DNA from: Bacteroidaceae bacterium
Lineage (GTDB): Bacteria > Bacteroidota > Bacteroidia > Bacteroidales > Bacteroidaceae
Length of the DNA stretch: 64,000 nucleotides
NCBI GenBank assembly: GCA_017442185.1
Contig: JAFSAT010000030.1
Span: 1-64,000 of the forward strand
Direction of reading: 5' to 3'
A program made the position numbers and the translations under genes. Each line of letters starts with the position of its first letter. Within the stretch, counting starts at the first letter, position 1. Of the stretch, positions 1 to 64,000 are shown in pieces. The notes under the pieces were generated by a model. It made no database searches. It saw nothing but the letters and a program-made list of their open reading frames with translations, and was not told where the DNA came from.

Positions 1-142
1 GATGTCTGAGCGCAGCGAGTTCCGCAGCCCCCAAAAATCAAGCCGAGATTTAGAGAAAAAGATTTTCCGTGCGCAGAGCTCTTTGTTTCTTTCTGTCGGC
101 ACAGAAAGAAAATAAAAAACACAAAACCAAAATAAAAAAACA

Positions 143-372
143 CCCCCAACTGAGCCAACCACCCATAAACAACCAACAAACCCCACAGCCAAAAAAACAC
201 AACACCCACCATCCCATTGACTAATTACCCCCAACCGAGCCAACCATCCACAAACAACCAACAAACCCCACAGCCAAAAAAACACAACACCCACCATCCC
301 ACTGACTAATTAAATCCAACCGAGCCAACCATCCCCAAACAACAAACACCCCCCCACAGCCAAAAAAAACAA
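143..372. repeat. 85-bp tandem repeat, about 2.7 units, almost free of G on the plus strand
   Basis: Two full units (143-227 and 228-312) and a shorter, diverged third (313-372) share the same order of short words such as GAGCCAACC, ACAAACAACC and CACAGCCAAAAAAA. GAGCC falls at 152, 237 and 322, exactly 85 bases apart. The plus strand is nearly all A and C. No reading frame of interest spans it. It lies beyond the terminator of the sialidase gene. Positions 1-120 before it hold no supported gene; that stretch contains short inverted words (CTTTCTGT and ACAGAAAG) around 90-114 but nothing assignable. Confidence 0.85.
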
Positions 373-378
373 AAAATC

Positions 379-411
379 GCCGTCTATCCTTTTTTATTTT
401 GGACAGACGGC
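379..411 (-). terminator. Rho-independent terminator of the sialidase gene
   Basis: Arms at 379-389 and 401-411 pair over 10 of 11 positions (GCCGTCT plus TCC). Read on the minus strand the hairpin is followed by a long T-rich tract, the complement of the A-run at 362-377. It starts 28 bases after the stop codon of the sialidase. Confidence 0.85.
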
Positions 412-438
412 AATAAAACTCATTACCTACTTTAAAAT

Positions 439-1779
439 TTACTTAATACCTTTAAGAAACCTCTTACGGTTCACCCCATCATTAAAAGAATACCTCCCAT
501 CAGTAATCTCATCAATTGTAAAGCACTTATAAGCAATAGTATATCCACCACCTTTGCCACATCCATAAGTATCCTCCTCATATAAGAAAGCAACAGCCCC
601 GTCAGCCTGTTGAATCATAGTAGAGTAAGCCGAAGCCTTATCAGAAATCTGATAGCGACCATCCCACTCTTTTGCAAGATTCTCAGGAGTATCAAAATCC
701 TCCATAGCCGACAGTTCCTTAAAATAGATACCCACATTAGTGCGTCCCGCCCCAAAAGGCAGCGACTGCAGCATGATATACATATCCCTGCCATCACTGT
801 TACGTTTTACCGGGAGCACCATAACCTCTCCGTTGCACGAATTTTGCAAAGCAGCAACACCATTATTTTTTTCGCCAGAGAAGGCATGCTTTCCCCACTC
901 ACCCTCAGCCTTTTCAGCATCAGAGAATTTAAAGATATTATACAGGCGTCCGCCTCCGCATCGCGAGCTAAGCACCAGCGAGCCGTCAGGCAGTTCCTCC
1001 GTTTTAGGTTCATCACCACCGGCAGGGATAGGCGCCACGTCGACCCCACCCAGAATGTTCCAATTAAGTCCGAAGTCATCAGAGTATACAACAAAGTTAC
1101 AGAAATTATTATCCTTGTCACGTGCAAGCATACAAGCATACAGGCGATAGTAGTCGCCCACCTTAGTATATCGGCTCTGATGTATTCTGCCCGAGCCAAT
1201 GAACATAGATTTAATAGGCCCCATGGGAGCATTGTCGATAGGAGCATAGAATTGCTCCGTTATAACCTCGGGAGCGCTCCATGTTCTACCCCCATCCTCG
1301 CTGTAAAGTCGTGCAACCTGATTAGGATATTCACGAGTAGCAGCAAAATATGTTTGATATCCACACACACAGATAAGCAGCAAGCGGTCACTCTCGCTAT
1401 CCGCCACAAGACAAGGGTCGCCATAACCCGCAGTGAGCGATAAGTTAGGATTATTATCCACCTTTTTGCCATCGCCCGCTATTATCGTAAAAACATCGCC
1501 CCACGTTTTACCATTATCCTCACTTATGCGGCAGTGAAGGTCGATATGTCCATAACCAATGTCCGCGCGGCAGAAGCGATAATCAGCCACAGCCACAAGG
1601 TCTCCACTCCGAGTTTTTGCGATGGCAGGAATACGATAAGGAACATCCTCGGACAGCCATGTTCTGAAGATATCCGTCGACTTTTTCCTCACCCCATCTT
1701 TGTAATACTCATCCGCAGTAAGATTCAACGAAAAGGATAGCAATAAAAATAATGCTGACAATTTAAAACAATTCTTCAT
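439..1779 (-). CDS. Secreted exo-alpha-sialidase (GH33, BNR repeats)
   Basis: The 446-residue product releases terminal sialic acid from host glycans, probably in the periplasm or at the cell surface. A signal peptide occupies about residues 1-22, ending at LTA. The YRIP motif with the first triad arginine is at residue 49, and an aspartate suitable as general acid lies at 66 (VADYR). Three Asp boxes are visible: SEDNGKTW (86-93), SEDGGRTW (160-167) and SDDFGLNW (233-240). Further on come the GGDEP...LSSR region with the second arginine and, near the C terminus, AYSTM with the catalytic tyrosine. The length suits a single-domain six-bladed sialidase. The gene stands alone, with a terminator after it and no nan genes beside it, so sialic acid catabolism must be encoded elsewhere. 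The fold and reaction are well supported; linkage preference cannot be read. Confidence 0.93.
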   Translation of the reverse strand: MKNCFKLSALFLLLSFSLNLTADEYYKDGVRKKSTDIFRTWLSEDVPYRIPAIAKTRSGDLVAVADYRFCRADIGYGHIDLHCRISEDNGKTWGDVFTIIAGDGKKVDNNPNLSLTAGYGDPCLVADSESDRLLLICVCGYQTYFAATREYPNQVARLYSEDGGRTWSAPEVITEQFYAPIDNAPMGPIKSMFIGSGRIHQSRYTKVGDYYRLYACMLARDKDNNFCNFVVYSDDFGLNWNILGGVDVAPIPAGGDEPKTEELPDGSLVLSSRCGGGRLYNIFKFSDAEKAEGEWGKHAFSGEKNNGVAALQNSCNGEVMVLPVKRNSDGRDMYIMLQSLPFGAGRTNVGIYFKELSAMEDFDTPENLAKEWDGRYQISDKASAYSTMIQQADGAVAFLYEEDTYGCGKGGGYTIAYKCFTIDEITDGRYSFNDGVNRKRFLKGIK

Positions 1780-2081
1780 GATTTTAAAAGTACGTAATAT
1801 ATTTTATTATTCATAATGATAATTAAGAACAAAATTATGTAAAAAGAATGTAAATAACAAAAAAAAACAGAAAATAGCCGTTTTTTTAGATTTATTTGTT
1901 ACCTTAGCCGAAGCAAATATTCACAAGCAGACAGATTTATAACATATAGCTATATATAGAGCAAAAATATCCCGTTTAACTATTTTGGTGCAAGCCGTTA
2001 TACAAGCAATAAAACCAAAAAAGAGACACCCCCTTTGAAACACACACAGATTCATAGATTAATATAATAAACGATACAGCC
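1780..2081. other. Divergent intergenic region between sialidase and HAD gene
   Basis: This 302-bp AT-rich stretch separates two divergent genes. A -7-like box TACCTTAG at 1900-1907 faces the HAD gene, with a T-run rather than a clear TTTG upstream. No RNA gene or conserved hairpin was recognised. Confidence 0.4.
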
Positions 2082-2492
2082 ATGATTATTGCAGTTGACT
2101 TTGACGGAACCATTGTGGAGCACCGCTATCCCGAGATAGGCAAGGAAATACCTTTTGCAACCACCACACTCAAGATGCTTATCAAAGAGCGTCACATGCT
2201 TATTTTGTGGACAGTTCGCAAAGGTCGCCTGCTCGAAGAAGCAGTGGAGTGGTGTAAAGAGCGAGGAGTAGAGTTTTATGCCGTTAACAAGAATCACCCC
2301 GAAGAAAACGTAGACAACGAGAGCGGGTACAGCAAGATAAACGCCGAGCTGTTCATCGACGACCGCAATTTGGGCGGTCTGCCCGATTGGGGACGCATTT
2401 ACGATATGATAAAAAACGAAAAAAGCTGGGATGATATCTATTCGGACGAGAGAGCCGATACCAAGAAAAAGAAAAAAGGATGGTTGTGGTAA
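2082..2492 (+). CDS. Small HAD-superfamily protein (BT0820 type)
   Basis: A 136-residue protein with the HAD signature DFDGT at residues 6-10, where the first aspartate would be the nucleophile and the second the acid/base. The rest follows the short cap-less HAD pattern: a WTVR segment corresponding to motif II near residue 44, and LFIDDRN near residue 90 as the metal-binding motif. The C terminus is a lysine-rich tail. Proteins of this kind are common in Bacteroides and are annotated only as hydrolases; the substrate is unknown. It appears to be a single-gene unit, followed 158 bases later by a terminator. Assignment to the superfamily is firm; catalytic activity and function are not established. 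Confidence 0.85.
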   Translation: MIIAVDFDGTIVEHRYPEIGKEIPFATTTLKMLIKERHMLILWTVRKGRLLEEAVEWCKERGVEFYAVNKNHPEENVDNESGYSKINAELFIDDRNLGGLPDWGRIYDMIKNEKSWDDIYSDERADTKKKKKGWLW

Positions 2493-2649
2493 TATTGCAG
2501 ACAATGCACACGATAAAGAAGAAGATGACAAAAAAGAGTATTTCAGCGTCACCCTTGCTTTAAAAATGCCCATTTACCATTGCCAAATTCCGATTTTCAG
2601 GCTTCGCAAGCCATGAACTACACTTTTTATTAATCATCTACAAATAAGA

Positions 2650-2678
2650 GGCCGCTAAAAAATGCTTTTTAGTCGGCC
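2650..2678 (+). terminator. Terminator downstream of the HAD gene
   Basis: A GGCCG...CGGCC outer stem continues into CTAAAAA paired with TTTTTAG after a one-base bulge, and is followed by a T-rich run at 2681-2687. The intergenic stretch 2493-2838 holds otherwise only AT-rich sequence and a short GGCTTCGCAAGCC hairpin; no gene is supported. Confidence 0.7.
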
Positions 2679-2838
2679 ACTTTTATTTAAACACCATTTA
2701 ATAAAACTATTCATAAACAGTCTGAGATTCTAAAAAGAACCATAAAAAATCAAAGACACAAATTAAAAAACTTCCAAACAAAGACAAAGGAACAACAAAA
2801 AGAGCAGCAAAAATGTTATCCAACAAAAAATATCACTC

Positions 2839-4557
2839 ATGAATTGGATAACAGAAACACTGCGAGCACATCCCGAGCTTGCCATCTATCTCACATTAGG
2901 TTTAGGATTTCTTATCGGACGCATACGCATCAAAGGCTTCAGTTTAGGCATCGTCACCGGAGTGCTGCTTGCCGGAGTGCTTGTGGGACAGCTCGATATA
3001 CCCATTGGTAATACCCTCAAGCCCACAGCCTTTCTTTTGTTCCTTTTTGCCATCGGCTACAAGGTAGGTCCCCAATTCTTCAGCGGATTGAAGAAAGAAG
3101 GTCTGCCACAAGTGTTTTTTGCCATTGTGATGTGCCTTTTCATTCTAATGTCCACATGGTGCATATCCCTTCTTATGGGCTACGATGCAGGAGAAGCAGC
3201 CGGCCTTTTGGCAGGCTCACAGACCATAAGCGCAGTGATAGGTGTTGCCGGCGACACGATAAAAGGTCTCGGGGCAGACAGCGCAGCCCGGGAGAAGATG
3301 ATAAATATCATACCCGTTGCATACGCCGTGACATATATCTTCGGCACAGCAGGCTCGGCATGGATTGTTGCCACCATAGGCCCTAAAATGATGGGCGGCA
3401 TAGAAAAGGTGAAAGCCGCCTGTCGCGAATTAGAGAGCCGCATGGGCAACGACGACAGCGAAAAACCCGGATTCATGGATGCCATGCGTCCTGTGGTGTT
3501 CAGAGCATACAATATTGACAATGAGTGGTTTGCCGGCGGCAGACGCGTTGCCGAGCTTGAAGAATACTTCATAGGGCAAGGCAAGCGCCTTTTTGTGGAA
3601 CGCTTGCGCAAGAGTGGCCGTATAATAGACAAAGTGACGCCCGGCACACTCCTCGAAAAAGGCGATGAAGTTGTGCTGAGCGGACGTCGGGAATATGCCA
3701 TGGGCGAAGAGAAATGGATAGGCCCCGAGGTGAACGACGAGACACTGCTCGAATTTCCCGTGATGCTGTTGCCCGTGCTCGTCAGCGGCAAACGCGACAA
3801 ACGAACATGCAGCTATGCAGGCCGGCGCGTTGCCGAGCTTCGCGCACAACCCTTTATGCACGGAGTGAGCATACAAAAGATTCGTCGCATGGGCGTCAAC
3901 ATTCCCGTATTTCAACAAACAGAGATATATGCCGGCGATACATTAGAACTTGTAGGGCGCAAGCCCGATGTAGAGCCGGCAGCGCAAGAGATAGGCTACC
4001 CGGCTCCGGCAACCAACAGCACCGACGTGGTATTCCTCTCGTTCGGAATATTGATAGGCGCCATTGTGGGCACTCTCACGCTGCACATAAGCGGTGTACC
4101 CCTTAGCTTGAGCACCAGCGGCGGCGCACTCATCGCAGGACTATTCTTCGGATGGTGGCATTCACGCCGTCCGAGCATGGGCACAATCCCCGAAGCCGCT
4201 TTGTGGGTGTTCAACAATCTGGGGCTTAACATTTTTATAGCCATAGTGGGAATAAGTGCAGGCCCCGGCTTTGTGAGAGGACTTCAAGAGGCCGGATTAT
4301 CACTCTTCCTTGCCGGGATATTGGCAACATCGTTGCCGCTTCTGTTCGGGCTTTTCGTTGCCACACGATGGTTCAAATTTCATCCGGCAATAGCATTAGG
4401 CTGTGTGTGCGGAGCACGAACCACCACAGCAGCAATAGGCGCAGTGCAAGAGGCCATAGGCAGCGAAACACCCGCCTTGGGATACACAGTTACGTATGCA
4501 GTGGGTAACACCCTGCTTATACTCTGGGGAGTATTCATAGTATTATTATGCCAATAA
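2839..4557 (+). CDS. aspT: Aspartate:alanine antiporter (AspT/YidE/YbjL family)
   Basis: A 572-residue inner-membrane exchanger. The N-terminal half has about five hydrophobic segments (residues 12-185). A hydrophilic centre of about 200 residues carries two RCK/TrkA-C-like domains with repeated motifs (RRVAEL occurs in both). The C-terminal half has another five or so segments (about 393-570). The two halves share the duplicated antiporter motif, [10 protein letters not shown] in the first and [10 protein letters not shown] in the second. Family members exchange aspartate for alanine. The gene is followed 16 bases later by aspartate 4-decarboxylase, the classic partner: decarboxylation consumes a proton, and exchange of anionic aspartate for neutral alanine is electrogenic. 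Family assignment is strong; substrate follows mainly from the neighbour. A different dicarboxylate or amino acid remains possible. Confidence 0.88.
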
Positions 4558-4573
4558 AATAACATCAAATATC

Positions 4574-6232
4574 ATGAACAGACTATTGACAGAGAGAAGT
4601 TCCGTTGAGAACTTTGAAAAAGAGATGGAAAAGATAAGCCCCTTTGAACTGAAAGACAGGCTCATAGAACTTGCCGATGAAAGGATACGCAAGATGATGC
4701 ACATACTGCTGAATGCCGGGCGCGGAAATCCCAATTGGGTGGCCACAGAGCCTCGAGAAGCATTTTTTCTCATGGGACGATTCGCCATCGAAGAGTGTCG
4801 TCAAAGCAGTGAATATGCACCGGGAATAGCCGGAATACCGCAAAAAGAGGGAGCCGCCATTCGTTTCGAGGAATTTCTCGAAAGCAACGCAAAAGAGCCC
4901 GGAGCCGAGCTTCTTTCAAAATGCTACACATATATGACACAAGAGCACGACGCCGATGCCGATGCCCTTGTCCACGAATGGGCCGAGTGCGCGATGGGCT
5001 GTCAATATCCCGTCCCCGACCGTATTCTCAAACACTGCGAGATTGCTGTGCGCGACTACATAGGCGAAGAACTTTGCGGCGGACGTCCTCCACAGGGCGA
5101 CTTCGACCTTTTTGCCACCGAAGGCGGCACCGCAGCCATGTGCTACATCTTCGACACACTGCAACAGAACCACCTGCTGCGACGAGGCGACCGCATAGCG
5201 CTCATGACCCCCATCTTCACCCCCTACATAGAGATTCCCAAGCTCAACCGTTACAACTTCAAGGTGACAGAGATACCCGCCGACCGCATGAGCAGCGACG
5301 GCCTGCATCTGTGGCAATACAACGAAAAAGAGATAAACCGTTTGCGCGACACCTCCTACAAGGCACTCTTTGTGGTTAATCCCGGCAATCCTCCAAGCTA
5401 TATGATGGCCCCCGAGACTATAATGCAGATTGTAGATATTGTACGCCGTTGGAATCCCAACCTCATGATAATAACCGATGATGTATATGCAACGTATGTG
5501 CCGGGTTTCCAATCACTGATGGCACAACTGCCTTATAACACAGTGTGTGTATACTCCTTTTCAAAATATTTCGGTGCAACGGGGTGGCGTTTGGCTGTGG
5601 CGGCAGTACATCGCAACAACATCTTCGACGACCTTATAAAGCGTCTACCGCGCAAGCGCACCGGCGAATTACAACGACGCTACGGCACGCTTCGTGCCGA
5701 TGTCGAGAATATGCGATTCATCGACCGCATGGTGGCCGACAGTCGTCAGGTGGCACTCAACCACACAGCCGGACTCTCACTGCCACAGCAGTTGCAGATG
5801 ACACTCTTTGCCCTATACTCCATAATAGACAAACGCGAGGGCGACCGCTACCGCACCAAAATGCTCTCGATGATTAAACAACGCCTGGATGCCCTGTGGC
5901 GAAGCACAGGATTCACCCTCCCCGACGACCCTCTGCGTGCAGGCTACTACTCCGAGATAGATATGATGGTGTGGGCAGTGCGCTTCTATGGCGAGGATTT
6001 TGCCGAGTGGCTGCGCCTGAACTACAGCCCGTTGGATGTAGTATACCGCCTTGCAACAGAGACCTCGTTGGTGGTGCTCAACGGTGGCGGATTCGACGGC
6101 CCCCAATGGAGCATACGCGTGTCACTTGCCAATCTGCACACCGACGACTATACCAAAATAGGTGAACACATAAGGCACATTCTCGACAGCTATGCCGAAC
6201 GATGGAAAAACAGTCTGCCCATAGTGGAGTGA
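4574..6232 (+). CDS. aspD: Aspartate 4-decarboxylase (PLP-dependent, AspD)
   Basis: A 552-residue fold-type I PLP enzyme, longer than ordinary aminotransferases and of the usual size for bacterial L-aspartate beta-decarboxylase (EC 4.1.1.12), which makes alanine and carbon dioxide. The PLP lysine is in SFSKYFGATGWR near residue 331. The NPGNPPS segment is the conserved substrate/cofactor loop, and ITDDVY holds the aspartate that contacts the pyridine nitrogen. The extended N terminus with LNAGRGNPNW is characteristic of the decarboxylase. The gene forms a two-gene operon with the antiporter and ends at a strong terminator. Together they would generate proton motive force or relieve acid stress. 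The close relative bifunctional aspartate aminotransferase/decarboxylase is the main alternative name for the same family. Confidence 0.92.
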   Translation: MNRLLTERSSVENFEKEMEKISPFELKDRLIELADERIRKMMHILLNAGRGNPNWVATEPREAFFLMGRFAIEECRQSSEYAPGIAGIPQKEGAAIRFEEFLESNAKEPGAELLSKCYTYMTQEHDADADALVHEWAECAMGCQYPVPDRILKHCEIAVRDYIGEELCGGRPPQGDFDLFATEGGTAAMCYIFDTLQQNHLLRRGDRIALMTPIFTPYIEIPKLNRYNFKVTEIPADRMSSDGLHLWQYNEKEINRLRDTSYKALFVVNPGNPPSYMMAPETIMQIVDIVRRWNPNLMIITDDVYATYVPGFQSLMAQLPYNTVCVYSFSKYFGATGWRLAVAAVHRNNIFDDLIKRLPRKRTGELQRRYGTLRADVENMRFIDRMVADSRQVALNHTAGLSLPQQLQMTLFALYSIIDKREGDRYRTKMLSMIKQRLDALWRSTGFTLPDDPLRAGYYSEIDMMVWAVRFYGEDFAEWLRLNYSPLDVVYRLATETSLVVLNGGGFDGPQWSIRVSLANLHTDDYTKIGEHIRHILDSYAERWKNSLPIVE

Positions 6233-6274
6233 GGCGTAAATAACCGAAACAGCTTCTTAGCAAGAGAAACTGCC

Positions 6275-6317
6275 AAAAGAGGATGACCCGAAAAATAAAT
6301 ACGGGTCATCCTCTTTT
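6275..6317 (+). terminator. Terminator of the aspT-aspD operon
   Basis: A perfect 16-bp stem (6275-6290 with 6302-6317) with an 11-base loop. A-run and T-run flank the GC-rich core, so it can act on both strands and would also stop minus-strand transcripts arriving from the terminase arm. Confidence 0.92.
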
Positions 6318-6337
6318 ACCTTTTATGGAACAATTAT

Positions 6338-6465
6338 GAAGCTGTTTAAATTTAAATCGCTAAATTTTTAATAGAGCAAAAACAGATATTCTTGAATATA
6401 AAAATGGCGAAACAAACAATACAGTTTATCATAAGAAAATATTTTTAGAAACATAAACAGCTTCT
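6338..6465. repeat. Dispersed inverted-end element, copy A
   Basis: The left end GAAGCTGTTTAAATTT (6338-6353) and the right end ending AAACAGCTTCT are inverted copies, with a 128-bp AT-rich body. The right end lies 5 bases from the terminase stop codon on the minus strand. The body shares GAGCAAAAA, GGCGAAACAAACAA and AAGAAAATATTTTTAGAAA words with copy F at 41044, which lies in the opposite orientation. Confidence 0.8.
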
Positions 6466-6469
6466 ATGA

Positions 6470-8455
6470 TTATATGCTTGCTTCACTTATGATTCTTGTT
6501 CTTTTGCTGCTTCGCTTATCGTCGGTGATGCGTGTGGGAAGAGGAGTGTTGTAACAAGTCCATATAAGTATGGCGGTTGCCATCACACGGTCGTCGTGAT
6601 TCCCCTCGACGGCACCCATCTCTTTGCCATTCTCTTTCAGCTCATATAAATCCAGCTCGTATGTCGTTGGCAGGCAACGTTCAATATATAATCCGTCGCG
6701 CAGAGCCTTTATAAGAAAATTTATCACCATAGGTTTTGTAGAAGGATTTGTGTGGAATCCCCAACGGCGGGGGCGCCCCTGACGAATCTCTTGTTGGCTG
6801 GTACGGCTATACAGATTGCTGTATTTGCCAGCAATTTCATTCAAGATATATTCAAAATTGTCACCTTCCGTTCCCTCAGTCTCAAGAGTGTTTGCTTCTA
6901 TCACAAGAAGAGCATTATCATAGGCACGAGCTATTTCAACGGCTTTCCATGCCAGCTTATCGTGTTCTATGTGGCCGTGCCAGCATGCGGCAATCTCGGG
7001 TACTCCGCCACCGGGCATTGCCATGCGGTCGGCAACCAATATACATGAATAGTCTGATTTTTTTGATACACCGCCCACATCAACCGTTACAATATAACGA
7101 TTGCGGCAAGCACTCTCTTTATCAGGCATAAGCCACACACTCAGAGAATTTTCATTGCCATGCTCGCCGGGATGTGCCGGAATGAATCTTCCGTTTACAA
7201 TGTCGCCAATGAACGGTGGCGGAACACAGGTCTTGCGTGCTTCCTGCACATAAGATATTCGGAACACTCTGCGCCCGGTACTTTGAAAAGCCTCTGCCGC
7301 GGTAGATGGAAATTCCGAGAACAGACGCCACTCATCGGGTATTTCGCGACGTTTATCGCGATACCAATTGATTGCTTCGAGTGTTGCGCCCAAGTCGAAA
7401 AGTCCTTTTTCGTAGTCGTTCATGCTCTCAACAAAAGCACCATAGCCATTATCTTCGATAGGCTTGTTGTATAGGTCGATAGTGTACCAAGGAATAAATA
7501 CAGGGGTAAAATTGTTGCGTCCCTCGGTAGCCTCAATCCACGTGCGATGAAAAAAATTACCAACCCCCTTTGCTGTCGATTCCATCACCTTTACGGTGTA
7601 TGCTCCGCCGGCTATCGAGCCAAAAATGGATTGCACAAGGTCTTCGGGTTTGCGTCCGGCAGTTGCTTTCCACAGGCCGACCTCGGTGAGGTGTGCCATG
7701 CTTATATCTTCGCTTCGCAGAGAGTCGGGCTTTTGTGACGAACCCAATGAGTATCGACAGTTTCCCGGGTGTATGATACGTGTGTTACGTGTACTCTGAA
7801 ACGGGCTTGTTGTCAGCCGTCGGCCGTTTGAAGCCCACAACGGATAATGATTTATTACCTTAGAGAGCATTCCTGCCACTATGGACGACTGCTTCTCGAT
7901 GTCACCGCATATCACGCTGTTCCAATTGTTGCGATGTATAAGTTGTATCCACAGCATATAGAGCTGAGTGAGCGTGGAGCCTCCCCATTGACGTGCTTTG
8001 CACAATATTATATCTATTGGGCGTCCTGCGATACGCAGTGTTTCCAAGGCCTTAAGATATTGTCGTTGCGGACGATTCAGTGTGAATGAAATATCACGCC
8101 CTTTTCCTTTGTCCGAGATGGTGGCTGTGCTTTTTGCCCAATATTCAAAATCATATTTTAAGCGTTTGCGACAGAAAGCAAGCCACAATTGCAGTATGTG
8201 GCGCTGTTCCGGATTATTGTGTCCCTGCATGCGCAGATATTCCACCGTACCGTGTTCAATGAGAGGCAAAACATCGTCATCGGCTATCATGGCCGTAGGG
8301 AGGTTCATCTCCTCCAATGGAAAGCCTTTTATGATGATGTGTTCGCGTGGTACCGATGTTGACCCCTCTCCTGTTATCGGATTGTAGGGAGAGCAAATCA
8401 GCATGCGACGTTTCTCGTTCTCTTGTATAATATGATTCTTCTCTGTTTCGGTCAT
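6470..8455 (-). CDS. Phage terminase large subunit (ATPase and nuclease)
   Basis: The ATG at 8455 is chosen because it forms an ATGA overlap with the upstream gene; the frame stays open further upstream but there it only overlaps that gene. The 661-residue protein has the terminase ATPase motifs: adenine-binding and Walker A region with KARQWGGST (153-161), Walker B-like AHLTEVGLW with E258, and coupling motif ESTA (292-295). The C-terminal RNase H-like nuclease keeps its acidic residues: D459 in VTVDVGG, E520 in VIEANT and D621/D622 in NHDDRV. All motor and nuclease motifs look intact, which argues against simple decay. It would cut and pump DNA into a capsid. It is the last gene of the minus arm, after three small proteins. 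No recognisable portal protein is encoded nearby. Confidence 0.9.
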   Translation of the reverse strand: MTETEKNHIIQENEKRRMLICSPYNPITGEGSTSVPREHIIIKGFPLEEMNLPTAMIADDDVLPLIEHGTVEYLRMQGHNNPEQRHILQLWLAFCRKRLKYDFEYWAKSTATISDKGKGRDISFTLNRPQRQYLKALETLRIAGRPIDIILCKARQWGGSTLTQLYMLWIQLIHRNNWNSVICGDIEKQSSIVAGMLSKVINHYPLWASNGRRLTTSPFQSTRNTRIIHPGNCRYSLGSSQKPDSLRSEDISMAHLTEVGLWKATAGRKPEDLVQSIFGSIAGGAYTVKVMESTAKGVGNFFHRTWIEATEGRNNFTPVFIPWYTIDLYNKPIEDNGYGAFVESMNDYEKGLFDLGATLEAINWYRDKRREIPDEWRLFSEFPSTAAEAFQSTGRRVFRISYVQEARKTCVPPPFIGDIVNGRFIPAHPGEHGNENSLSVWLMPDKESACRNRYIVTVDVGGVSKKSDYSCILVADRMAMPGGGVPEIAACWHGHIEHDKLAWKAVEIARAYDNALLVIEANTLETEGTEGDNFEYILNEIAGKYSNLYSRTSQQEIRQGRPRRWGFHTNPSTKPMVINFLIKALRDGLYIERCLPTTYELDLYELKENGKEMGAVEGNHDDRVMATAILIWTCYNTPLPTRITDDKRSSKRTRIISEASI

Positions 8456-8925
8456 ATTCCGGCTAAGTCTGTGGTGCGACGACGCACCTTGTTTTTCATC
8501 AGTTTTGCAAATTGCTGCTGCACGTTGACAAAAAGACTTGTGCGCAGTGATATGTAGCTTTGTGCCGACTCGGGTTGTCTGAGGAGCAACCATTGCAATG
8601 TAAGTTCGTTTACAAGATAGTCTTTTGTCGCCTGGCGCAGCAGTGGCAAAATATCAGGTCGTGTGTCATGCGCGGTGGTGAAATTTATTGCAACATATTC
8701 TTTGTCAACAGTGCATGATATATGTGGGAAGCGAAGAGCTACAATGGATATAAGTTCGTTGCAAGCTGTTTCGAGGAATTGGTCGAACAGCTCGTCGTCG
8801 CAAGACGAGCTTTGTATAATGTCGGCATTTATGTCTCTGCGTTTGAGCGCTTCGCCCATATAGTGGTTTCTGAGGTCTGTCTGCTGCCTTAGTTCATCTT
8901 TTTTGATAAGTATGGTGTTTTCCAT
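8452..8925 (-). CDS. Phage-cluster protein, paralogue 1 of a three-member set
   Basis: A 157-residue protein not recognised as a known family. It shares a pattern with the products at 8970-9482 and 18183-18605: an acidic-Glu-Leu helix (CNELISIVALRF, 55-66), a beta-like stretch (YVAINF, 77-82) and a helix ending in an aromatic tryptophan, YLVNELTLQW (103-112), followed by a proline-acid turn (QPES, 117-120). The N terminus is lysine-rich and the C terminus basic (KNKVRRRT). It overlaps the terminase start by four bases, which suggests translational coupling. A connector or packaging accessory role is possible from position alone. Confidence 0.7.
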   Translation of the reverse strand: MENTILIKKDELRQQTDLRNHYMGEALKRRDINADIIQSSSCDDELFDQFLETACNELISIVALRFPHISCTVDKEYVAINFTTAHDTRPDILPLLRQATKDYLVNELTLQWLLLRQPESAQSYISLRTSLFVNVQQQFAKLMKNKVRRRTTDLAGI

Positions 8926-8969
8926 TGTTTTTTATGTTGTTTGAGGGTCTTTTTTTTTAGAATATGCTT

Positions 8970-9482
8970 CTAAATGTCTATTATGTTTTTGTCACAATTA
9001 TATGGCCGTTTCGGACGCTGTCGCATTGCCATAAGTTGGCGCATCTGCATCATGAGCCTTTCTGCTTCACCTGCTGCAAGAGGTGTTTCATCGGGCTTAT
9101 GTTGCGCTGTCCATAATTGCAGTGTACGTGTCACCGCATAGCTTTCCATTGTATTTTCTATTTGCTGAATACATTCCAAAGGAAAATTTGGTGGTACTGA
9201 GAGGGTAAAAGTGTATTTTATATTGCTTTTTCCATCTTCTTCGTATTCTGACATATTGCTTGTGCAGGGTGACAGGTATTTTGTGAGAAGTGACGCAAGC
9301 TCATCTATTGCCATCTGTATGTGGTCGCTTAATTGTGAGAGGTCGTTGTCTGATGCTTGAAATCGGGCGGCAAGCATTGCAGGTGCTCCGGCTTCGCGGC
9401 GTGCTTCACCTGTGTAGAAGGTGTGGGTCTGTATGCGCAGTTCTACATTACGCCTATTGATGATTAGTGTTATTCGTTTCAT
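8970..9482 (-). CDS. Phage-cluster protein, paralogue 2 of a three-member set
   Basis: The start at 9482 gives a 170-residue protein beginning MKRITLI and an ATGA overlap with the gene upstream; an earlier in-frame ATG at 9572 lies wholly inside that gene. It carries the shared pattern of the set: IDELASLLTKY (59-69), the strand-like TFTLSVPPNF (91-100), YAVTRTLQLW (115-124) and KPDE (129-132). The likeness to the 18183-18605 product is the closest of the three (LSxPxN, then LxLW...KPD). A basic, methionine-rich helix follows (LMMQMRQLMAMRQRPKR). The N-terminal part (residues 1-40) looks like a beta strand pair with no known match. Function unknown. Confidence 0.7.
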   Translation of the reverse strand: MKRITLIINRRNVELRIQTHTFYTGEARREAGAPAMLAARFQASDNDLSQLSDHIQMAIDELASLLTKYLSPCTSNMSEYEEDGKSNIKYTFTLSVPPNFPLECIQQIENTMESYAVTRTLQLWTAQHKPDETPLAAGEAERLMMQMRQLMAMRQRPKRPYNCDKNIIDI

Positions 9483-9934
9483 ATAATGTCGGTGTTTATT
9501 GAAGATATGCAAGGATTGTATATGTTGCGCTCGCGCAGCGCTTTGTAGAGCAGAGCCTGGAAGGTGTTGCAATCCATGTAGAATGATGGTGCAGGGCTGT
9601 ATATGATTTTTTCGAGAAGACTGTATCGTCCGTGACGGGTGATATTTTCACGGCTCATCTTTATGAAGCGTCTGTATATCTCTTTATACATCTCTATTTT
9701 GTTCTTATTTGCGATTGGCAGACGTTTTTTGCGAATCATAAGTGAGATGAGGCGTCGGGCATTCTCGTAGCTTGTGAAGAAACGCGGCGCACTCGACTTT
9801 ACGGCATTTTCTACAATTTCACGTTGTGTTACGGCAGGGTTATTCTCTGTCATTTTTTTCATGCTTCTGAAGAAGGCTTCAATCACGGCTTCTTTGCGTC
9901 CGTCGCTTTTGGGCTTGTTGTAGTTGTAATTCAT
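9479..9934 (-). CDS. Putative DNA-binding phage-cluster protein
   Basis: A 151-residue basic protein, the first gene of the minus arm. Residues about 33-72 (AVTQREIVENAVKSSAPRFFTSYENARRLISLMIRKKR) have the look of a helix-turn-helix or winged-helix unit: a TQREI helix start, a turn, and an arginine-rich recognition-like helix. Position before the large terminase and DNA-binding character make a small-terminase-like or regulatory role worth considering, but the size and sequence do not identify it. It overlaps the next gene by ATGA. The promoter region upstream carries a 10-bp inverted repeat which could be its own target. Confidence 0.65.
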   Translation of the reverse strand: MNYNYNKPKSDGRKEAVIEAFFRSMKKMTENNPAVTQREIVENAVKSSAPRFFTSYENARRLISLMIRKKRLPIANKNKIEMYKEIYRRFIKMSRENITRHGRYSLLEKIIYSPAPSFYMDCNTFQALLYKALRERNIYNPCISSINTDII

Positions 9935-9960
9935 GATTGCTGTTTTAAAATTAGAGTTTA

Positions 9961-10006
9961 CAAAATTATAGTCATTTTTGGCTGAAAAGGTTGCAGAAAT
10001 GACTAT
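9961..10006 (-). promoter_or_regulatory. Candidate promoter and operator of the terminase arm
   Basis: On the minus strand a -7 box TAATTTTG (plus 9961-9968) lies 26 bases before the first start codon. It abuts one arm of a perfect 10-bp inverted repeat, ATAGTCATTT at 9968-9977 and AAATGACTAT at 9997-10006, with arm centres 29 bases apart. Two arms about three helical turns apart, touching a promoter, suit a repressor site. The rest of 9935-10413 holds repeat copy B and AT-rich sequence with no gene. Confidence 0.5.
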
Positions 10007-10145
10007 TTTTTATGCTCCAGTTGATAAAATTTATTAATTCATGTCAGAATTATTTTTGTGAAGCTCTGTTTTATCTCTGCATTGTTTGTTTTCGGCATAT
10101 AAGATAAGTTCACGTGTGTGTGATATTTTTTTGCCTTTCAGTTTC

Positions 10146-10336
10146 GGAGCTGTTTGAATTTGTGTCATTGTAATTCGTATGTTTTTTTAGAATATTATTT
10201 CATTTTTAAGAGCGCATAGTGCGATATATAACCTTTTAAAAAGAGAAAAACAGTCAATAAAGAGCATAAAAAGTCAAGTAAGATTCGCTTATGAATGATA
10301 TGAACATAACATTAGAAAGAAATTTAAACAGCCGCT
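10146..10336. repeat. Dispersed inverted-end element, copy B
   Basis: The left end is GGAGCTGTTTGAATTT-like (10146-10160) and the right end AAATTTAAACAGCCGC (10320-10335), 191 bp in all. The body contains GAGCGCATAGTGCG followed by ATATAACC, matching the GCACGTAGCGGGCTACGTAACC segment of copy E in position and form. It lies between the two divergent arms of the phage-like cluster. Confidence 0.7.
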
Positions 10337-10413
10337 GAACTGTTTATCAATTTTACAACCTTGTCGATGTTGATTGATATTTTCTTTGCATCGTAATCAA
10401 AAATTTTATCATT

Positions 10414-11190
10414 ATGTATCAAAAAATGCAAAACAATCCACCGGAGAATGTGGCGGTCGAGCTGTCGCAGCCGGATGATGGCAACCAACACCAAGTGCAA
10501 GTTTCGGAATTTGCCAACTTAGAGGCCGGCCTGAAGAGTATCTTTGGTGCAGACTTTAATCTTGCCGATGAACGTTCACAACAGATGTTGCTTGCTCATC
10601 TTAAACTTAATTTCGATCAAAAAAAGAGGCTTGCCGATGCTATCGAGGCCGACCCACGCCTGGGACAGATGTTGGCTGATATGGTAGATGGGAAACGAAA
10701 TGCCCATTCGGCCATGGCGCGATATTTTGGTCGTTCGTTTATGAATGTTGACGAGGAGAGTCCGGAATTTGAGGAGATTCTGATGGCGGACGAAGAGCGT
10801 CGAGAGGAGATTGAACGTATCATGAACGACAGGCGCGAGTATGAAAGCAATCTCGAGGCCAGCCGTCCTATGATTGAAGATTTCTGTAACCAAAAGGGGT
10901 ATGAACCTGCCGATTTTCTTGAGCTGGCGTGGGAGCGTTTGTTGCTGCCTATTCTATCGGGAAATTATACACAGGATGTGTGCATTGCTCTTGATAATGC
11001 CTTGAATTATGAGCAGGATGTAGAGGATGCTTTTGCTGCCGGCAATATTAAAGGTCGCAACACAGGCATTCAGCGTATGCGTCAGGATTTTGGCGATGGA
11101 TTGCCAAAGGGTCTGACAAGTGTCGCACCCGATGCGGCGCCACAGCCCAAACGTCGTAATTCGCTATTAGATACGGCTTTAGAGGCTTAG
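10414..11190 (+). CDS. Scaffold-like protein of the phage cluster
   Basis: A 258-residue, acidic, helix-rich, soluble protein without cysteine-rich or membrane parts. The centre is charged and coiled-coil-like (EEILMADEERREEIERIMNDRREYE, about 128-152), and the C terminus is basic (PQPKRRN followed by a short helix). Position directly before the capsid-like gene, acidic helical content and a basic C-terminal tail are the usual features of capsid scaffolding proteins, in which the tail contacts the coat. No protease domain is visible. Assignment rests on context and composition rather than on a motif; it could instead be a capsid-internal protein. It opens the plus arm of the cluster, about 480 bases from the minus arm. 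Confidence 0.6.
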   Translation: MYQKMQNNPPENVAVELSQPDDGNQHQVQVSEFANLEAGLKSIFGADFNLADERSQQMLLAHLKLNFDQKKRLADAIEADPRLGQMLADMVDGKRNAHSAMARYFGRSFMNVDEESPEFEEILMADEERREEIERIMNDRREYESNLEASRPMIEDFCNQKGYEPADFLELAWERLLLPILSGNYTQDVCIALDNALNYEQDVEDAFAAGNIKGRNTGIQRMRQDFGDGLPKGLTSVAPDAAPQPKRRNSLLDTALEA

Positions 11191-11212
11191 GGACGGTTGG
11201 TGTTTAAAGGAT

Positions 11213-11232
11213 GTAAATTTAAACAGCTTCTA
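11213..11232. repeat. Dispersed element, single end (copy C)
   Basis: GTAAATTTAAACAGCTTCTA contains the complete 17-bp end motif AAATTTAAACAGCTTCT. No partner end is seen within 200 bases, so this is a solo end. It follows the stop codon of the scaffold-like gene by 22 bases. Confidence 0.65.
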
Positions 11233-11301
11233 AACAGATTCTTAGTGTTTATTGAATATTAGAGTATTATTTATTTTATTAATTGTTAATTTTCTATTAC
11301 T

Positions 11302-12930
11302 ATGAGAAACATTTTTTCGTTTTTTAAGAAGAACCCGTTGTTTATTCTTTTTTTCTTGGTAAGTGCCGTACTTTTCTTTTTTGCTAAAGAGGGTGGAGCC
11401 TTGGCTTTGGCTGCAGTAGGTGTTGTACCTGCTGGTTCGCCGCGTGCTTCGCGCGGTATTGCCGGATTGGCCTCACAAGGGCTTGGTGATGCAACAACTG
11501 TATCTAATGCTTCGGAATTGAGCGATAGCCTCATTGAATCGGAGGTAGATGAGAAGATTATCAGTGTTGCAAGTGACGAGAGTGTGATTGATACCATAAA
11601 ACGCCGAATCAAACGCAAGGTGCCTGTAACCTCTTTTGAAGTTGACCATTACATGATAGACGAGAAACGTTCAAAAGCATATACCAATGCTACCTACACA
11701 GGCATTAAGGCTACACGTGCCGAGATTCCTTTCTCCACCACAGGCGACCGCAAAATTTTTCAGGAGTATTATACAGCCATTTGCAAAGGGGTGAACGGGT
11801 ATGACAGCACCGGACAGATTGAACTTCCGGGGGTAGACCTCATGCTGTTCTTCGTGGGAAAGAACGAAACAACAGAAGCGCCCATCGCAATGGCCGTCAA
11901 CGGCCCCAAAGTTAATCCGACAGATGAGTACTGTGTAGTGCCCACAATTCCTGCTGCCACAGAGATTATCCTTCTCTCTTCGGCTGCATACGAAACGCAA
12001 AAGTTTATTTCGCCAAGCACTGTGGTGCCTGTGCCCGAGCGCGTTTATTTGCAGAAGCAACTTTGTAACAGCATTGTGAGCGACTACTTCAAGGCACAAA
12101 AGAAGAAAATTCGCTTCAGCGAGGCGCAGATTGCCGAGGCTGTGATACGCCAATTCCGCCTTGAGAGCTGTCGTACAGCCTGGGTGGGGCAACCCGGAAA
12201 ATTCAAAGTACAGGCAATGGATCCTGCAATGGGGTATCAATGGGACTATTTCAGCAAGGGGTTGCGTTGGCAGTTTAAGCGTCAGTATGACCTTTCGTCG
12301 ACAATTACTTTTGCCGACCTTATTAACCTCTCAATGGTAAAATTCACAGGCTTCAACTGTTCCCGCAAAGCTGTGTGGTTCTTAGGTAAACAACTTTTGA
12401 ATGACATTCAAAAGATTGATATGACGTTGCACAAGAATATCACAGTGAAGGATGATACTGTGTGGGGGGTAGAGTGTACCCGCATACACACTGTCTTTGG
12501 TGATATTGCCTTGCTGCACGATCCGACGCTTGACGCTCTCGGATATTCCAACTGTGGAGGACTCATCGACGAGAATGGTCTTGTACGCTACTATATGAAG
12601 AACGAAGATACTGCTGTTGAACGTGTAGATGGCGAAGAGGCTAACAGAGAGGTAGTGATGACTATTGATTGTCTCTGTTTGAAGGGTTACAGTCATATAT
12701 GGGTGAACGGTGCTGCCGCCAAGAGTGATATTCCCGGTGCAGCACGTGTAACAAGCTCGGCCACACTTCCTCAATCGCCAAGTGCAAATGATGTTGTTGT
12801 GCTCACAGCAGATGTTAATCACACTGTTGCCGGTTCCGATGTATTGTGGTTCTCGGCCGGTACGGTTGTAACATACACAGGAAATACCTGGGTTGAGTAT
12901 ACGGGCGAGATAATGGCTCCGGTGGAGTGA
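11302..12930 (+). CDS. Major capsid-like protein with an N-terminal membrane segment
   Basis: A 542-residue protein, the product most likely to form a shell. The last third reads like an HK97-fold coat of the kind found in Bacteroidetes podoviruses: VWGVECTRIHTVFGDIALLHDP, then GGLIDENGLVRYY and a long beta-rich end (about 385-480), finishing with a small separate beta domain (about 480-542). The odd part is the start: residues 11-28 are a strong membrane helix after two lysines, and 32-43 are a second hydrophobic stretch, before a serine/alanine-rich linker (44-75). Phage coats normally lack this, so the protein might be anchored, targeted or processed. A stem-loop follows the gene. The coat call is an inference from order, size and the C-terminal pattern. 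Confidence 0.6.
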   Translation: MRNIFSFFKKNPLFILFFLVSAVLFFFAKEGGALALAAVGVVPAGSPRASRGIAGLASQGLGDATTVSNASELSDSLIESEVDEKIISVASDESVIDTIKRRIKRKVPVTSFEVDHYMIDEKRSKAYTNATYTGIKATRAEIPFSTTGDRKIFQEYYTAICKGVNGYDSTGQIELPGVDLMLFFVGKNETTEAPIAMAVNGPKVNPTDEYCVVPTIPAATEIILLSSAAYETQKFISPSTVVPVPERVYLQKQLCNSIVSDYFKAQKKKIRFSEAQIAEAVIRQFRLESCRTAWVGQPGKFKVQAMDPAMGYQWDYFSKGLRWQFKRQYDLSSTITFADLINLSMVKFTGFNCSRKAVWFLGKQLLNDIQKIDMTLHKNITVKDDTVWGVECTRIHTVFGDIALLHDPTLDALGYSNCGGLIDENGLVRYYMKNEDTAVERVDGEEANREVVMTIDCLCLKGYSHIWVNGAAAKSDIPGAARVTSSATLPQSPSANDVVVLTADVNHTVAGSDVLWFSAGTVVTYTGNTWVEYTGEIMAPVE

Positions 12931-12948
12931 TAGTGCAGGCTTAAATTT

Positions 12949-12981
12949 GGAGGGCGATTATATCTGTGTATAGCGTCCTCC
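12949..12981 (+). promoter_or_regulatory. Intercistronic stem-loop after the capsid-like gene
   Basis: GGAGG-GCG-ATTATA pairs with TATAGCG-TCCTCC (one G-U pair and one mismatch) around a TCTGTG loop. No T-run follows. It may protect the 3' end of the capsid message or trim readthrough, giving a higher level of coat than of later genes. Confidence 0.45.
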
Positions 12982-13021
12982 TCTCTTACACAGAATATTA
13001 ATTAATATAAATAATAGGCAG

Positions 13022-13453
13022 ATGAAACAGAGAATTACATACGAGATACGTGGACAGATTGAGCGTAATTGCTTCTTTCGCATAGGGTCTGCGCTGGTGA
13101 GAATGGAATTTACCGGAGGTGCCGTAAACTCGGCCGGTATTGTTCCTGCACAATATATCACCGATAATCCGCTTTATCAGCGTGCAATAGAAAACAGTGC
13201 CGATTTTCGCAACGGCGTCATCAAACGTGGCAGTGTGGTGAATATTGATAAAGCAGATGAGAATGAGCCCACAGATGCTTCGGTTGTGAAGAGTGAGGAT
13301 GAGAATACTTATCATGATGTTACAAATACGCAGCAGGCGCGTGCCATCCTTATGGCCGAACCTTATAAATGCCCTCTTTCGGAATTGCAGAATAAGGTTT
13401 CGGTACGTGCAAAAGCGCAGGAGCTGGGTGTTAAGTTTCCCGATTGGATATGA
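13022..13453 (+). CDS. Phage head-associated hypothetical protein
   Basis: A 143-residue protein with an N-terminal beta-rich part (ITYEIRGQIERNCFFRIG..LVRMEFTGG, residues 4-32), a stretch typical of small proteins found right after the coat gene in Bacteroidetes phages (ITDNPLYQRAIENSADFRNGVI, 46-67), an acidic linker and a C-terminal helix with SELQNKVSVRAKAQELGV. The last part resembles a short LEM/SAP-like helical hairpin used to bind nucleic acid or partner proteins, but this is only a likeness. It overlaps the next gene by ATGA. A head-decoration or head-completion role is a guess from gene order. Confidence 0.6.
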   Translation: MKQRITYEIRGQIERNCFFRIGSALVRMEFTGGAVNSAGIVPAQYITDNPLYQRAIENSADFRNGVIKRGSVVNIDKADENEPTDASVVKSEDENTYHDVTNTQQARAILMAEPYKCPLSELQNKVSVRAKAQELGVKFPDWI

Positions 13454-14106
13454 TTACGGCTGAACAGTTGCGCCAAAAAGTGCGCAGGCTATTGAATGAG
13501 GTTGAGGATGATGCAGGGGTGACACTGCTCTCCGATGATACGCGCTCGCTTGATGAGCATATTGAGGCTCTTATGCCCGATGCAGTGCAATTTATTCAGA
13601 TGAATAAGGGCTACGGGATGGTGAATCCAAAGGAGGGGCATGTGCCGCAGATACTCATTAACGACAATGGCGACGGAACGGGCAACTTTGTGTTACCCGA
13701 GGATTTTGTGTCGCTGCTGTCATTTAAGATGAATGGTTGGGCACGTCCCTGCACAACGCTCTATCCTGATTCTTCGCAGGTGGCATTGGCGCAACATAAT
13801 CCATATACTCGTGCCGGATATAGCAGGCCTGTATGTACCGAGGGGGTCGACCCCTCGGGCAGGCGTCTGCTCTGTTTCTATTCGTTGCCGCCGGGTGTGT
13901 TGCCTGTCATATCGCAGTTTGTGTACGAAGCTGCGTATAATTCCTCGGACGGACTTTCGGGCAACAATGCAACTTTGCACAATGCCGTTGCTTATCAATG
14001 TGCAGCACTCTTGTGCAATATGTTTGAGCGGCGCGATAATGCAGGGGCTTTTTTCAGTATTGCTGCTTCGTTGTGTAATAATGTAAAACTTGATAATAAT
14101 AAATAA
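13450..14106 (+). CDS. Head-tail connector/adaptor-like protein
   Basis: The ATG at 13450 is chosen because it gives an ATGA overlap with the gene before; an upstream TTG at 13444 is less likely. The 218-residue protein begins with helices (ITAEQLRQKVRRLLNEVEDD) and contains the adaptor-like pattern of DTRSLDEHIEALMPDAVQFI, a beta-rich middle (GNFVLPEDFVSLLSFKMNGW), and a C-terminal helix pair (NAVAYQCAALLCNMFERRDNAGAFFSIA). The pattern of helix, LPEDFxxLxSxxxxGW and closing helices is common in connector ring proteins of podoviruses in Bacteroidetes. It would sit between a portal and a tail, yet no portal is recognised in this cluster. Confidence is moderate and depends on pattern recall. 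Confidence 0.6.
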   Translation: MITAEQLRQKVRRLLNEVEDDAGVTLLSDDTRSLDEHIEALMPDAVQFIQMNKGYGMVNPKEGHVPQILINDNGDGTGNFVLPEDFVSLLSFKMNGWARPCTTLYPDSSQVALAQHNPYTRAGYSRPVCTEGVDPSGRRLLCFYSLPPGVLPVISQFVYEAAYNSSDGLSGNNATLHNAVAYQCAALLCNMFERRDNAGAFFSIAASLCNNVKLDNNK

Positions 14107-14108
14107 TA

Positions 14109-14390
14109 ATGGCAGTATCGGAATTGAAATTTAATAAGAATGGTTGTTTTTGGCAAACGGAACCTCTCTGTTGTAAAGGAGGTGACATACGGCTGAGAGT
14201 GCATAAGAACGGCCCTTATCCCGTAGATATAATGGTGAGCATAGATAATCGAGAGGAGTATTTGCGGCACGATGATTTTGGCTTCGATGAGCGCATGTGT
14301 GAAGTTACTCTTGAGGGGGTGATGCCCGAGCAATATATAAGTTTGCGTTCGCGCAGTGAATTTACACTTGTGAAATATATGGAGATATAG
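14109..14390 (+). CDS. Small beta-rich phage-cluster protein
   Basis: A 93-residue protein starting two bases after the previous stop codon. It alternates hydrophobic and polar residues through its length (IRLRVHKNGPYPVDIMVSIDN, EVTLEGVMPEQYISLRSRSEFTLVKYM), which suggests an all-beta domain of immunoglobulin-like or jelly-roll size. There are no cysteine pairs of note, no signal peptide and no known motif. It could be a minor capsid or tail component. Two bases separate it from the holin-like gene, so the plus arm is clearly one operon. Confidence 0.55.
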   Translation: MAVSELKFNKNGCFWQTEPLCCKGGDIRLRVHKNGPYPVDIMVSIDNREEYLRHDDFGFDERMCEVTLEGVMPEQYISLRSRSEFTLVKYMEI

Positions 14391-14392
14391 TA

Positions 14393-14863
14393 ATGGATGC
14401 GTTGAAGATTATCCTGGCATCTTTGTGTGCCAATATTACAGCTTTTTTGTGTCCGATAAGGAACGAGATATTCGGCCTTGTATTGCTCTTTGCTGTTAAT
14501 TTCCTATTTGGCCTGCTTGCCGATTTGAGTAATCACCGTGAATGGAGCTTTAAAAAGGCTTTCCGGCTTTTTCGCGATGCTGCGGTTTTTTTCGTGATGG
14601 TGACATCTATATATCTGATAGGGCATCTTAAGGGCGAGGAGATTGCAACGGTGCAGTGTGTCTCGTTTCTTACTTACGTGGCGATATATTTTTATGGCAC
14701 CAATATACTGCGTAATGCACGTATGGTGACACAGGAGAAGAGTACGCTGTTCAAAATTCTGGATTTCCTTTATTATGTGCTGAGCTTGCGAATAGTGAAG
14801 GGCTGCGGTTCATTGGGTAACTATTTTGAGCTATATGAGAAGGAGCGGATTAATAGGGTTTAG
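14393..14863 (+). CDS. Holin-like membrane protein
   Basis: A 156-residue protein with four predicted membrane segments: about 7-22 (LASLCANITAFLCPI), 25-43 (FGLVLLFAVNFLFGLLADL), 62-78 (AVFFVMVTSIYLIGHL) and 85-104 (CVSFLTYVAIYFYGTNIL). A polar C-terminal tail of about 50 residues follows. Size, topology and position beside a spanin-like lipoprotein suit a phage holin, which would permeabilise the inner membrane to let an endolysin out. No endolysin gene lies in the window, so release would need a host or unlinked enzyme, or the protein has another role. It overlaps the next gene by 29 bases. Confidence 0.6.
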   Translation: MDALKIILASLCANITAFLCPIRNEIFGLVLLFAVNFLFGLLADLSNHREWSFKKAFRLFRDAAVFFVMVTSIYLIGHLKGEEIATVQCVSFLTYVAIYFYGTNILRNARMVTQEKSTLFKILDFLYYVLSLRIVKGCGSLGNYFELYEKERINRV

Positions 14864-15239
14864 TGTTTTTATTTTTGTGTTCCTTGTATTTGCTGCATGC
14901 AGCTCTCTTAATAAGAATGCTGATGTGCTAAGCACAAAAAGAGTGTATGCAGAGCGTCTTGTAAGGGACAGTGTGTTTCTGCGTGACAGTATTGTTGTTC
15001 GTGAGAGTGCCGACACTGTGTTTCATACGCACACACGCACAATCTTTCGCGATCGTTTGCGCACCGATACTCTGTGGCGCACCGATACGTTGTTGATGGT
15101 TCAGGAGAGCGTAAAGCCTGATTCTGAACGTGGTGCTCTCTTGTGGAAGAATGTGGCAGTGCTTTTTCTGTCGGCACTTGTTTTATGGAAAAGTGGATTG
15201 TTGGCTTTTATACGACGAATTTTGAAAAAAGTATTATGA
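14835..15239 (+). CDS. Lipoprotein with C-terminal membrane helix, unimolecular-spanin-like
   Basis: The ATG at 14835 gives 134 residues; a TTG nine bases upstream is less likely. Residues 1-21 are a lipoprotein signal with the lipobox VFAAC (Cys22). The middle (about 30-95) is charged and helical, with recurring RDS/RTDT words (VRDSVFLRDS, RTDTLWRTDT), and residues 107-125 form a membrane helix followed by a basic end (RRILKKVL). A lipid anchor at one end and an inner-membrane helix at the other is exactly the plan of unimolecular spanins, which bridge outer and inner membrane and fuse them at lysis. Overlap with the holin-like gene supports a lysis cassette. The role is inferred from topology. 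Confidence 0.6.
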   Translation: MRRSGLIGFSVFIFVFLVFAACSSLNKNADVLSTKRVYAERLVRDSVFLRDSIVVRESADTVFHTHTRTIFRDRLRTDTLWRTDTLLMVQESVKPDSERGALLWKNVAVLFLSALVLWKSGLLAFIRRILKKVL

Positions 15240-18106
15240 GACAAAGTTTTTCATTCAAAGGTATCACGCGCTCGGTCGACCACCTTTATGCAAAAGACGG
15301 TGAGTGTCTTGAGATGGTTAATTTGCGTATGCACGATGGCTCTGTTGTCCCCATTACATCGCCACAGGTGTTGGCACAGTTGCCTTTCAAATATATTGCA
15401 ATATATCGTCACGAAATTGCATCGGCTTATTTATGCGTTTCGTCTACTGATAGAAGCATACATGTTTACAATGATTCATTTGAACCTATTGGCAAAACCT
15501 CGCCCACGCTGCTTTCTGTAGAGTGTGTGGGGATTATGCGAGTTGAATTTATGGGGAATTTGGTGTGTATGTTTACGTCTGACGCAACGCTGTTTGCCAT
15601 ATATGATAATGGTACTTATCGTTGGTTGGGAGAGGGCCCCTCTGTACCTATAATGAGGATATCGCCCGAGTCGCAAGTGCAGAAGGTGATAACCAAAAAT
15701 AAATACCTTATACAGTACTCTGAAGAAAATCAGGATATTTATTGGAAAAATGTTGAAAAAGGGTATATTGACGAGTGTATAGCCCTGCTTAACAAACGTG
15801 GCCTTTATATTGACAGGGCTTTGTTCAGATATGCTCTGCGCTTGTTTGACGGCAGTTACATCTATGTGTCATCAATCTATTATGTAGAGGATGGTGGAAG
15901 TGTGCAAGGCCTTGGGCGCGACAGCGATAATTTTATATCAACCCCCAATGATACTTCTTCTACATCGAGCACAACTTATACGGTGTATGTGCAGGGGTTC
16001 AAGCCTGTTTTTTCTTTTGAGAATTTAGACCTTGCTGCATGGAAAAACATAGTGACAGGTATTGATGTGTTTACGTCCGGTTCTATAATGGGACATAAGA
16101 TTAGCGATAGTTCTACCGCCAGCAACGGTCACGAGGAGGATGTTTATGTAACAAGAGTGCATGGTGATGTGTATGTAAAGAAAAATGCCGAAGAATTGCG
16201 CAAGCATGTATTTTCAACTGCAATATTTTATAAAATCGCCGAATATGACATACAAGGCAGGTCGTTGGATTCGGTAAATGATGTCTCTGCCACAAATCTG
16301 GCGTTGTGTGATACTTTAAATGACGATTCTGTTACCTTGGTCAAGCGTACTGCCCGATACAGTTACGTATTCAATGGAAGGCTTCATATTGCCAATTTGT
16401 GCGAGAAACTGTTCAAAGGATATAGCGATTATGGCTATGTTCCGGCAGGTTGCAGTGTTAAATATGTGCGTGGAGTGGTCTATACAGAAATAAATACAGC
16501 ACAGGGTGTTGCTATCCTTAAGAACGATTTTGGGAATAATTTTCCAATAGGCTACGATGGCTTTGATTATTGTTTGTCACCCTACATTATGTATCCCGAC
16601 GCACGTGCAGAGAAGGTTACTTTTGTATTATCTGTCGAGGGCGAAATTTATAAAAGAAGTTTTACATTGCATCCGCATGGATTGTTGAATGTTGCACATT
16701 TTCTGAATGATAACACTCTTTCGCTTTATGTCAATATAATGGGTGTGTCAGGCAGTAATGCTCGTGTAAAAGTAATCTCGCCCAATCTTATTAAACGCTT
16801 CTTCTCTTATGAAGAGGGTGAATTTAATATCGTATATAGTGATAATGGTTATTGGATGTATGGCGACACTGTATTTAAGATTGATGGATATGAGAATAAA
16901 AATGGCTATTATGGATTGTTCAGTTTGAGCACAGCTCCCTCGGTGGGAGATGTCTTGCTTGTGTCGATAATGATGTTGCCCACCTCAACCGCTGTCAAGA
17001 ATATATGCCCGCTGTTTTTGGATGAGCAGTGGGAGCGACCCGAAGAAATGCCTGATATTAAAGAGACTGACACTGTGGAGCTACGCGAGAATGTGCTTAA
17101 GGTTTCTGAAACGGATAATCCTTTTACCTTTCCGGCAAAACAAACTTATACCCCCTCGCATAATGCCATTCTGGCATTATGCAGCAATACGGTGGCTTTG
17201 TCGCAAGGACAGTTCGGACAGCATCCGCTATATGTGTTTTGTTCCGATGGTATATGGGCCATGTCGGTTGATGCCTCCGGTGGGCTTGCCTATGCGGGTT
17301 GTTATCCTCTTTCGCGCGAGGTGTGTCTGAATGCCGATTCGGTGCGCGGTGTAGACTCGGGGGTGGTCTTTTTGAGCCGCAAAGGATTGTTGTTGCTCAA
17401 TGGTGGCAAAATAACGGATTTGTCCGCAGCTCTTGATGCTTCGTCATACACCGCACGCACTGTCGATAAGAACGATATAATGTATAGGGTGGCGTTAATA
17501 GCCGATTTACAACATGTGTTCGGGGGTGATGTTTTTGTAGAGTATGCTTCTAAGGCTGTGGTGGGCTTTTTCTATGACAGGCGCGAATTGATTGTTTCTA
17601 ATGCTTCGTATACGTACAGTTATGTGTTGTCATTGGAAAATGGAACATGGACTAAACTATCGCACTCTTTTCACAGTGTTGCAAATTGCTATCCCGATTT
17701 TATGGCTGTCTCATATAAAGACAATGGTACCGTTGTTTGTACGATGCGCGATGGAAATGCCGCCGACTGCAACATTCTGCTAATAACACGCCCATTACTC
17801 TGGGGAACAAAGCAGTTTAAGAGGGTAGTGCAGATGGTGCTGCATGCAAATGTAATACCGGCTTCGGCCAAAGGCTCGTTTAGCGGTCTTGCGTGTTATC
17901 TGCTGTGCAGCAACGATGGCGAGCATTTTAAACTTATTGGTGGAAGCGAACGTCGCAAGGCTTTTAACGATATGTCGGTGCTTTGTGTCCCTACTCAATC
18001 GTATCGCTATTTTGCCTTGGCCTTGGTGGGGCGCATAAGTAGCGAAAGCAGAATTACTGCTCTTGAATTTGTGGCCGGAACTACATGGAATAGTCGCCTG
18101 AATTGA
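15236..18106 (+). CDS. Large phage structural protein, propeller-like N-terminal region
   Basis: The start at 15236 (MRQSFSFKGITRS) forms an ATGA overlap with the gene before and gives 956 residues; an earlier in-frame ATG at 15143 lies inside that gene. It has no signal peptide or membrane segment. Residues 20-165 show repeated short beta strands (YIAIYRHEIASAYLCVSSTDRSIHVYND, CVGIMRVEFMGNLVCMFTSDATLFAIYDNGTYRWLG) of the kind seen in propeller folds, and about 690-800 repeats such a pattern (LYVFCSDGIWAMSVDASGGLAYAG, VFLSRKGLLLLNGGKITDLS). Phage DNA-stabilisation or tail-hub proteins have this build, so a tail-stub or head-closure protein is the best guess. It is the largest product of the cluster. 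Confidence 0.55.
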   Translation: MRQSFSFKGITRSVDHLYAKDGECLEMVNLRMHDGSVVPITSPQVLAQLPFKYIAIYRHEIASAYLCVSSTDRSIHVYNDSFEPIGKTSPTLLSVECVGIMRVEFMGNLVCMFTSDATLFAIYDNGTYRWLGEGPSVPIMRISPESQVQKVITKNKYLIQYSEENQDIYWKNVEKGYIDECIALLNKRGLYIDRALFRYALRLFDGSYIYVSSIYYVEDGGSVQGLGRDSDNFISTPNDTSSTSSTTYTVYVQGFKPVFSFENLDLAAWKNIVTGIDVFTSGSIMGHKISDSSTASNGHEEDVYVTRVHGDVYVKKNAEELRKHVFSTAIFYKIAEYDIQGRSLDSVNDVSATNLALCDTLNDDSVTLVKRTARYSYVFNGRLHIANLCEKLFKGYSDYGYVPAGCSVKYVRGVVYTEINTAQGVAILKNDFGNNFPIGYDGFDYCLSPYIMYPDARAEKVTFVLSVEGEIYKRSFTLHPHGLLNVAHFLNDNTLSLYVNIMGVSGSNARVKVISPNLIKRFFSYEEGEFNIVYSDNGYWMYGDTVFKIDGYENKNGYYGLFSLSTAPSVGDVLLVSIMMLPTSTAVKNICPLFLDEQWERPEEMPDIKETDTVELRENVLKVSETDNPFTFPAKQTYTPSHNAILALCSNTVALSQGQFGQHPLYVFCSDGIWAMSVDASGGLAYAGCYPLSREVCLNADSVRGVDSGVVFLSRKGLLLLNGGKITDLSAALDASSYTARTVDKNDIMYRVALIADLQHVFGGDVFVEYASKAVVGFFYDRRELIVSNASYTYSYVLSLENGTWTKLSHSFHSVANCYPDFMAVSYKDNGTVVCTMRDGNAADCNILLITRPLLWGTKQFKRVVQMVLHANVIPASAKGSFSGLACYLLCSNDGEHFKLIGGSERRKAFNDMSVLCVPTQSYRYFALALVGRISSESRITALEFVAGTTWNSRLN

Positions 18107-18182
18107 AAATCCTCTCCCCCTCTTGTAATCTTCTTAAACAGGTTGATAATCATTGTGATGATAATTAAAATAAGAATTATTT

Positions 18183-18605
18183 ATGAATTTTGAGATAAAG
18201 ATAGATAAAAAACAGGTTATAGATTTTCTGCATATTATGTCGGGACATCTTGGTATCAAGTTGCAGTTGCCTGATATTTTCTCTTCTACCGATGATGATG
18301 CTTTGCGCATTGCACAGATGTGGAAGATGTCTGCCGATGAATTGTTGCAACTGCTCTCGCCTTATGCAGTGATGAACTTTAATGATGCAACAATAGTGTA
18401 TGAGCTCTCTCTTCCCACCAATTGGGATGTTCGACAGGCTGATAACCTAAGCGAATATTGCAATGCTTATGTTCGTTACGAACTGTTTGCCTTGTGGCTC
18501 GATTATATAAAGCCCGATTATGCTTCGTTGCAAAGAACATTGGGAGGTGCTGTCGCTTCGGCCATTAGGCGTGTGCTTACTTTGCGCTGCCCTCCGGCGA
18601 GATAG
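18183..18605 (+). CDS. Phage-cluster protein, paralogue 3 of a three-member set
   Basis: A 140-residue protein, last of the plus arm, 76 bases after the large structural gene. It shows the same pattern as the 8452 and 8970 products encoded on the opposite arm: ADELLQLLSPY (51-61), YELSLPTNW (73-81), YVRYELFALW (96-105) and KPDY (110-113). The N terminus has a lysine-rich helix; the C terminus is a short basic helix (ASAIRRVLTLR). Sharing of the pattern across divergent operons suggests duplication inside the element and a common structural role such as stacked rings or hetero-oligomers. Function unknown. Confidence 0.68.
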   Translation: MNFEIKIDKKQVIDFLHIMSGHLGIKLQLPDIFSSTDDDALRIAQMWKMSADELLQLLSPYAVMNFNDATIVYELSLPTNWDVRQADNLSEYCNAYVRYELFALWLDYIKPDYASLQRTLGGAVASAIRRVLTLRCPPAR

Positions 18606-18682
18606 CAGCTTATATTCCGGTTGCAGTCTTCTGATTTTTAGTTTTATTTACGTTTCATATATGAATTATGGTAGTCTTTTCG

Positions 18683-18713
18683 TTGTATTTTCAAACGAAA
18701 AGAACTATCTTTG
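18683..18713 (+). promoter_or_regulatory. Bacteroides-type promoter of bamD
   Basis: A -7 box TATCTTTG at 18706-18713 with a TTG at 18683-18685, spaced 20 bases, 78 bases before the bamD start codon. Confidence 0.6.
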
Positions 18714-18791
18714 CAGTCAATTTTGTTATAAACGACAGACTGCGCACACATTGGCAGCGCAGTGGCAGGTGTTGTTGCAATATACCGAAAT

Positions 18792-19613
18792 ATGAAGAAC
18801 AGTTTTTTTAATTTTATATTGCTTATTGTCTTAATTTCGTTTGCGTCATGCTCAAATTACAATAAGTTACTCAAGCCTACCACCGACATTGAATATCGTT
18901 ACGAGGCTGCAAAAGAGTATTACCTGAATGGTGAATATTCAAAAGCCGCACCTCTTCTTGAAGGGCTTATAAGAACTTTTAAAGGTTCGGACAAAGCCGA
19001 AGAGTCGCTGTTCTTGTTGGGAATGTGCTATTATGAGTCGTATGACTACTACACCGCATCGCAATATTTTAAGACCTACTACACAAGCTATCCGCGCGGC
19101 GAGTATGCAGAACTAGCCCGTTTCTTTTCGGGTAAAGCGCTATATAACGATATAGCCGAGCCTGCACTTGACCAAACAGATACATACACCGCTATACAGG
19201 AATTGCAACTTTTTATAGAGTATTTTCCGGCAAGCAGCAGGCGTGACGAGGCACAGAAAATGCTGTTTGACATGCACGATGTGTTGGTAGAGAAAGATTA
19301 TCTTTCGGCAAAATTATATTACGACTTAGGCGATTATATGGCTTATATGGGCAATAACTACCAGGCGTGCATAATAACGGCGCAGAATGCCCTTAAAGAT
19401 TATCCTTATACAAAATTTCGTGAGGACCTGTCGATACTTATTCTGCGTGCAAAATATAAAATGGCTCTGCACAGTGTAGAGGAGAAGAGAATTGACCGCT
19501 ACCGCGATGCCGTTGACGAATATTACGCCTTTAAGAATGAATTTCCCAACAGCAAATATATACCCGAGGCCGAGGAGTATTACTCCGAGTCTTTGAAAGT
19601 GGTAAACGAATGA
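18792..19613 (+). CDS. bamD: Outer membrane protein assembly lipoprotein BamD
   Basis: The start at 18792 (MKNSFFNF) gives 273 residues with a proper lipoprotein signal ending ISFASC; an ATG 30 bases upstream would add a polar leader and is rejected. TPR-like helical repeats follow: YEAAKEYYLNGEYSKAAPLLEGLI, then SLFLLGMCYYESYDYYTASQYFKTYY, and so on to a final YYAFKNEFPNSKYIPEAEEYY. This is the usual five-TPR form. BamD sits on the inner leaflet of the outer membrane and with BamA folds beta-barrels. The rpoZ and DUF4293 genes follow in the order typical for Bacteroidales. It lies directly after the phage-like cluster, but its own promoter separates them. Confidence 0.92.
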   Translation: MKNSFFNFILLIVLISFASCSNYNKLLKPTTDIEYRYEAAKEYYLNGEYSKAAPLLEGLIRTFKGSDKAEESLFLLGMCYYESYDYYTASQYFKTYYTSYPRGEYAELARFFSGKALYNDIAEPALDQTDTYTAIQELQLFIEYFPASSRRDEAQKMLFDMHDVLVEKDYLSAKLYYDLGDYMAYMGNNYQACIITAQNALKDYPYTKFREDLSILILRAKYKMALHSVEEKRIDRYRDAVDEYYAFKNEFPNSKYIPEAEEYYSESLKVVNE

Positions 19614-19702
19614 TTCCATAAAACGCAAACTCACTTTTGGAGATTCCGACGGGGTACATATTATGATGACTGATAAATAATAACAATTGAATATATAAAG
19701 CA

Positions 19703-20038
19703 ATGGATTACAAAAAAACAAATGCTCCGGCAAGTACCGTGACACGCAACATGGCCGATTTTGTTCATGAAACAGGCAACGTTTATGAATCTGTATCAAT
19801 AATCGGCAAGCGTGCCAATCAAATATCGGCAGATATGAAAGAGGAACTGCTTAAAAAACTTAATGAGTTCTCATCTACCACCGATAATCTCGAAGAACAA
19901 TTTGAGAATCATGAGCAAATAGAGATTTCACGTTTCTATGAGAGACTGCCCAAGCCCACACTCATTGCAGCGCAAGAATTTCTTGATGGAAAGGTTTACT
20001 TCCGTGACCCATTGAAAGAGACACACGACGAAGATTAA
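19703..20038 (+). CDS. rpoZ: RNA polymerase omega subunit (Bacteroidota type)
   Basis: A 111-residue protein of the Rpb6/omega family. The conserved part is the N-terminal helix region where GNVYESVSIIGKRANQISADMKEEL corresponds to the omega motif that wraps the C-terminal tail of the beta' subunit. It is followed by an acidic linker and the Bacteroidota-specific end (RFYERLPKPTLIAAQEFLDGKVYFRDP). It helps assembly and stability of RNA polymerase. Position between bamD (89 bases upstream) and a DUF4293 gene (31 bases downstream) is the common order in the phylum and supports the call. Confidence 0.88.
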   Translation: MDYKKTNAPASTVTRNMADFVHETGNVYESVSIIGKRANQISADMKEELLKKLNEFSSTTDNLEEQFENHEQIEISRFYERLPKPTLIAAQEFLDGKVYFRDPLKETHDED

Positions 20039-20069
20039 TAATCGTAAGAGCATACAAACAGCCCGAGAT

Positions 20070-20537
20070 ATGAAATTTCGTCCCTATCAGTTACTCTTTG
20101 CCGTATCAGTGGCATTGCTTATTGCTGCAATATGTATGCCGGTGGTGCAGTTTATAGAGTCAAATGGAGCTACCACCAGCGTAAGTAATTTCAGCATAGT
20201 TAATCCCGACGGTACAACAAGCTATGTTGTTTGTGCTTTAGGAGTTGTGCTCTCTTTTACTGCATTGGTGAATATATTTGCAATAGTTGTTTCGGCATTT
20301 CAAAATTTTGAATTACAGAAGCGCACCGCCATTTTGAGTGTGTTGTTACTCACCGGATACTATATACTTCTACTTATATCTTCACTGTTATTAATCGAGG
20401 GTTCTTCTATAATAATGAAACCGGCATTGCTCCTGCCTTTTATTGCGCTTGTACTCAATGTCATGTGTTTTATGTCGGTGCGTCGAACCGAGGCAAAGAT
20501 TCTTTCGCAGGCATCGGGTTTCCGTCTGAGAGACTGA
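20070..20537 (+). CDS. DUF4293 family membrane protein
   Basis: A 155-residue protein with four membrane segments (about 8-25, 51-74, 88-109 and 115-135). The first loop (FIESNGATTSVSNFSIVNPDG) is on the periplasmic side by the charge rule. The family is restricted to Bacteroidota, occurs after rpoZ, and has no known function. The gene ends the bamD operon and is followed by a long terminator hairpin. The family call relies on gene order and topology. Confidence 0.8.
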   Translation: MKFRPYQLLFAVSVALLIAAICMPVVQFIESNGATTSVSNFSIVNPDGTTSYVVCALGVVLSFTALVNIFAIVVSAFQNFELQKRTAILSVLLLTGYYILLLISSLLLIEGSSIIMKPALLLPFIALVLNVMCFMSVRRTEAKILSQASGFRLRD

Positions 20538-20579
20538 GATTCATTAATTTTGCAAGATGTGACAGATTATTTATAAAGG

Positions 20580-20630
20580 TAAACAAGAGAGAGGTTGAAA
20601 TATCACATATTTCAACCTCTCTCTTGTTTA
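20580..20630 (+). terminator. Long terminator hairpin of the bamD operon
   Basis: A perfect 23-bp stem (20580-20602 with 20608-20630) with a 5-base loop. The outer AAACAAG/CTTGTTT pairs and the GC-containing core could terminate transcription on both strands; the next gene to the right converges on it. Confidence 0.85.
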
Positions 20631-20741
20631 TGGCAATTGATTGTCAACTGTTTTCTATCTTGTTGATATTCAAAAAGCAAATATTTAAATTAAAAAGTAT
20701 GCTTTGTTGTGCCAATATACATAAAAAAACGGTCTATCGGT

Positions 20742-21335
20742 TTATATGATTCCTGCCGAAATAAATAATTTGCGATAAAAATCGGCTTTTTTATCCAGAG
20801 CAAGCGGATAGGCACGTGAGGTCGATGGCATGCGATAAAGCACAATGTCGGAGCCTAACTGCGGAACGGTAATGCTCTCACCAATACTTGGCGCTGATAT
20901 ATTATATGGGCCGAGTACTGTTTGTGCCGATTTCTCACCGGTGACAGCTATTGTGTGGCAGTTGGGTATGCGCTCTAAAAGAGCATGTATGTTGGTGGCT
21001 TCAATAATTTGCAGATGTAAATCGGAAGCATTGCCTTGGGTACGTCTTACGGCTGTTGCAGCGTCATACATGGCTATGCCCTTTTCATTTAAAAATTCTA
21101 TGATGTCTGCCTGCTTAAAGCCCTTTGTCGCTCTATTTATGAAATGTTGCTCGTTATTGAAGAATATGTGTCCTATGATTTTCCAGAAATCGTTGGTTTT
21201 GTTGGGGTAGTAGAAATCCATAGACCAGCGTTTGCGTGGCGGTGGAAAACTGCCCAGAATGAGAACTTTTGCATTTGTAGGGAGAAATGGTTCCCATGGA
21301 TGGTATTCTATTATTGAGTGTGTTGCGTTGCTCAT
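20742..21335 (-). CDS. Uracil-DNA glycosylase superfamily protein
   Basis: A 197-residue protein with the superfamily pattern VLILGSFPPPRKRWSMDFYYPNKTNDFWKIIG (about 25-56), in which GSFPP corresponds to the water-activating motif region, YY to the base-stacking position, and N46 to the uracil-recognition asparagine area. TIAVTGEKSAQTVLG (about 128-142) and PSTSRAY (170-176) correspond to the later motifs; the final one is the DNA-intercalation loop. It resembles the DNA-deoxyinosine/mismatch-specific glycosylases rather than family 1 UNG. The role would be base-excision repair. The start overlaps the end of the neighbouring acyltransferase gene by ATGA. Substrate is not predictable. Confidence 0.8.
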   Translation of the reverse strand: MSNATHSIIEYHPWEPFLPTNAKVLILGSFPPPRKRWSMDFYYPNKTNDFWKIIGHIFFNNEQHFINRATKGFKQADIIEFLNEKGIAMYDAATAVRRTQGNASDLHLQIIEATNIHALLERIPNCHTIAVTGEKSAQTVLGPYNISAPSIGESITVPQLGSDIVLYRMPSTSRAYPLALDKKADFYRKLFISAGII

Positions 21336-22228
21336 TGTGGAAGATATTCATAGCGATGAAGCATGATACATGGGTTGTATGCTTTTTTTGCTTGGCGCAA
21401 TCCGGGGTCGCCCAAATCTTCTTCGCGATTTATGTATATGAGGTTGGGATGTTCATGCAGCATGTCCTCGGCAAACAGGCGGTTTATGGCTTCGGCTGCA
21501 CCAGGAATATCGCGTGTTGCTTTTTCTATGTGTATGTATAGGGTGTCGCCAAAGTATTCGGCAAGAGTGAATGCGGCTATCTTACCGTTAACTCTTATAA
21601 TGGCCGATGGTTGCGGATGTTTATCGAGGTTGCGAACAGTCGCAAGGCATTGGAAGTGTTCGTAGCATCGCATGCTGCGCTCTTCGTTGCATCCTTCTTT
21701 TACACCAAGAAAGTGAAGCACCTCTTTGCAATCGCTGTGTGTGTAGCGACTGTATGTGTATTGTGGATTCTCCGAGATGAATTTGTTGTATCTGTTCCGC
21801 TTTTTGTTGAGTGCTTTTCCTTGCAGTGTTACAAGTGATTGTGCATTGTATATGTAGTCGCTCCAATTTTCGAGCTGTTCTTTCTTGTGGTTGGGAAGCA
21901 GTGAGTCTAATTCTTGGACAAGGTCGTCGGGAACGGCTGTCAATCGTAGCAGGCGATTGTGTCTTTGGCAGTATTCTTGCAGCATGCCTATTGACTCTTT
22001 TAGTGGCAGTGTGCCTATCGGGATTAGAAAGGCTTCGCTGTTAATGTCTGATTGTGATATGCAGGAGATAAACAGTGTCTCACGGACTATTGCATATTTA
22101 TACTGCATGAAACGCGACCACATTACAAGGTTGCCTGGGGTATAATCGCAAGAACGCGTGTACTGTCGCTCGGCAAATGCTGTGAGACGGTACACGCTCT
22201 CTATGGTTATTGGCTCAAATGTAAGCAT
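21332..22228 (-). CDS. DUF2156-like (GNAT-fold) acyl/aminoacyltransferase
   Basis: A 298-residue soluble protein with two GNAT-like halves. The conserved second half has LVTLQGKALNKKRNRYNKFISENP (about 132-155), a stretch typical of the C-terminal domain of phosphatidylglycerol lysyltransferases and FemX-like enzymes, then PSAIIRVNGKIAAFTLAEYFGDTLYIHIEKATRDIPGAAEAINRLFAE (about 206-253), and LIYINREEDLGDPGLRQAKKAYNPC (about 260-284). There is no membrane domain, so it is not MprF itself. It may transfer an aminoacyl or acyl group to a lipid or small molecule. Coupled by ATGA to the glycosylase gene. Substrate unknown. Confidence 0.78.
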   Translation of the reverse strand: MLTFEPITIESVYRLTAFAERQYTRSCDYTPGNLVMWSRFMQYKYAIVRETLFISCISQSDINSEAFLIPIGTLPLKESIGMLQEYCQRHNRLLRLTAVPDDLVQELDSLLPNHKKEQLENWSDYIYNAQSLVTLQGKALNKKRNRYNKFISENPQYTYSRYTHSDCKEVLHFLGVKEGCNEERSMRCYEHFQCLATVRNLDKHPQPSAIIRVNGKIAAFTLAEYFGDTLYIHIEKATRDIPGAAEAINRLFAEDMLHEHPNLIYINREEDLGDPGLRQAKKAYNPCIMLHRYEYLPQ

Positions 22229-22235
22229 CGAGGGA

Positions 22236-22874
22236 TTATTTGTTTTCTGTATCTTCTGCTTGCGGACGAGGCTCTTTCTTGGCCAAGGATACTATTTTAT
22301 ATACATAATCTATCATCCATTGTTCCGAGTAGCCGAGCTTTTCTTTGTATTGTCGCACGGCATACACCGTTTTGAAGGTTGCTTCGTCTTTCCAATTGTT
22401 TTTTGTGAGTATGTCGTGTATGGTTTTTTCGGTCATTCCGCGCAATGCTTTGTGGAAGAATGAGGGTATTCGTATCTTCCAGCTGAGCAGATTACCCACA
22501 AGCATCATAAGGTCGTTATTGAATCCTTGAAATGCGAACAGGTAGGGTTGTACGCTGTTCATATTTTTGCAATTCTTTTTTATGGAGGCATCTATCTCTT
22601 TGAAGAAGTTCTCCTCCATGTTGTATATTTGCTCAAGCATTTTTTTGCAGCGGTTGCGTTCGGCAATGCCTAATTTGTTGTTCTGTGTGGGCACTTTAAG
22701 GGTGCGCTTGAATGTTGCCATGTCCGGCAACATGCTTATATTGGTTATACCGAGGTTTGAGGCAAGTACTGCTTGGTAGTATACGCGTATGAGGGTCATG
22801 AAGTCTTCCATTCCGCCCACTTTTTCTGTGGATTCACTCTCTTTCTTTTTATTGAAAAAACTGAATATTCCCAT
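22236..22874 (-). CDS. Uncharacterised protein encoded next to yidC
   Basis: A 212-residue soluble, helix-rich, basic protein. The lysine-rich leader (MGIFSFFNKKKESES) is amphipathic and could touch the membrane. Residues 24-140 are mainly helical, with a cluster of aromatic residues (QPYLFAFQGFNNDLMMLVGNLLSWKIRIPSFFHKALRG, about 112-149). The C terminus is a helix rich in lysine and tryptophan (SEQWMIDYVYKIVSLAKKEPRP). No family is recognised. It lies 26 bases after yidC in the same direction and 7 bases before the DUF2156-like gene, so it is probably co-transcribed with yidC and may be linked to membrane protein insertion. Confidence 0.65.
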   Translation of the reverse strand: MGIFSFFNKKKESESTEKVGGMEDFMTLIRVYYQAVLASNLGITNISMLPDMATFKRTLKVPTQNNKLGIAERNRCKKMLEQIYNMEENFFKEIDASIKKNCKNMNSVQPYLFAFQGFNNDLMMLVGNLLSWKIRIPSFFHKALRGMTEKTIHDILTKNNWKDEATFKTVYAVRQYKEKLGYSEQWMIDYVYKIVSLAKKEPRPQAEDTENK

Positions 22875-22900
22875 TTTTTATTATAGTTGTGATGTTAGGT

Positions 22901-24829
22901 CTATTTTTTGTTTCTTTTTTGTTGCTCTTCCATCAGGCGCTGCTGTTGTTGTTGAAGGGCTTCGAGACGGGCCATCATGTTGCTACGCTTTGCAGGGTTG
23001 TTTTTGTTTGATTCGTAGTAGGCTTCCATCTTGCGCAACAGTTCTTCCTCTTTTACTGCGTGGCGCAAATAAATGAATATGATGACACTGATGAGGGTCG
23101 AGAGGAAATAGTAGTAGTTGAGACCGGATGAGTAGTCGTTGAATATAAAGAAGAATACTATGGGCATTAGGTACATCATCCAACGCATCATCTTCATCTG
23201 CATCTCTTGCTCAGGCGAACCTCCCATATTGGGCTGCATTTTTGAGGTGTAGTAGGTGTTGGCTATCTGTGTTATGCAGAATAGCAGACAGAATATGCTT
23301 ATGTGGTTGCCGATGGGCCATATATATGTGTCCCAACTTATGAGGGCGTCATAGGATGAAAGGTCGTTTGCCCATAGGAAACTTTGTCCGCGCAATTCTA
23401 TGGCATTGGGAACAAAGTTGAAAAGGGCTATGAATATCGGCATTTGTATGAGCATGGGCAGGCAGCCTCCCATCGGGCTTGCTCCGTATTTTGTATAGAG
23501 TCCCATTATCTCTTGCTGTTTCTTCATTGCATCCTCTGGCTTGGGGTATTTGGCGTTTATTTCGTCAATGTATGGTTTTAGGGCGCGCATCTTGGCCGAT
23601 GATACGTATGATTTATATGTGAACGGGTATACTGCTGCCTTTACTATGAGAGTGAGTAATAGAAGTACAAGTCCCATGCTAATACCCCAACCGGTGAGCC
23701 AATCGAAAAGGTAGAGTATGAAATAGCGGTTTATCCAACGTACTATGGGCCATCCGAAATATATCAGCTTGTGAAGGTCGAGCTCTTTATCGTTGTTTAT
23801 TGCAAGATTGTTGCTGGCTTTCAGGTCGCTGTATTTGTTGGGGCCGAAGTAGAATTGAATGTCGGTGGGTGTGTTGCCCGAGGGGTCGAAGGGGGTGCTC
23901 ATCACTGCCGAACAGTTTTTCATGTAACCTCGTCCTTCTTTCAGTGTGTCTGACGATAGAGCAACGTTGTTGAATTCGTCGCCGGCTATCATTATGCACG
24001 AGAAGAATTGGTTTTTAAAGGCTACCCAATCAATCGGTTCTTTGATGTTTTCTTTGTCGTTGTCGTGTTCGCTGAGGTTCTCTGTGTCGTCGTCGCTGAG
24101 CTTGTATGTTATGTTGGTGTATTGTTGCTCAAAAGTGAAGCCTTTCTCTTGCTGACGCAGTATCTGATCCCATGTGATTGTCATCTCGCGTGTGGAACCG
24201 GGGAACACTCCTTGCGCATTGTGGGCATCTATGGCAAGGTTGAGCATGTAGCTGTCCGGTAGCAGTGTGTAGGTGAAATCTATGTATTTGTCGGGGGTGA
24301 AAGCCAAACGCATCACCACGTTGCTGTCGGTTGTTGCAATGGGGTTGAAATATAGCTCACTGGTGTTAATGTTTTCTTCCTTTCCGTCGAAAGTAAAATA
24401 CATTTGATTGTAGAGCTTTTCGCTGCCGCGTCGGGCATTACGCACTTCAATGAAGTCTTCTTCGCTGAAGAGTGTCACAGGGTTGCCTTCTTGGTTTTTA
24501 TAATCGACGAGTGTTGCCGAACACACTCTTCCGCCTAATGTGGATATACGTATGTAGAGCTTGTTGTTTTTCAGAGTGATGAATTTTTCTTCGCCACTGA
24601 GGGTGTTGAAGAGTAGCGATGTGCTGTCTTTCATTTGACTTGCCAGCTCTTGCTCGCGTCGCTCCGCTTCTTGTATAATCGCTTGTTCCTTTTCATATTG
24701 CACTGCGGCAATAGAATCTTGATAGCGGCGTTGAGCTTCTATCTGCGCGGGGTTTGGTTGGTTGAAATAAAAGTAACCTATTAGAACAAATCCTATAAGT
24801 ACATAGCCGATTATGCTGTTCTTGTCCAT
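22901..24829 (-). CDS. yidC: Membrane protein insertase YidC
   Basis: A 642-residue protein of the Gram-negative plan. An N-terminal membrane helix (about 7-22) precedes a large periplasmic beta-sandwich domain (about 60-350). Five C-terminal helices follow from about residue 365, the first containing LIVKAAVYPFTYKSYVSSAKM, in which lysine takes the place of the usual groove arginine. The cytoplasmic coiled-coil hairpin (MRALKPYIDEINAKYPKPEDAMKKQQEIMGLYTKYG) and the GCLPMLIQMPIFIALF helix are clear. The C terminus is glutamine- and lysine-rich (LQQQQQRLMEEQQKRNKK), as in other Bacteroidota. It inserts membrane proteins alone or with SecYEG. A promoter lies just upstream; three further genes follow in the same direction. 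Confidence 0.96.
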   Translation of the reverse strand: MDKNSIIGYVLIGFVLIGYFYFNQPNPAQIEAQRRYQDSIAAVQYEKEQAIIQEAERREQELASQMKDSTSLLFNTLSGEEKFITLKNNKLYIRISTLGGRVCSATLVDYKNQEGNPVTLFSEEDFIEVRNARRGSEKLYNQMYFTFDGKEENINTSELYFNPIATTDSNVVMRLAFTPDKYIDFTYTLLPDSYMLNLAIDAHNAQGVFPGSTREMTITWDQILRQQEKGFTFEQQYTNITYKLSDDDTENLSEHDNDKENIKEPIDWVAFKNQFFSCIMIAGDEFNNVALSSDTLKEGRGYMKNCSAVMSTPFDPSGNTPTDIQFYFGPNKYSDLKASNNLAINNDKELDLHKLIYFGWPIVRWINRYFILYLFDWLTGWGISMGLVLLLLTLIVKAAVYPFTYKSYVSSAKMRALKPYIDEINAKYPKPEDAMKKQQEIMGLYTKYGASPMGGCLPMLIQMPIFIALFNFVPNAIELRGQSFLWANDLSSYDALISWDTYIWPIGNHISIFCLLFCITQIANTYYTSKMQPNMGGSPEQEMQMKMMRWMMYLMPIVFFFIFNDYSSGLNYYYFLSTLISVIIFIYLRHAVKEEELLRKMEAYYESNKNNPAKRSNMMARLEALQQQQQRLMEEQQKRNKK

Positions 24830-24881
24830 AAATATTTTTTTATCTGTTTGTTTTTATTTCTTGTTTTTTGATAATTGCCTG

Positions 24882-24889
24882 CAAAGTTA
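24882..24889 (-). promoter_or_regulatory. -7 box for yidC
   Basis: TAACTTTG on the minus strand, 52 bases before the yidC start codon. The -33 element is not clear. Within 24830-25173 there is otherwise the solo repeat end D, the promoter of the DUF3078 gene and AT-rich sequence; a 70-codon frame at 24868-25080 is not supported as a gene. Confidence 0.5.
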
Positions 24890-25094
24890 GCAAAAATAAA
24901 GCTAACAACATGCTTTTTGCGGATAAAAATGGCGACAAAAAGGCCTTATCTCCCCTTATCTTCTTTTTAATCATCTTATCGTTGGAAATTGCAGGCTTGA
25001 TGTTTCCATTCACTGCAATGAAATCAGAAACTGTTTATAGATGTAGTCAACAGACAAAAAAGCATCAAACTGTTTCATAAAAATAATTTTAATT

Positions 25095-25113
25095 AAAATT
25101 CAAACAGCTTCTT
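25095..25113. repeat. Dispersed element, single end (copy D)
   Basis: TAAAATTCAAACAGCTTCT matches the 17-bp end with one change (AAATTC for AAATTT), followed by TA. The sequence just before it (AATAATTTTAATTAAAATT) is itself palindromic. No partner end is clear. Confidence 0.55.
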
Positions 25114-25116
25114 ATT

Positions 25117-25146
25117 TTTGAGTGTGCGCGAATTGTAGTATCTTCG
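25117..25146 (+). promoter_or_regulatory. Promoter of the DUF3078 gene
   Basis: A TTTG at 25117-25120 and a -7 box TATCTTCG at 25139-25146 with an 18-base spacer, 28 bases before the start codon. The -33 box follows directly on repeat end D. Confidence 0.6.
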
Positions 25147-25173
25147 CGACTGAATTTAAAGTTACTATGGTTT

Positions 25174-26469
25174 ATGCGAGTATATGTAAAGATACTTCTT
25201 TTGTTTTGCTTTACTTTGTCAGCCTCTCGAGCGTGGTCGCAAGATGTCAAATCTTATTTTATGACAAAATTAGATACATTGGTAGCACAGTTTGCTTCTA
25301 ATAATTTGTCTCTTAAAGCTGATGAAGAGAGAACCGACCCTGCTTTTTATCGTATGTTTGTTCCCACAGTTTTGTATGAGGATGCAGTGAAGCGTGGAAT
25401 TTCGGAGAACAACGGTAATTTATGGAATAAAAACACAGATAGCAAAATTGAATTGTGCGACAGACGCAATATGGTGATAGATGGCTTGTTGCTTGATGTA
25501 TACAGAAGCCATCCGCATCTTGTGAGAATGATAGAGGCCGACATACGCCGAGAAGTTACGGCACGCGATTTTCAGCCCGAGGTGAATATGTCGACAATAA
25601 AAATAGAGAGTGGTGTGCCTGAGATTCTCCCGGGAAGTTTGCATGAAGCACTTGAAACAAAAAAAGTAAAACCTAACTATTGGCGCACATCGGGAAGTTT
25701 TTCGTTTGATTTTACACAAAACTACTTCTCGGGCAATTGGGCGCAAGGAGGTGAGAATAACAGAACTTTGATAGCAGGATTGGTGTTGCGCTTGAATTAT
25801 AAAGATAATAAAAAGATATCATTTGAAAATACTTTTGAAGCTAAGTTAGGCTTTGTGACTGTTTCGGGTGATACACTGCATGGCTATCGAACGAACAACG
25901 ACATGATGCGCATCCAATCGCGCTTCGGATATAAAATTTTGAATAATGTCGACTTAACGGCAAATATGACATTGCAGTCCCAGTTTATGCCAAACTATCC
26001 TACCAACAGCAACGATTTTGTGTCAAACTTCATGGCTCCGTTTGATGCAAATTTTTCTCTTGGTTTTAACTATAAGCGGAGTGGCAAGAATTGGAATCTG
26101 TCGTTATTCTTTGCCCCATTATCGTCTTATAATTACAAGTTTGTGCGCTATTCTCGCTTAGCTTCGCGCTACGGTATTCGCAACGGACGACAGCATAAAG
26201 AGGATTTTGGTACGCAGATACAGCCAACCTTTAATGCCACCATATTCAAGAATGTAAATTATTCGGCGCGTCTCGAATTTTACACTAATTATGCCCGTGC
26301 ATATTTCAATTGGGAGAATACATTTACTATGAATATTAACAAATATCTGAAAACCACGCTGTTCATGCATGGACGATTCGACGATAGTTCGCGCGGACTA
26401 TATAGTGACTCGTATGGCTATTGGCAGTTTAAGGAGTATATGTCGCTCGGACTTACTTATTCATGGTGA
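25174..26469 (+). CDS. DUF3078 family outer-membrane beta-barrel protein
   Basis: A 431-residue exported protein with a signal peptide (1-22, ending SRAWSQ). An N-terminal helical region (about 23-160) with the Bacteroidales-specific sequence DRRNMVIDGLLLDVYRSHPHLVRMIEADIRRE precedes a beta-barrel with many alternating strands. The start of the barrel carries the family signature YWRTSGSFSFDFTQNYFSGNWAQGGENN (about 169-196), and the protein ends in the outer-membrane C-terminal motif with aromatic residues at the end (LGLTYSW). The gene is monocistronic with its own promoter. No transport substrate is known for this family. Membership and outer-membrane location are well supported; function is unknown. 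Confidence 0.85.
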   Translation: MRVYVKILLLFCFTLSASRAWSQDVKSYFMTKLDTLVAQFASNNLSLKADEERTDPAFYRMFVPTVLYEDAVKRGISENNGNLWNKNTDSKIELCDRRNMVIDGLLLDVYRSHPHLVRMIEADIRREVTARDFQPEVNMSTIKIESGVPEILPGSLHEALETKKVKPNYWRTSGSFSFDFTQNYFSGNWAQGGENNRTLIAGLVLRLNYKDNKKISFENTFEAKLGFVTVSGDTLHGYRTNNDMMRIQSRFGYKILNNVDLTANMTLQSQFMPNYPTNSNDFVSNFMAPFDANFSLGFNYKRSGKNWNLSLFFAPLSSYNYKFVRYSRLASRYGIRNGRQHKEDFGTQIQPTFNATIFKNVNYSARLEFYTNYARAYFNWENTFTMNINKYLKTTLFMHGRFDDSSRGLYSDSYGYWQFKEYMSLGLTYSW

Positions 26470-26545
26470 TGCAAATGTGGTTACTCTCGCAGCGGGTGTA
26501 ACCGATATATTGATGATTCAATCATAATAAAAATATTTTATATAG

Positions 26546-28573
26546 ATGTTCGATTATAAATCTTTTTTTCCTATAACAGACCCTACGTGGATATTCTTTT
26601 GGGTTTTGTGTATAATTTTGTTTGCGCCGTTGCTTTTTCAGAAATTGCGATTGCCGCATATTATAGGAATGATTTTGGCCGGATTGCTTATTGGCCCCAA
26701 TGGTCTTAATATTCTCGAAAGAGATGATAGTTTTGAACTTTTTGGTAAAGTCGGGCTCTATTATATAATGTTTCTTGCAAGCCTCGAAATTAATATGCAG
26801 GAGATGAAAGAGTATAAGGGCGGTGCTTTGACTTTGGGGCTTCTGGCTTTTGCAGTGCCCATAGGTTTGGGCATGTTTACCAATCTCGTTGTTTTAGATT
26901 TCGGGCTGGTGACTTCTGTGTTGCTCGCAAGCATGTATGCTTCATACACTCTTATCTCCTATCCCATTGTGGCGCGTCATGGCTTGTCGCGTCTCAGATG
27001 TGTTAATTTTGTTGTAGGAGGAACTGTCATCACCGATACGTTGACGCTGTTTGTGTTGGCTGTCGTGGGAGGATTGTTTGGCGGTGAGGTCGATGGTTGG
27101 TTTTTTGTGTTATTGTTGCTGAAACTGATAGCATTGACAGGAGTAATTGTATTTCTCTTTCCACGCATAGCGCGTGCATTCTTTTGTAGATACAATGATG
27201 GGACGTTGCAGTATATTTTTGTGATGGCTTTGTTGTTCCTGGGAGCCGGAATGATGGAGCTTGTGGGGATGGAAGGTATATTGGGAGCATTCATCACAGG
27301 TCTTGTTCTTAACAGGCTGATACCGCACTCCTCGCCATTGATGCGTCGAATAGATTTTATAGGAAATGCTCTTTTTATACCCTATTTCCTCATAGGTGTG
27401 GGGATGATTATAAATGTCAATGTGCTTTTTACAGGTGGTGGTGCGCTTCTGGTGATGCTTGCCATGGTGGTCACCGCTCTTACAGGTAAGTGGTTGGCAT
27501 CCTTTATTACAGGAAAGGCTTTTGGAATGTCGCACGACGAGCGTCATCTGATGTTCGGACTAAGCAGCTCGCAGGCAGCAGCCACATTGGCTGCAGCATT
27601 GGTGGGACATGGAATAATCCTTTCCGATGGCACGCGCCTTTTGAATGACGATGTGCTTAACGGCACCATTCTGCTTATCCTTGTTTCGTGCATTGTTAGT
27701 TCAATAACCACAGATAGAGCATCACGCCGGATTTTGGTATCGGGTATTGTGCAGGATAAGCCCGTCAATACATCCAAAAAGACGCTTTTGGCATTGGCAA
27801 ACCCCAATATGGTGGATAAACTGATGGATCTTGCGCTGCTGTTGAGAAAAGAGAACAGTACAATTCCTCTGTCGGCAGTCACTGTGGTGCTCTACGAAGA
27901 TGAGAAGATGATGAATCGAGCCACCAAGGTACTCGACAGTGCAGCGCATGTGGCTGCATCGGTGAATGTGCCACTGCTTACAAAATTGCGTCTCACAACA
28001 AACCTCTCCAACGGTATAATACACGAAATGAAAGAGAATGATTACAGAGAACTTATCGTAGGATTCCATCAAAAGGAAACTGCCAACGATTCGTTCCTGG
28101 GGAGTGTCTTGCCCGAACTTTTGAATGGATTGAACTGCCAAATAATAATGGCGCGTTTGAATATGCCGCTTAATACCATACGTCGTATACACATAACTTT
28201 CCCTGCAAAGGCCGAATTTGAAGCGGGTTTTAATAATTGGGTCGAGGAGACTGTGCGTATGGCGGCAGGGTTAGGATGCAAGGTCTATTATCATGGGCAT
28301 CCCGATACAATGGCGCTGATTGAAAAGTTCATTAAAGTACACGGACGCATCGAGGCCGAATTTTATGCAACTGATGGAGGTAACGATCTTAAACGTTTGT
28401 CAAAAATAATAAACCACGACCATCTTCTGGTTATTGTAAGTGCCCGAAGAGGGTCAATATCGTTCCGACCCTCTCTCGACCATGTGTTCACACAGCTTCA
28501 ACGCGACTATCAAGAGACAAGTGTCCTGCTCATATATCCCAACGGATATAGTGTTGACAGTGAGGTCAATTAA
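26546..28573 (+). CDS. Kef/CPA2-type monovalent cation:proton antiporter
   Basis: A 675-residue inner-membrane antiporter. Residues about 14-395 hold 12-13 membrane segments with the family motifs: LRLPHIIGMILAGLLIGPNGL (33-53) at the start, TVITDTLTLFVLAV (about 159-172) with the charged residue of the ion site, and GSSSQAAATLAAALVGHG-like LSSSQAAATLAAALV (about 345-359). The C-terminal 270 residues form two universal-stress-protein-like domains (about 415-535 and 540-670), seen in Bacteroidota members. It exchanges sodium or potassium for protons and probably senses a ligand through the cytoplasmic part. The gene stands alone, 76 bases after the DUF3078 gene. Ion choice is not predictable. 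Confidence 0.9.
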   Translation: MFDYKSFFPITDPTWIFFWVLCIILFAPLLFQKLRLPHIIGMILAGLLIGPNGLNILERDDSFELFGKVGLYYIMFLASLEINMQEMKEYKGGALTLGLLAFAVPIGLGMFTNLVVLDFGLVTSVLLASMYASYTLISYPIVARHGLSRLRCVNFVVGGTVITDTLTLFVLAVVGGLFGGEVDGWFFVLLLLKLIALTGVIVFLFPRIARAFFCRYNDGTLQYIFVMALLFLGAGMMELVGMEGILGAFITGLVLNRLIPHSSPLMRRIDFIGNALFIPYFLIGVGMIINVNVLFTGGGALLVMLAMVVTALTGKWLASFITGKAFGMSHDERHLMFGLSSSQAAATLAAALVGHGIILSDGTRLLNDDVLNGTILLILVSCIVSSITTDRASRRILVSGIVQDKPVNTSKKTLLALANPNMVDKLMDLALLLRKENSTIPLSAVTVVLYEDEKMMNRATKVLDSAAHVAASVNVPLLTKLRLTTNLSNGIIHEMKENDYRELIVGFHQKETANDSFLGSVLPELLNGLNCQIIMARLNMPLNTIRRIHITFPAKAEFEAGFNNWVEETVRMAAGLGCKVYYHGHPDTMALIEKFIKVHGRIEAEFYATDGGNDLKRLSKIINHDHLLVIVSARRGSISFRPSLDHVFTQLQRDYQETSVLLIYPNGYSVDSEVN

Positions 28574-28580
28574 GCTATCT

Positions 28581-30773
28581 TTAGTTTGACATGATGCACC
28601 TCAAGGTTCCTCCATTCATTATCTGATTATGGGTGATGAATGTAGCTGTGTGTGCTTCTCCGTTCAGTTGTATCTCTTTTATATATATATTCTTATCGCT
28701 TACACCCTTGGCTTCTATTGTAAAGGTTTTACCATTCTCTAAGTGCAGATGTACTTTTGGAAATAGTGGCGAGCCTATTTCGTACTCTCCAATGGCAGGG
28801 TCGACAGGGTAAAAACCCATTGCTGACATTACGTACCAGGCAGACATCTGTCCGCAGTCTTCGTTGCCGCAAAGGCCGTCGGGAGTGTTACGGTATAGTT
28901 CTTTCATCACACGCGAGGCGTAATATTGTGTTTTGCGCGGTTCTCCTATGCGATTGAACAGGTATATGGAGTGGTGACCGGGTTCGTTGCCGTGAGCATA
29001 CTGTCCTATCATGCCTGTGCTGAAGATTGGCAGTCCCTTTTTGTCAGCAGGGGAATAGGTGAAAAGACTGTCGAGCTTGCGGGCAAAGATATCTCGCCCC
29101 ATAAGTTCGATGAGCCCATCAATATCGTGTTGCACCGACCATGTATAGTGCCACGCATTGCTTTCACAAATATGTGGAGTGTATTCATCGGGATTAAAAG
29201 AGGGCTGAAAATTACCTTTGCTGTCGCGTGGTTGCATGAATGTGGTATTTCTGTTGTATAGGTTGCGATAGTTGCGCGAACGAGCAAAAAATACTTCTGC
29301 AATGCTGTCTTTGCCCATTCTTTGTGCCATAAGAGCTATGCAGTGGTCGTCGTAGGCATATTCCAATGTGCGCGAGAGAGCCCAATTGTCGGCGTTGTAT
29401 TTGTCTTCTACGTCATAAGGTACGTAGCCCGACTGTTTGTATAGCCCTATGCCGCGATATTCGTCGTTGTCGGCTGTTGCGACACAGGCTGCAAGGGCCT
29501 CTTCGGCATTAAAGTCGCCTATGCCTTTCAGATAAGCGTCTGTTATGACGGGTACGGAGTGATAGCCTATCATCATATCAGTCTCGCTGCCCCACATATT
29601 CCATACAGGCAGTCGTCCGTGTTGTTTGTAAAATGCGATGAATGAATTTATCATGTCGCCGGTGCGGTGCGGAACTATCAAGGTATATAAAGGGTGTGCT
29701 GCACGATAGGTGTCCCATAGCGAAAATGTGCTGTAATTCTCCCATCCGTTTGCTGTGTGTATTCTGTCGTCGGGGCCGCGGTATTTCCCGTCTGTATCGC
29801 AGAATAGGGTAGGGGCTATCATGGTGCGGTATAATGCAGTGTAGAAGCATACGCGCTCATTGTGACTGCCTCCGATAACCTCTATGCGTCCCAAGTGTTC
29901 GTTCCATTTTGCATGTGTTTGTTGCAGATAGTTGTCGAAGTTGTTATGTGGCGCTTCGCTTGCAAGATTGAGTGCTGCACCTTCGCAGCCGGTGCCTGAC
30001 AGTGCAGTGCAGAGTGTGAGCTGCCTTTCTGCTCCTATGGCGAAGCGCATACTTATTATTCCGGGAATGTGATGTTCGCCGTTGGAACTTATGATTTTTG
30101 TGCTGTCTATGTGTATGCTGTTGAATGGGTGTGAAAAGCGTGTGCGGAAGTATACTTTCTGATTGCGTGCCCATCCGTTTGAGAAACGGTAACCCTCTAT
30201 CGTGCAGCTGTCCACTATGTTTATGTGTGTATTTGTGGTTGCGTCCCAATTCATTGCTTTTGATAGGTTGAGAAGCACTGTTGCGCTATCTGTCGGGAAT
30301 GTGTAACGTTGTATCCCGCAGCGTTCGGTGGCTGTCAGTTCTACGTTTATGTTGTAGTCGGTCAGGTGTACGCGGTAGTATCCTGCGTGACAATATTCGT
30401 TGTCGTGTGTAAAGCGCGAATGTACTCCCAAAGGTTGTTCTGCTTCTCGCAGCGGTTCGGTAACGGGCAAGAAACTTATATCGTACATATCTCTGGCTCC
30501 TGTTCCTGACAAGTGGGTGTGGCTGAATCCGGCTATGGTGCTGTCGGGGTAGTAGTAGCCTGCTATCCTGTCCCATCCGGGAAGGCCGTTGTCGGGGCTT
30601 AGCTGTACCATCCCGAAGGGGGCTTGTGCTCCGGGATATACATTCCCGGTGTAGTCGGTTCCTATAAGTGGGTTCACCAATGTGGCATAGTCTGTTTCAT
30701 CGGTGTCTTTGTTTATGCAGGTGCATCCCGTCATTGCCGTTGTTAAAAGCAGTAGGAGTATCTTTATTTTCAT
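28581..30773 (-). CDS. GH92 alpha-mannosidase lipoprotein
   Basis: A 730-residue lipoprotein (signal 1-16, Cys17 in MTGC). GH92 motifs run throughout: PGAQAPFGMVQLSPD (about 47-61), FSHTHLSGTGARDM (about 83-96), LSKAMNWDATTN, FSLWDTYRAAHPLYTL (about 348-363), GNEPGHHSIYLFN (about 605-617) and LCGNEDCGQMSAWYVMSAMGFYPVDP (about 642-667), which includes the catalytic acid/base region and calcium ligands. GH92 enzymes remove alpha-linked mannose, mostly alpha-1,2, from N-glycans. The enzyme suits the GH85, GH29 and sialidase elsewhere in the window. It has its own promoter and is transcribed towards the antiporter. Linkage preference is not readable with certainty. Confidence 0.93.
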   Translation of the reverse strand: MKIKILLLLLTTAMTGCTCINKDTDETDYATLVNPLIGTDYTGNVYPGAQAPFGMVQLSPDNGLPGWDRIAGYYYPDSTIAGFSHTHLSGTGARDMYDISFLPVTEPLREAEQPLGVHSRFTHDNEYCHAGYYRVHLTDYNINVELTATERCGIQRYTFPTDSATVLLNLSKAMNWDATTNTHINIVDSCTIEGYRFSNGWARNQKVYFRTRFSHPFNSIHIDSTKIISSNGEHHIPGIISMRFAIGAERQLTLCTALSGTGCEGAALNLASEAPHNNFDNYLQQTHAKWNEHLGRIEVIGGSHNERVCFYTALYRTMIAPTLFCDTDGKYRGPDDRIHTANGWENYSTFSLWDTYRAAHPLYTLIVPHRTGDMINSFIAFYKQHGRLPVWNMWGSETDMMIGYHSVPVITDAYLKGIGDFNAEEALAACVATADNDEYRGIGLYKQSGYVPYDVEDKYNADNWALSRTLEYAYDDHCIALMAQRMGKDSIAEVFFARSRNYRNLYNRNTTFMQPRDSKGNFQPSFNPDEYTPHICESNAWHYTWSVQHDIDGLIELMGRDIFARKLDSLFTYSPADKKGLPIFSTGMIGQYAHGNEPGHHSIYLFNRIGEPRKTQYYASRVMKELYRNTPDGLCGNEDCGQMSAWYVMSAMGFYPVDPAIGEYEIGSPLFPKVHLHLENGKTFTIEAKGVSDKNIYIKEIQLNGEAHTATFITHNQIMNGGTLRCIMSN

Positions 30774-30801
30774 AAGTCTCTTTTTTATTTTTATTCGTTG
30801 G

Positions 30802-30832
30802 CAAAGTTAGTTTTTTATTTGATTTAACAATA
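30802..30832 (-). promoter_or_regulatory. Promoter of the GH92 gene
   Basis: On the minus strand an ATTG (plus 30829-30832) and a -7 box TAACTTTG (plus 30802-30809), spaced 19 bases and 28 bases before the start codon. The -33 box touches the terminator of the galactose operon. Confidence 0.6.
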
Positions 30833-30878
30833 AAAAAAGAGCAGCATCCTCATTTTCAAAGGATGCTGCTCTTTTTTT
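30832..30878 (-). terminator. Terminator of the galactose operon
   Basis: A perfect 18-bp stem (30832-30849 with 30861-30878): GC-rich core GAGCAGCATCC with seven A/T pairs at the base, an 11-base loop, and T-runs on both strands. It lies 20 bases after the galK stop codon. Confidence 0.92.
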
Positions 30879-30898
30879 TATCAGGTATATTATTATAA

Positions 30899-32053
30899 TC
30901 AGCAGATTTTGCGTGAGCCGTCGCCGATAACTACATCGTATACCTTGGGTTGTTTGCCATATTTCTCTTTATAGCGCTCGTTAGCTTTTTCGATGAATAT
31001 GTCGTATAGCTCTTCTTTTACAAGGTTGATTGTGCAACCGCCAAAGCCGCCACCCATCATACGTGAACCGGTAACGCCACAGTCGATGGCTACGTCTACC
31101 AAGTAGTCGAGCTCTTCGCAGCTCACCTGATAGTCTCTGCTCAGACCGAAGTGTGTCTCGTACATCTTCTTACCTACTGTCTCATAGTCGCCTGCCTCAA
31201 GTGCATCGCAAACGTCGAGCACACGCTGTACCTCGCCGATTACATATTTTGCACGACCGTAGTCCTCGGCTTTCAGCTCTGCCTTAACCTCTTCGAGCAT
31301 GTCGAAGTTTGCATCGCGCAGTGACTCAACTTCGGGGTACTTGCTCTTGATAACCTCGGCTACATGCTCGCAGCTCAGACGACGCTCGTTGTAGGGTGAG
31401 CCTGCAAGCAAGTGCTTAACGCATGTGTTCAGAAGAACCAGGCGGTAGCCAACAGGCTTGAAGGGGAAGTATGAGTACTCGAGTGAACGGCAATCGAGGC
31501 GGATGAGGCTGCCTGACTTGCCAAATACGCTGGCAAATTGGTCCATTATACCACAGTTTACGCCAACGTAGTTGTGCTCAGTTGCCTGACCAACTTTTGC
31601 AAGCTCGAATTTGTCGATTTTGTTGTCACCGAAGAGGTCGTTCAATGCGTATGCGTAGGTGCTCTCAAGAGCAGCCGATGAAGACATACCTGCGCCAAGG
31701 GGCACGTCACCTGCAAATGCTGTGTTAAAGCCCTTTACGGGAACTCCGCGCTTAATCATCTCGCGGCATACACCGAATATGTATTTTGCCCATGATGCAC
31801 GGGGGCAATCCTCTTCGTTGAGACCAAACTCTACATAGTCTTTCTCATCAATAGAGTATGCGCAAACTTTATCGGTTCCGTTGGGCTTGATTTCTGCCAT
31901 GATACCTTTGTTTACTGCGCCGGGAAATACAAATCCGTTGTTATAATCGGTGTGCTCACCAATGAGGTTGATGCGACCGGGAGAGGCATATATGCTTCCG
32001 GTTGTACCGTCGAAATGCTTGATGAAGCGACTTCTTACAAAATCTATATCCAT
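30899..32053 (-). CDS. galK: Galactokinase
   Basis: A 384-residue GHMP kinase that phosphorylates galactose at C1. The signatures are complete: the galactokinase motif GRINLIGEHTDYNNGFVFPGAVNKG (24-48), the ATP-binding PLGAGMSSSAALE (about 118-130) and the GHMP C-terminal GGGFGGCTINLV (about 342-353). The catalytic aspartate lies in NCGIMDQFASVFG (about 166-178). It is the last gene of the galM-transporter-galK operon, 45 bases after the transporter, and ends at a strong terminator. Length and motifs are normal. The galT and galE functions are not in the window. Confidence 0.96.
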   Translation of the reverse strand: MDIDFVRSRFIKHFDGTTGSIYASPGRINLIGEHTDYNNGFVFPGAVNKGIMAEIKPNGTDKVCAYSIDEKDYVEFGLNEEDCPRASWAKYIFGVCREMIKRGVPVKGFNTAFAGDVPLGAGMSSSAALESTYAYALNDLFGDNKIDKFELAKVGQATEHNYVGVNCGIMDQFASVFGKSGSLIRLDCRSLEYSYFPFKPVGYRLVLLNTCVKHLLAGSPYNERRLSCEHVAEVIKSKYPEVESLRDANFDMLEEVKAELKAEDYGRAKYVIGEVQRVLDVCDALEAGDYETVGKKMYETHFGLSRDYQVSCEELDYLVDVAIDCGVTGSRMMGGGFGGCTINLVKEELYDIFIEKANERYKEKYGKQPKVYDVVIGDGSRKIC

Positions 32054-32098
32054 AGTTGTAATGTTTTATGTGTTGAACAATTGTTTGTTATCTGATTA

Positions 32099-33373
32099 TT
32101 ATTTCTTTGCAGGCTTTGAACCGATGAGTGCATAGAACAGCAGATATGCTGCACAGAATAGAACCACCCAGTAGCTTGTCATGTAGTCGGTCATTTCTGC
32201 AACCTGTGCCTGTATGGCGAGCATTACTGCGCAACCGAATACCATTGTCATGAAGATACCCGAAGCTACGGCTGTGTATTTGCCAAGACCCTCAACTGCC
32301 ATGTTGAAGATACCTCCCCACATTACCGATGTGCAAAGACCTACAAGAAGGAATGCAAAGATACCTACGGGAACATTTGCCCAGATAAGAGTCAATGTGC
32401 CCCAGTCGATTCCGGGAACCTCAACGGTTGTTGCAGGATCTGAGAACATACCGAATGCTACAAGGATAAGAGTAGCAACAGACACTACGGTAATCATTGT
32501 GCGGCTTGATACCTTGCTGCCGATACTTGCTCCAACGAAACGTCCGATGAGCATCATGAACCAATATACGGCAACTATCAGACCTGCTGTTGCAGCCGAA
32601 ATGCCAAGCTCGGGGGTGTTAACGAGATACATGTTAACGTATGTGGGAACACCTACCTCGATACCCATATATAGGAATATTGCAAGAATACCCAATACAA
32701 AGTGGCGATAGCCGAGAGCGCCCTTGATGAGGTTTACATCTACCGGTGCCTGCTCGGGCTCTTCAATCTTTGTGAACATTATAACGATGAATGCTACAAT
32801 GAAAATTCCGAGTGCAATCATAAGTGCGGGTGTGGCATCGGCAATTTTTGTATCTTTTGTTATCTCGCCAATGAGGGCACCCATGATAATGTATACCGCA
32901 ACGGCTGCCGATGAATTGAATACACCGCCAAGCTGAATAAGCTGGTTACCGCTGTTACCGCCGCCGCCAAGAATGTTGAGCATGGGGTTTACAACGCAGT
33001 TGAGGATACACATACAGAATCCTGCAATAAAGGCACCCAGAAGATAAACACCGAACACTAAACCAAGGTTTTCTTTGGCATCGAGCATACCGCTTGCCCA
33101 CTGTACCAATATACCTGTGATTCCGATAGCAAGACCAATAAGGGCGGTCTTTTTGTAACCGAATTTTGCAATGAGCATACCTGCGGGAATACCCATGATG
33201 AGATATGCCACAAAGTTTCCATAGTTACCTATCTGTGCAAGAACTTCGGGTATGTCACCCTGTGCTTTGATGATGTTTGCCATGGGTGAACACAGGTTGG
33301 TCACAAAGGCAATCATAGCGAAGAGCGCAATCATTACTATGATGGCTCCCCATTGTTTTTTTTGCTGACTCAT
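32099..33373 (-). CDS. MFS glucose/galactose transporter (FucP/GluP type)
   Basis: A 424-residue inner-membrane protein with 12 membrane segments. It begins KKQWGAIIVMIALFAMIAFVTNLCSPM, in which the family pattern of TM1 is visible, and has MGIPAGMLIAKFGYKKTALIG (about 59-79), the MFS A-like loop with its basic residues. The FucP/GluP family takes up fucose, glucose or galactose with a proton or sodium. Position between galM and galK points to galactose (possibly also glucose). In Bacteroides the same order of three genes is known. No regulator gene is present next to it. Confidence 0.9.
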   Translation of the reverse strand: MSQQKKQWGAIIVMIALFAMIAFVTNLCSPMANIIKAQGDIPEVLAQIGNYGNFVAYLIMGIPAGMLIAKFGYKKTALIGLAIGITGILVQWASGMLDAKENLGLVFGVYLLGAFIAGFCMCILNCVVNPMLNILGGGGNSGNQLIQLGGVFNSSAAVAVYIIMGALIGEITKDTKIADATPALMIALGIFIVAFIVIMFTKIEEPEQAPVDVNLIKGALGYRHFVLGILAIFLYMGIEVGVPTYVNMYLVNTPELGISAATAGLIVAVYWFMMLIGRFVGASIGSKVSSRTMITVVSVATLILVAFGMFSDPATTVEVPGIDWGTLTLIWANVPVGIFAFLLVGLCTSVMWGGIFNMAVEGLGKYTAVASGIFMTMVFGCAVMLAIQAQVAEMTDYMTSYWVVLFCAAYLLFYALIGSKPAKK

Positions 33374-33412
33374 GATGATTTAAGTTTTTAAGTTTTAGGT
33401 TTATTTGTTAAT

Positions 33413-34498
33413 TTATTTCTCTACACCGAATTTGTATACTGTTATTTGCGAGTATGTATGACCGGGTTCTAATACAACACCGGGGAAGTGTGCGCGGTTT
33501 GGTGAATCGGGAAAATGTTGTGCCTCAAAGCATATTGCGCTGCGCTTGGGGAATGTGGCTCCGTGTGCGCCGGCAAAACCGCTGTGCCAATTTGAGGTGT
33601 ATACCTGCACTCCGGGTTCTGTGGTATATACCTCCATTGTGCGTCCGCTTATCGGCTCAGTCACTTTTGCTGCGTAGCTTAGTTCGCCAACCTCTCTCTT
33701 GTTGAGAACGTAGCAGTGGTCGTAACCTGCTCCATGTTTTATCTGTTCTTCATCGGCATCAATGCGGGCACCCACTTCTGTCGGGGTGGTAAAGTCGAAT
33801 GCAGTACCCTTTACCGGAGCTATGCAGCCATAGGGTACCGATGTGTCGTCGATGGGAACAAAAAAGTCTGCGTTTATGTGGCAAATGAGATTGTCTATTG
33901 TTGCCGTTGGATTGGCTATGCCTGATAGTGAGAAGAAACCGTGGCTTGTGAGGTTGACGATTGTCTTTTTGTCGGTTGTTGCTTTGTAGTCTATTTTAAG
34001 TTCATCTTCGTCGCTCAGGGTGTATATGACTGTTACGTCAAGGTTGCCGGGGAATCCCTCTTCCATGTCCGACGAAAGATAGTGCAGTTTGAGTGTTTGG
34101 CAATCGGTCTGCTCGGCATCCCAAACGCGGGCGTGGAATCCTGTGGGGCCGCCATGAAGGTGGTTGGGACCGTTGTTTATTGCTAATTGGTACTCTTTGC
34201 CGTCGAGCGTGAACTTGCCTTTGCAGATGCGATTGCCGTAGCGGCCTACAAGTGTGCTTAGGAATGGCTCGGGGCTGTTAAGGAGGTTGTCGATGCTATC
34301 GTGTCCCTGGATTACGTTGGCGTAAATGCCGTTTTTATCGGGAACCATGATGCTGCAAATTGCTCCGCCATAGTTGGTTATTGCTACTTCGCTGCCTTTT
34401 TTGTTTTTCAATATGAAAAGGGCGGTTTCTTTTCCGTCGATTGTTTTTTTGAAGTCGACGGCCTTCAAGTTGGAAATGTTATTTTCTAAACAGCTCAT
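33413..34498 (-). CDS. galM: Aldose 1-epimerase (galactose mutarotase)
   Basis: A 361-residue cytosolic enzyme, no signal peptide, that interconverts beta- and alpha-galactose ahead of galactokinase. Visible are GRYGNRICKGKFTLDGKEYQLAINNGPNHLHGGPTGFHARVW (about 86-127), with substrate-binding arginine and histidine, then NLTSHGFFSLSG with the general-acid histidine, and VQVYTSNW (about 299-306). The catalytic glutamate is in ICFEAQHFPDSPN (about 323-335). It is the first gene of the operon, with a promoter and a palindrome upstream. Length is normal for the family. Confidence 0.95.
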   Translation of the reverse strand: MSCLENNISNLKAVDFKKTIDGKETALFILKNKKGSEVAITNYGGAICSIMVPDKNGIYANVIQGHDSIDNLLNSPEPFLSTLVGRYGNRICKGKFTLDGKEYQLAINNGPNHLHGGPTGFHARVWDAEQTDCQTLKLHYLSSDMEEGFPGNLDVTVIYTLSDEDELKIDYKATTDKKTIVNLTSHGFFSLSGIANPTATIDNLICHINADFFVPIDDTSVPYGCIAPVKGTAFDFTTPTEVGARIDADEEQIKHGAGYDHCYVLNKREVGELSYAAKVTEPISGRTMEVYTTEPGVQVYTSNWHSGFAGAHGATFPKRSAICFEAQHFPDSPNRAHFPGVVLEPGHTYSQITVYKFGVEK

Positions 34499-34593
34499 AT
34501 TTTATAGTTTATCTGTTTTTTGTCGGTTGCTCTTTGTACTTCTTTTATATATAGATTTTACGTTCTATTTCTGCGAATGTACAAAGTATTTTG

Positions 34594-34628
34594 CAAATTA
34601 ACTAAAAATATGGCTTACTTCAAAGTAA
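34594..34628 (-). promoter_or_regulatory. Candidate promoter and palindromic operator of the galactose operon
   Basis: On the minus strand TTTG (plus 34621-34624) and a -7-like TAATTTG (plus 34594-34600) are 20 bases apart. The -33 box lies in a 14-bp palindrome TTACTTCAAAGTAA (34615-34628), which has 6-bp perfect arms. A second possible -7, TACTTTG, lies slightly nearer the gene. A regulator over the -33 box would suit sugar control. The start codon is about 95 bases downstream. The remainder of 34499-34834 is repeat copy E. Confidence 0.5.
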
Positions 34629-34650
34629 TTTGAAAATAAATTTTTTGTGT

Positions 34651-34834
34651 AAGAAGCTGTTTAAATTTATATCGTTAAGTTTTTTATAGAGCAAAATAGA
34701 ATATTTTATTATTTTTTGAGGGCACGTAGCGGGCTACGTAACCTAAATAAAGAAGAAAACAGACATTTTTGAATATAAAAAACAACGAAATAACGCTAAA
34801 CAAAACATTTATTAGAAATTTAAACAGCTTCTAA
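34651..34834. repeat. Dispersed inverted-end element, copy E (best-preserved)
   Basis: The two ends carry a perfect 17-bp terminal inverted repeat, AGAAGCTGTTTAAATTT at 34653-34669 and its complement at 34816-34832. The 184-bp body includes TTTTTATAGAGCAAAA (shared with copies A and F) and an inner palindrome CGTAGCGGGCTACG at about 34725-34738. It abuts the folC stop codon on the minus strand. It has no coding capacity, so it would have to be mobilised in trans if it moves. Confidence 0.88.
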
Positions 34835-36115
34835 TTATTTTGCTGATAGCAGGTCGGCTACAATAAAGCAGCTGCCCCCTATAAAAATAAGGTCGTCGGG
34901 GGTTGCGTCGGCTGTGGCAGCTTGCAGAGCTGAGGCTACCGAGGGGTAACTGTTGCCTGTCAGATTGTGGGCGGCGGCTTTTTGTGCAAGTTCTTCACAG
35001 GGAAGGGCACGCTTTACGCTTGCTTGCGTGAAATAGTAGCAGGCATCCTTAGGCAGCAGGGTGAGCACGCTGTCTATATCCTTGTCGCTCACCATACCGA
35101 AGATTATGCGCAGGGTCTTATACTTTTGGCGTGACAGCTGTTCCGTTATGTAGGATATGCCGGCGGTGTTGTGTCCTGCATCGCAAATGGTGCGGGGTGT
35201 GTTGCGTATCGTTTGCCAACGCCCCATGAGACCTGTGGTGCTTGTTACATTGGCAAAGCCTTTTTTTATTGCCTCGTGCTCTATTGTATAACCTTTCTCT
35301 TTGAGCAGGTTCAGTGCCGACAGCAGGGTGCGTGTGTTTTTTACCTGATAATCACCCCCAAGCTCTCCATGCAACACTCCATAATCGGCTGTGATGTATG
35401 TGTAACCATCTGCTGTGGGAGTGGCACTTTGTAAAAGGTCGCTCTCCTCGGCAAATATTATGGGGGCCGACTCTTGCGTTGCTTTTTGTAGGAATACGGG
35501 GCGTGTTTCGGGGGTTGTTTCACCTATTACCACAGGCGTTCCCTGTTTTATTATTCCGGCTTTTTCACTTGCTATTTGCGCAAGGGTATTGCCCAGGAAT
35601 TGTGTGTGGTCGTGGCTTATATTGGTTATTATGCAGACGTCGGGGGCTATTATGTTGGTACAGTCGAGACGTCCGCCAAGTCCCACCTCGACAACTGCAA
35701 CATCCACCTGTTGCATGGCAAAATAGTGAAATGCCATAGCTGTTGTAAGTTCAAAGAACGAGGGGTGCAAAGGCTCGAAAAAGGTGCGCTCTTTTTCTAC
35801 AAAATCAACAACAAAATCTTTGCTTACGGGCTTGCCGTTCACACGTATACGTTCACGAAAATCAATAAGGTGGGGCGATGTATATAACCCCACTTTATAG
35901 CCGGATGCCTGCAGTATGGATGCAAGGGTGTGCGATGTTGAGCCTTTTCCGTTGGTGCCGGCAATGTGTATTGTTCGGAATTTACGGTGAGGATGTCCCA
36001 GATGTTTGTCAAGAAGGATTGTTGTTTCGAGTCCCTCTTTATATGCAGAACTGCCCACCTGCTGAAACAGCGGTGCGCAGTTAAAAAGATATTCTATTGT
36101 CTCTTCGTAGTTCAT
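34835..36115 (-). CDS. folC: Folylpolyglutamate/dihydrofolate synthase
   Basis: A 426-residue ATP-dependent ligase of the Mur ligase fold. The P-loop GTNGKGSTSH (about 54-63) is typical, as are NISHDHTQFLGNTLAQIASEKAGIIK (about 163-188) with metal- and substrate-binding residues, and the C-terminal DAGHNTAGI (about 312-320). It adds glutamate to dihydropteroate and/or folates. The gene starts 7 bases after dnaJ, so it is probably the last gene of a grpE-dnaJ-folC unit. Repeat copy E begins directly after the stop codon. No adjacent folate genes; the mixed operon with chaperones is unusual but may simply reflect packing. Confidence 0.94.
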   Translation of the reverse strand: MNYEETIEYLFNCAPLFQQVGSSAYKEGLETTILLDKHLGHPHRKFRTIHIAGTNGKGSTSHTLASILQASGYKVGLYTSPHLIDFRERIRVNGKPVSKDFVVDFVEKERTFFEPLHPSFFELTTAMAFHYFAMQQVDVAVVEVGLGGRLDCTNIIAPDVCIITNISHDHTQFLGNTLAQIASEKAGIIKQGTPVVIGETTPETRPVFLQKATQESAPIIFAEESDLLQSATPTADGYTYITADYGVLHGELGGDYQVKNTRTLLSALNLLKEKGYTIEHEAIKKGFANVTSTTGLMGRWQTIRNTPRTICDAGHNTAGISYITEQLSRQKYKTLRIIFGMVSDKDIDSVLTLLPKDACYYFTQASVKRALPCEELAQKAAAHNLTGNSYPSVASALQAATADATPDDLIFIGGSCFIVADLLSAK

Positions 36116-36122
36116 GGGTGTG

Positions 36123-37280
36123 TCAGTCGAACAGATTGCGGAAACGGCGGAATATTTGCTCTTTTATGCTGTCGGTGGGCTTGAAGTTCTCTGAATCACG
36201 GAAACTTTCTATTGTTTTTTTCTCTTCCTTTGTGAGTGTTTCGGGTATGTAGATGCTTACATTGACTACAATGTCGCCACGTCCGTATTCGTTAAGTGCC
36301 GGAAGTCCTTTTCCTCTGAGACGCAATGTCTTGCCGGGCTGTGTTCCGGGTTCTATGGTGAGCTTTACGTTGTCTCCCAGAGTGGGAACCTCTGCCGTAC
36401 CGCCGAGTGTTGCAGTGGGAATGTCGAGCAACAGATTGTATATGAGGTCTTTTTCGTCGCGCAAAAGGGTGGGATGTTTCTCCTCCTCTATTTGAATGAG
36501 AAGGTCGCCCGAAATTCCATTTTGCTTGCCGGCGTTTCCTTTGCCTCGCATTGATAGTTGCATGCCGTCGGCTACGCCTGCCGGTATTTGTACTTCAACA
36601 ACCTCTTCGCCCATTGTTATTCCGTCGCCGCTGCAATGTTTACACTTATTCTTTATTATTTTGCCGTCGCCGCCGCAACGTTGGCACACGCTTTCGCTGT
36701 TCATTATGCCGAAGGGTGTACGCACTGTACGCACCGTGCGTCCTGTGCCGTTACATTCGGGACACGTTTCGGTTGCATTGCCTTCGGCACCGCTTCCGTT
36801 GCAATGGGGGCAGGGTACATATTTTTTAAGTTTGAATTTTTTTGTTACTCCCTCGGATATCTCTTTCAGTGTGAGTTTTACTTTCACGCGAAGGTCGCTG
36901 CCGCGATAGCGTGCCTGGCGTGCACGTCCGCCTGCTCCGCCGAATCCTCCGAATCCCCCTCCGAATCCTCCGCCGAAGATGTCTCCGAACATTGAGAATA
37001 TGTCGTTTATATCCATTCCTTGTGCTCCGCCGAATCCGCCGAATCCTTCGGGGCCGTTCACTCCTTCGAAGCCATATTGGTCGTAACGAGCTTTTTTGTC
37101 AGGGTCGCTCAGCACGCTGTAAGCCTCGGCTGCTTCTTTGAATTTCTCTTCGGCCACCTTGTCGCCCGGATTTTTATCGGGGTGGTATTGCATGGCCTTG
37201 CGACGATATGCTTTTTTTATATCGTTTGCCGAGGCGTTTCTATCGACGCCGAGCACTTCATAGTAGTCTTGTTTTGCCAT
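36123..37280 (-). CDS. dnaJ: Chaperone protein DnaJ
   Basis: A 385-residue full-length (type I) J protein. The J domain (3-70) has YHPDKNPG with the HPD motif (about 33-35), then a Gly/Phe-rich linker (about 75-120, FGGFGGAQG... and repeated GGFGG words). Next is the four-repeat zinc domain: [24 protein letters not shown] and CKHCSGDG (about 157-225). A C-terminal substrate-binding region follows (about 230-375). It stimulates the DnaK ATPase and delivers unfolded proteins. grpE lies 12 bases upstream; dnaK is not in the window. Confidence 0.97.
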
Positions 37281-37292
37281 ATTGTGTGTCGT

Positions 37293-37874
37293 TTATTCTC
37301 CCACGGCAACTTTTGCGTGGCGTATAACTTTGTCGTTTAATGTATATCCTGTCTGTATGCAGTCGAGCACTTTACCTTTGAGATTTTCTGCGGGTGCGGG
37401 AACCATAGCTATTGCTTCGTGAAAATCTGTGTCGAAGTTTGCGCCCTCTGTCTCAATCTTGGCAAGTCCGTTTTGTTTGAGTATTGTGACAAATTTGTTA
37501 TATATCAGCTCTATTCCGGTGAGAATCTCTTTTGCGTTGTCATCTTTTGCCATGTTAGCAAGGGCACGCTCAAAGTCGTCGAGCACAGGTAGAATAGACT
37601 CTATTGTGCGTTCGCAACCATTTTTTATAAGTTCGGCTTTCTCTTTTATGGTGCGTTTGCGGTAGTTGTCAAATTCGGCCACTTGACGCAGATATTTGTC
37701 ATTAAGCTCGGCTATTTTCTCATTTGCTTCGTCAAGCTCTTTTTGCATTTGCTCCTCTTGAGTCAGGGGCTTTTGTGTTTCAGCAGTCTCTGCGCTCTCT
37801 GTATTCTCTGCGCCGGTGTTGTCTACATTCTCCAATGTTTCGTCCAATGTCTCGTTGTTCTCTTTTTTATTCAT
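37293..37874 (-). CDS. grpE: Nucleotide exchange factor GrpE
   Basis: A 193-residue protein: a long acidic N-terminal tail (about 1-40, MNKKENNETLDETLENVDN), a coiled-coil (about 40-100) with ELNDKYLRQVAEFDNYRKRTIKEKAELIKNG (about 55-85), and a C-terminal beta domain (about 115-190) with FDTDFHEAIAMVPAP and GYTLNDKVIRHAKVAVG, the family signature. It swaps ADP on DnaK. It heads the grpE-dnaJ-folC unit, with a promoter upstream facing away from the sulfatase gene. Confidence 0.95.
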   Translation of the reverse strand: MNKKENNETLDETLENVDNTGAENTESAETAETQKPLTQEEQMQKELDEANEKIAELNDKYLRQVAEFDNYRKRTIKEKAELIKNGCERTIESILPVLDDFERALANMAKDDNAKEILTGIELIYNKFVTILKQNGLAKIETEGANFDTDFHEAIAMVPAPAENLKGKVLDCIQTGYTLNDKVIRHAKVAVGE

Positions 37875-37962
37875 GGTTATTGCTCGCTTCTTTTTGTCTG
37901 ATTATTACATTTTATTATATAACAAAAATCTTGCCGACAGGGTTTTTGTGACAAAAACGGGG

Positions 37963-37970
37963 CAAAGGTA
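37963..37970 (-). promoter_or_regulatory. -7 box for grpE
   Basis: TACCTTTG on the minus strand (plus CAAAGGTA), 88 bases before the grpE start codon. Possible TTG boxes upstream are not at the ideal distance. The divergent sulfatase promoter begins 39 bases further on. Confidence 0.5.
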
Positions 37971-38008
37971 ACTCTTTTGTCTGACAATGTGTGCCAAAAT
38001 GTCGTAAA

Positions 38009-38040
38009 TTTGTTTTTTTCGTGCGGATGTACTATCTTCG
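38009..38040 (+). promoter_or_regulatory. Promoter of the sulfatase gene
   Basis: TTTG at 38009-38012 and TATCTTCG at 38033-38040, spaced 20 bases, 36 bases before the start codon. Close match to the Bacteroides consensus. Confidence 0.65.
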
Positions 38041-38075
38041 TGCTGTAATATGTAATAATTATAATATAAATCTTT

Positions 38076-39677
38076 ATGAATATTCTTAAAAGCAGGTTGT
38101 TGCCGGTTGCCGCACTTGTTGCATCGTCGGGTGTATGTGCTCAAAACGCCGAGGCTGACAGGCCTAATGTAGTACTTATATATGCCGACGACTTGGGCTT
38201 TGGCGATTTGAGCTGTTACGGCGCACGTAATGTCTCTACACCCAATGTGGATGCTCTTGCACAGAATGGGTTACGCTTTACCAATGCACATTCGGTGGCT
38301 TCCACAAGTACTCCGTCGCGCTATTCTCTGCTCACCGGCGAGTACCCATGGCGAAAAGAGGGTACAGATGTGGCTGCCGGGAATGCTGCGATGATAATAT
38401 CTCCCGAACAGTTTACCGTGGCAGATGTCTTTAAGAAGGCACATTATAGGACTGCCGCATTCGGTAAATGGCATTTGGGGCTTGGAGCGCAAACCGGCGC
38501 ACAAGATTGGAATGGTGTTGTTTCGCCGGCCCTTTCCGATATTGGGTTCGACTACTCATACATTATGGCTGCAACAGCCGACCGTGTGCCATGCGTCTTC
38601 ATAGAGAATGGTCGTGTGGCAAATTACGACCCGTCGTCGCCCATAGAGGTCAGTTACAGTAGGAATTTCCCGGGTGAGCCTACGGGGCGCGAGAATCCCG
38701 AACTTTTATATAATCTTAAACATTCTCACGGACACGATATGTCCATTGTGAACGGTATCGGGCGCATAGGATTCATGAGGGGCGGCGGCAATGCTCTATG
38801 GAAGGATGAGAATATAGCCGATTCCATCACTGCACGCGCAGTGGATTTTATAGAAAAGAGCGACGATGCTCCGTTCTTCATATACTTTGCCACAAATGAT
38901 GTTCATGTGCCTCGTTTTCCCCACGAGCGCTTCCGCGGTGCCACCGGTATGGGGTTGCGTGGCGATGCAATAGCACAATTCGATTGGTGTGTGGGACAGG
39001 TGGTGGATGCCTTGCGCCGTAAAGGAATTTTAGACAACACAGTGATAATTCTCACCAGCGACAATGGCCCTGTTGTTGATGACGGATATGCCGACAGTGC
39101 CGAGGAACTTCTGAACGGTCACGACCCGATGGGTGGTTTGCGCGGCGGAAAATACAGCTGCTTCGAGGCAGGCACACGAGTACCGTTTATCGTACATTGG
39201 CCCGAGCGCATCAAGAAGGGGGCTGTTAAAGAGGGCCTTGTTTCGCAGATAGATTTTGTAAGTGCAATGGCCGGCCTTGTGAATGTGTCACTTCCCAAGG
39301 ATGCCGCTCCCGATGCAAATGACGATGCCAAGGAGTATTGGTTTAATCCCGACAAAGGTTTGCAACGTCTGTATGTTGTTCAGATGGCCTCTAATCACAC
39401 ACTCTCGTTGCGCATGGATGATTGGAAATATATCTCCCCGAGCAACGGTCCCAAAATGGTACCCTGGGGGCCGAAAATCGAGACAGGGTATCTCGCCGAG
39501 CCGCAGTTATACAGAATCATGGACAACAAGAAGCAATCAATAATTCCCGATTATTCATCAGTCCCCGATGACCCGTGCGAAACTGTCAATCTGGCAGACG
39601 AATATCCGAATGTGGTTGAGAGAATGAATAATATCCTCAATGATATTCGCGAAAAGGGCGTCGCATGGGAGGATTGA
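38076..39677 (+). CDS. Secreted serine-type sulfatase (S1 family)
   Basis: A 533-residue exported enzyme (signal peptide about 1-22, ending GVCAQ). The metal-binding pair is in YADDLGFGD (D38, D39). The active-site motif reads STPSR (78-82) followed by YSLLTG, so Ser78 rather than Cys would be converted to formylglycine; this needs a serine-type maturase of the anSME class, not seen in the window. Later motifs are AAFGKWHLG (about 128-136), TSDNGP (about 328-333) and GGKYSCFEAGTRVPFIVHWP (about 357-376). Such enzymes remove sulfate from mucins or glycosaminoglycans. Substrate subfamily cannot be set. The helicase gene begins 37 bases later on the same strand. Confidence 0.92.
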   Translation: MNILKSRLLPVAALVASSGVCAQNAEADRPNVVLIYADDLGFGDLSCYGARNVSTPNVDALAQNGLRFTNAHSVASTSTPSRYSLLTGEYPWRKEGTDVAAGNAAMIISPEQFTVADVFKKAHYRTAAFGKWHLGLGAQTGAQDWNGVVSPALSDIGFDYSYIMAATADRVPCVFIENGRVANYDPSSPIEVSYSRNFPGEPTGRENPELLYNLKHSHGHDMSIVNGIGRIGFMRGGGNALWKDENIADSITARAVDFIEKSDDAPFFIYFATNDVHVPRFPHERFRGATGMGLRGDAIAQFDWCVGQVVDALRRKGILDNTVIILTSDNGPVVDDGYADSAEELLNGHDPMGGLRGGKYSCFEAGTRVPFIVHWPERIKKGAVKEGLVSQIDFVSAMAGLVNVSLPKDAAPDANDDAKEYWFNPDKGLQRLYVVQMASNHTLSLRMDDWKYISPSNGPKMVPWGPKIETGYLAEPQLYRIMDNKKQSIIPDYSSVPDDPCETVNLADEYPNVVERMNNILNDIREKGVAWED

Positions 39678-39714
39678 ATATGCTCGATTGCCCACCTTAT
39701 ATAATCTGCATAAT

Positions 39715-41046
39715 ATGATACTTACGACAGAGCAGGCCTGTGCCCTGCGCAATATGAATATATCGGAACTGAATGTGATGCAGCAAGCGGCGGTAGAGCA
39801 TTGCCGCAACGAACGCAACATGGTTCTCCTCTCGCCCACAGGAACAGGAAAAACATTAGCCTACCTGTTGCCATTGTTGGAGAGGCTCGACAAAGAGTCG
39901 GCCGCAGTTCAAGCATTAGTAGTGCTCCCCTCACGCGAGCTTGCACGTCAGGTGAGCGATGTGTGGCGCAGCATGGGAACGCCCTATCGCATGGTGGCGC
40001 TTCATGGCGGTCGTTCCGTGAGCGAAGAGGTCGCAAGGATAAGCGGTGCTCAGCCGTCGATTATTGCAGGAACACCCGGGCGGCTGATAGACCATCTGAA
40101 GCACGGTAACCTGTCGGCAGAATCATGCAGCATGCTTGTCATTGACGAGTTTGACAAATGCCTGGAGATGGGCTTCCGCGACGAGATGGAGCAATTGCTG
40201 ACGTTGTTGCCGGCTGTGGAGACACGCTGGCTGCTCTCGGCAACCGATAGCGACGAGATTCCTCATTTTGCAGGGGCCGATGCGGTGGAACATCTCGACT
40301 TTCGCACACAGGACGAGGTACCTCTGCAACGCACATCGTTTTATAAGATAACCACCTTGCCCGACAATCGTCTGCATGCCCTTTTTGAACTACTGTGTAG
40401 TTTGCGAGGGGAGCCGGCCATCGTCTTCTGCAATTTTCGCGAGACAGTAGACGAGGTGCGCCGCTTTCTTGCATGCAATCGTCTTGTGGTATCTGCCTAT
40501 CATGGCGCCCTTGAACAAAAAGAGCGCGAACTTGCCATATACCGCTTTGCGAGCGGATGTACCAACATACTCATAAGTACCGACCTTGCCGCACGAGGGC
40601 TCGATATAAAAGATGTGCGTCACGTTATTCATTTTCAACGTCCGATGACTGCCGAGATTTTTACGCATCGCAATGGACGCACTGCACGTTGGGATGCCGA
40701 CGGTGCGGCATATATAATAACCTACCCCGAGAATCAGTTGCCCGACTTTGTTCCGCAAAAAATTACGGAATACAAAATGCCGCACAAAATTATTCTCCCC
40801 GATGCTCCGCAGTGGGTTGCATTATATATCGGCAAGGGAAAGCGCGACAAGATAAGTCGTGGCGATATTGCCGGATTTTTTATGAAAAAGGGAGGTCTCG
40901 GGGCCGACGAACTTGGAACAATTGTCGTATTTGACCGCTATTCGTATGCCGCTGTGCGGCGAAATAAGATGCGCCGACTGCTTTCACTTATAGCAGGCGA
41001 AAAAATCAAAGGAATAAAAACGATAATAGAACCGATAAGGATTTAG
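39715..41046 (+). CDS. DEAD-box-type RNA helicase, DbpA-like
   Basis: The ATG at 39715 (MILTTEQ) is chosen; an earlier one overlaps the sulfatase. The 443-residue protein has the SF2 motifs: PTGTGKT (motif I), PSRELARQ (Ia), a variant motif II DEFD where DEAD is usual, SAT (III), and C-terminal STDLAARGLDI (V) with HRNGRTAR in place of the common HRIGRTGR (VI). The last 75 residues (YIGKGKRDKISRGDIAGFFMKKGGLGADELGTIVVFDRYSYAAV) form the DbpA RNA-recognition domain that binds the 23S rRNA peptidyl-transferase hairpin. A role in 50S assembly is likely. The changes in motifs II and VI deserve attention but do not rule out activity. It probably follows the sulfatase in a message. Confidence 0.88.
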   Translation: MILTTEQACALRNMNISELNVMQQAAVEHCRNERNMVLLSPTGTGKTLAYLLPLLERLDKESAAVQALVVLPSRELARQVSDVWRSMGTPYRMVALHGGRSVSEEVARISGAQPSIIAGTPGRLIDHLKHGNLSAESCSMLVIDEFDKCLEMGFRDEMEQLLTLLPAVETRWLLSATDSDEIPHFAGADAVEHLDFRTQDEVPLQRTSFYKITTLPDNRLHALFELLCSLRGEPAIVFCNFRETVDEVRRFLACNRLVVSAYHGALEQKERELAIYRFASGCTNILISTDLAARGLDIKDVRHVIHFQRPMTAEIFTHRNGRTARWDADGAAYIITYPENQLPDFVPQKITEYKMPHKIILPDAPQWVALYIGKGKRDKISRGDIAGFFMKKGGLGADELGTIVVFDRYSYAAVRRNKMRRLLSLIAGEKIKGIKTIIEPIRI

Positions 41047-41151
41047 AAACTTTTTAAATTTCTAAAAATATTTTCTTAGTAGAAAATGTGTTGTTTGTTT
41101 CACCATTTTTGCTCTATAAAAAATGGCGATATAAGCTCAAACAACTTCTTA
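41044..41151. repeat. Dispersed inverted-end element, copy F
   Basis: The element runs from TAGAAACTTTTTAAATTT at 41044 to AAACAACTTCTTA at 41151, with diverged ends. In reverse it aligns with copy A through TTTTTTATAGAGCAAAAA, TGGTGAAACAAACAA and AAGAAAATATTTTTAGAAA. Its first three bases are the TAG stop codon of the helicase gene. Confidence 0.72.
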
Positions 41152-41246
41152 AAGCCGCTTCTTGGTATTATATGATTGCACATGCACTGCCATATTGTGT
41201 TATTTTTGCATATAATTGGCTCAAATATTTAAAAAACGTTTGTTTT

Positions 41247-41278
41247 TTTGTCGCAGTAATAAAAAAATGTTAACTTAG
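41247..41278 (+). promoter_or_regulatory. Promoter of the serC operon
   Basis: TTTG at 41247-41250 and TAACTTAG at 41271-41278, spaced 20 bases, 151 bases before the serC start codon. The intergenic stretch 41047-41429 otherwise holds copy F, a weak ATTAAACAGCTTC end-like word at 41321-41333, and a 5' leader without a recognised riboswitch. Confidence 0.6.
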
Positions 41279-41429
41279 CGGCCTGTTAAGATTAAAAGGC
41301 ATAAGATATTCCTTATAAATATTAAACAGCTTCAAAAGGAGTGTGTATTGTGTAAAAAACATAGACTGCCTGAAATTTGAAAAAAGCAGTCTCCCGACAA
41401 TAGAAGAAACAAACAAAAAAAATATAAGT

Positions 41430-42497
41430 ATGAAAAAATTCAATTTCAATGCAGGCCCATCGGTGCTGCCACGCGAAGTGATAGAAGAAACAGCAAAAGC
41501 AGTGCTCGACCTTAACGGTACAGGCCTTTCGATATTGGAGATAAGCCATCGCTCAAAGGACTTTATGGCAGTGATGGACGAGGCTCAAGCTCTTTTCAAA
41601 GAATTGCTCGATATCCCCGAAGGTTATTCGGTGCTCTTCCTCGGAGGCGGTGCAAGCATGCAATTCTGCATGGTGCCATATAATTTTCTCGAAAAGAAAG
41701 CAGCCTATCTGAACACAGGCACATGGGCCGGAAAAGCACTCAAAGAGGCTAAAAACTTTGGCGAAGCAGTTGAGGTTGCATCGTCAAAGGACAAAACCTA
41801 TTGCTACATCCCCAAGGATTATGTGATTCCCACAGATGCCGACTATTTCCATATAACAACAAACAACACAATATACGGCACAGAAATACGCAAAGATATT
41901 GATTCGCCCGTGCCATTGATTGCCGACATGTCGTCCGACATCTTTTCGCGTCCCGTAGATGTCAGCAAGTACGCCTGCATCTATGGTGGTGCTCAAAAGA
42001 ATCTGGCTCCCTCGGGCGTTACATTCGTAATTGTTAAAGATGATGCGTTGGGCAAGGTCACACGCACAATACCTACAATGCTCGACTATCGCACACATGC
42101 ACAGAACGGTTCCATGTTCAACACCCCTCCCGTATTGCCGATATATTCGGCTATGCTCAATCTGCGTTGGATAAAGGCACAGGGTGGTGTGCAGGCAATG
42201 GAGCGTCGCGCCCATGAACGTGCCGAGCTTCTCTATGGCGAGATAGACCGCAATCCGCTTTTCCGCGGTACGGCAGAGGTCGAAGACCGTTCACTCATGA
42301 ACATCGACTTTGTGATGGCCGACGAATATAAAGAACTCGAAGCCGATTTTCTTGCCTACGCACAATCAAAAGGCATGGTTGGCATAAAAGGACACCGCTC
42401 GATAGGCGGATTCCGTGCATCGTGCTACAATGCGCTGCCCCTTGAGGCTGTTCAAGCTCTTGTGCAATGTATGAAAGATTTTCAGAATAACCATTAA
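41430..42497 (+). CDS. serC: Phosphoserine aminotransferase
   Basis: The start at 41430 gives the usual beginning [19 protein letters not shown]; an earlier frame start adds only a non-conserved leader. The 355-residue PLP enzyme has [18 protein letters not shown] (about 71-88), the [16 protein letters not shown] substrate loop and the PLP lysine in [13 protein letters not shown] (about 189-201). C-terminal [20 protein letters not shown] is the family signature. It makes phosphoserine from phosphohydroxypyruvate and may also serve pyridoxal synthesis. serA follows 15 bases later, then a DUF1015 gene and yigZ, which form one operon. Confidence 0.96.
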
Positions 42498-42512
42498 TCC
42501 TCTCAAAGAATT

Positions 42513-43433
42513 ATGAAGAAAGTACTTGTAGCAACAGAAAAACCATTCGCTCCCATTGCAATAAAAGGAATAAGAGAGGTTATTGAAGCGGCCGGATACC
42601 AATTGGAACTGCTCGAAAAATATACGGCAAAAGAGCAACTTTTGCAGGCCGTTGCCGATGCCGATGCAATAATCATACGCAGCGACATTGTAGATGCCGA
42701 AGTTATCGACGCAGCAAAAAAACTTAAATTAGTGGTGCGTGCCGGCGCAGGATACGATAATATCGACCTTGCCGCAGCCACCGCTCATGGAATATGTGCA
42801 ATGAACACTCCCGGACAGAATGCCAACGCCGTTGCCGAGCTTGCGATAGGATTGATGATATATGCACAGCGCAACATGTATAACGGAGCATCCGGAACCG
42901 AGCTGCGCGGAAAAAACCTCGGACTTCACGCATACGGCAATGTTGCCCGCGCCGTTGCACGCATCGCCGAGGGGATGGGTATGAATATCTATGTCTACGA
43001 CCCCTATACCTCGCAAGAGGCAGTATCAGCCAACGGGCACACCAAGGTCGATACAGTGCAAGAACTCTACTCAACCTGCAACATCGTGTCGTTGCACATT
43101 CCGGCCACCCCCGAAACAAAGCAAAGCATCGGCCGCGACCTTGTAGGTGCCATGCCCAAGGGTGCACTTCTGGTGAATACCGCACGAAAAGAGGTGATAA
43201 ACGAACCGGAACTTTTGGCTTTGATGTCCGAGCGTACCGACATAAAATATTTCACAGATATAGCCCCTGCTGCCCTCGAAGATTTCAAAAACTGCCAAGG
43301 ACGCTTTTTTGCACCCCCTAAGAAGATGGGCGCACAAACAGCCGAGGCAAACATAAATGCAGGCATCGCCGCCGCAAGGCAAATTGTAGCATTCTTTGAG
43401 AATGGCGACGAACGTTTCAGAGTAAATAAGTAA
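42513..43433 (+). CDS. serA: D-3-phosphoglycerate dehydrogenase, short type with lysine at the catalytic histidine site
   Basis: A 306-residue NAD-dependent enzyme without the C-terminal ACT domain, so feedback by serine through ACT is not expected. The substrate-binding VRAGAGYDNIDL (about 77-88) and catalytic arginine in LVNTARKEVINEPEL (about 223-237) are clear. The nucleotide loop is GLHAYGNVARAVA instead of a canonical GxGxxG. Where most family members have a histidine followed by GA, this sequence has FFAPPKKMGAQT (about 277-288); a lysine in this place is known from the short type of phosphoglycerate dehydrogenase. It catalyses the first step of serine synthesis and follows serC directly. 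The identification is strong through context. Confidence 0.92.
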   Translation: MKKVLVATEKPFAPIAIKGIREVIEAAGYQLELLEKYTAKEQLLQAVADADAIIIRSDIVDAEVIDAAKKLKLVVRAGAGYDNIDLAAATAHGICAMNTPGQNANAVAELAIGLMIYAQRNMYNGASGTELRGKNLGLHAYGNVARAVARIAEGMGMNIYVYDPYTSQEAVSANGHTKVDTVQELYSTCNIVSLHIPATPETKQSIGRDLVGAMPKGALLVNTARKEVINEPELLALMSERTDIKYFTDIAPAALEDFKNCQGRFFAPPKKMGAQTAEANINAGIAAARQIVAFFENGDERFRVNK

Positions 43434-43445
43434 TACCACCGAAAT

Positions 43446-44693
43446 ATGGCAAAAGTTAAACCCTTTCGCGGGCTTCGTCCCCCGGTAGAATTAGTAGAAG
43501 AGGTACAGAGCCGTCCCTACGATGTGCTTAATTCCGATGAGGCACGTGCCGAGGCTGCAGGCAACGAAAAATCGCTCTATCACATAATACGCCCCGAGAT
43601 TGATTTTCCCGTCGGCACAGATGAGCATGCTCCCGAAGTCTACCAAAAAGCCGCCGAGAATTTTGCAAAATTTCAACGCAACGGATGGCTTGTTCAAGAC
43701 GACAAAGAGCAATACTACATCTATGCACAGACGATGAACGGAAAGACACAATACGGGCTTGTGGTATGTGCCTATGTAGACGATTATATGAACGGCGTAA
43801 TAAAAAAGCACGAACTTACACGCAAAGACAAAGAAGAAGACCGCATGAAACATGTTCGTGTTAACGATGCAAACATCGAGCCTGTCTTTTTTGCCTTCCC
43901 CGATAATGAACAGCTCGATAAATTAGTGGCAGAATACACCGCGGCAGCACCGGTGTATGACTTTACTGCTCAGCTCGACGGCTTCCGCCACCAACTTTGG
44001 ATAATAGACAAAGACAAAGATATTACAACCGTCACCGAGGCCTTTGCAGCAATGCCTGCACTTTACATAGCCGACGGGCACCACCGCTCGGCAGCAGCGG
44101 CACTTGTCGGAAAAGAGAAAGCCGACAACAACCCCAATCATCAGGGCAACGAAGAGTATAACTATTTTATGGCTGTATGTTTCCCCGCAAGCCAACTAAC
44201 CATCATCGACTATAATCGAGTGATAAAAGACCTTAACGGGCTCACCGAAGAGCAATTCCTTGCGTCACTCTCTCAAAATTTCATTGTCGAGAAAAAAGGC
44301 ACCGAAATTTACAAACCCCTGGCACTGCACAACTTCTCATTATATATCGGTGGTGAATGGTACAGTCTGACAGCAAAGCCCGGAACATACGACAACGCCG
44401 ACCCGATAGGAGTGCTCGATGTAACAATATCGTCGAATCTTATTCTTGACAAGATTCTGGATATAAAAGACCTGCGAACAAGCAAACGTGTCGACTTTGT
44501 GGGTGGCATTCGCGGCCTTGGCGAGCTTAAACGTCGCGTCGACAGCGGCGAGATGGTTGCTGCTCTTGCACTCTATCCCGTGTCGATGAAGCAGCTTACA
44601 GATATTGCCGACACAGGCAACATAATGCCCCCAAAAACAACTTGGTTTGAGCCAAAGCTGCGTTCAGGGCTTGTGATTCATAAACTATCGTAA
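43446..44693 (+). CDS. DUF1015 family protein with ParB/Srx-like motif
   Basis: A 415-residue cytosolic protein starting KVKPFRGLRPP, the family opening. The diagnostic motif is YIADGHHRSAAAA (about 206-218), which matches the GHHR nucleotide-binding loop of ParB/sulfiredoxin-like proteins, a group that includes free-serine kinases. The C-terminal section has VDFVGGIRGLGELKRRVDSGEMVAALALYPVSMKQLTDIADTGNIMPPKTTWFEPKLRSGL, conserved in the family. It lies 12 bases after serA and 11 before yigZ. Kinase activity on serine or a related metabolite is an attractive guess from gene order and motif; it has not been shown for this protein. The family name is secure. Confidence 0.85.
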   Translation: MAKVKPFRGLRPPVELVEEVQSRPYDVLNSDEARAEAAGNEKSLYHIIRPEIDFPVGTDEHAPEVYQKAAENFAKFQRNGWLVQDDKEQYYIYAQTMNGKTQYGLVVCAYVDDYMNGVIKKHELTRKDKEEDRMKHVRVNDANIEPVFFAFPDNEQLDKLVAEYTAAAPVYDFTAQLDGFRHQLWIIDKDKDITTVTEAFAAMPALYIADGHHRSAAAALVGKEKADNNPNHQGNEEYNYFMAVCFPASQLTIIDYNRVIKDLNGLTEEQFLASLSQNFIVEKKGTEIYKPLALHNFSLYIGGEWYSLTAKPGTYDNADPIGVLDVTISSNLILDKILDIKDLRTSKRVDFVGGIRGLGELKRRVDSGEMVAALALYPVSMKQLTDIADTGNIMPPKTTWFEPKLRSGLVIHKLS

Positions 44694-44704
44694 GTATCTT
44701 CAGG

Positions 44705-45322
44705 ATGTTGCCCGAGGATATATATAAGACCATAGAAACAGCAGGCGAAGGAATTTACTCCGAGAAAAGGAGTAAATTCCTCGCCTTTGCACTCCCCGTT
44801 ACCACAGTCGAAGAGGTAAAAGAGCAGGTCGAAGCCTTTCAGAAAAAATATTACGATGCACGGCACGTCTGTTACGCATATCGTTTGGGCGAGCGAGGTG
44901 AGGCCTATCGCGCAAACGACAACGGTGAACCCTCGGGCACGGCAGGCAAGCCCATTTTAGGCCAGATAGACAGTCGCGAACTTACAAACGTACTTGTGAT
45001 TGTGGTACGATACTTCGGCGGCATAAAGTTAGGAACAAGCGGGCTTATCGTAGCCTATCGCCTTGCAGCAGCCGAGGCGTTGGATGCCACAGAACATGTC
45101 GAAAAAACAATCAACGGCCGGATAACATTACACTTTTCATACCCTCTGCTCAACGAAGTTCTGCGCATAATAAAAGAAGAGTCCCCCAAGGTTATAGAGC
45201 AGATATTCGATAATGAGTGCATGGTGCGTCTCTCAATGCGTCTCTCTCGTTTGCCACGCCTTGTAGAACGATACGAACAGCTTGTCATAAGCAGCAAGGG
45301 CGACCTCCGTATCGAAAAGTGA
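44705..45322 (+). CDS. yigZ: YigZ/IMPACT (UPF0029) family protein
   Basis: A 205-residue protein with the IMPACT N-terminal domain (about 12-120): SKFLAFALPV, YDARHVCYAYRLG and the family signature NDDGEPSGTAGKPILGQI-like NDNGEPSGTAGKPIL (about 72-86), then VVRYFGGIKLGTSGLI (about 99-114). The C-terminal domain (about 135-200) is an EF-G domain V-like fold. Function is unclear in bacteria; the family is tied to translation or RNA. It ends the serC operon. The first 80 bases contain a strong hairpin, described separately. Confidence 0.92.
   Translation: MLPEDIYKTIETAGEGIYSEKRSKFLAFALPVTTVEEVKEQVEAFQKKYYDARHVCYAYRLGERGEAYRANDNGEPSGTAGKPILGQIDSRELTNVLVIVVRYFGGIKLGTSGLIVAYRLAAAEALDATEHVEKTINGRITLHFSYPLLNEVLRIIKEESPKVIEQIFDNECMVRLSMRLSRLPRLVERYEQLVISSKGDLRIEK
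44743..44784 (+). promoter_or_regulatory. Hairpin in the 5' coding part of yigZ
   Basis: GGCGAAGGAATTTACTCC (44743-44760) pairs with 44768-44784 over 17 bp with one bulged base and a 7-base loop. It starts 39 bases inside the gene. No T-run follows, so it is not a terminator; slowing of translation or RNA processing is possible. Confidence 0.5.
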
Positions 45323-45331
45323 ATTTTTGTT

Positions 45332-45356
45332 GTAAGAAGCTGTCTGAATTTATATC
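45332..45356. repeat. Dispersed element, single end (copy G)
   Basis: TAAGAAGCTGTCTGAATTTATATCC matches the left end of copy E (AAGAAGCTGTTTAAATTTATATCG) with three changes. It lies 10 bases after the yigZ stop codon. TTTTATAG follows at 45362-45371, as in the body of the family; no right end is seen. Confidence 0.6.
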
Positions 45357-45501
45357 CATAAGATTTTATAGCTCTTTTTCAGTCTGTTTTTTTTAATAGA
45401 GTAAGACAGTTTTTATCTATAACAAACAGAATCATAGAGTAGAGTACGATTTCTTTTATAGACATTTTTTAGTTAAAAAATGTAAAATACCCCATCCTAT
45501 A

Positions 45502-45532
45502 TTTGCTTTTATCATCATTATGTATAAATTTG
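45502..45532 (+). promoter_or_regulatory. Promoter of the GH29 gene
   Basis: TTTG at 45502-45505 and TAAATTTG at 45525-45532, spaced 19 bases, 74 bases before the start codon. A second TATATTTG at 45498 has no matching upstream box. Confidence 0.6.
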
Positions 45533-45606
45533 CATAAATGTTGTAATGTGTGAACATTACATTTTTTTAAAACATACTTTAACTTAACCAAACAAATAAA
45601 AGTGTT

Positions 45607-47127
45607 ATGAAGAAATTTTACAAGATTACAGGCTGCGCTTTACTCTTGAGTGTGCTTATGCCATTCAATGCGTCTGCGCAGTTGGAGCTAAAGCCTGAGT
45701 CTTTATCCAACCCCGACAATGAGCCGATTGAGGTACACCCTGTGCCACATCCTCGTCAGCTTAAATGGCAAGAGACCGAATTTTATGCGTTTTTCCACTA
45801 TGGAATGAACACCTACACAGGCCTTGAATGGGGCAATGGCGACGAAGATCGTTCACGTTTTGCACCCACAGCCGCACCCAACCCCCGTCAATGGCTCGAA
45901 ACAGCCAAGGCCGCAGGTATGAAAGGCGGTATTGCCGTGGTAAAACATCATGACGGATTCTGTTTGTGGCCCACAGAAACCACCGACCACAACGTTACAA
46001 ATTCGGGTAACGAATATGGACGCAACACAAACATACCCAAGGATTTTGCCGATGCAGCACGCGACCTGGGCCTGAAGTACGGTTTTTACATCTCACCGTG
46101 GGACAGAAACAGTGTGCACTACGGTACCGATAAGTATGTGAAAGATGTCTTTCTCCGTCAGTGCGCCGAGATAGCACAATACGGAACCGACCAGTTTGAA
46201 ATGTGGTTCGACGGTGCCAACGGCGGCAACGGTTACTATGGCGGTCGCAACACCACAGTCAATGTAGACCGTGCAACATACTACGACGTTCCCAACCTGC
46301 GCGACAGCATACACAAAGTATGCCCCGACTGCGTAATGTGGGGTGTAGGCGGAGAAGCACGCTGGATAGGCAACGAGGCAGGATGGGCAGGACAAACCAA
46401 TTGGTCGCCCGAAAATCGCGATTATGCTCCCGAGGGTAACGGAATGTACGGTAGCGAGAATGGATGGTTCTGGCTTCCCGGTGAGAGCGACGCCAAGGCC
46501 ACCAATATGGGATGGTTTTATCACGACGGCGAGTCGCCGCTAACCTCCGAACGTCTCTTCCAGATGTATCTCGAAACAGTCGGACGTAACTCCACACTCA
46601 TCCTTAACATCCCCCCCAACAAAGCCGGAATACTCCCCGAAAAGTCGGTTAATTCACTTGTCGGAATGGGTAATTTGATAAAAGCACGCCTCACCGACGA
46701 CTTTGCAAAGAGCGCCAAGATAACAGTTAGCCAAGAGCGCACATCGGGAGCCAACCGAAACTACACAGCCGCAAATATGACCGACGGCAACAAAGATACC
46801 TATTGGGCAACAAATGATGGTGTCACAGAAGCAACAATCACCCTTATGTGGGACGATGTCAAGACTGTGCGCTACGTAGAACTTATGGAATATATTGCAA
46901 AAGGTCAGCGCGTTAAGAAATTCCAGATAGAGACCACGCAAGATGGCGAGTCATGGACACGTCGTGCAACAAATGTCGAGACAACAACCGTAGGCTACAA
47001 ACGCATAATCCCATTGAACGGCAACACAGCCAACAGCTATGGCAACGGCTACAATGTTAAGGGAGTGCGTATAACCATTCAAGATAGCAAAGCCTGCCCG
47101 CTAATAAGCAGAGTGAGTGTATATTAA
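45607..47127 (+). CDS. Secreted alpha-L-fucosidase (GH29) with C-terminal F5/8-type domain
   Basis: A 506-residue exported enzyme (signal peptide 1-24, ending NASAQ). The GH29 barrel spans about 45-345. FAFFHYG-like YAFFHYGMNTYTGLEWGNGDED (about 59-80), KAAGMKGGIAVVKHHDGFCLWPT (about 101-123) and EMWFDGANG with the likely nucleophile D202 are present. The lack of a second acidic residue of the A-subfamily type suggests subfamily B, which prefers alpha-1,3/1,4 fucose next to a galactose. A galactose-binding-like F5/8 domain (about 370-505) closes the protein. A rhodanese lipoprotein gene follows after 22 bases. The role is removal of fucose from host glycans. Confidence 0.92.
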   Translation: MKKFYKITGCALLLSVLMPFNASAQLELKPESLSNPDNEPIEVHPVPHPRQLKWQETEFYAFFHYGMNTYTGLEWGNGDEDRSRFAPTAAPNPRQWLETAKAAGMKGGIAVVKHHDGFCLWPTETTDHNVTNSGNEYGRNTNIPKDFADAARDLGLKYGFYISPWDRNSVHYGTDKYVKDVFLRQCAEIAQYGTDQFEMWFDGANGGNGYYGGRNTTVNVDRATYYDVPNLRDSIHKVCPDCVMWGVGGEARWIGNEAGWAGQTNWSPENRDYAPEGNGMYGSENGWFWLPGESDAKATNMGWFYHDGESPLTSERLFQMYLETVGRNSTLILNIPPNKAGILPEKSVNSLVGMGNLIKARLTDDFAKSAKITVSQERTSGANRNYTAANMTDGNKDTYWATNDGVTEATITLMWDDVKTVRYVELMEYIAKGQRVKKFQIETTQDGESWTRRATNVETTTVGYKRIIPLNGNTANSYGNGYNVKGVRITIQDSKACPLISRVSVY

Positions 47128-47149
47128 TCTTCTTTCCGGATTAACAACC

Positions 47150-47530
47150 ATGAAAAAAAGAGACTTTTCATTAATCTCATTGTTGCTGATGTTGTTGTTT
47201 ATGACCGCATGCAGCAATAAGGGTGAGGTTAATACAATCCCCGTAGATGAATTTGCCGTTGTAATAACCAACCCTGATGTGCAATTGGTCGACGTGCGCT
47301 CGGCCGAGGAGTACGCAAAGGGCAATATCGATGGCAGCGTCAACATAAGTCTTAAGGGTGAAAACTTCAGTGGTGAAATAGGCCGACAATTAGACACAGA
47401 GCGCCCTGTTGCCGTTTATTGTAACGGAGGTCGTGAGAGTGCCGAAGCCGCAGAAATATTATCATCAATGGGATTTAAAGTTTTTGAGCTTGAGAAAGGC
47501 TATAAAAACTGGATTAAAGAGAACAAATAG
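47150..47530 (+). CDS. Rhodanese-like lipoprotein
   Basis: The ATG at 47150 gives 126 residues beginning with a lipoprotein signal whose lipobox is FMTAC (Cys21). A single rhodanese domain follows (about 30-125): LVDVRSAEEYAKGNIDGSVNIS and the active-site loop VYCNGGRES with catalytic Cys in the CxGxR form. Lipid-anchored single-domain rhodaneses are common in Bacteroidota and may transfer sulfur or persulfide in the periplasm; substrates are unknown. It sits between the fucosidase and a large secreted protein, in the same direction, so co-transcription is likely. Confidence 0.88.
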   Translation: MKKRDFSLISLLLMLLFMTACSNKGEVNTIPVDEFAVVITNPDVQLVDVRSAEEYAKGNIDGSVNISLKGENFSGEIGRQLDTERPVAVYCNGGRESAEAAEILSSMGFKVFELEKGYKNWIKENK

Positions 47531-47558
47531 TGTTTACTATATAAAAAAGAGATAAAAA

Positions 47559-49709
47559 ATGAAATTAAAAAAAATATTCTCATTCGCAGCAATGCTTCTG
47601 CCTGCGGTAGTCACTGCACAAACCACCGTTACCTTTGAGGAGCAGGACTATAAGGCGCTCGGAGTATATGATACATGGGAAGCATCGCCATTCCGCACCG
47701 GAAAACTAAGCGGAAACTATGCCGTAATAGATAACCATCTGACATACGTCGATGAACAGATTGGCGAAGCTCCAAACGCCTCAAGCAAAATTTTGGCTGT
47801 GCAGCGTTCACGCTTCGGCAGCAACACATTTGGTGTTCGTGTCGACCTCAACGAAACCTTTGAACTTACACCCGAAACAAAATATATCCATGTGATGGTG
47901 TATCGTCCCTATGGAGGTCGCGTAATGGTGGTAGGATTGGGCAAGCGTCGTGAGCGCAATGGACAAACCCCCGATGTAGAGCAATTCTGGGCAATGTCAA
48001 CCTCAAACATCGGTGCCGATAAATGGCAGGATGTGGTTCTTCCAATCAAAGGAAACGGCGGTATTGATATTTACAGCCTTGTAGTGGTTCCCGATTGCGA
48101 GTCGCCCCACAATTACACCGAGGATGCAGTGTGCTATATCGACAATATCGAGGTTAACGATAATCCTACATCTAAGTTTATTTACGGATATTATCCCGTC
48201 TCGTTCGACAAGGATAAGTTGGCAACCCGCACCGACCGTCGTTTGAACGGCATAAGATTGACATCAGGCGATGGAGCACAGGTTGTCAATGTATCTTCCA
48301 ACCCAAGAACTGTGTACACCGACCTCACAAACAAAGAGCTTCGCGCACGTGCAGGCGAGAAAGTTACTCCCGCTTTCAACTATGCAGGCAGTTGGATGCA
48401 TGGTTACGTCTATATTGACAGAGGCAACGACGGTAAATTCAACGCTCTCATGAACGACGATTTTACAATAGCAGAGGGTAGCGATGTTATGGCCTTCTCG
48501 TTCTATGGCGACAGCAACACAGGCAAGAACAGCACAGGAGCCACCGTAACCAACAGAAATGTGCTCACCACTCCGGCATTCAATATTCCCGAGGAACTTC
48601 AGCCCGGATACTATCGCATACGTTTCAAGGTCGATTGGAACTACATAGATGCAGCAGGTAATCCCGGCCCTCAAAATTCAATAATAGACAATGGAGGAGC
48701 AATAGTGGATTTACGTTTGAATGTCCACGGCGACTATTGCAATGTCAACGATGCCAACCGCAACGGCGAGGTGCTTGCAGCCGACGGAACCAAACTTGTG
48801 AAGTATCAAGCTCCATTCGGTGAGCCATTCACCATAAAAATGAACCCCGAGCAAGGCTTTGAATATGCCGGCATCATAGTGAAATACGGTTATAACCTTG
48901 GAGGTGACAGCGTAGTGCACGACAATCTCCAGTGGCAAAAGGTGCGCATCAGTCGCGAACTTTTCGTTGACGACACATACACCATCCCGGCCGAATACAT
49001 GTGCGGAGATGTTGAGATTGAAGGACTCTTCATAGAAAAAGGCACATACACACCCGAAGAGCCCGAGACACGTTACGAGGTTACCACTGTAACCGATGGA
49101 AATTTCGCTGATGGAACCACTTGGTACACAATCCAAATAGGCCAACAGGGATATGTTATTTCCGATAACGGCGCAGCCAATCATATAGCCTTGAACAACA
49201 CAACGCCGGATATTGAAAATCCTGCACATCTGTGGTGCTTTACAGGTAACGAAGAGGCCGGCTACCGCATCTATAACATGCAGGCAGGAGCAACAAAAGT
49301 GCTTGCTGCACCCACAGAAATGAAAGGTTCCACAGGCGCGGCTTCATTTCCCACAATGCAACCTGTGGGTAATCTCCCATCCGGATATACCGATTTGTGG
49401 AAATTTGCCGATTCGGGCGACCTTGGTTCAAACGATGTTTCCAACGCATATATGTATCAAGTAGGGTACGAAGCCAATAAAGTGAATAATCGCGACAGTA
49501 AACTTGCCTTTTGGAGCACAGGCGCCGATGCCGGATCTACATTGCAAATTAATTTTGCAAAGGTTACATCCGGCTCCACTGCCATCACAGAGGTTGAAGA
49601 TGCGGTTGATGGTGTATCTGTTGTGTACGACCTGCAAGGACGACGCATAACTTCCCCGGTAAAAGGTCTTTATATTGTAAATGGCAAAAAAACCTTTGTA
49701 AACCCTTAA
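47559..49709 (+). CDS. Large secreted multidomain protein with T9SS-like tail
   Basis: A 716-residue exported protein (signal 1-20, ending VVTAQ). Residues about 22-210 look like a galactose-binding jelly roll (FGVRVDLNETFELTPETKYIHVMVYRP, and YIDNIEVND). A beta-rich centre (about 225-400) contains WMHGYVYIDRGNDGKFNALMNDD, a pattern of GEVED-like modules. About 515-640 resembles a beta-trefoil lectin (WYTIQIGQQGYVISDNG, LWCFTGNEEAGYRIYNMQAG). The C-terminal 60 residues (VVYDLQGRRITSPVKGLYIVNGKK) form a sorting-tail-like beta domain. No catalytic glycosidase motif is recognised, so it may bind or present glycans. It shares the operon direction with the GH29 gene and ends at a terminator. Confidence 0.75.
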   Translation: MKLKKIFSFAAMLLPAVVTAQTTVTFEEQDYKALGVYDTWEASPFRTGKLSGNYAVIDNHLTYVDEQIGEAPNASSKILAVQRSRFGSNTFGVRVDLNETFELTPETKYIHVMVYRPYGGRVMVVGLGKRRERNGQTPDVEQFWAMSTSNIGADKWQDVVLPIKGNGGIDIYSLVVVPDCESPHNYTEDAVCYIDNIEVNDNPTSKFIYGYYPVSFDKDKLATRTDRRLNGIRLTSGDGAQVVNVSSNPRTVYTDLTNKELRARAGEKVTPAFNYAGSWMHGYVYIDRGNDGKFNALMNDDFTIAEGSDVMAFSFYGDSNTGKNSTGATVTNRNVLTTPAFNIPEELQPGYYRIRFKVDWNYIDAAGNPGPQNSIIDNGGAIVDLRLNVHGDYCNVNDANRNGEVLAADGTKLVKYQAPFGEPFTIKMNPEQGFEYAGIIVKYGYNLGGDSVVHDNLQWQKVRISRELFVDDTYTIPAEYMCGDVEIEGLFIEKGTYTPEEPETRYEVTTVTDGNFADGTTWYTIQIGQQGYVISDNGAANHIALNNTTPDIENPAHLWCFTGNEEAGYRIYNMQAGATKVLAAPTEMKGSTGAASFPTMQPVGNLPSGYTDLWKFADSGDLGSNDVSNAYMYQVGYEANKVNNRDSKLAFWSTGADAGSTLQINFAKVTSGSTAITEVEDAVDGVSVVYDLQGRRITSPVKGLYIVNGKKTFVNP

Positions 49710-49731
49710 TGAAATTACAATCATAAAAAAG

Positions 49732-49764
49732 ACGATGCTCTGCCGAAAATAGGCAGAGCATCGT
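49732..49764 (+). terminator. Terminator after the large secreted protein gene
   Basis: A perfect 13-bp stem (ACGATGCTCTGCC at 49732-49744 with 49752-49764) and a 7-base loop, followed by TCTATTTTT. A-run before and T-run after allow use on both strands. Confidence 0.9.
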
Positions 49765-49830
49765 TCTATTTTTATGGAATTATTTTAGAGTATATTTATA
49801 GCAAGATAATAAAGCATATATTACTGAAAT

Positions 49831-49866
49831 ACTCGCAAAGAAATCTCAACAGACTTCTTTGCGAGT
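49831..49866 (-). terminator. Hairpin downstream of the amino-sugar kinase gene
   Basis: ACTCGCAAAGAA (49831-49842) pairs perfectly with TTCTTTGCGAGT (49855-49866). It lies 32 bases after the kinase stop codon. The following minus-strand sequence is not a clear T-run, so termination is likely but weak. Confidence 0.5.
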
Positions 49867-49898
49867 ATAATTATTATCAATAAAATTCAACAGACTGC

Positions 49899-50744
49899 TT
49901 ATTCTTTGTGAAAGTTGATAAGGCCGTTCATCGGGCTGTCTACTATATTGCCAATCGACAAGCCCAAGCTCTCGGCAGTCTCTTTAAGCTCCTCAGCAAA
50001 AGCCATTCCTATTCCGCCTATTATATGAATAGGCAGCCACGAGCGACGATAAACCATTATGTTACGCTGAAAAAACTGCGTGAAACAGTGGTTAAGCAAT
50101 GCCTTAATGCCCGGCTCCTTTCGATTATCAGCCAAGAAAGGGGCAAAGCCCGCCAAAAATCTGTTGGGTAGGGGAGCGTGATATACACGCTCCAAAATAT
50201 CGGCTACGGTAAGATTATATTGCTTCATGAATTTTTCACGAACATCCACAGGCAGCTGCTTCTTCAAGCAGTCGCTCACCAACTGACGTCCAAGATGCGC
50301 ACCGCTTCCCTCGTCACCCAAAATATAACCGAGTGATGGAGTGTTGTCTACAATCTTTTTACCATCGAACAGACACGAATTTGAGCCGGTGCCTAAAATA
50401 CAGGCAATTCCCTCATCATGTCCGCACAAAGCACGTGCCGCAGCCAACAAGTCGCTGTTAATCTCTATGTTTCTTGTGTTAAACACCTGTTCAAGAGCTT
50501 TTCTTATGCGCAGGTTTGCATTTTCATAGGCACATCCCGCACCATAGTAATATATTGCCTCGGGTAGCGTGGCGTCTATTCTTCCGGCCAATTCCTCTTT
50601 TAGAATAGAGTAAATCTCCGTTGTCTCTTGTAAAGTGGGGTTAAGCCCTTGCGTTTTTATTCTGGTCACTATGGCATTGTTGCCATATAACACCCAATCG
50701 GTCTTTGTAGAGCCGCTGTCTGCTAAAAGTATCATATTTGCCAA
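49899..50744 (-). CDS. BadF/BadG-type amino-sugar kinase (GlcNAc or MurNAc kinase)
   Basis: A 281-residue ASKHA-fold kinase. The phosphate-1 motif LADSGSTKTDWVLYG (6-20) is followed by ACILGTGSNSCLFDGKKIV (about 112-130), the phosphate-2 region, and YILGDEGSGAHLGR (about 138-151), which is diagnostic for eukaryote-like N-acetylglucosamine kinases. The adenosine motif is IHIIGGIGMAFAEEL (about 240-254). It phosphorylates an amino sugar, either GlcNAc freed from glycans or MurNAc in wall recycling. An AmpG-like permease gene lies 38 bases upstream in the same direction, which argues for wall recycling; a murQ etherase is not in the window. Substrate is open. Confidence 0.88.
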   Translation of the reverse strand: MANMILLADSGSTKTDWVLYGNNAIVTRIKTQGLNPTLQETTEIYSILKEELAGRIDATLPEAIYYYGAGCAYENANLRIRKALEQVFNTRNIEINSDLLAAARALCGHDEGIACILGTGSNSCLFDGKKIVDNTPSLGYILGDEGSGAHLGRQLVSDCLKKQLPVDVREKFMKQYNLTVADILERVYHAPLPNRFLAGFAPFLADNRKEPGIKALLNHCFTQFFQRNIMVYRRSWLPIHIIGGIGMAFAEELKETAESLGLSIGNIVDSPMNGLINFHKE

Positions 50745-50782
50745 AATTTGCGCGAAGTTACAAAATTATTGTAAAATAATGT

Positions 50783-52057
50783 TTATTTATCTTGCTTTTT
50801 ACCGAATGAAGGGTCAATCTTAAGCATTGCCGACACTGCAAACGTAGCCAGGCAACACAGCATTACCCAAATAAAGAAATTAGAATATCCCACAAGCTCT
50901 TGGATATATCCCGACACCATTCCCGGAAGCATCATACCCAACGCCATAAAAGCAGTGGAAACAGCATAGTGTGCCGTAGGATATTCCCCCTGAGCAAAAT
51001 ATATCAGATAGAGCATATATGCCGTAAAACCAAACCCATAACCCAGTTGCTCAACGAATATGCACGAATTTATGATTATCAGATTGTCGGGTTGAAACAC
51101 ACTCAAATATACATATACAAGATTAGGCAGCGAAATAGCCATCACCATGGGCCACAGCCAATATTTAAGTCCGTTGCGCGAGATGCAGACACCGCCTGCA
51201 ATTCCGCCTATTATCAGCCCTATCACACCTATTGTTCCGTATGTTATTCCAATCTGTTCCGTTGCAAGCGCAAGTCCCCCGTCATCCTTTCCGTCGAGCA
51301 AGAAAGGATTTATCATCTTCACCAATTGTGCCTCCGGCAATCGGAACAGCAGCATAAACAGCAAAGCAGTTTTTATTCCGGGCTTGCGAAAATATGCCGC
51401 AATGATATCTCTGAAGCTCTTTAAAGCATCTTTTATGCTGCTTATGCTGCGCGATATATCTTTTTTAGGTTCAGGCAGAGCATAGCGGTGGTGAATGCCA
51501 AGTGCCAAAAGCATCACACACATTATGGCAAAAGTGATGCTCCAAGCATTTGCAACACTGCCTGTGGCACTCTCCAAATAACCGGCAAGTATAACCAGCA
51601 CACCCTGTCCGAAAATAGTGGCTATACGATAAAAAATGCTGCGTATGCCCGAGAAAAACGACTGTTTCTCCTCGCTCAACCCCAGCATATAGAAACCGTC
51701 GGCCGCAATATCATGAGTAGCCGAATTAAACGCCATAAGCCAAAATACACACAGCGTCCATCTGAAAAAATCGTCCGTCGGAATTGTAAATGCAATCGAA
51801 GCGAAACAAGCCCCCATAAGCAGTTGAGTGGCCACAATCCATTTTCGCCGCGTCGACAGCATATCCACAATAGGACTCCAGAAAGGCTTTATCACCCAAG
51901 GCAGATACAACCAGCTTGTATAAAGTGCAATGTCGGCATTATCTATCCCCAAACGCTTATACATTATTACAGATATTACCGTTACTGCAAAATATGGCAA
52001 CCCCTCGGCAAAATAGAGTGTGGGAATCCAGCTCCACGGACTTTTTTCTCTTTTCAT
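50783..52057 (-). CDS. AmpG-like MFS permease
   Basis: A 424-residue inner-membrane protein with 12 segments. The opening WIPTLYFAEGLPYFAVTVISVIMYKRLGI (about 9-37) and LYLPWVIKPFWSPIVDMLSTRRKWIVATQ (about 46-74) match the AmpG family, as does HDIAADGFYMLGLSEEKQSFFSGIRSIFYR (about 111-140) with its conserved charged residues. AmpG imports GlcNAc-anhydroMurNAc-peptides; relatives in Bacteroidales import MurNAc-containing sugars. The pairing with a BadF-type kinase suggests uptake then phosphorylation of a wall-derived sugar. Motif assignment is good; substrate is inferred. Confidence 0.85.
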   Translation of the reverse strand: MKREKSPWSWIPTLYFAEGLPYFAVTVISVIMYKRLGIDNADIALYTSWLYLPWVIKPFWSPIVDMLSTRRKWIVATQLLMGACFASIAFTIPTDDFFRWTLCVFWLMAFNSATHDIAADGFYMLGLSEEKQSFFSGIRSIFYRIATIFGQGVLVILAGYLESATGSVANAWSITFAIMCVMLLALGIHHRYALPEPKKDISRSISSIKDALKSFRDIIAAYFRKPGIKTALLFMLLFRLPEAQLVKMINPFLLDGKDDGGLALATEQIGITYGTIGVIGLIIGGIAGGVCISRNGLKYWLWPMVMAISLPNLVYVYLSVFQPDNLIIINSCIFVEQLGYGFGFTAYMLYLIYFAQGEYPTAHYAVSTAFMALGMMLPGMVSGYIQELVGYSNFFIWVMLCCLATFAVSAMLKIDPSFGKKQDK

Positions 52058-52289
52058 TTGTCAATATAATTTCTCAAAGTATATTATTATTGTGCGTCAA
52101 ATGCTGAAAACAGCACACAAACAGTCCGTAAAATTCGCTATATTTTGTCTAATATACAAATTTTATTCACGAAAAGCGGAAAAGAGAGATTTTCTCAGGG
52201 TGTAACCCATTTTATATCCGCAAGAAGTTAATTTATATTATAGGCTTAAAAAAAAGAAAAAATAGCGTTAACCAATGGGAAAATTTGTG

Positions 52290-52297
52290 TATTTTTG
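52290..52297 (+). promoter_or_regulatory. -7 box of the SusC-SusD-GH85 operon
   Basis: TATTTTTG at 52290-52297, 94 bases before the susC start codon. The expected -33 position (about 52265-52270) reads GCGTTA rather than TTTG, as often seen where an activator is needed. In 52058-52391 the rest is AT-rich leader for the two divergent genes, with an imperfect GCGTC-like and GCGTATG repeat near 52315-52345; no riboswitch recognised. Confidence 0.5.
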
Positions 52298-52391
52298 GCA
52301 AAACTGTATGATGACGCAAACACGCACCTGCATACATTGTGCGTATGCTCCATTATACTGACAGAACTAACAACCAAAAAACTTATAACTT

Positions 52392-55300
52392 ATGAAATTA
52401 AAAACAGTTGGAATTTCACTGTTGGCGGCAGCCCTTTTCGGCTATCCGCTGTGTGCCATTGCGCCGCGTGCCATGGCCGAAACTAATGTGATGCAACAGG
52501 ATGGTGGAGTTGTGAGGGGTGTTGTAAAAGACACAAACGGCGAGCCCGTATTTGGTGCTATCGTCTTTGTGGTAGGTACAACAAATTCCGCACAGGTAGA
52601 TTTCGATGGAAACTACAAGCTCGACTTTGTTAAAAAAGGCGTAACCATTCGTGCACAAATGATGGGCTACACAACCAAAGACCTTGTTTGGAATGGTGGT
52701 ACTCTGAATTTTGTTCTCGAAGAAGAGACATCACAACTCGAGGAACTGGTGGTGACAGCAATGGGTATCATGCGTAAAGAAAAATCGCTTACATACGCAA
52801 CACAGCAGATTAAAGCAGCCGACCTGCTTCAGGTACAGGATGTTAACCTTGTTAATTCACTCGAAGGAAAAATCTCGGGTATAACCATCACCCCAAGTGC
52901 CGGTGGTGCCGGTGGAGCATCAAAGATTTTGCTTCGCGGTAACAAGTCCATCATGGGTGACAATGCCCCCCTTATCGTTGTAGACGGAGTGCCCATGACA
53001 AACGGTGTACGTGGTCAGGTGGGCGATGCGGCACAGCTTACATACTCAGGTTCGGCCGAGGGTGGTGACCCCCTCTCGATGATTAACCCCGACGACATCG
53101 AGTCCATGAACATTCTTAAAGGTGCGAATGCCGCCGCTCTTTACGGTTCACGTGCAGCCAACGGAGTAGTGATGATTACCACCAAGAAAGGTAAAGAGGG
53201 CAAGATGGAGGTTACATTCAATTCAAACACCACATTTGACACTCCGCTGCTCACCCCCGAGCTTCAAAACTACTACGGAGGATTCCGCAGCAATGACGCA
53301 GGCGGCCGATATGTAGCCGACGGTTGGGGCGACAGACTATCGGGAGTGAGAGAATCCTATCCATTTACACAAACCGGTCTCGACCAGCGTTTCTACCCCG
53401 ATGGAACAGTGAATGTGGCACAGTTACGTCATTATGCAAAAGACGATATTGCCAATTTCTACGACACAGGTATAAATGCAAACAATTCAATATCTGTTTC
53501 GGGCGGTACCGAGAAGATACAGACCTACGTATCTTACTCAAACTCACACTCGATAGGTATGATTGATGCGAACAGCTACAACCGTAATACATTCGCATTC
53601 CGTCAGACATACAAATTGTGGGATCGCATCACATTCAACGTGAGCGCCAACTACATTCAAACAAAGACAAAGAACCGCGTGGGTGGCGGTACACTCCAGA
53701 ACCCTATCTACCACCTCTATACCTCGCCTCGCGACGTAGATATGGACTACTACAAGTCTAACTACAAAGCCGACGGACAGTGGTGGTCATCGGGAGCAAA
53801 TGTTCAAGATGCCGACGGAAATACAACCGTTGCCGGAACACAATCATATTATGTAAAAGATGGCGATACATACAAAAAGGTAACAGACGGTCGCGTGCTT
53901 TTGAGCGGCCCCATGCACCAGTGGGTATATCAGGCACCTATGTATAACAACCCCTATTGGCTCACCAATATGAACTTCAGCGAGTCAATCGAAGACCGTT
54001 TCTCGGCATCGTTCCAGGCAACAGTGAACATACTTGAGGGGCTTAACCTTCAGGCACGTGTTTCATTAGACCATTCACGTTACAACAGCGAGAGCGGAAA
54101 ATATGCCACCACATGGTCGGCCACCGACATGGAGCGCTACGGAGTTTACTATAAGTCGACCGACCGTACAAACGAAATTTATACCGACTACCTCCTCTCC
54201 TATAACAAACAGTTGAGCGAAGATTGGTCAATATCGGCAACCGCAGGATATGTAGGACACACAATTAGAGGAAACGGCACAAACACAAACGCAGTTGCCA
54301 CCGTCGATATGACAAACAAGGTGCTCGAGGGTGTGATTCTCGGACAAAATCCCCCTATCTCAAATGTAGTTAACCGCTTCGACACCTCATCAGGAGGCTC
54401 GGGAGTAACAAGCATGAGCAAGAGCAGCAATTGGGACCAGGCTGCACTGTTTACAGCACAGGTAGGATGGAAAGATAAGATATTTGTCGACCTCTCATAT
54501 CGTCAAGACTGGTATCGTCCTTTCAAACAGTTTGCATACCTTGGCACCGACGACAACTATGGCTACTTTGGATTGGGAGCAAACGCAATCTTGAGCGACC
54601 TTATCAAACTCCCCGAGTGGTTCACATACGCAAAATATCGTTTGAGCTATTCAGAGGTAGGTAACTCAATTCCCAACAGCCTCTTCAACCTTCTTCCCAA
54701 GGACGAGGTTACAGGCGCTGTATCATTCAACGGATACAACTTCTTTATCCCCGAGCCCGAGAAGACAAAATCATTTGAAACAGGTCTCGAAATGCAGTTC
54801 TTCAACGACTGTCTCAACCTCGATATTACCTATTATAACTCGGCAATGCACAACAGTTATCTTCAGATAACCAGTACAAACGGAAAGTCACAGCCTGTTA
54901 ACTCGGGTGTTATCCGCAACCAAGGTATCGAATTGTCAGTTGGTTACGATTGGGCCATCAACAGAGATTGGCGTTGGAATACATCGGTAAACTTCTCATA
55001 TAACTTCAACGAAATTGAAGAGACATACATCAACAAGTTCGGCTTCAGCCAAGATATGTCAACCACACTTGCCGAGGGTAAAGTGCAGCTCCTCTATCGC
55101 AAAGGCGGTTCATACGGCGACATCTACATAACCGACTTCACACGTTGGAAGAACGATGTATACTACACAACCACCACCGAGAATCGTTACAACGAAGATA
55201 CAGGTGAATATGAAGATTATACAGTGCGTCATCTGAACACCACAGGTCAGGGTACACTCCTTCATAAGGCAGGCGACATCTACGTTGCCGAGGGTGCAAC

Positions 55301-55928
55301 AGCTCCCCGTTTGGGTGGTTATGCCGATGTTACCGAAGAGGGTAATGTACGCGTGCGCGACGCCAACAAGAAGTTTACAAAGTATGCCGGCAATCTCAAC
55401 TCCGACTACTCACTCTCATGGTCAAACACCATAAACTACAAGAACTTCACACTCTACTTCCTTATCAACGGACGCATAGGCGGTAAAGTAATTTCACTCA
55501 CCGAGGGTTACCTCGACGAGATGGGTCTTTCCAAACGCTCGGGTGCCGCACGTCTGGCAGCAGAGAAGAACGGTCTATATACCGCTGACGGTCGTCACGG
55601 AATGTATCTGAACAACAACCCCGAAGACCTTGTAGCCGTTGAGGATTATTACAGCTTCCTTGGCAGCAGCGACGCATCAAGCTACATTTACGACGCAACA
55701 AACTTCCGTCTGCGCGAGCTGTCGCTCGGTTACACATTCCGCAACCTCTTTGGCGAATATAAGAACCTGAGCCTCTCGTTCATCTGCCGTAACCTCTTCT
55801 TCCTTTACAAGGATTCTCCCGTTGACCCAGATATCTCAGTTTCAACCGGTAACGGCTTGGGCGGTATCGACGTGTTCAACTATCCTTCGGCACGTTCTTA
55901 CGGTTTCAACCTGAAACTCAATCTCTGA
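52392..55928 (+). CDS. SusC/RagA-type TonB-dependent outer-membrane transporter
   Basis: A 1178-residue protein. The signal peptide (about 1-29, ending RAMA) is followed by a carboxypeptidase-regulatory-like domain (about 38-112, VRGVVKDTNGEPVFGAIVFVVGT) and a TonB-box region with LEELVVTAMGIMRKEKSLTYATQQI (about 117-141). The plug holds LEGKISGITITPSAGGAGGASKILLRGNKSI, NAPLIVVDGVPM and ESMNILKGANAAALYGSRAANGVVMITTKKG, the standard SusC signatures. The 22-stranded barrel ends in the outer-membrane motif GFNLKLNL. It has no N-terminal anti-sigma interaction domain (STN), so regulation is not by a trans-envelope sigma system. With the SusD partner it imports the oligosaccharide released by GH85. 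Confidence 0.96.
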   Translation: MKLKTVGISLLAAALFGYPLCAIAPRAMAETNVMQQDGGVVRGVVKDTNGEPVFGAIVFVVGTTNSAQVDFDGNYKLDFVKKGVTIRAQMMGYTTKDLVWNGGTLNFVLEEETSQLEELVVTAMGIMRKEKSLTYATQQIKAADLLQVQDVNLVNSLEGKISGITITPSAGGAGGASKILLRGNKSIMGDNAPLIVVDGVPMTNGVRGQVGDAAQLTYSGSAEGGDPLSMINPDDIESMNILKGANAAALYGSRAANGVVMITTKKGKEGKMEVTFNSNTTFDTPLLTPELQNYYGGFRSNDAGGRYVADGWGDRLSGVRESYPFTQTGLDQRFYPDGTVNVAQLRHYAKDDIANFYDTGINANNSISVSGGTEKIQTYVSYSNSHSIGMIDANSYNRNTFAFRQTYKLWDRITFNVSANYIQTKTKNRVGGGTLQNPIYHLYTSPRDVDMDYYKSNYKADGQWWSSGANVQDADGNTTVAGTQSYYVKDGDTYKKVTDGRVLLSGPMHQWVYQAPMYNNPYWLTNMNFSESIEDRFSASFQATVNILEGLNLQARVSLDHSRYNSESGKYATTWSATDMERYGVYYKSTDRTNEIYTDYLLSYNKQLSEDWSISATAGYVGHTIRGNGTNTNAVATVDMTNKVLEGVILGQNPPISNVVNRFDTSSGGSGVTSMSKSSNWDQAALFTAQVGWKDKIFVDLSYRQDWYRPFKQFAYLGTDDNYGYFGLGANAILSDLIKLPEWFTYAKYRLSYSEVGNSIPNSLFNLLPKDEVTGAVSFNGYNFFIPEPEKTKSFETGLEMQFFNDCLNLDITYYNSAMHNSYLQITSTNGKSQPVNSGVIRNQGIELSVGYDWAINRDWRWNTSVNFSYNFNEIEETYINKFGFSQDMSTTLAEGKVQLLYRKGGSYGDIYITDFTRWKNDVYYTTTTENRYNEDTGEYEDYTVRHLNTTGQGTLLHKAGDIYVAEGATAPRLGGYADVTEEGNVRVRDANKKFTKYAGNLNSDYSLSWSNTINYKNFTLYFLINGRIGGKVISLTEGYLDEMGLSKRSGAARLAAEKNGLYTADGRHGMYLNNNPEDLVAVEDYYSFLGSSDASSYIYDATNFRLRELSLGYTFRNLFGEYKNLSLSFICRNLFFLYKDSPVDPDISVSTGNGLGGIDVFNYPSARSYGFNLKLNL

Positions 55929-55968
55929 TAATTGATTTTACAAATAAAAATTAATAAAAGAATTTAAT

Positions 55969-57774
55969 ATGAAAAAATATGTAATATTAGCAGGTTCGTT
56001 GCTTTTGGGCGCCGTGTCGTTACAGTCGTGTCTCGACTATGATGAACCCGGAACAGAGGCCGGAGTAGGAACCATTATGGGTGAAACCACCAGATACGTT
56101 GGTAACGTAGACACGATAATGTATCACAACCAGCCCACAGAAGAGGGTGTCCGGCTCGCCATAGACTCCCTAAAAGAATTAGGCTACTTTGGTATGAGCC
56201 TCGGCGGCCAGTATAATATGCGCGGAGGTAAAGAGGCCGGGCTGCCCGGTGCACATGCCTATCAGCGTCAGTACTCTCTCGGCCCCGACCTCTATGCTCA
56301 GTATCTGACAGTTCCACACAAAGACTTTATGTACGGAACACTCACATCGAGCTACAATGTATCGGCCGAATTTAACGGTGGCCCCCTTGGTGCATACACA
56401 ATGGCCAAGAACGCCATGATGCCCTTGATGCACCATCCGTTGGTCGACTCAATTCCCGAGATTAAAGCAATAAACCTTCTCTACTACAGCCTTATAGCAC
56501 AAGAGCAGGCCGACCTCTCGGGTCCCTTTACCTATCTTGAGGATAAACAAAACTCCGAAAATCCCACAGAGTACAACGACCTTAAGACTATATATTATAG
56601 TATCGTAGAGAACCTCGACACCATTGTAGCCTGTCTCAAAAACTACGAGACACGTCCCGATTGGTACAAGACCAAGATTGAAGATGTGTTGGTAGAATTC
56701 CATCAGACAAGCTACGGAATCAACATTGGTGACTTCGGAGTAGGCAGCTACATAAAGCTGGCCAATTCTCTCAAGCTGCGTATGGCAATGCGCATCGTCA
56801 AAGTAGAGCCCGAGACAGCAAAGCGTTGGGCCGAAGAAGCCGTTGCAAGCGGTGTTGTAGAGAGTGTCGACGACCAGCAAGGAATCTTCCCGAGCATAAG
56901 CGGATTCAAACACCCTCTTATAGATATAGCAAACTGGGGTGATACACGTCTTTCAGCCTCTTTCGAGAGCCTGTTGATGAGTCTCGACCATCCCTACACA
57001 AAATATCTCTTCCTGAAGAACAGCGCCGATATTACCGATTCAAAAGGCAATGTGATAATTCCTGCAAACGAAAGACTTGTAGGTGTTCGCGAAGGAACCC
57101 TTGTCGGAAACGGACAGTTGTATGCAGTTAATCCCTTGCAGGCATGCTCTACATTCGATGCAAATGTAATGGGATTCGGCGGCAATCCTCCCTGCTACTT
57201 CCTCAAATGGGCCGAGGTAGACTTCCTGCGTGCCGAGGGTGCGTTGCGCGGTTGGAACATGAACGGTACTGCTCAGGAATTCTATGAGCGTGGTGTACGC
57301 AACGCATATATCGAAGACCCCATGTATGTTGTAACTTCTCCCTATATGCAATATATCGAAGAGTATATGCAACGTGAAGCCCCCGTTGAGGATTATGAAT
57401 ATATTGACCCCACAACAGGAGAGCGTTTAAAGAGTGTTACCGCCATCGGTGTAAAATGGAACGAGGCCGACGACCCCGAGACAAAGCTCGAAAAGATAAT
57501 CACCCAGAAGTACATCGCACTCTTCCCCCTCTCAACCGAGGCTTGGGCCGAACTGCGTCGCACAGGCTATCCCAAACTGTTCCCCGTGCTTAATACCGAC
57601 GACGGCGACGGCTCTCTTAAGAAAGGCGATATAATACGTCGCATACCCTGGGTTCCCACCGACCCGCAAGCCATCGACCTTGTGAACAATTCAGCCATTC
57701 CTATGCTTGAAGGCGAGGACGAGCAGGCAACACGTCTGTGGTGGGACGTTCCGACAGATGACAACGGACTCTGA
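55969..57774 (+). CDS. SusD/RagB-family glycan-binding lipoprotein
   Basis: A 601-residue surface lipoprotein with lipobox SLQSC (Cys21), 40 bases after susC. The body follows the SusD-like_2 group of TPR-rich binding proteins: LLYYSLIAQEQADLSGPFTYLEDKQ (about 165-189), VGSYIKLANSLKLRMAMRIVKVEPETAKRWAEEAVASGVVES (about 258-299), and CYFLKWAEVDFLRAEGALRGWNMNGTAQEFYERGVRNAYI (about 407-446). The C-terminal part has LFPLSTEAWAELRRTGYPKLFP (about 519-540), the family end motif. It covers the SusC barrel and captures the glycan. Codon use and spacing match susC and GH85. Ligand is presumably an N-glycan. Confidence 0.93.
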   Translation: MKKYVILAGSLLLGAVSLQSCLDYDEPGTEAGVGTIMGETTRYVGNVDTIMYHNQPTEEGVRLAIDSLKELGYFGMSLGGQYNMRGGKEAGLPGAHAYQRQYSLGPDLYAQYLTVPHKDFMYGTLTSSYNVSAEFNGGPLGAYTMAKNAMMPLMHHPLVDSIPEIKAINLLYYSLIAQEQADLSGPFTYLEDKQNSENPTEYNDLKTIYYSIVENLDTIVACLKNYETRPDWYKTKIEDVLVEFHQTSYGINIGDFGVGSYIKLANSLKLRMAMRIVKVEPETAKRWAEEAVASGVVESVDDQQGIFPSISGFKHPLIDIANWGDTRLSASFESLLMSLDHPYTKYLFLKNSADITDSKGNVIIPANERLVGVREGTLVGNGQLYAVNPLQACSTFDANVMGFGGNPPCYFLKWAEVDFLRAEGALRGWNMNGTAQEFYERGVRNAYIEDPMYVVTSPYMQYIEEYMQREAPVEDYEYIDPTTGERLKSVTAIGVKWNEADDPETKLEKIITQKYIALFPLSTEAWAELRRTGYPKLFPVLNTDDGDGSLKKGDIIRRIPWVPTDPQAIDLVNNSAIPMLEGEDEQATRLWWDVPTDDNGL

Positions 57775-57789
57775 TAATAATAAATAACC

Positions 57790-57829
57790 GTTCGGTCATC
57801 ATTATCATGATGAGTGATGATGACCGAAC
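57790..57829 (+). promoter_or_regulatory. Stem-loop between susD and the GH85 gene
   Basis: GTTCGGTCATCAT (57790-57802) pairs perfectly with ATGATGACCGAAC (57817-57829) around a 14-base loop, which itself contains ATCATGAT. No T-run follows. It is suited to RNA processing that sets different levels of the SusCD and GH85 parts of one message. Confidence 0.6.
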
Positions 57830-57856
57830 ATTTAATAACTAAATTCACTTACAACA

Positions 57857-60800
57857 ATGATTAAACGATTTACATTTTTTGGCGGGATGGTGCTTGTAGC
57901 ACTCACCGTTAATGCGCAATCGTACAAAGAAGGTTATGTTCAATGGGGTGAGTTCGGCCAGCAGTTTGGTGCCACAGTAAGCAACTGGACACCCGGCCAA
58001 GAACTCAACGAGGATGACAACTTCTTTATTTCGCGCGTAAAACCCAAGGCACGTTTCCGCAATGCAGCAACACAGGTGCGCAGCACCATCAACGAGACAA
58101 ACGACAAAAGGTTGCTTATGTGGGTGCCCGTTGACGATGTGAGCGAAAATGCACTCCCCAACGGCGTTTACGACTCCGAGGTATTCAGCATGTGGTCATA
58201 CATTACACACTATGGCAACTGGACAGCACCTCAGGGACGTATGCCCGGTAACTTTGCCGACGTTGCACACAAGAACGGTGTTGCCGTATCTTCGGTTGCA
58301 GGTATTCCTTATGGCGGTCTCTATCAATCACCCGCATGGCAGCAAGCTCTTGAAGAGCAGGTGGCGGTAGATGTAGAGAAGACTGCAAAATTCCTTCACT
58401 ACTATGGTCTCGACGGCTTGGGCTATAACTCGGAATTCTCGGGCGGTGCAGCCATCATGAGAAAATTAGTACCTTATCATAAGGAACTTACAGAGGCAGG
58501 CCGTGCATTGAATCCCATCTACGAGAATATGTGGTACGACGGAACAAATGAATCCGGCGGTATTACATTCGATAGAGGATTGGGCACACACAACGATGAT
58601 ATTCTTCGCGGTGCTGGTCTCTTCTTCAACTACAACTGGTCTTATCTTTTAGGTAATTCTGTGACATACGCACAGAATAACGACCTCGACCCTCTAAGCA
58701 TTTATGCAGGTATGAACATGCAGGGAGCCGAGGGTAACTATTGGACTACACTCAAAGATTATCCTATTTCAATAGGTCTTTGGGGTGCTCACAGCTCAAA
58801 TATGTTCTGGGAGAGCCGTGGCGAAAAGGGTAGTGCTCCCGATGTAAAGCAGCGCACATACATGCTCCGCACCGAGCGCTGGTTCACAGGCGGAACACGT
58901 AACCCGGCCAACTGCCCCGAGGTTATCAACTCAATGAAATACAATGCCGATAACTTCAATTTCCATGGAATGGCAGCTCTTATGTCGGCACGCAGCTCAC
59001 TCAGCTGGGATTTGTCGGTTGAACCTTTCGTTACATACTTCAACCTTGGTAACGGTACATACTTCAATTGGAACGGCGAGCGTCAGCACAACGAAGAGTG
59101 GTACAACATCGGTGTTCAGGACTATTTGCCCACATGGCGTTGGTGGTTCGCATCAAGCCTGCTTGGCACAGATGTTCCCTCAGAGGGTCTTGATGCCGAA
59201 TTTGTTTGGGACGAAGCATGGGTAGGCGGTTCAACCGCACGCATCTTCGGTTCAACCGAGAGTGAGTATCTCCACCTCTTCAAGACACAGTTCGAGGTTA
59301 AGAGCGGCGATGTTATCACATTCCGTTACAAGCTCAAAGCCGGTAGCGCCGATGTTAAATTGGTACTCACCGACGTTGGCAGCGAAAAGAGCGTTGCAGA
59401 TGATTTGGTTGTATGCACAGCCGACCAAGAGGCCGACGAAGATGTTTGGGTAGAACAGAAAATGGTAGTTGGCGAGGATGTTACAAACAGCAACATAGCA
59501 CTCGTTGCTCTCAAATTCGAGAATGCCGAGAACCTCGACCTTTACCTTGGTGAATTCTCAATCGTTCGCGGTAAGGCTGCTACTCCTGATGCTCCCGTTA
59601 TTGCAACAACAAAGGTTCTTGCATTCAACGAAAACGGAGTAGATGCCAAGATAATCTTCAACATGAAGAATAACAAGCCCGCAGGCGAGCCTTGCTACAA
59701 TATTGATGTAAACGTATCACTCTTCAAGCTCTATGCACAGCAAGAGGGTGGCGAGCCTGTTCTTATGGGTATCACAACATCATGGGCAGGTTTGTTCTAT
59801 CGCGTTCAGATGGATATGGCTAAGGCCGACAAGGTGCGCTTCGGTGTATCAGCCGTTTCTCTTGATATGAGCAGCGAGTCTAACATCGCATGGAGCGAAT
59901 ATATGGACGCAGGCACATACGTATACAACGACGACATTCAGATTAGCAAGACAACCATCAAGCCCGGTGAAGACTTTGTTCTCTCATACGTTGACCCCCG
60001 TCACGAAGAGGCTTCATGGACAATCACCAACATCAGCGGTGAAACCATATTTGAAGGCACAGGTCACACTGTTGAGGTAGCTGAGGGTATCTCTGCCATA
60101 GGCAGCTACAACCTCACAGTAAAAGGCTATGAGTATGATGCAGACAATAAACGCGTTGAGACTACACGTTTGTTTGCAAGCTACATACAGATTACAGGTG
60201 AGGGTGTTGGTGCACTTCCCAAGATTCTTACTCTGACAGCCGATGGAAAAGAGGCCGACATTACAGTTAACCCGGCTGATAAGATTGCTCTTGCATACAC
60301 AGGACGTAAGGCCGACGGTGCAGGTTCACAAGGCGTCGACCTCAAAGAGGAGCGCTTTGGTGTCAAGTGTGCCGATCTTGGAATTGCAGGTATCAAGACA
60401 TTCTCTATTGCATTCTGGCTCAAAATAAACAAACTTGCAGCAGGCGAGACACAGCTTCTTGCAGTTGCAGACAAATTAGACGGTTGGCCCAAGACCGACT
60501 GGGGTTGGATTTGGACAAACATAAAAGAAGATGGTACAATGGGCAGCTTCACATTCCGTGGTACCGATAGCAGCAACAACGACGAGCTTCGTTATATGTT
60601 CGGTAATACAAATGTTCCTGTTGGTACATGGGTACACATCGCATTCGTATTTGAATATGAAGGAACCAAGATACATGCCAGATACTACGTTAATGGTGTT
60701 CAGCAAGAGGTGACAGGTTGGAACCGTCAGAACTCAAGCGGCTCGGGCACAAGCGACCCCGGCTTTGTAGGTCCCATCTATCAGATTACAGATGGTATGG

Positions 60801-61573
60801 TGCTCTCTATCGGTGGCTCTGCTCACGGTCGCAACGGTATCGACGGTGTTATAGATAACTTCCAATTCTGGAATAAGGCCATGACTGATGAGGACATTGC
60901 AACCTCAATGGGTGATATCGCCCCCAACAACCTTCCTGACGGTCTTGCTGCATATTGGGATCTTGAGACTCCCGCAGGTGCCGACAATACATTCAAGTCA
61001 GTGGGTACTCTTGCAGGTGTCGAGGCCGGTGTGCACAACTACGCTGCTACGGGTGGCGAAGGTCAAGGTGCATTCTCATGGATAGCATCTGAGTATACAT
61101 CAGGTTGTCCTTTCGTGGCAGGTACAGCTTATCCTGTTGTTACCTCTCCCGAGTGGAAAGCAAAGAAGGGTGTTGTTGAGAATGTTACAGGTAACGACAC
61201 AGCCGGTTCTGCTACTGTATCATATAATAAACCGGGCGACTATGCCGTAACTCTTACTCTTGCAAACTCACTCGGAAGCGACCAGCGTACATTCCAGGTA
61301 ATCACCGTAAATGGCGAGACAGGTATCGCAGGTGTTGAGAGTGGCGAGATTAGCACATACGTTGTAGAGGGTGCTGCAATAGTTGAATTTGCCGAGGAAG
61401 GCAACTACAATGTAGCTCTCTTCACAGCCGACGGCCGTAAGGTTGCATCAAAGGCAGCACATATTAGCGCAGCCGGCACAATGCAACTGACAATGGGTGT
61501 TAAGGGTGTTTATGTTCTTGTTATCGAAAAGGATGGCAAACCCGTTCGCACTGTGAAACTTTTGAATAAGTGA
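57857..61573 (+). CDS. Secreted endo-beta-N-acetylglucosaminidase (GH85) with accessory domains
   Basis: A 1238-residue exported enzyme (signal 1-20, ending VNAQ). The GH85 barrel lies at about 22-330; the catalytic Asn-Glu pair reads N191-S-E193 in DGLGYNSEF, where Asn orients the substrate acetamido group and Glu is the acid/base. WTPGQELNEDDNFFISRVKPKARF and WYDGTNESGGITFDRGLG are also typical. Accessory parts follow: a galactose-binding-like domain (about 440-580), a fibronectin-like stretch (577-690), a LamG/concanavalin-like domain (about 837-1030), a PKD-like module (1092-1155) and a T9SS-like tail (about 1162-1238). It cuts the chitobiose core of N-glycans, giving glycans for the SusCD pair encoded just upstream. 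Confidence 0.93.
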   Translation: MIKRFTFFGGMVLVALTVNAQSYKEGYVQWGEFGQQFGATVSNWTPGQELNEDDNFFISRVKPKARFRNAATQVRSTINETNDKRLLMWVPVDDVSENALPNGVYDSEVFSMWSYITHYGNWTAPQGRMPGNFADVAHKNGVAVSSVAGIPYGGLYQSPAWQQALEEQVAVDVEKTAKFLHYYGLDGLGYNSEFSGGAAIMRKLVPYHKELTEAGRALNPIYENMWYDGTNESGGITFDRGLGTHNDDILRGAGLFFNYNWSYLLGNSVTYAQNNDLDPLSIYAGMNMQGAEGNYWTTLKDYPISIGLWGAHSSNMFWESRGEKGSAPDVKQRTYMLRTERWFTGGTRNPANCPEVINSMKYNADNFNFHGMAALMSARSSLSWDLSVEPFVTYFNLGNGTYFNWNGERQHNEEWYNIGVQDYLPTWRWWFASSLLGTDVPSEGLDAEFVWDEAWVGGSTARIFGSTESEYLHLFKTQFEVKSGDVITFRYKLKAGSADVKLVLTDVGSEKSVADDLVVCTADQEADEDVWVEQKMVVGEDVTNSNIALVALKFENAENLDLYLGEFSIVRGKAATPDAPVIATTKVLAFNENGVDAKIIFNMKNNKPAGEPCYNIDVNVSLFKLYAQQEGGEPVLMGITTSWAGLFYRVQMDMAKADKVRFGVSAVSLDMSSESNIAWSEYMDAGTYVYNDDIQISKTTIKPGEDFVLSYVDPRHEEASWTITNISGETIFEGTGHTVEVAEGISAIGSYNLTVKGYEYDADNKRVETTRLFASYIQITGEGVGALPKILTLTADGKEADITVNPADKIALAYTGRKADGAGSQGVDLKEERFGVKCADLGIAGIKTFSIAFWLKINKLAAGETQLLAVADKLDGWPKTDWGWIWTNIKEDGTMGSFTFRGTDSSNNDELRYMFGNTNVPVGTWVHIAFVFEYEGTKIHARYYVNGVQQEVTGWNRQNSSGSGTSDPGFVGPIYQITDGMVLSIGGSAHGRNGIDGVIDNFQFWNKAMTDEDIATSMGDIAPNNLPDGLAAYWDLETPAGADNTFKSVGTLAGVEAGVHNYAATGGEGQGAFSWIASEYTSGCPFVAGTAYPVVTSPEWKAKKGVVENVTGNDTAGSATVSYNKPGDYAVTLTLANSLGSDQRTFQVITVNGETGIAGVESGEISTYVVEGAAIVEFAEEGNYNVALFTADGRKVASKAAHISAAGTMQLTMGVKGVYVLVIEKDGKPVRTVKLLNK

Positions 61574-61599
61574 TGCAACAGATTGCATAGATATTAATT

Positions 61600-61628
61600 C
61601 GGGCGACCTTTCGGGTCGCCCGTTTTTT
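61600..61628 (+). terminator. Terminator of the SusC-SusD-GH85 operon
   Basis: A 9-bp GC-rich stem, CGGGCGACC (61600-61608) with GGTCGCCCG (61614-61622), followed by TTTTTT at 61623-61628, 27 bases after the stop codon. Confidence 0.95.
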
Positions 61629-61780
61629 GTATAATAAATTGGAAGCTGTAATAATGAGGAAGTAAGTGCGTATCTATGCATAAGAGATACGGGGTGTTTT
61701 TTGCGTGTAATACATTGAATTTTAATTATTTATTATTTATTATAAATTGATTTTTTATTCATTGTGTGGCAAATACTTTA

Positions 61781-64000
61781 TTACTGTTGCAGCTCCTCAA
61801 TCAGCGCTTTGTAGAGCGGCGAGGCGCTCAGTGTCTCGGGGTTGCCGAAAATATACATGCGGCGGCGTGCACGTGTGAGCGCAACGTTCAGTTTGCGGTC
61901 GATGAGAGTGCCGTCGGCGTCGGGTACGGGACACGAGAGGGTTTCCATCATGTCGCGCCGCCACACGGTGGTGCCAAAGAGTATCATCTCGCGCTGCGAA
62001 CCTTGGAAGCGCTCCACTGTATCTATTATAATGCCCTCTGTTTGCGGGATGTGTCGTGTGGCTATTGCCTGCGTTACCATCGCTATCTGATTGCGGAAGG
62101 GTACTATGATACCAATCTCTTCGCTTGGGTTACAGGGCATTTCGTTTGCCACGTGCAAGCGGTAGTATGCGTCGATGAATCGTGCAATAAGCTCAGCCTC
62201 GTGACAGTTGGTCTTAGGATTGTTGCCGGGACGAGGCGATGCAGTGGGGATGAATGATGTGCGGCGTGTGGCTATGGTGTTCTGTATGCTGTCGTTGCTG
62301 TCGTAGTGCTCAAAGGTCTCTTCGCCACATTGGTGGGGCAGAGGGATTGGGTGCAGTGTATCACCATAAAAATGTCGATTGGCAAAATTGCTCACTTCGG
62401 GGTGCATGCGTCCCTGGCGGTAGAGGGTGGCAATAAGTCCGTCGATGGGATTGTTGTGTGTGTAACGATACATCCTCTCGAACAGCGAGACACTGAAGTC
62501 GGTGATGCCTATGCTGTTAAGCCGGAGGATTGTCGTGCGGCTCGCTTCATGTGGCTGAACAACAACCGCAGGCAGTTGCTTGGGGTCGCCAATGAGAATG
62601 AACTTGCCTATTGCCGAAGTGCCTGCCGAGTGGGTGGCTGCAAGCAATCCTGCAAGCTGCGACTCTAATATTTGTGTGGCTTCATCAATTATGGCACAGT
62701 CGAATCTTTTTAGTTTGAATAACTCTTTGCGAGCGGTGATGGATGCCACCGTACCTACGAAGATTCGTGTCTTGTGCATGAGGCTTATTATCTGTTCGCG
62801 TTTTTTGCAGTCTGTTGTGGCATTTTTGAGCAGACGCCTGCGGTATTGCGGCAGACAGCTCTGTTCGCTCCCTATGCGTATATATTCCGGTGCTTCGGGC
62901 ATACGGTCGAGGGCTTGGCATATCTCGTCGACGGCTCGGTTGGTGTATGAAACAAGGAGTATGTTGCTGTTTTTTTCGGTGAGGTATTCGCGCACCATGC
63001 TGCTGAGTGCTTGCGATGTCTTGCCTGTCCCCGGAGGGCCTACAAGCATGAAAAGGTCGTCGGCTTGCTTGGCTTGCAGTACTATGCTGTTGAGATGAGT
63101 ATCGCCATAATCTCCATTAAGTGTGCGCGAACGGTCGAAGCGCGGAGCGCGGCGGCAAAGCAAAAGGTCGGTGCGTTCGGCCGGGGCGCTCAGCAGGCTG
63201 TAAAGGTCGCGAAGCGATGCGCGAAAGGTGCTGTCGAGGTGGTCGTGCTCTATTGCATAGAGTGCCTCTTTGTCGAACAGGCTTCTGTTGCGTTGTTTGT
63301 GTCGCAGATGCAGGGTGGCTTCTGTGGGGGTTATGGATGTAAGTGTGCCACGCATCACTTGGCGGTTGGTGGCAGTGTGGCTGTTGTCGGTGCGAAGGTA
63401 CATGAACACTGTGTCGCCGTTACGAAAATTTGGGAAAAAAACCTCATCGCCCGGGGGAATGGCAAATGTTATGTCGCTCACTCCGCCATCGTCTTTTATC
63501 TCTTTTATGCTTAGCTCTGTCAGTATGTTGCCGCAATCTTTTTTTGTTTCTAATGGCATGTTCCACACATCGGCAAAACTGCGTCCGCTGTCGTGACGCT
63601 TTATGCCGCCGGTCTTTGCAAGTTGCATTTCGCGTGCCACAAAAGCCATATTGCCGAATATATATTCGCGCATCGTGGTGTCGGCATGAGTGATTGGGAG
63701 TAGGATATTTTCGATGCGTGGGCGTTGATAGTCGTTCCACAGGCGCGATGCTGTGCCTTGTTCGTTGAGGTCGTCGGGAGTGATGTGTTCGAGTATGGGG
63801 CGAAGAGCGTCGCCACCCATTCGTATGAGCAGCGATACAATGTTGTTGCGCAGCATAAGGGCGTTGCTTATGGCTGTTGTGGTACATTCTTCGCTATAAA
63901 AGCGTGGGTAGCGTGAGTAGAAGAGACGGGCCTGTATGGCGTTGCGCGGCTTCTCCATGCAGTAGTGCAACATCTCCTTGTATAGTGACATCTGCATGCG
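61781..64000 (-). CDS. SF1B (UPF1-like) DNA/RNA helicase, N terminus cut by the window edge
   Basis: At least 738 residues are present; an ATG at 63997 opens this part, but the frame may continue beyond the window, so the true start is unknown. The helicase core has Walker A GPPGTGKTSQA (about 320-330), DEAT motif CAIIDEATQILESQLAGLLAAT (about 433-454), GDPKQLPAVV (about 470-479) as motif III, then LYRQGRMHPEVSNF (about 527-540), VERFQGSQREMILFGTT (about 674-690) and LNVALTRARRRMYIFG (about 712-727). It belongs with DNA2/NAM7-like helicases, often multidomain in Bacteroidales. A nuclease or other N-terminal domain could be missing from view. Role in DNA or RNA metabolism not fixed. Confidence 0.88.
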   Translation of the reverse strand, partial: RMQMSLYKEMLHYCMEKPRNAIQARLFYSRYPRFYSEECTTTAISNALMLRNNIVSLLIRMGGDALRPILEHITPDDLNEQGTASRLWNDYQRPRIENILLPITHADTTMREYIFGNMAFVAREMQLAKTGGIKRHDSGRSFADVWNMPLETKKDCGNILTELSIKEIKDDGGVSDITFAIPPGDEVFFPNFRNGDTVFMYLRTDNSHTATNRQVMRGTLTSITPTEATLHLRHKQRNRSLFDKEALYAIEHDHLDSTFRASLRDLYSLLSAPAERTDLLLCRRAPRFDRSRTLNGDYGDTHLNSIVLQAKQADDLFMLVGPPGTGKTSQALSSMVREYLTEKNSNILLVSYTNRAVDEICQALDRMPEAPEYIRIGSEQSCLPQYRRRLLKNATTDCKKREQIISLMHKTRIFVGTVASITARKELFKLKRFDCAIIDEATQILESQLAGLLAATHSAGTSAIGKFILIGDPKQLPAVVVQPHEASRTTILRLNSIGITDFSVSLFERMYRYTHNNPIDGLIATLYRQGRMHPEVSNFANRHFYGDTLHPIPLPHQCGEETFEHYDSNDSIQNTIATRRTSFIPTASPRPGNNPKTNCHEAELIARFIDAYYRLHVANEMPCNPSEEIGIIVPFRNQIAMVTQAIATRHIPQTEGIIIDTVERFQGSQREMILFGTTVWRRDMMETLSCPVPDADGTLIDRKLNVALTRARRRMYIFGNPETLSASPLYKALIEELQQ

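Follow-up and report, generated by a model that had tools for sequence, protein, structure and literature searches.

What is a block of phage-type genes doing between two housekeeping genes of a Bacteroidaceae bacterium, and is it a dying prophage, a satellite or part of a particle kept by the host? The block occupies positions 6470-18605 of the 64,000-nt stretch analysed here (the window), and a sequence-only reading had described it as a minimal packaging cluster without a portal, kept in a domesticated, gene transfer agent-like or satellite-like form. Comparison with related genomes, mostly MAGs, leads us to regard the cluster, with a probability of roughly 0.7, as one locus (locus A) of a podovirus-type gene transfer agent (GTA) that a Bacteroidales genus has domesticated and passes on mostly by vertical descent.

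Gene content and boundaries of locus A

The cluster is real, with all described reading frames intact and open, and is bounded by two host genes:

4574..6232, plus strand: host aminotransferase (Pfam Aminotran_1_2), left boundary
18792..19613, plus strand: host bamD (YfiO; Pfam YfiO, 2.6e-16), right boundary

The aminotransferase gene, which we take to be aspD, is present in other genomes of the genus without locus A adjoining. A comparison of the aspD-bamD site, proposed in the sequence-only reading, was run and proved unusable, because none of the 24 other full-length aspD loci has bamD at 1.5 kb or less, and the empty-site test was dropped. Profile searches of the cluster proteins and ten adjoining ORFs revealed neither integrase nor replication genes, and no att-like repeat pairing 6233-6470 with 18606-18790 turned up in the 20 largest repeat families, out of 60 or more; both agree with what was noticed earlier from the sequence. 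Four genes are transcribed leftward:

6470..8455, minus strand: terminase large subunit (TerL), 661 aa (phrog_2, 4.2e-19; motifs invariant); listed ORF extends to 8593
8452..8925, minus strand: 157-aa protein of the terminase operon (weak phrog_19255)
8970..9482, minus strand: phrog_19255-type small protein (4.9e-12; homologue of phage BKO1-TP3 gp36); listed ORF extends to 9572
9479..9934, minus strand: candidate small terminase subunit (phrog_27246, 2.8e-13; weak Terminase_4, E 0.018)

The phrog_2 match bears out the identity of TerL, which resembles gp60 of Bacteroides phage BF1-TP2 at about 39%. Its KARQWGGST motif and the acidic residues singled out earlier are invariant in 34 sequences from the genus; the latter, called E258, D459, E520 and D621/D622 when counted from MTETEK, a start inside the frame at window 8455, correspond to E304, D505, E566 and D667/D668 in the 707-aa ORF. 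We place TerL at 6470-8455, overlapping the 8452-8925 gene by four bases, since most relatives have about 660 aa and many alignments running farther upstream cross a stop. The 157-aa protein reaches at least 85% of full length in all 33 matching stretches, one prophage among them. For the gene at 8970, the length of many relatives (about 155-170 aa) suggests that translation may begin at the internal start at 9482. Homologues of the 9479..9934 product are BF1-TP2 gp58 and BKO1-TP3 gp49, and its position points to the role of a small terminase subunit. The rightward operon encodes head, tail and lysis-like functions:

10414..11190, plus strand: scaffold-like protein, 258 aa (phrog_22323, 5.2e-11)
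11302..12930, plus strand: major capsid protein (MCP), 542 aa (HK97-type fold)
13022..13453, plus strand: candidate head protein, 143 aa (near full length in 28/28 matching stretches, prophages included)
13444..14106, plus strand: candidate head-tail adaptor, 220 aa (phrog_22135, 2.1e-11; homologue of BF1-TP2 gp54)
14109..14390, plus strand: 93-aa protein (18 stretches; present in part of the genus)
14393..14863, plus strand: holin-like membrane protein (phrog_15037, 2.8e-12; Phage_holin_4_1, 21.8 bits)
14826..15239, plus strand: small membrane/lipoprotein-like protein, possible spanin (sequence pattern by eye)
15236..18106, plus strand: 956-aa tail protein, putative nozzle/stabilisation type (phrog_32516, 9.2e-45, a family without assigned function)
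18183..18605, plus strand: 140-aa protein, weakly phrog_19255-like (E 0.083; 14 stretches)

The scaffold-like protein is homologous to the BKO1-TP3 ORF that precedes the capsid gene and would act as scaffold for a capsid whose AlphaFold model (pLDDT 68.5) matches HK97-fold capsids of phage VP1 (E 2.8e-18, TM 0.43/0.55) and phicrAss001 (8.7e-12). The Phage_holin_4_1 score of the holin-like protein falls slightly below the cut-off of 22.2 bits, and the possible spanin is near full length in 26/26 matching stretches, prophages included. Median identity within the genus is 82% for the capsid protein and 40% for the tail protein, which evolves fast. The model of the latter is mostly beta (pLDDT 84), a profile search of solved structures returned no match, and homology to BF1-TP2 gp33 and BKO1-TP3 gp34 is consistent with a nozzle role.

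The portal resides at a second locus

The earlier claim that a portal is lacking stands for the cluster proteins and the ten profiled neighbouring ORFs and fails for the genome, so that the cluster is not minimal at that level: a P22-type portal (P22_portal, 2.4e-36) is encoded on a separate contig (G000:C28), together with injected-protein-like genes and preceded by the same promoter. We term this region locus B; in the genus it is often flanked by host housekeeping genes. TerL was found in our genome and in 35 of 36 others from the genus, the portal in 38/41. None of 35 locus-A stretches (3-20 kb) of the genus contains a portal gene, and nine genomes with both genes on one contig have them 16-107 kb apart; the distance is 45-4277 nt in 49 of the 53 IMG/VR stretches that hold both. 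Portal and terminase are split genus-wide. The portal is indeed displaced, an outcome that the sequence-only reading had named as adverse if seen in close strains, and the arrangement is conserved across the genus and is not strain-level noise.

Neither an integrase nor a replication gene is among the profiled proteins of locus A and of our own locus B. In 4/38 portal stretches of other genomes (L072, L074, L078 and L082), a domesticated locus B has nearby an ORF similar to the tyrosine recombinase of BF1-TP2. A temperate prophage would be one excisable, uninterrupted unit bearing att sites and genes for integration and replication; the proteins profiled at the two loci of our genome, the repeat families inspected and the portal on its separate contig do not form such a unit.

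A shared promoter and an operator-like dyad

Three regulatory elements were recognized between the divergent operons:

10345..10392, plus strand: rightward promoter, common to the portal locus (TGNCA-N5-RCAACC-N24-TTTGC)
9957..10004, minus strand: candidate promoter of the terminase operon, a weak form of the shared promoter (7.5 bits, second best in the window)
9969..9984, no strand: operator-like dyad TAGTCATTTTTGGCTG inside the spacer of the leftward promoter

With a matrix trained on locus A of other genomes (maximum 13.5 bits in 650 kb of background), the rightward promoter scores 31.1 bits, the top match in the window, and the promoter of our own locus B 25 bits. Loci A and B share a precisely spaced promoter. 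The leftward candidate is not significant by itself because it stays below the background maximum. Allowing at most one mismatch, TAGYCANNNNTGRCTA occurs in 19/27 locus-A intergenic regions of the genus and in 24/30 regions upstream of an S24/CI-like repressor gene, with two occurrences in the 650-kb background; within the 64,000-nt window by itself the dyad is not above chance (0.44 expected). The repressor gene is present in 38/41 genomes, and the operator-like dyad common to its upstream regions and the terminase promoter would be the binding site of its product. Our own locus B lacks the dyad, which precedes locus B in 3/33 stretches, two of those three over-long.

Lysis genes outside the two loci

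Part of the genus has a lone endolysin gene between gyrA and trmD, patchily distributed (19/41). The shared promoter was absent there in our genome, and 12 endolysin stretches yielded one clear site (G036). A GH108 lysin gene on another contig (G000:C21), with a promoter-like site some 28 bp away, was rejected as a member of the regulon; the site scores 8.5 bits, less than the background maximum. The lysin looks horizontally exchanged: G012 has a copy at 97% identity, and 20/41 genomes gave no match.

Inheritance and selection

Elsewhere in the family the system is sporadic (16/151 genomes, nine of those 16 belonging to the same genus). Trees of gyrB and locus A have 11/17 splits in common (chance maximum 4), and Mantel correlations are 0.79 for gyrB-MCP, 0.59 for gyrB-TerL, 0.67 for gyrB-portal and 0.79 for MCP-portal, each with 0/2000 permutations; there is one supported conflict in each tree comparison. 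Both loci track host phylogeny. Their core genes are under purifying selection, with dN/dS of 0.065 (TerL), 0.042 (MCP) and 0.060 (portal) against 0.037 and 0.071 for the references gyrB and aspD, far from the value near 1 that relaxed selection would give. The MCP is full length in 27/28 copies of the genus, ours included, and the remaining copy ends with the fetched stretch. TerL of G017 ends early (569 aa), the scaffold frame of G004 is short (130 aa), and the G001 and G028 stretches lack the tail gene as well as those for the holin-like and membrane proteins. The cheap-amino-acid signature, a trait reported from alphaproteobacterial GTAs, gives a mixed picture: TerL and portal have lower carbon than viral homologues, the capsid higher.

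A probable gene transfer agent in two pieces

GTA viriforms are listed as having caudoviricete-derived proteins, a fully endogenised genome that is often spread over several loci, mostly vertical inheritance with co-diversification with the host, packaging of mostly random host DNA pieces, a head that cannot hold the GTA genome, and delivery of the packaged DNA to other cells (PMC9662315). TerL, portal and HK97-type capsid derive from a caudoviricete ancestor, loci A and B lie apart across the genus, and inheritance is mostly vertical, with co-diversification seen in Mantel tests and tree splits. The split alone would prevent one small packaged unit. The system's retention across the genus, its co-divergence with the host and the low dN/dS uphold the view of a kept, domesticated, GTA-like element that is not decayed.

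In the mechanism we propose, locus A would supply terminase, scaffold, capsid, adaptor, tail protein and holin-like protein, and locus B, elsewhere on the chromosome, the portal, a trimmed large polyvalent (injected-type) protein and two small partners. The S24/CI-like repressor probably silences both its own promoter and the terminase promoter, and the shared promoter would turn on the rightward operon of locus A and locus B together; upon derepression, a few cells may assemble particles, fill the heads with host DNA, lyse, possibly aided by the lone endolysin where present, and deliver the DNA to relatives. More specifically, we lean towards a GTA independently domesticated in a ruminant-hindgut Bacteroidales genus, in which a P22-like virion was cut between portal and terminase, re-coupled by the exactly spaced promoter and the repressor dyad, and given its target range by the fast-evolving tail and polyvalent proteins.

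A domesticated particle that carries host DNA or none and transfers no genes, such as a PBSX-like killing particle or a lysis device, would leave the same genes and the same conservation; the fast-evolving tail protein would suit a changing target, and such a possibility is left open for FpGTA of Faecalibacterium in PMC12946183. Invariant nuclease and ATPase residues of TerL and the retention of scaffold-like, portal and injected-type proteins argue against it, and we consider it rather unlikely. The tailocins known to us also lack head genes, which counts against a killing particle.

Still less probable is an active temperate phage or a helper-dependent satellite that has its missing genes at other sites or is supplied with them by a helper prophage. 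Two genomes of the genus (G008, G015) do carry related true prophages, which might in principle act together with the system, and there are the few recombinase-like ORFs near locus B, but the genes are split between loci and follow the host tree in the genomes examined, and no integrase or replication gene is found among the profiled locus A proteins. Satellites are mobile and lack a complete packaging or capsid set of their own, whereas TerL, portal, capsid and scaffold-like genes are all present here across the two loci and vertically inherited; the satellite or helper-dependent island of the sequence-only reading, with no mobility gene at locus A and the portal elsewhere, finds no backing. 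Slow decay of a prophage split by rearrangement is very improbable, as the few short frames and the genes missing in subclades are outweighed by low dN/dS, full-length capsid genes and a conserved promoter and dyad.

Comparison with known systems

Few GTAs have known genes; they are from Alphaproteobacteria and Brachyspira and, as a recent addition, Faecalibacterium (PMC9662315, PMC12946183). As described in PMC12946183, FpGTA likewise stems from a gut anaerobe, is podovirus-like, occupies two separate chromosomal operons, is near-ubiquitous in its genus and shares TerS, TerL, portal, scaffold and capsid with our system. Its host belongs to the Bacillota, not the Bacteroidota, its TerL, portal and capsid genes form one operon whereas our portal stands apart, and its particles have been shown, whereas those of our system are predicted from genes; the shared promoter and S24 dyad are features described for the present system. 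RcGTA (Rhodogtaviriformidae) is by description comparable in vertical inheritance, host co-divergence and several loci (five, about 20 kb), and BhGTA (VSH-1) of Brachyspira in its genus-wide occurrence, genes that are probably scattered, with terL away from the structural cluster, and lack of synteny between species; both, from Alphaproteobacteria and Spirochaetota, respectively, are experimentally proven (PMC9662315).

Among viruses, Bacteroides phages BF1-TP2, BKO1-TP3 and BS-TP4 (PQ571263, PQ571269, PQ571277) all have homologues of TerL (about 39%) and the tail protein, the first two also of capsid and adaptor, and BF1-TP2 of the portal. Unlike locus A, BF1-TP2, whose full record was compared, has its portal beside TerL and also encodes an integrase, a repressor, replication proteins and an endolysin. 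Among the best 80 of 116 matches kept, the closest viral capsids, at 63-64%, are on IMG/VR contigs L393-L395, which differ in that a single stretch holds the genes for the polyvalent protein, portal and TerL; in L393 a tail gene separates portal from TerL.

The order Bacteroidales is cited as one of the groups in the gut where genes are exchanged at the highest rates, and the Bacteroides packaging observed in that study is attributed to lateral transduction by a phage, not to a GTA (PMC12946183). In the open-access literature, searched through titles and abstract beginnings with incomplete coverage, we found no GTA from Bacteroidota. Prophages that look incomplete may be halves of working systems with dispersed loci, as locus B was found via its portal and tied to locus A by the shared promoter. 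If our reading is true, a genus-wide, co-regulated particle would equip Bacteroidales with an inherent means of spreading any gene, and a virus would have been turned into a DNA-sharing device of gut bacteria, its halves intact at separate chromosomal sites in nearly all sampled members of the genus.

Gene content and occurrence of locus A

The phage-like cluster at window 6470-18605 (locus A) is made up of two divergent operons, and four-base overlaps join several of the leftward genes:

Start taken as 8455, leftward operon: large terminase (TerL)
8452-8925, leftward operon: further gene
8970-9482, leftward operon: further gene
9479-9934, leftward operon: candidate TerS
Rightward operon: scaffold-like protein, capsid, head proteins, holin-like protein, small membrane protein, 956-aa tail protein, 140-aa protein

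Walker A and the acidic residues of TerL singled out in the sequence-only reading (its numbering shifted by +46) are invariant across 34 sequences from the genus, bearing out its claim of intact ATPase and nuclease motifs. TerL proteins of the Bacteroides phages BF1-TP2, BKO1-TP3 and BS-TP4 are labelled tail spike protein in public records (stretch L021:40117-42144; BF1-TP2 record PQ571263). The predicted capsid model (pLDDT 68.5) resembles HK97-fold capsids, with phage VP1 and phicrAss001 as top matches. Eight of ten neighbouring ORFs profiled gave a Pfam family, and the neighbours of locus A with such a family are host genes.

TerL was found in the own genome and in 35 of 36 genomes of the genus, the sole miss being 63% complete; the single match in G015 is a true prophage copy and the gene is divided over two contigs in G033. 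Gene order is largely constant among the fetched genus stretches, several of which end at contig ends. At this locus the holin-like, membrane and tail genes are missing from G001 and G028 and the holin-like gene from G012 and G034, and in G024 about 9 kb of other genes separate TerS from scaffold; by eye, this insert (L045) includes restriction-modification-like genes. Across the family, with non-matching genomes itemised only in part, 16 of 151 genomes gave a capsid match: nine belong to this genus, and the other seven are spread over six further genera. Relatives that carry a name are 'Bacteroidaceae' and 'Bacteroidales' MAGs, the majority sampled from ruminant cecum, colon and rectum. Distant capsid relatives (22-30%), often accompanied by scaffold and adaptor homologues, occur in Dysgonomonas, Barnesiella, Muribaculaceae and Prevotellaceae genomes (L147-L183).

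A portal at a second locus

The cluster had been described as lacking a portal, and none was found in 35 locus-A stretches of the genus (3-20 kb); at genome level the description fails. With gp61 of BF1-TP2 as query, a portal was detected in 38 of 41 genus genomes, and the three misses (67-82% complete) all carry TerL. The own copy (G000:C28:20819-22585, on contig 28; locus B) matches Pfam P22_portal (2.4e-36) and phrog_156 (1.6e-56). Upstream are encoded a 1395-aa protein akin by blastp to the large polyvalent gp68 of BF1-TP2 (3634 aa; phrog_14770, 1.6e-16) and, before the portal, two small proteins related to gp69 (8e-5) and gp70 (4e-9), an order repeated throughout the genus. Among 38 portal stretches, including two from prophages and three extra pieces, the commonest flanking families, each named from a single representative, are ligA (21), dapA (20), malic/PTA (19) and DUF2400 (18) downstream and two ATP synthase genes (13 and 12) upstream. 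ORFs resembling the BF1-TP2 tyrosine recombinase lie close to locus B in four of the 38 (L072, L074, L078, L082) and may be either chance neighbours or remnants. About 7 kb before own locus B, a 2641-aa protein with Kinase-PolyVal, MuF_C and LPD23 (L064:245-8164) is an untrimmed relative of the locus-B polyvalent protein.

IMG/VR viral stretches, extending 10 kb to each side of the capsid gene, carry TerL and portal together in 49 of 53 cases, with gaps of 45-4277 nt (45 of them below 600 nt). The distance is about 16-107 kb in the nine genus genomes with both genes on one contig (G001, G002, G003, G013, G018, G019, G022, G030, G035). True prophages of the same lineage have the two genes 7.6 kb apart in G008 (L030 and L080, G008:C6; capsid 73%) and adjacent in G015 (L036 and L102, G015:C128; capsid 38%). 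The G008 prophage capsid is closer to the domesticated form than that of any viral contig found (64%).

Shared control of both loci

The promoter pattern TGNCA-N5-RCAACC-N24-TTTGC precedes both the rightward operon of locus A and locus B. The spacing AACC-N24-TTTGC is present in 22 of 28 locus-A intergenic and 21 of 31 locus-B upstream regions, each set including one prophage without it. A matrix derived from locus A in other genomes (21 sites) scored 31.1 bits at window 10345 (runner-up in the 64-kb window 7.5) and 24.7 bits at own locus B (runner-up on that contig 7.0), with a background maximum of 13.5 bits in 37 stretches (650 kb) from other Bacteroidales and of 7.7 bits in viral stretches L396-L445. 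Among the 34 further portal stretches, which include one prophage and several lacking upstream sequence, 23 have a top match above 15 bits. Apart from a divergent pair at locus B, the own genome (2.36 Mb) has no perfect match to the pattern; at up to two mismatches 44 were counted versus 26 for a reversed control, so that weak matches are mostly due to chance, and among 30 own-genome matches fetched none outside loci A and B exceeded 9 bits. Beneath the second perfect match, divergent from locus B, resides an 82-aa gene (L328:1098-1343). It has matches in 32 of the genus stretches fetched, 30 of which contain a portal, and in no viral stretch among 53; possibly, it is a genus-specific control gene.

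Allowing one mismatch, the dyad TAGYCANNNNTGRCTA adjoins the terminase promoter in 19 of 27 regions and occurs no more than 250 bp before an S24 repressor gene in 24 of 30, with 10 exact copies in each set; the background at this stringency is 2 sites in 650 kb. Within the window alone it is not above chance; its weight derives from conservation. Seven of eight tested genomes with the repressor gene on a contig other than that of TerL or capsid have the dyad. The repressor (Pfam Peptidase_S24, 6.7e-13) occurs in 38 of 41 genomes in a search within the genus; the own gene is on G000:C46, where the dyad precedes it by 154 bp. By eye, it has the Ala-Gly, Ser and Lys pattern of self-cleaving repressors.

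Lysis genes

Of 41 genus genomes, 19 encode a lone phage-type endolysin (one match weak). It lies between gyrA and trmD in 13 of the 17 whose context was visible, a site occupied in none of 25 loci from other genera, some ending at contig ends. It is therefore a patchy companion, at a site encountered in this genus alone, and at most a possible part of the A/B system. A GH108 lysin (L358, G000:C21; L359, G012:C26) shares 97% identity across two species and has no match in 20 of 41 genomes; recent horizontal exchange is likely.

Descent and constraint

Prophage copies were excluded from all of the following tests of descent and selection. Pairwise divergence of locus A and B genes correlates with gyrB (Mantel r: capsid 0.79, n=21; TerL 0.59, n=26; portal 0.67, n=27) and mutually (capsid-portal 0.79, n=26; tail-portal 0.85, n=23), each value reached in 0 of 2000 permutations; the lowest correlation is gyrB-polyvalent (0.39, n=26). 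For 20 shared genomes, trees of gyrB and locus A have 11 of 17 splits in common, gyrB and locus B 9, and A and B 12 (maximum of 5000 permutations, 4), each comparison containing one supported conflict. From pairs with 0.05<dS<1, dN/dS is 0.065 for TerL (5 pairs), 0.042 for capsid (9), 0.060 for portal (4), 0.116 for tail (2) and 0.17 for polyvalent (3), next to 0.037 for gyrB (48) and 0.071 for aspD (15); few pairs are unsaturated and the values are therefore rough, yet far from 1, the signal of relaxed selection that the sequence-only reading had named as counting against itself. Median identity amounts to 82% for capsid, 77% for TerL, 76% for portal, 77% for aspD, 40% for tail and 33% for polyvalent.

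Relation to gene transfer agents

A literature search largely at the level of titles and abstract openings returned no gene transfer agent (GTA) from Bacteroidota. FpGTA of Faecalibacterium (PMC12946183) is the closest described case, being likewise podovirus-like and organized in two loci. Caudoviricete ancestry, endogenisation over several loci and co-diversification with the host are the genomic GTA criteria of PMC9662315 that the two loci fit. Of the earlier suggestion of a GTA-like element, the absent portal has to be given up at genome level, and the reading as a kept, domesticated element is supported: phage-derived genes, split loci, vertical descent, constraint and shared control match the genomic profile of a GTA, in which host-DNA packaging and delivery would be predicted.
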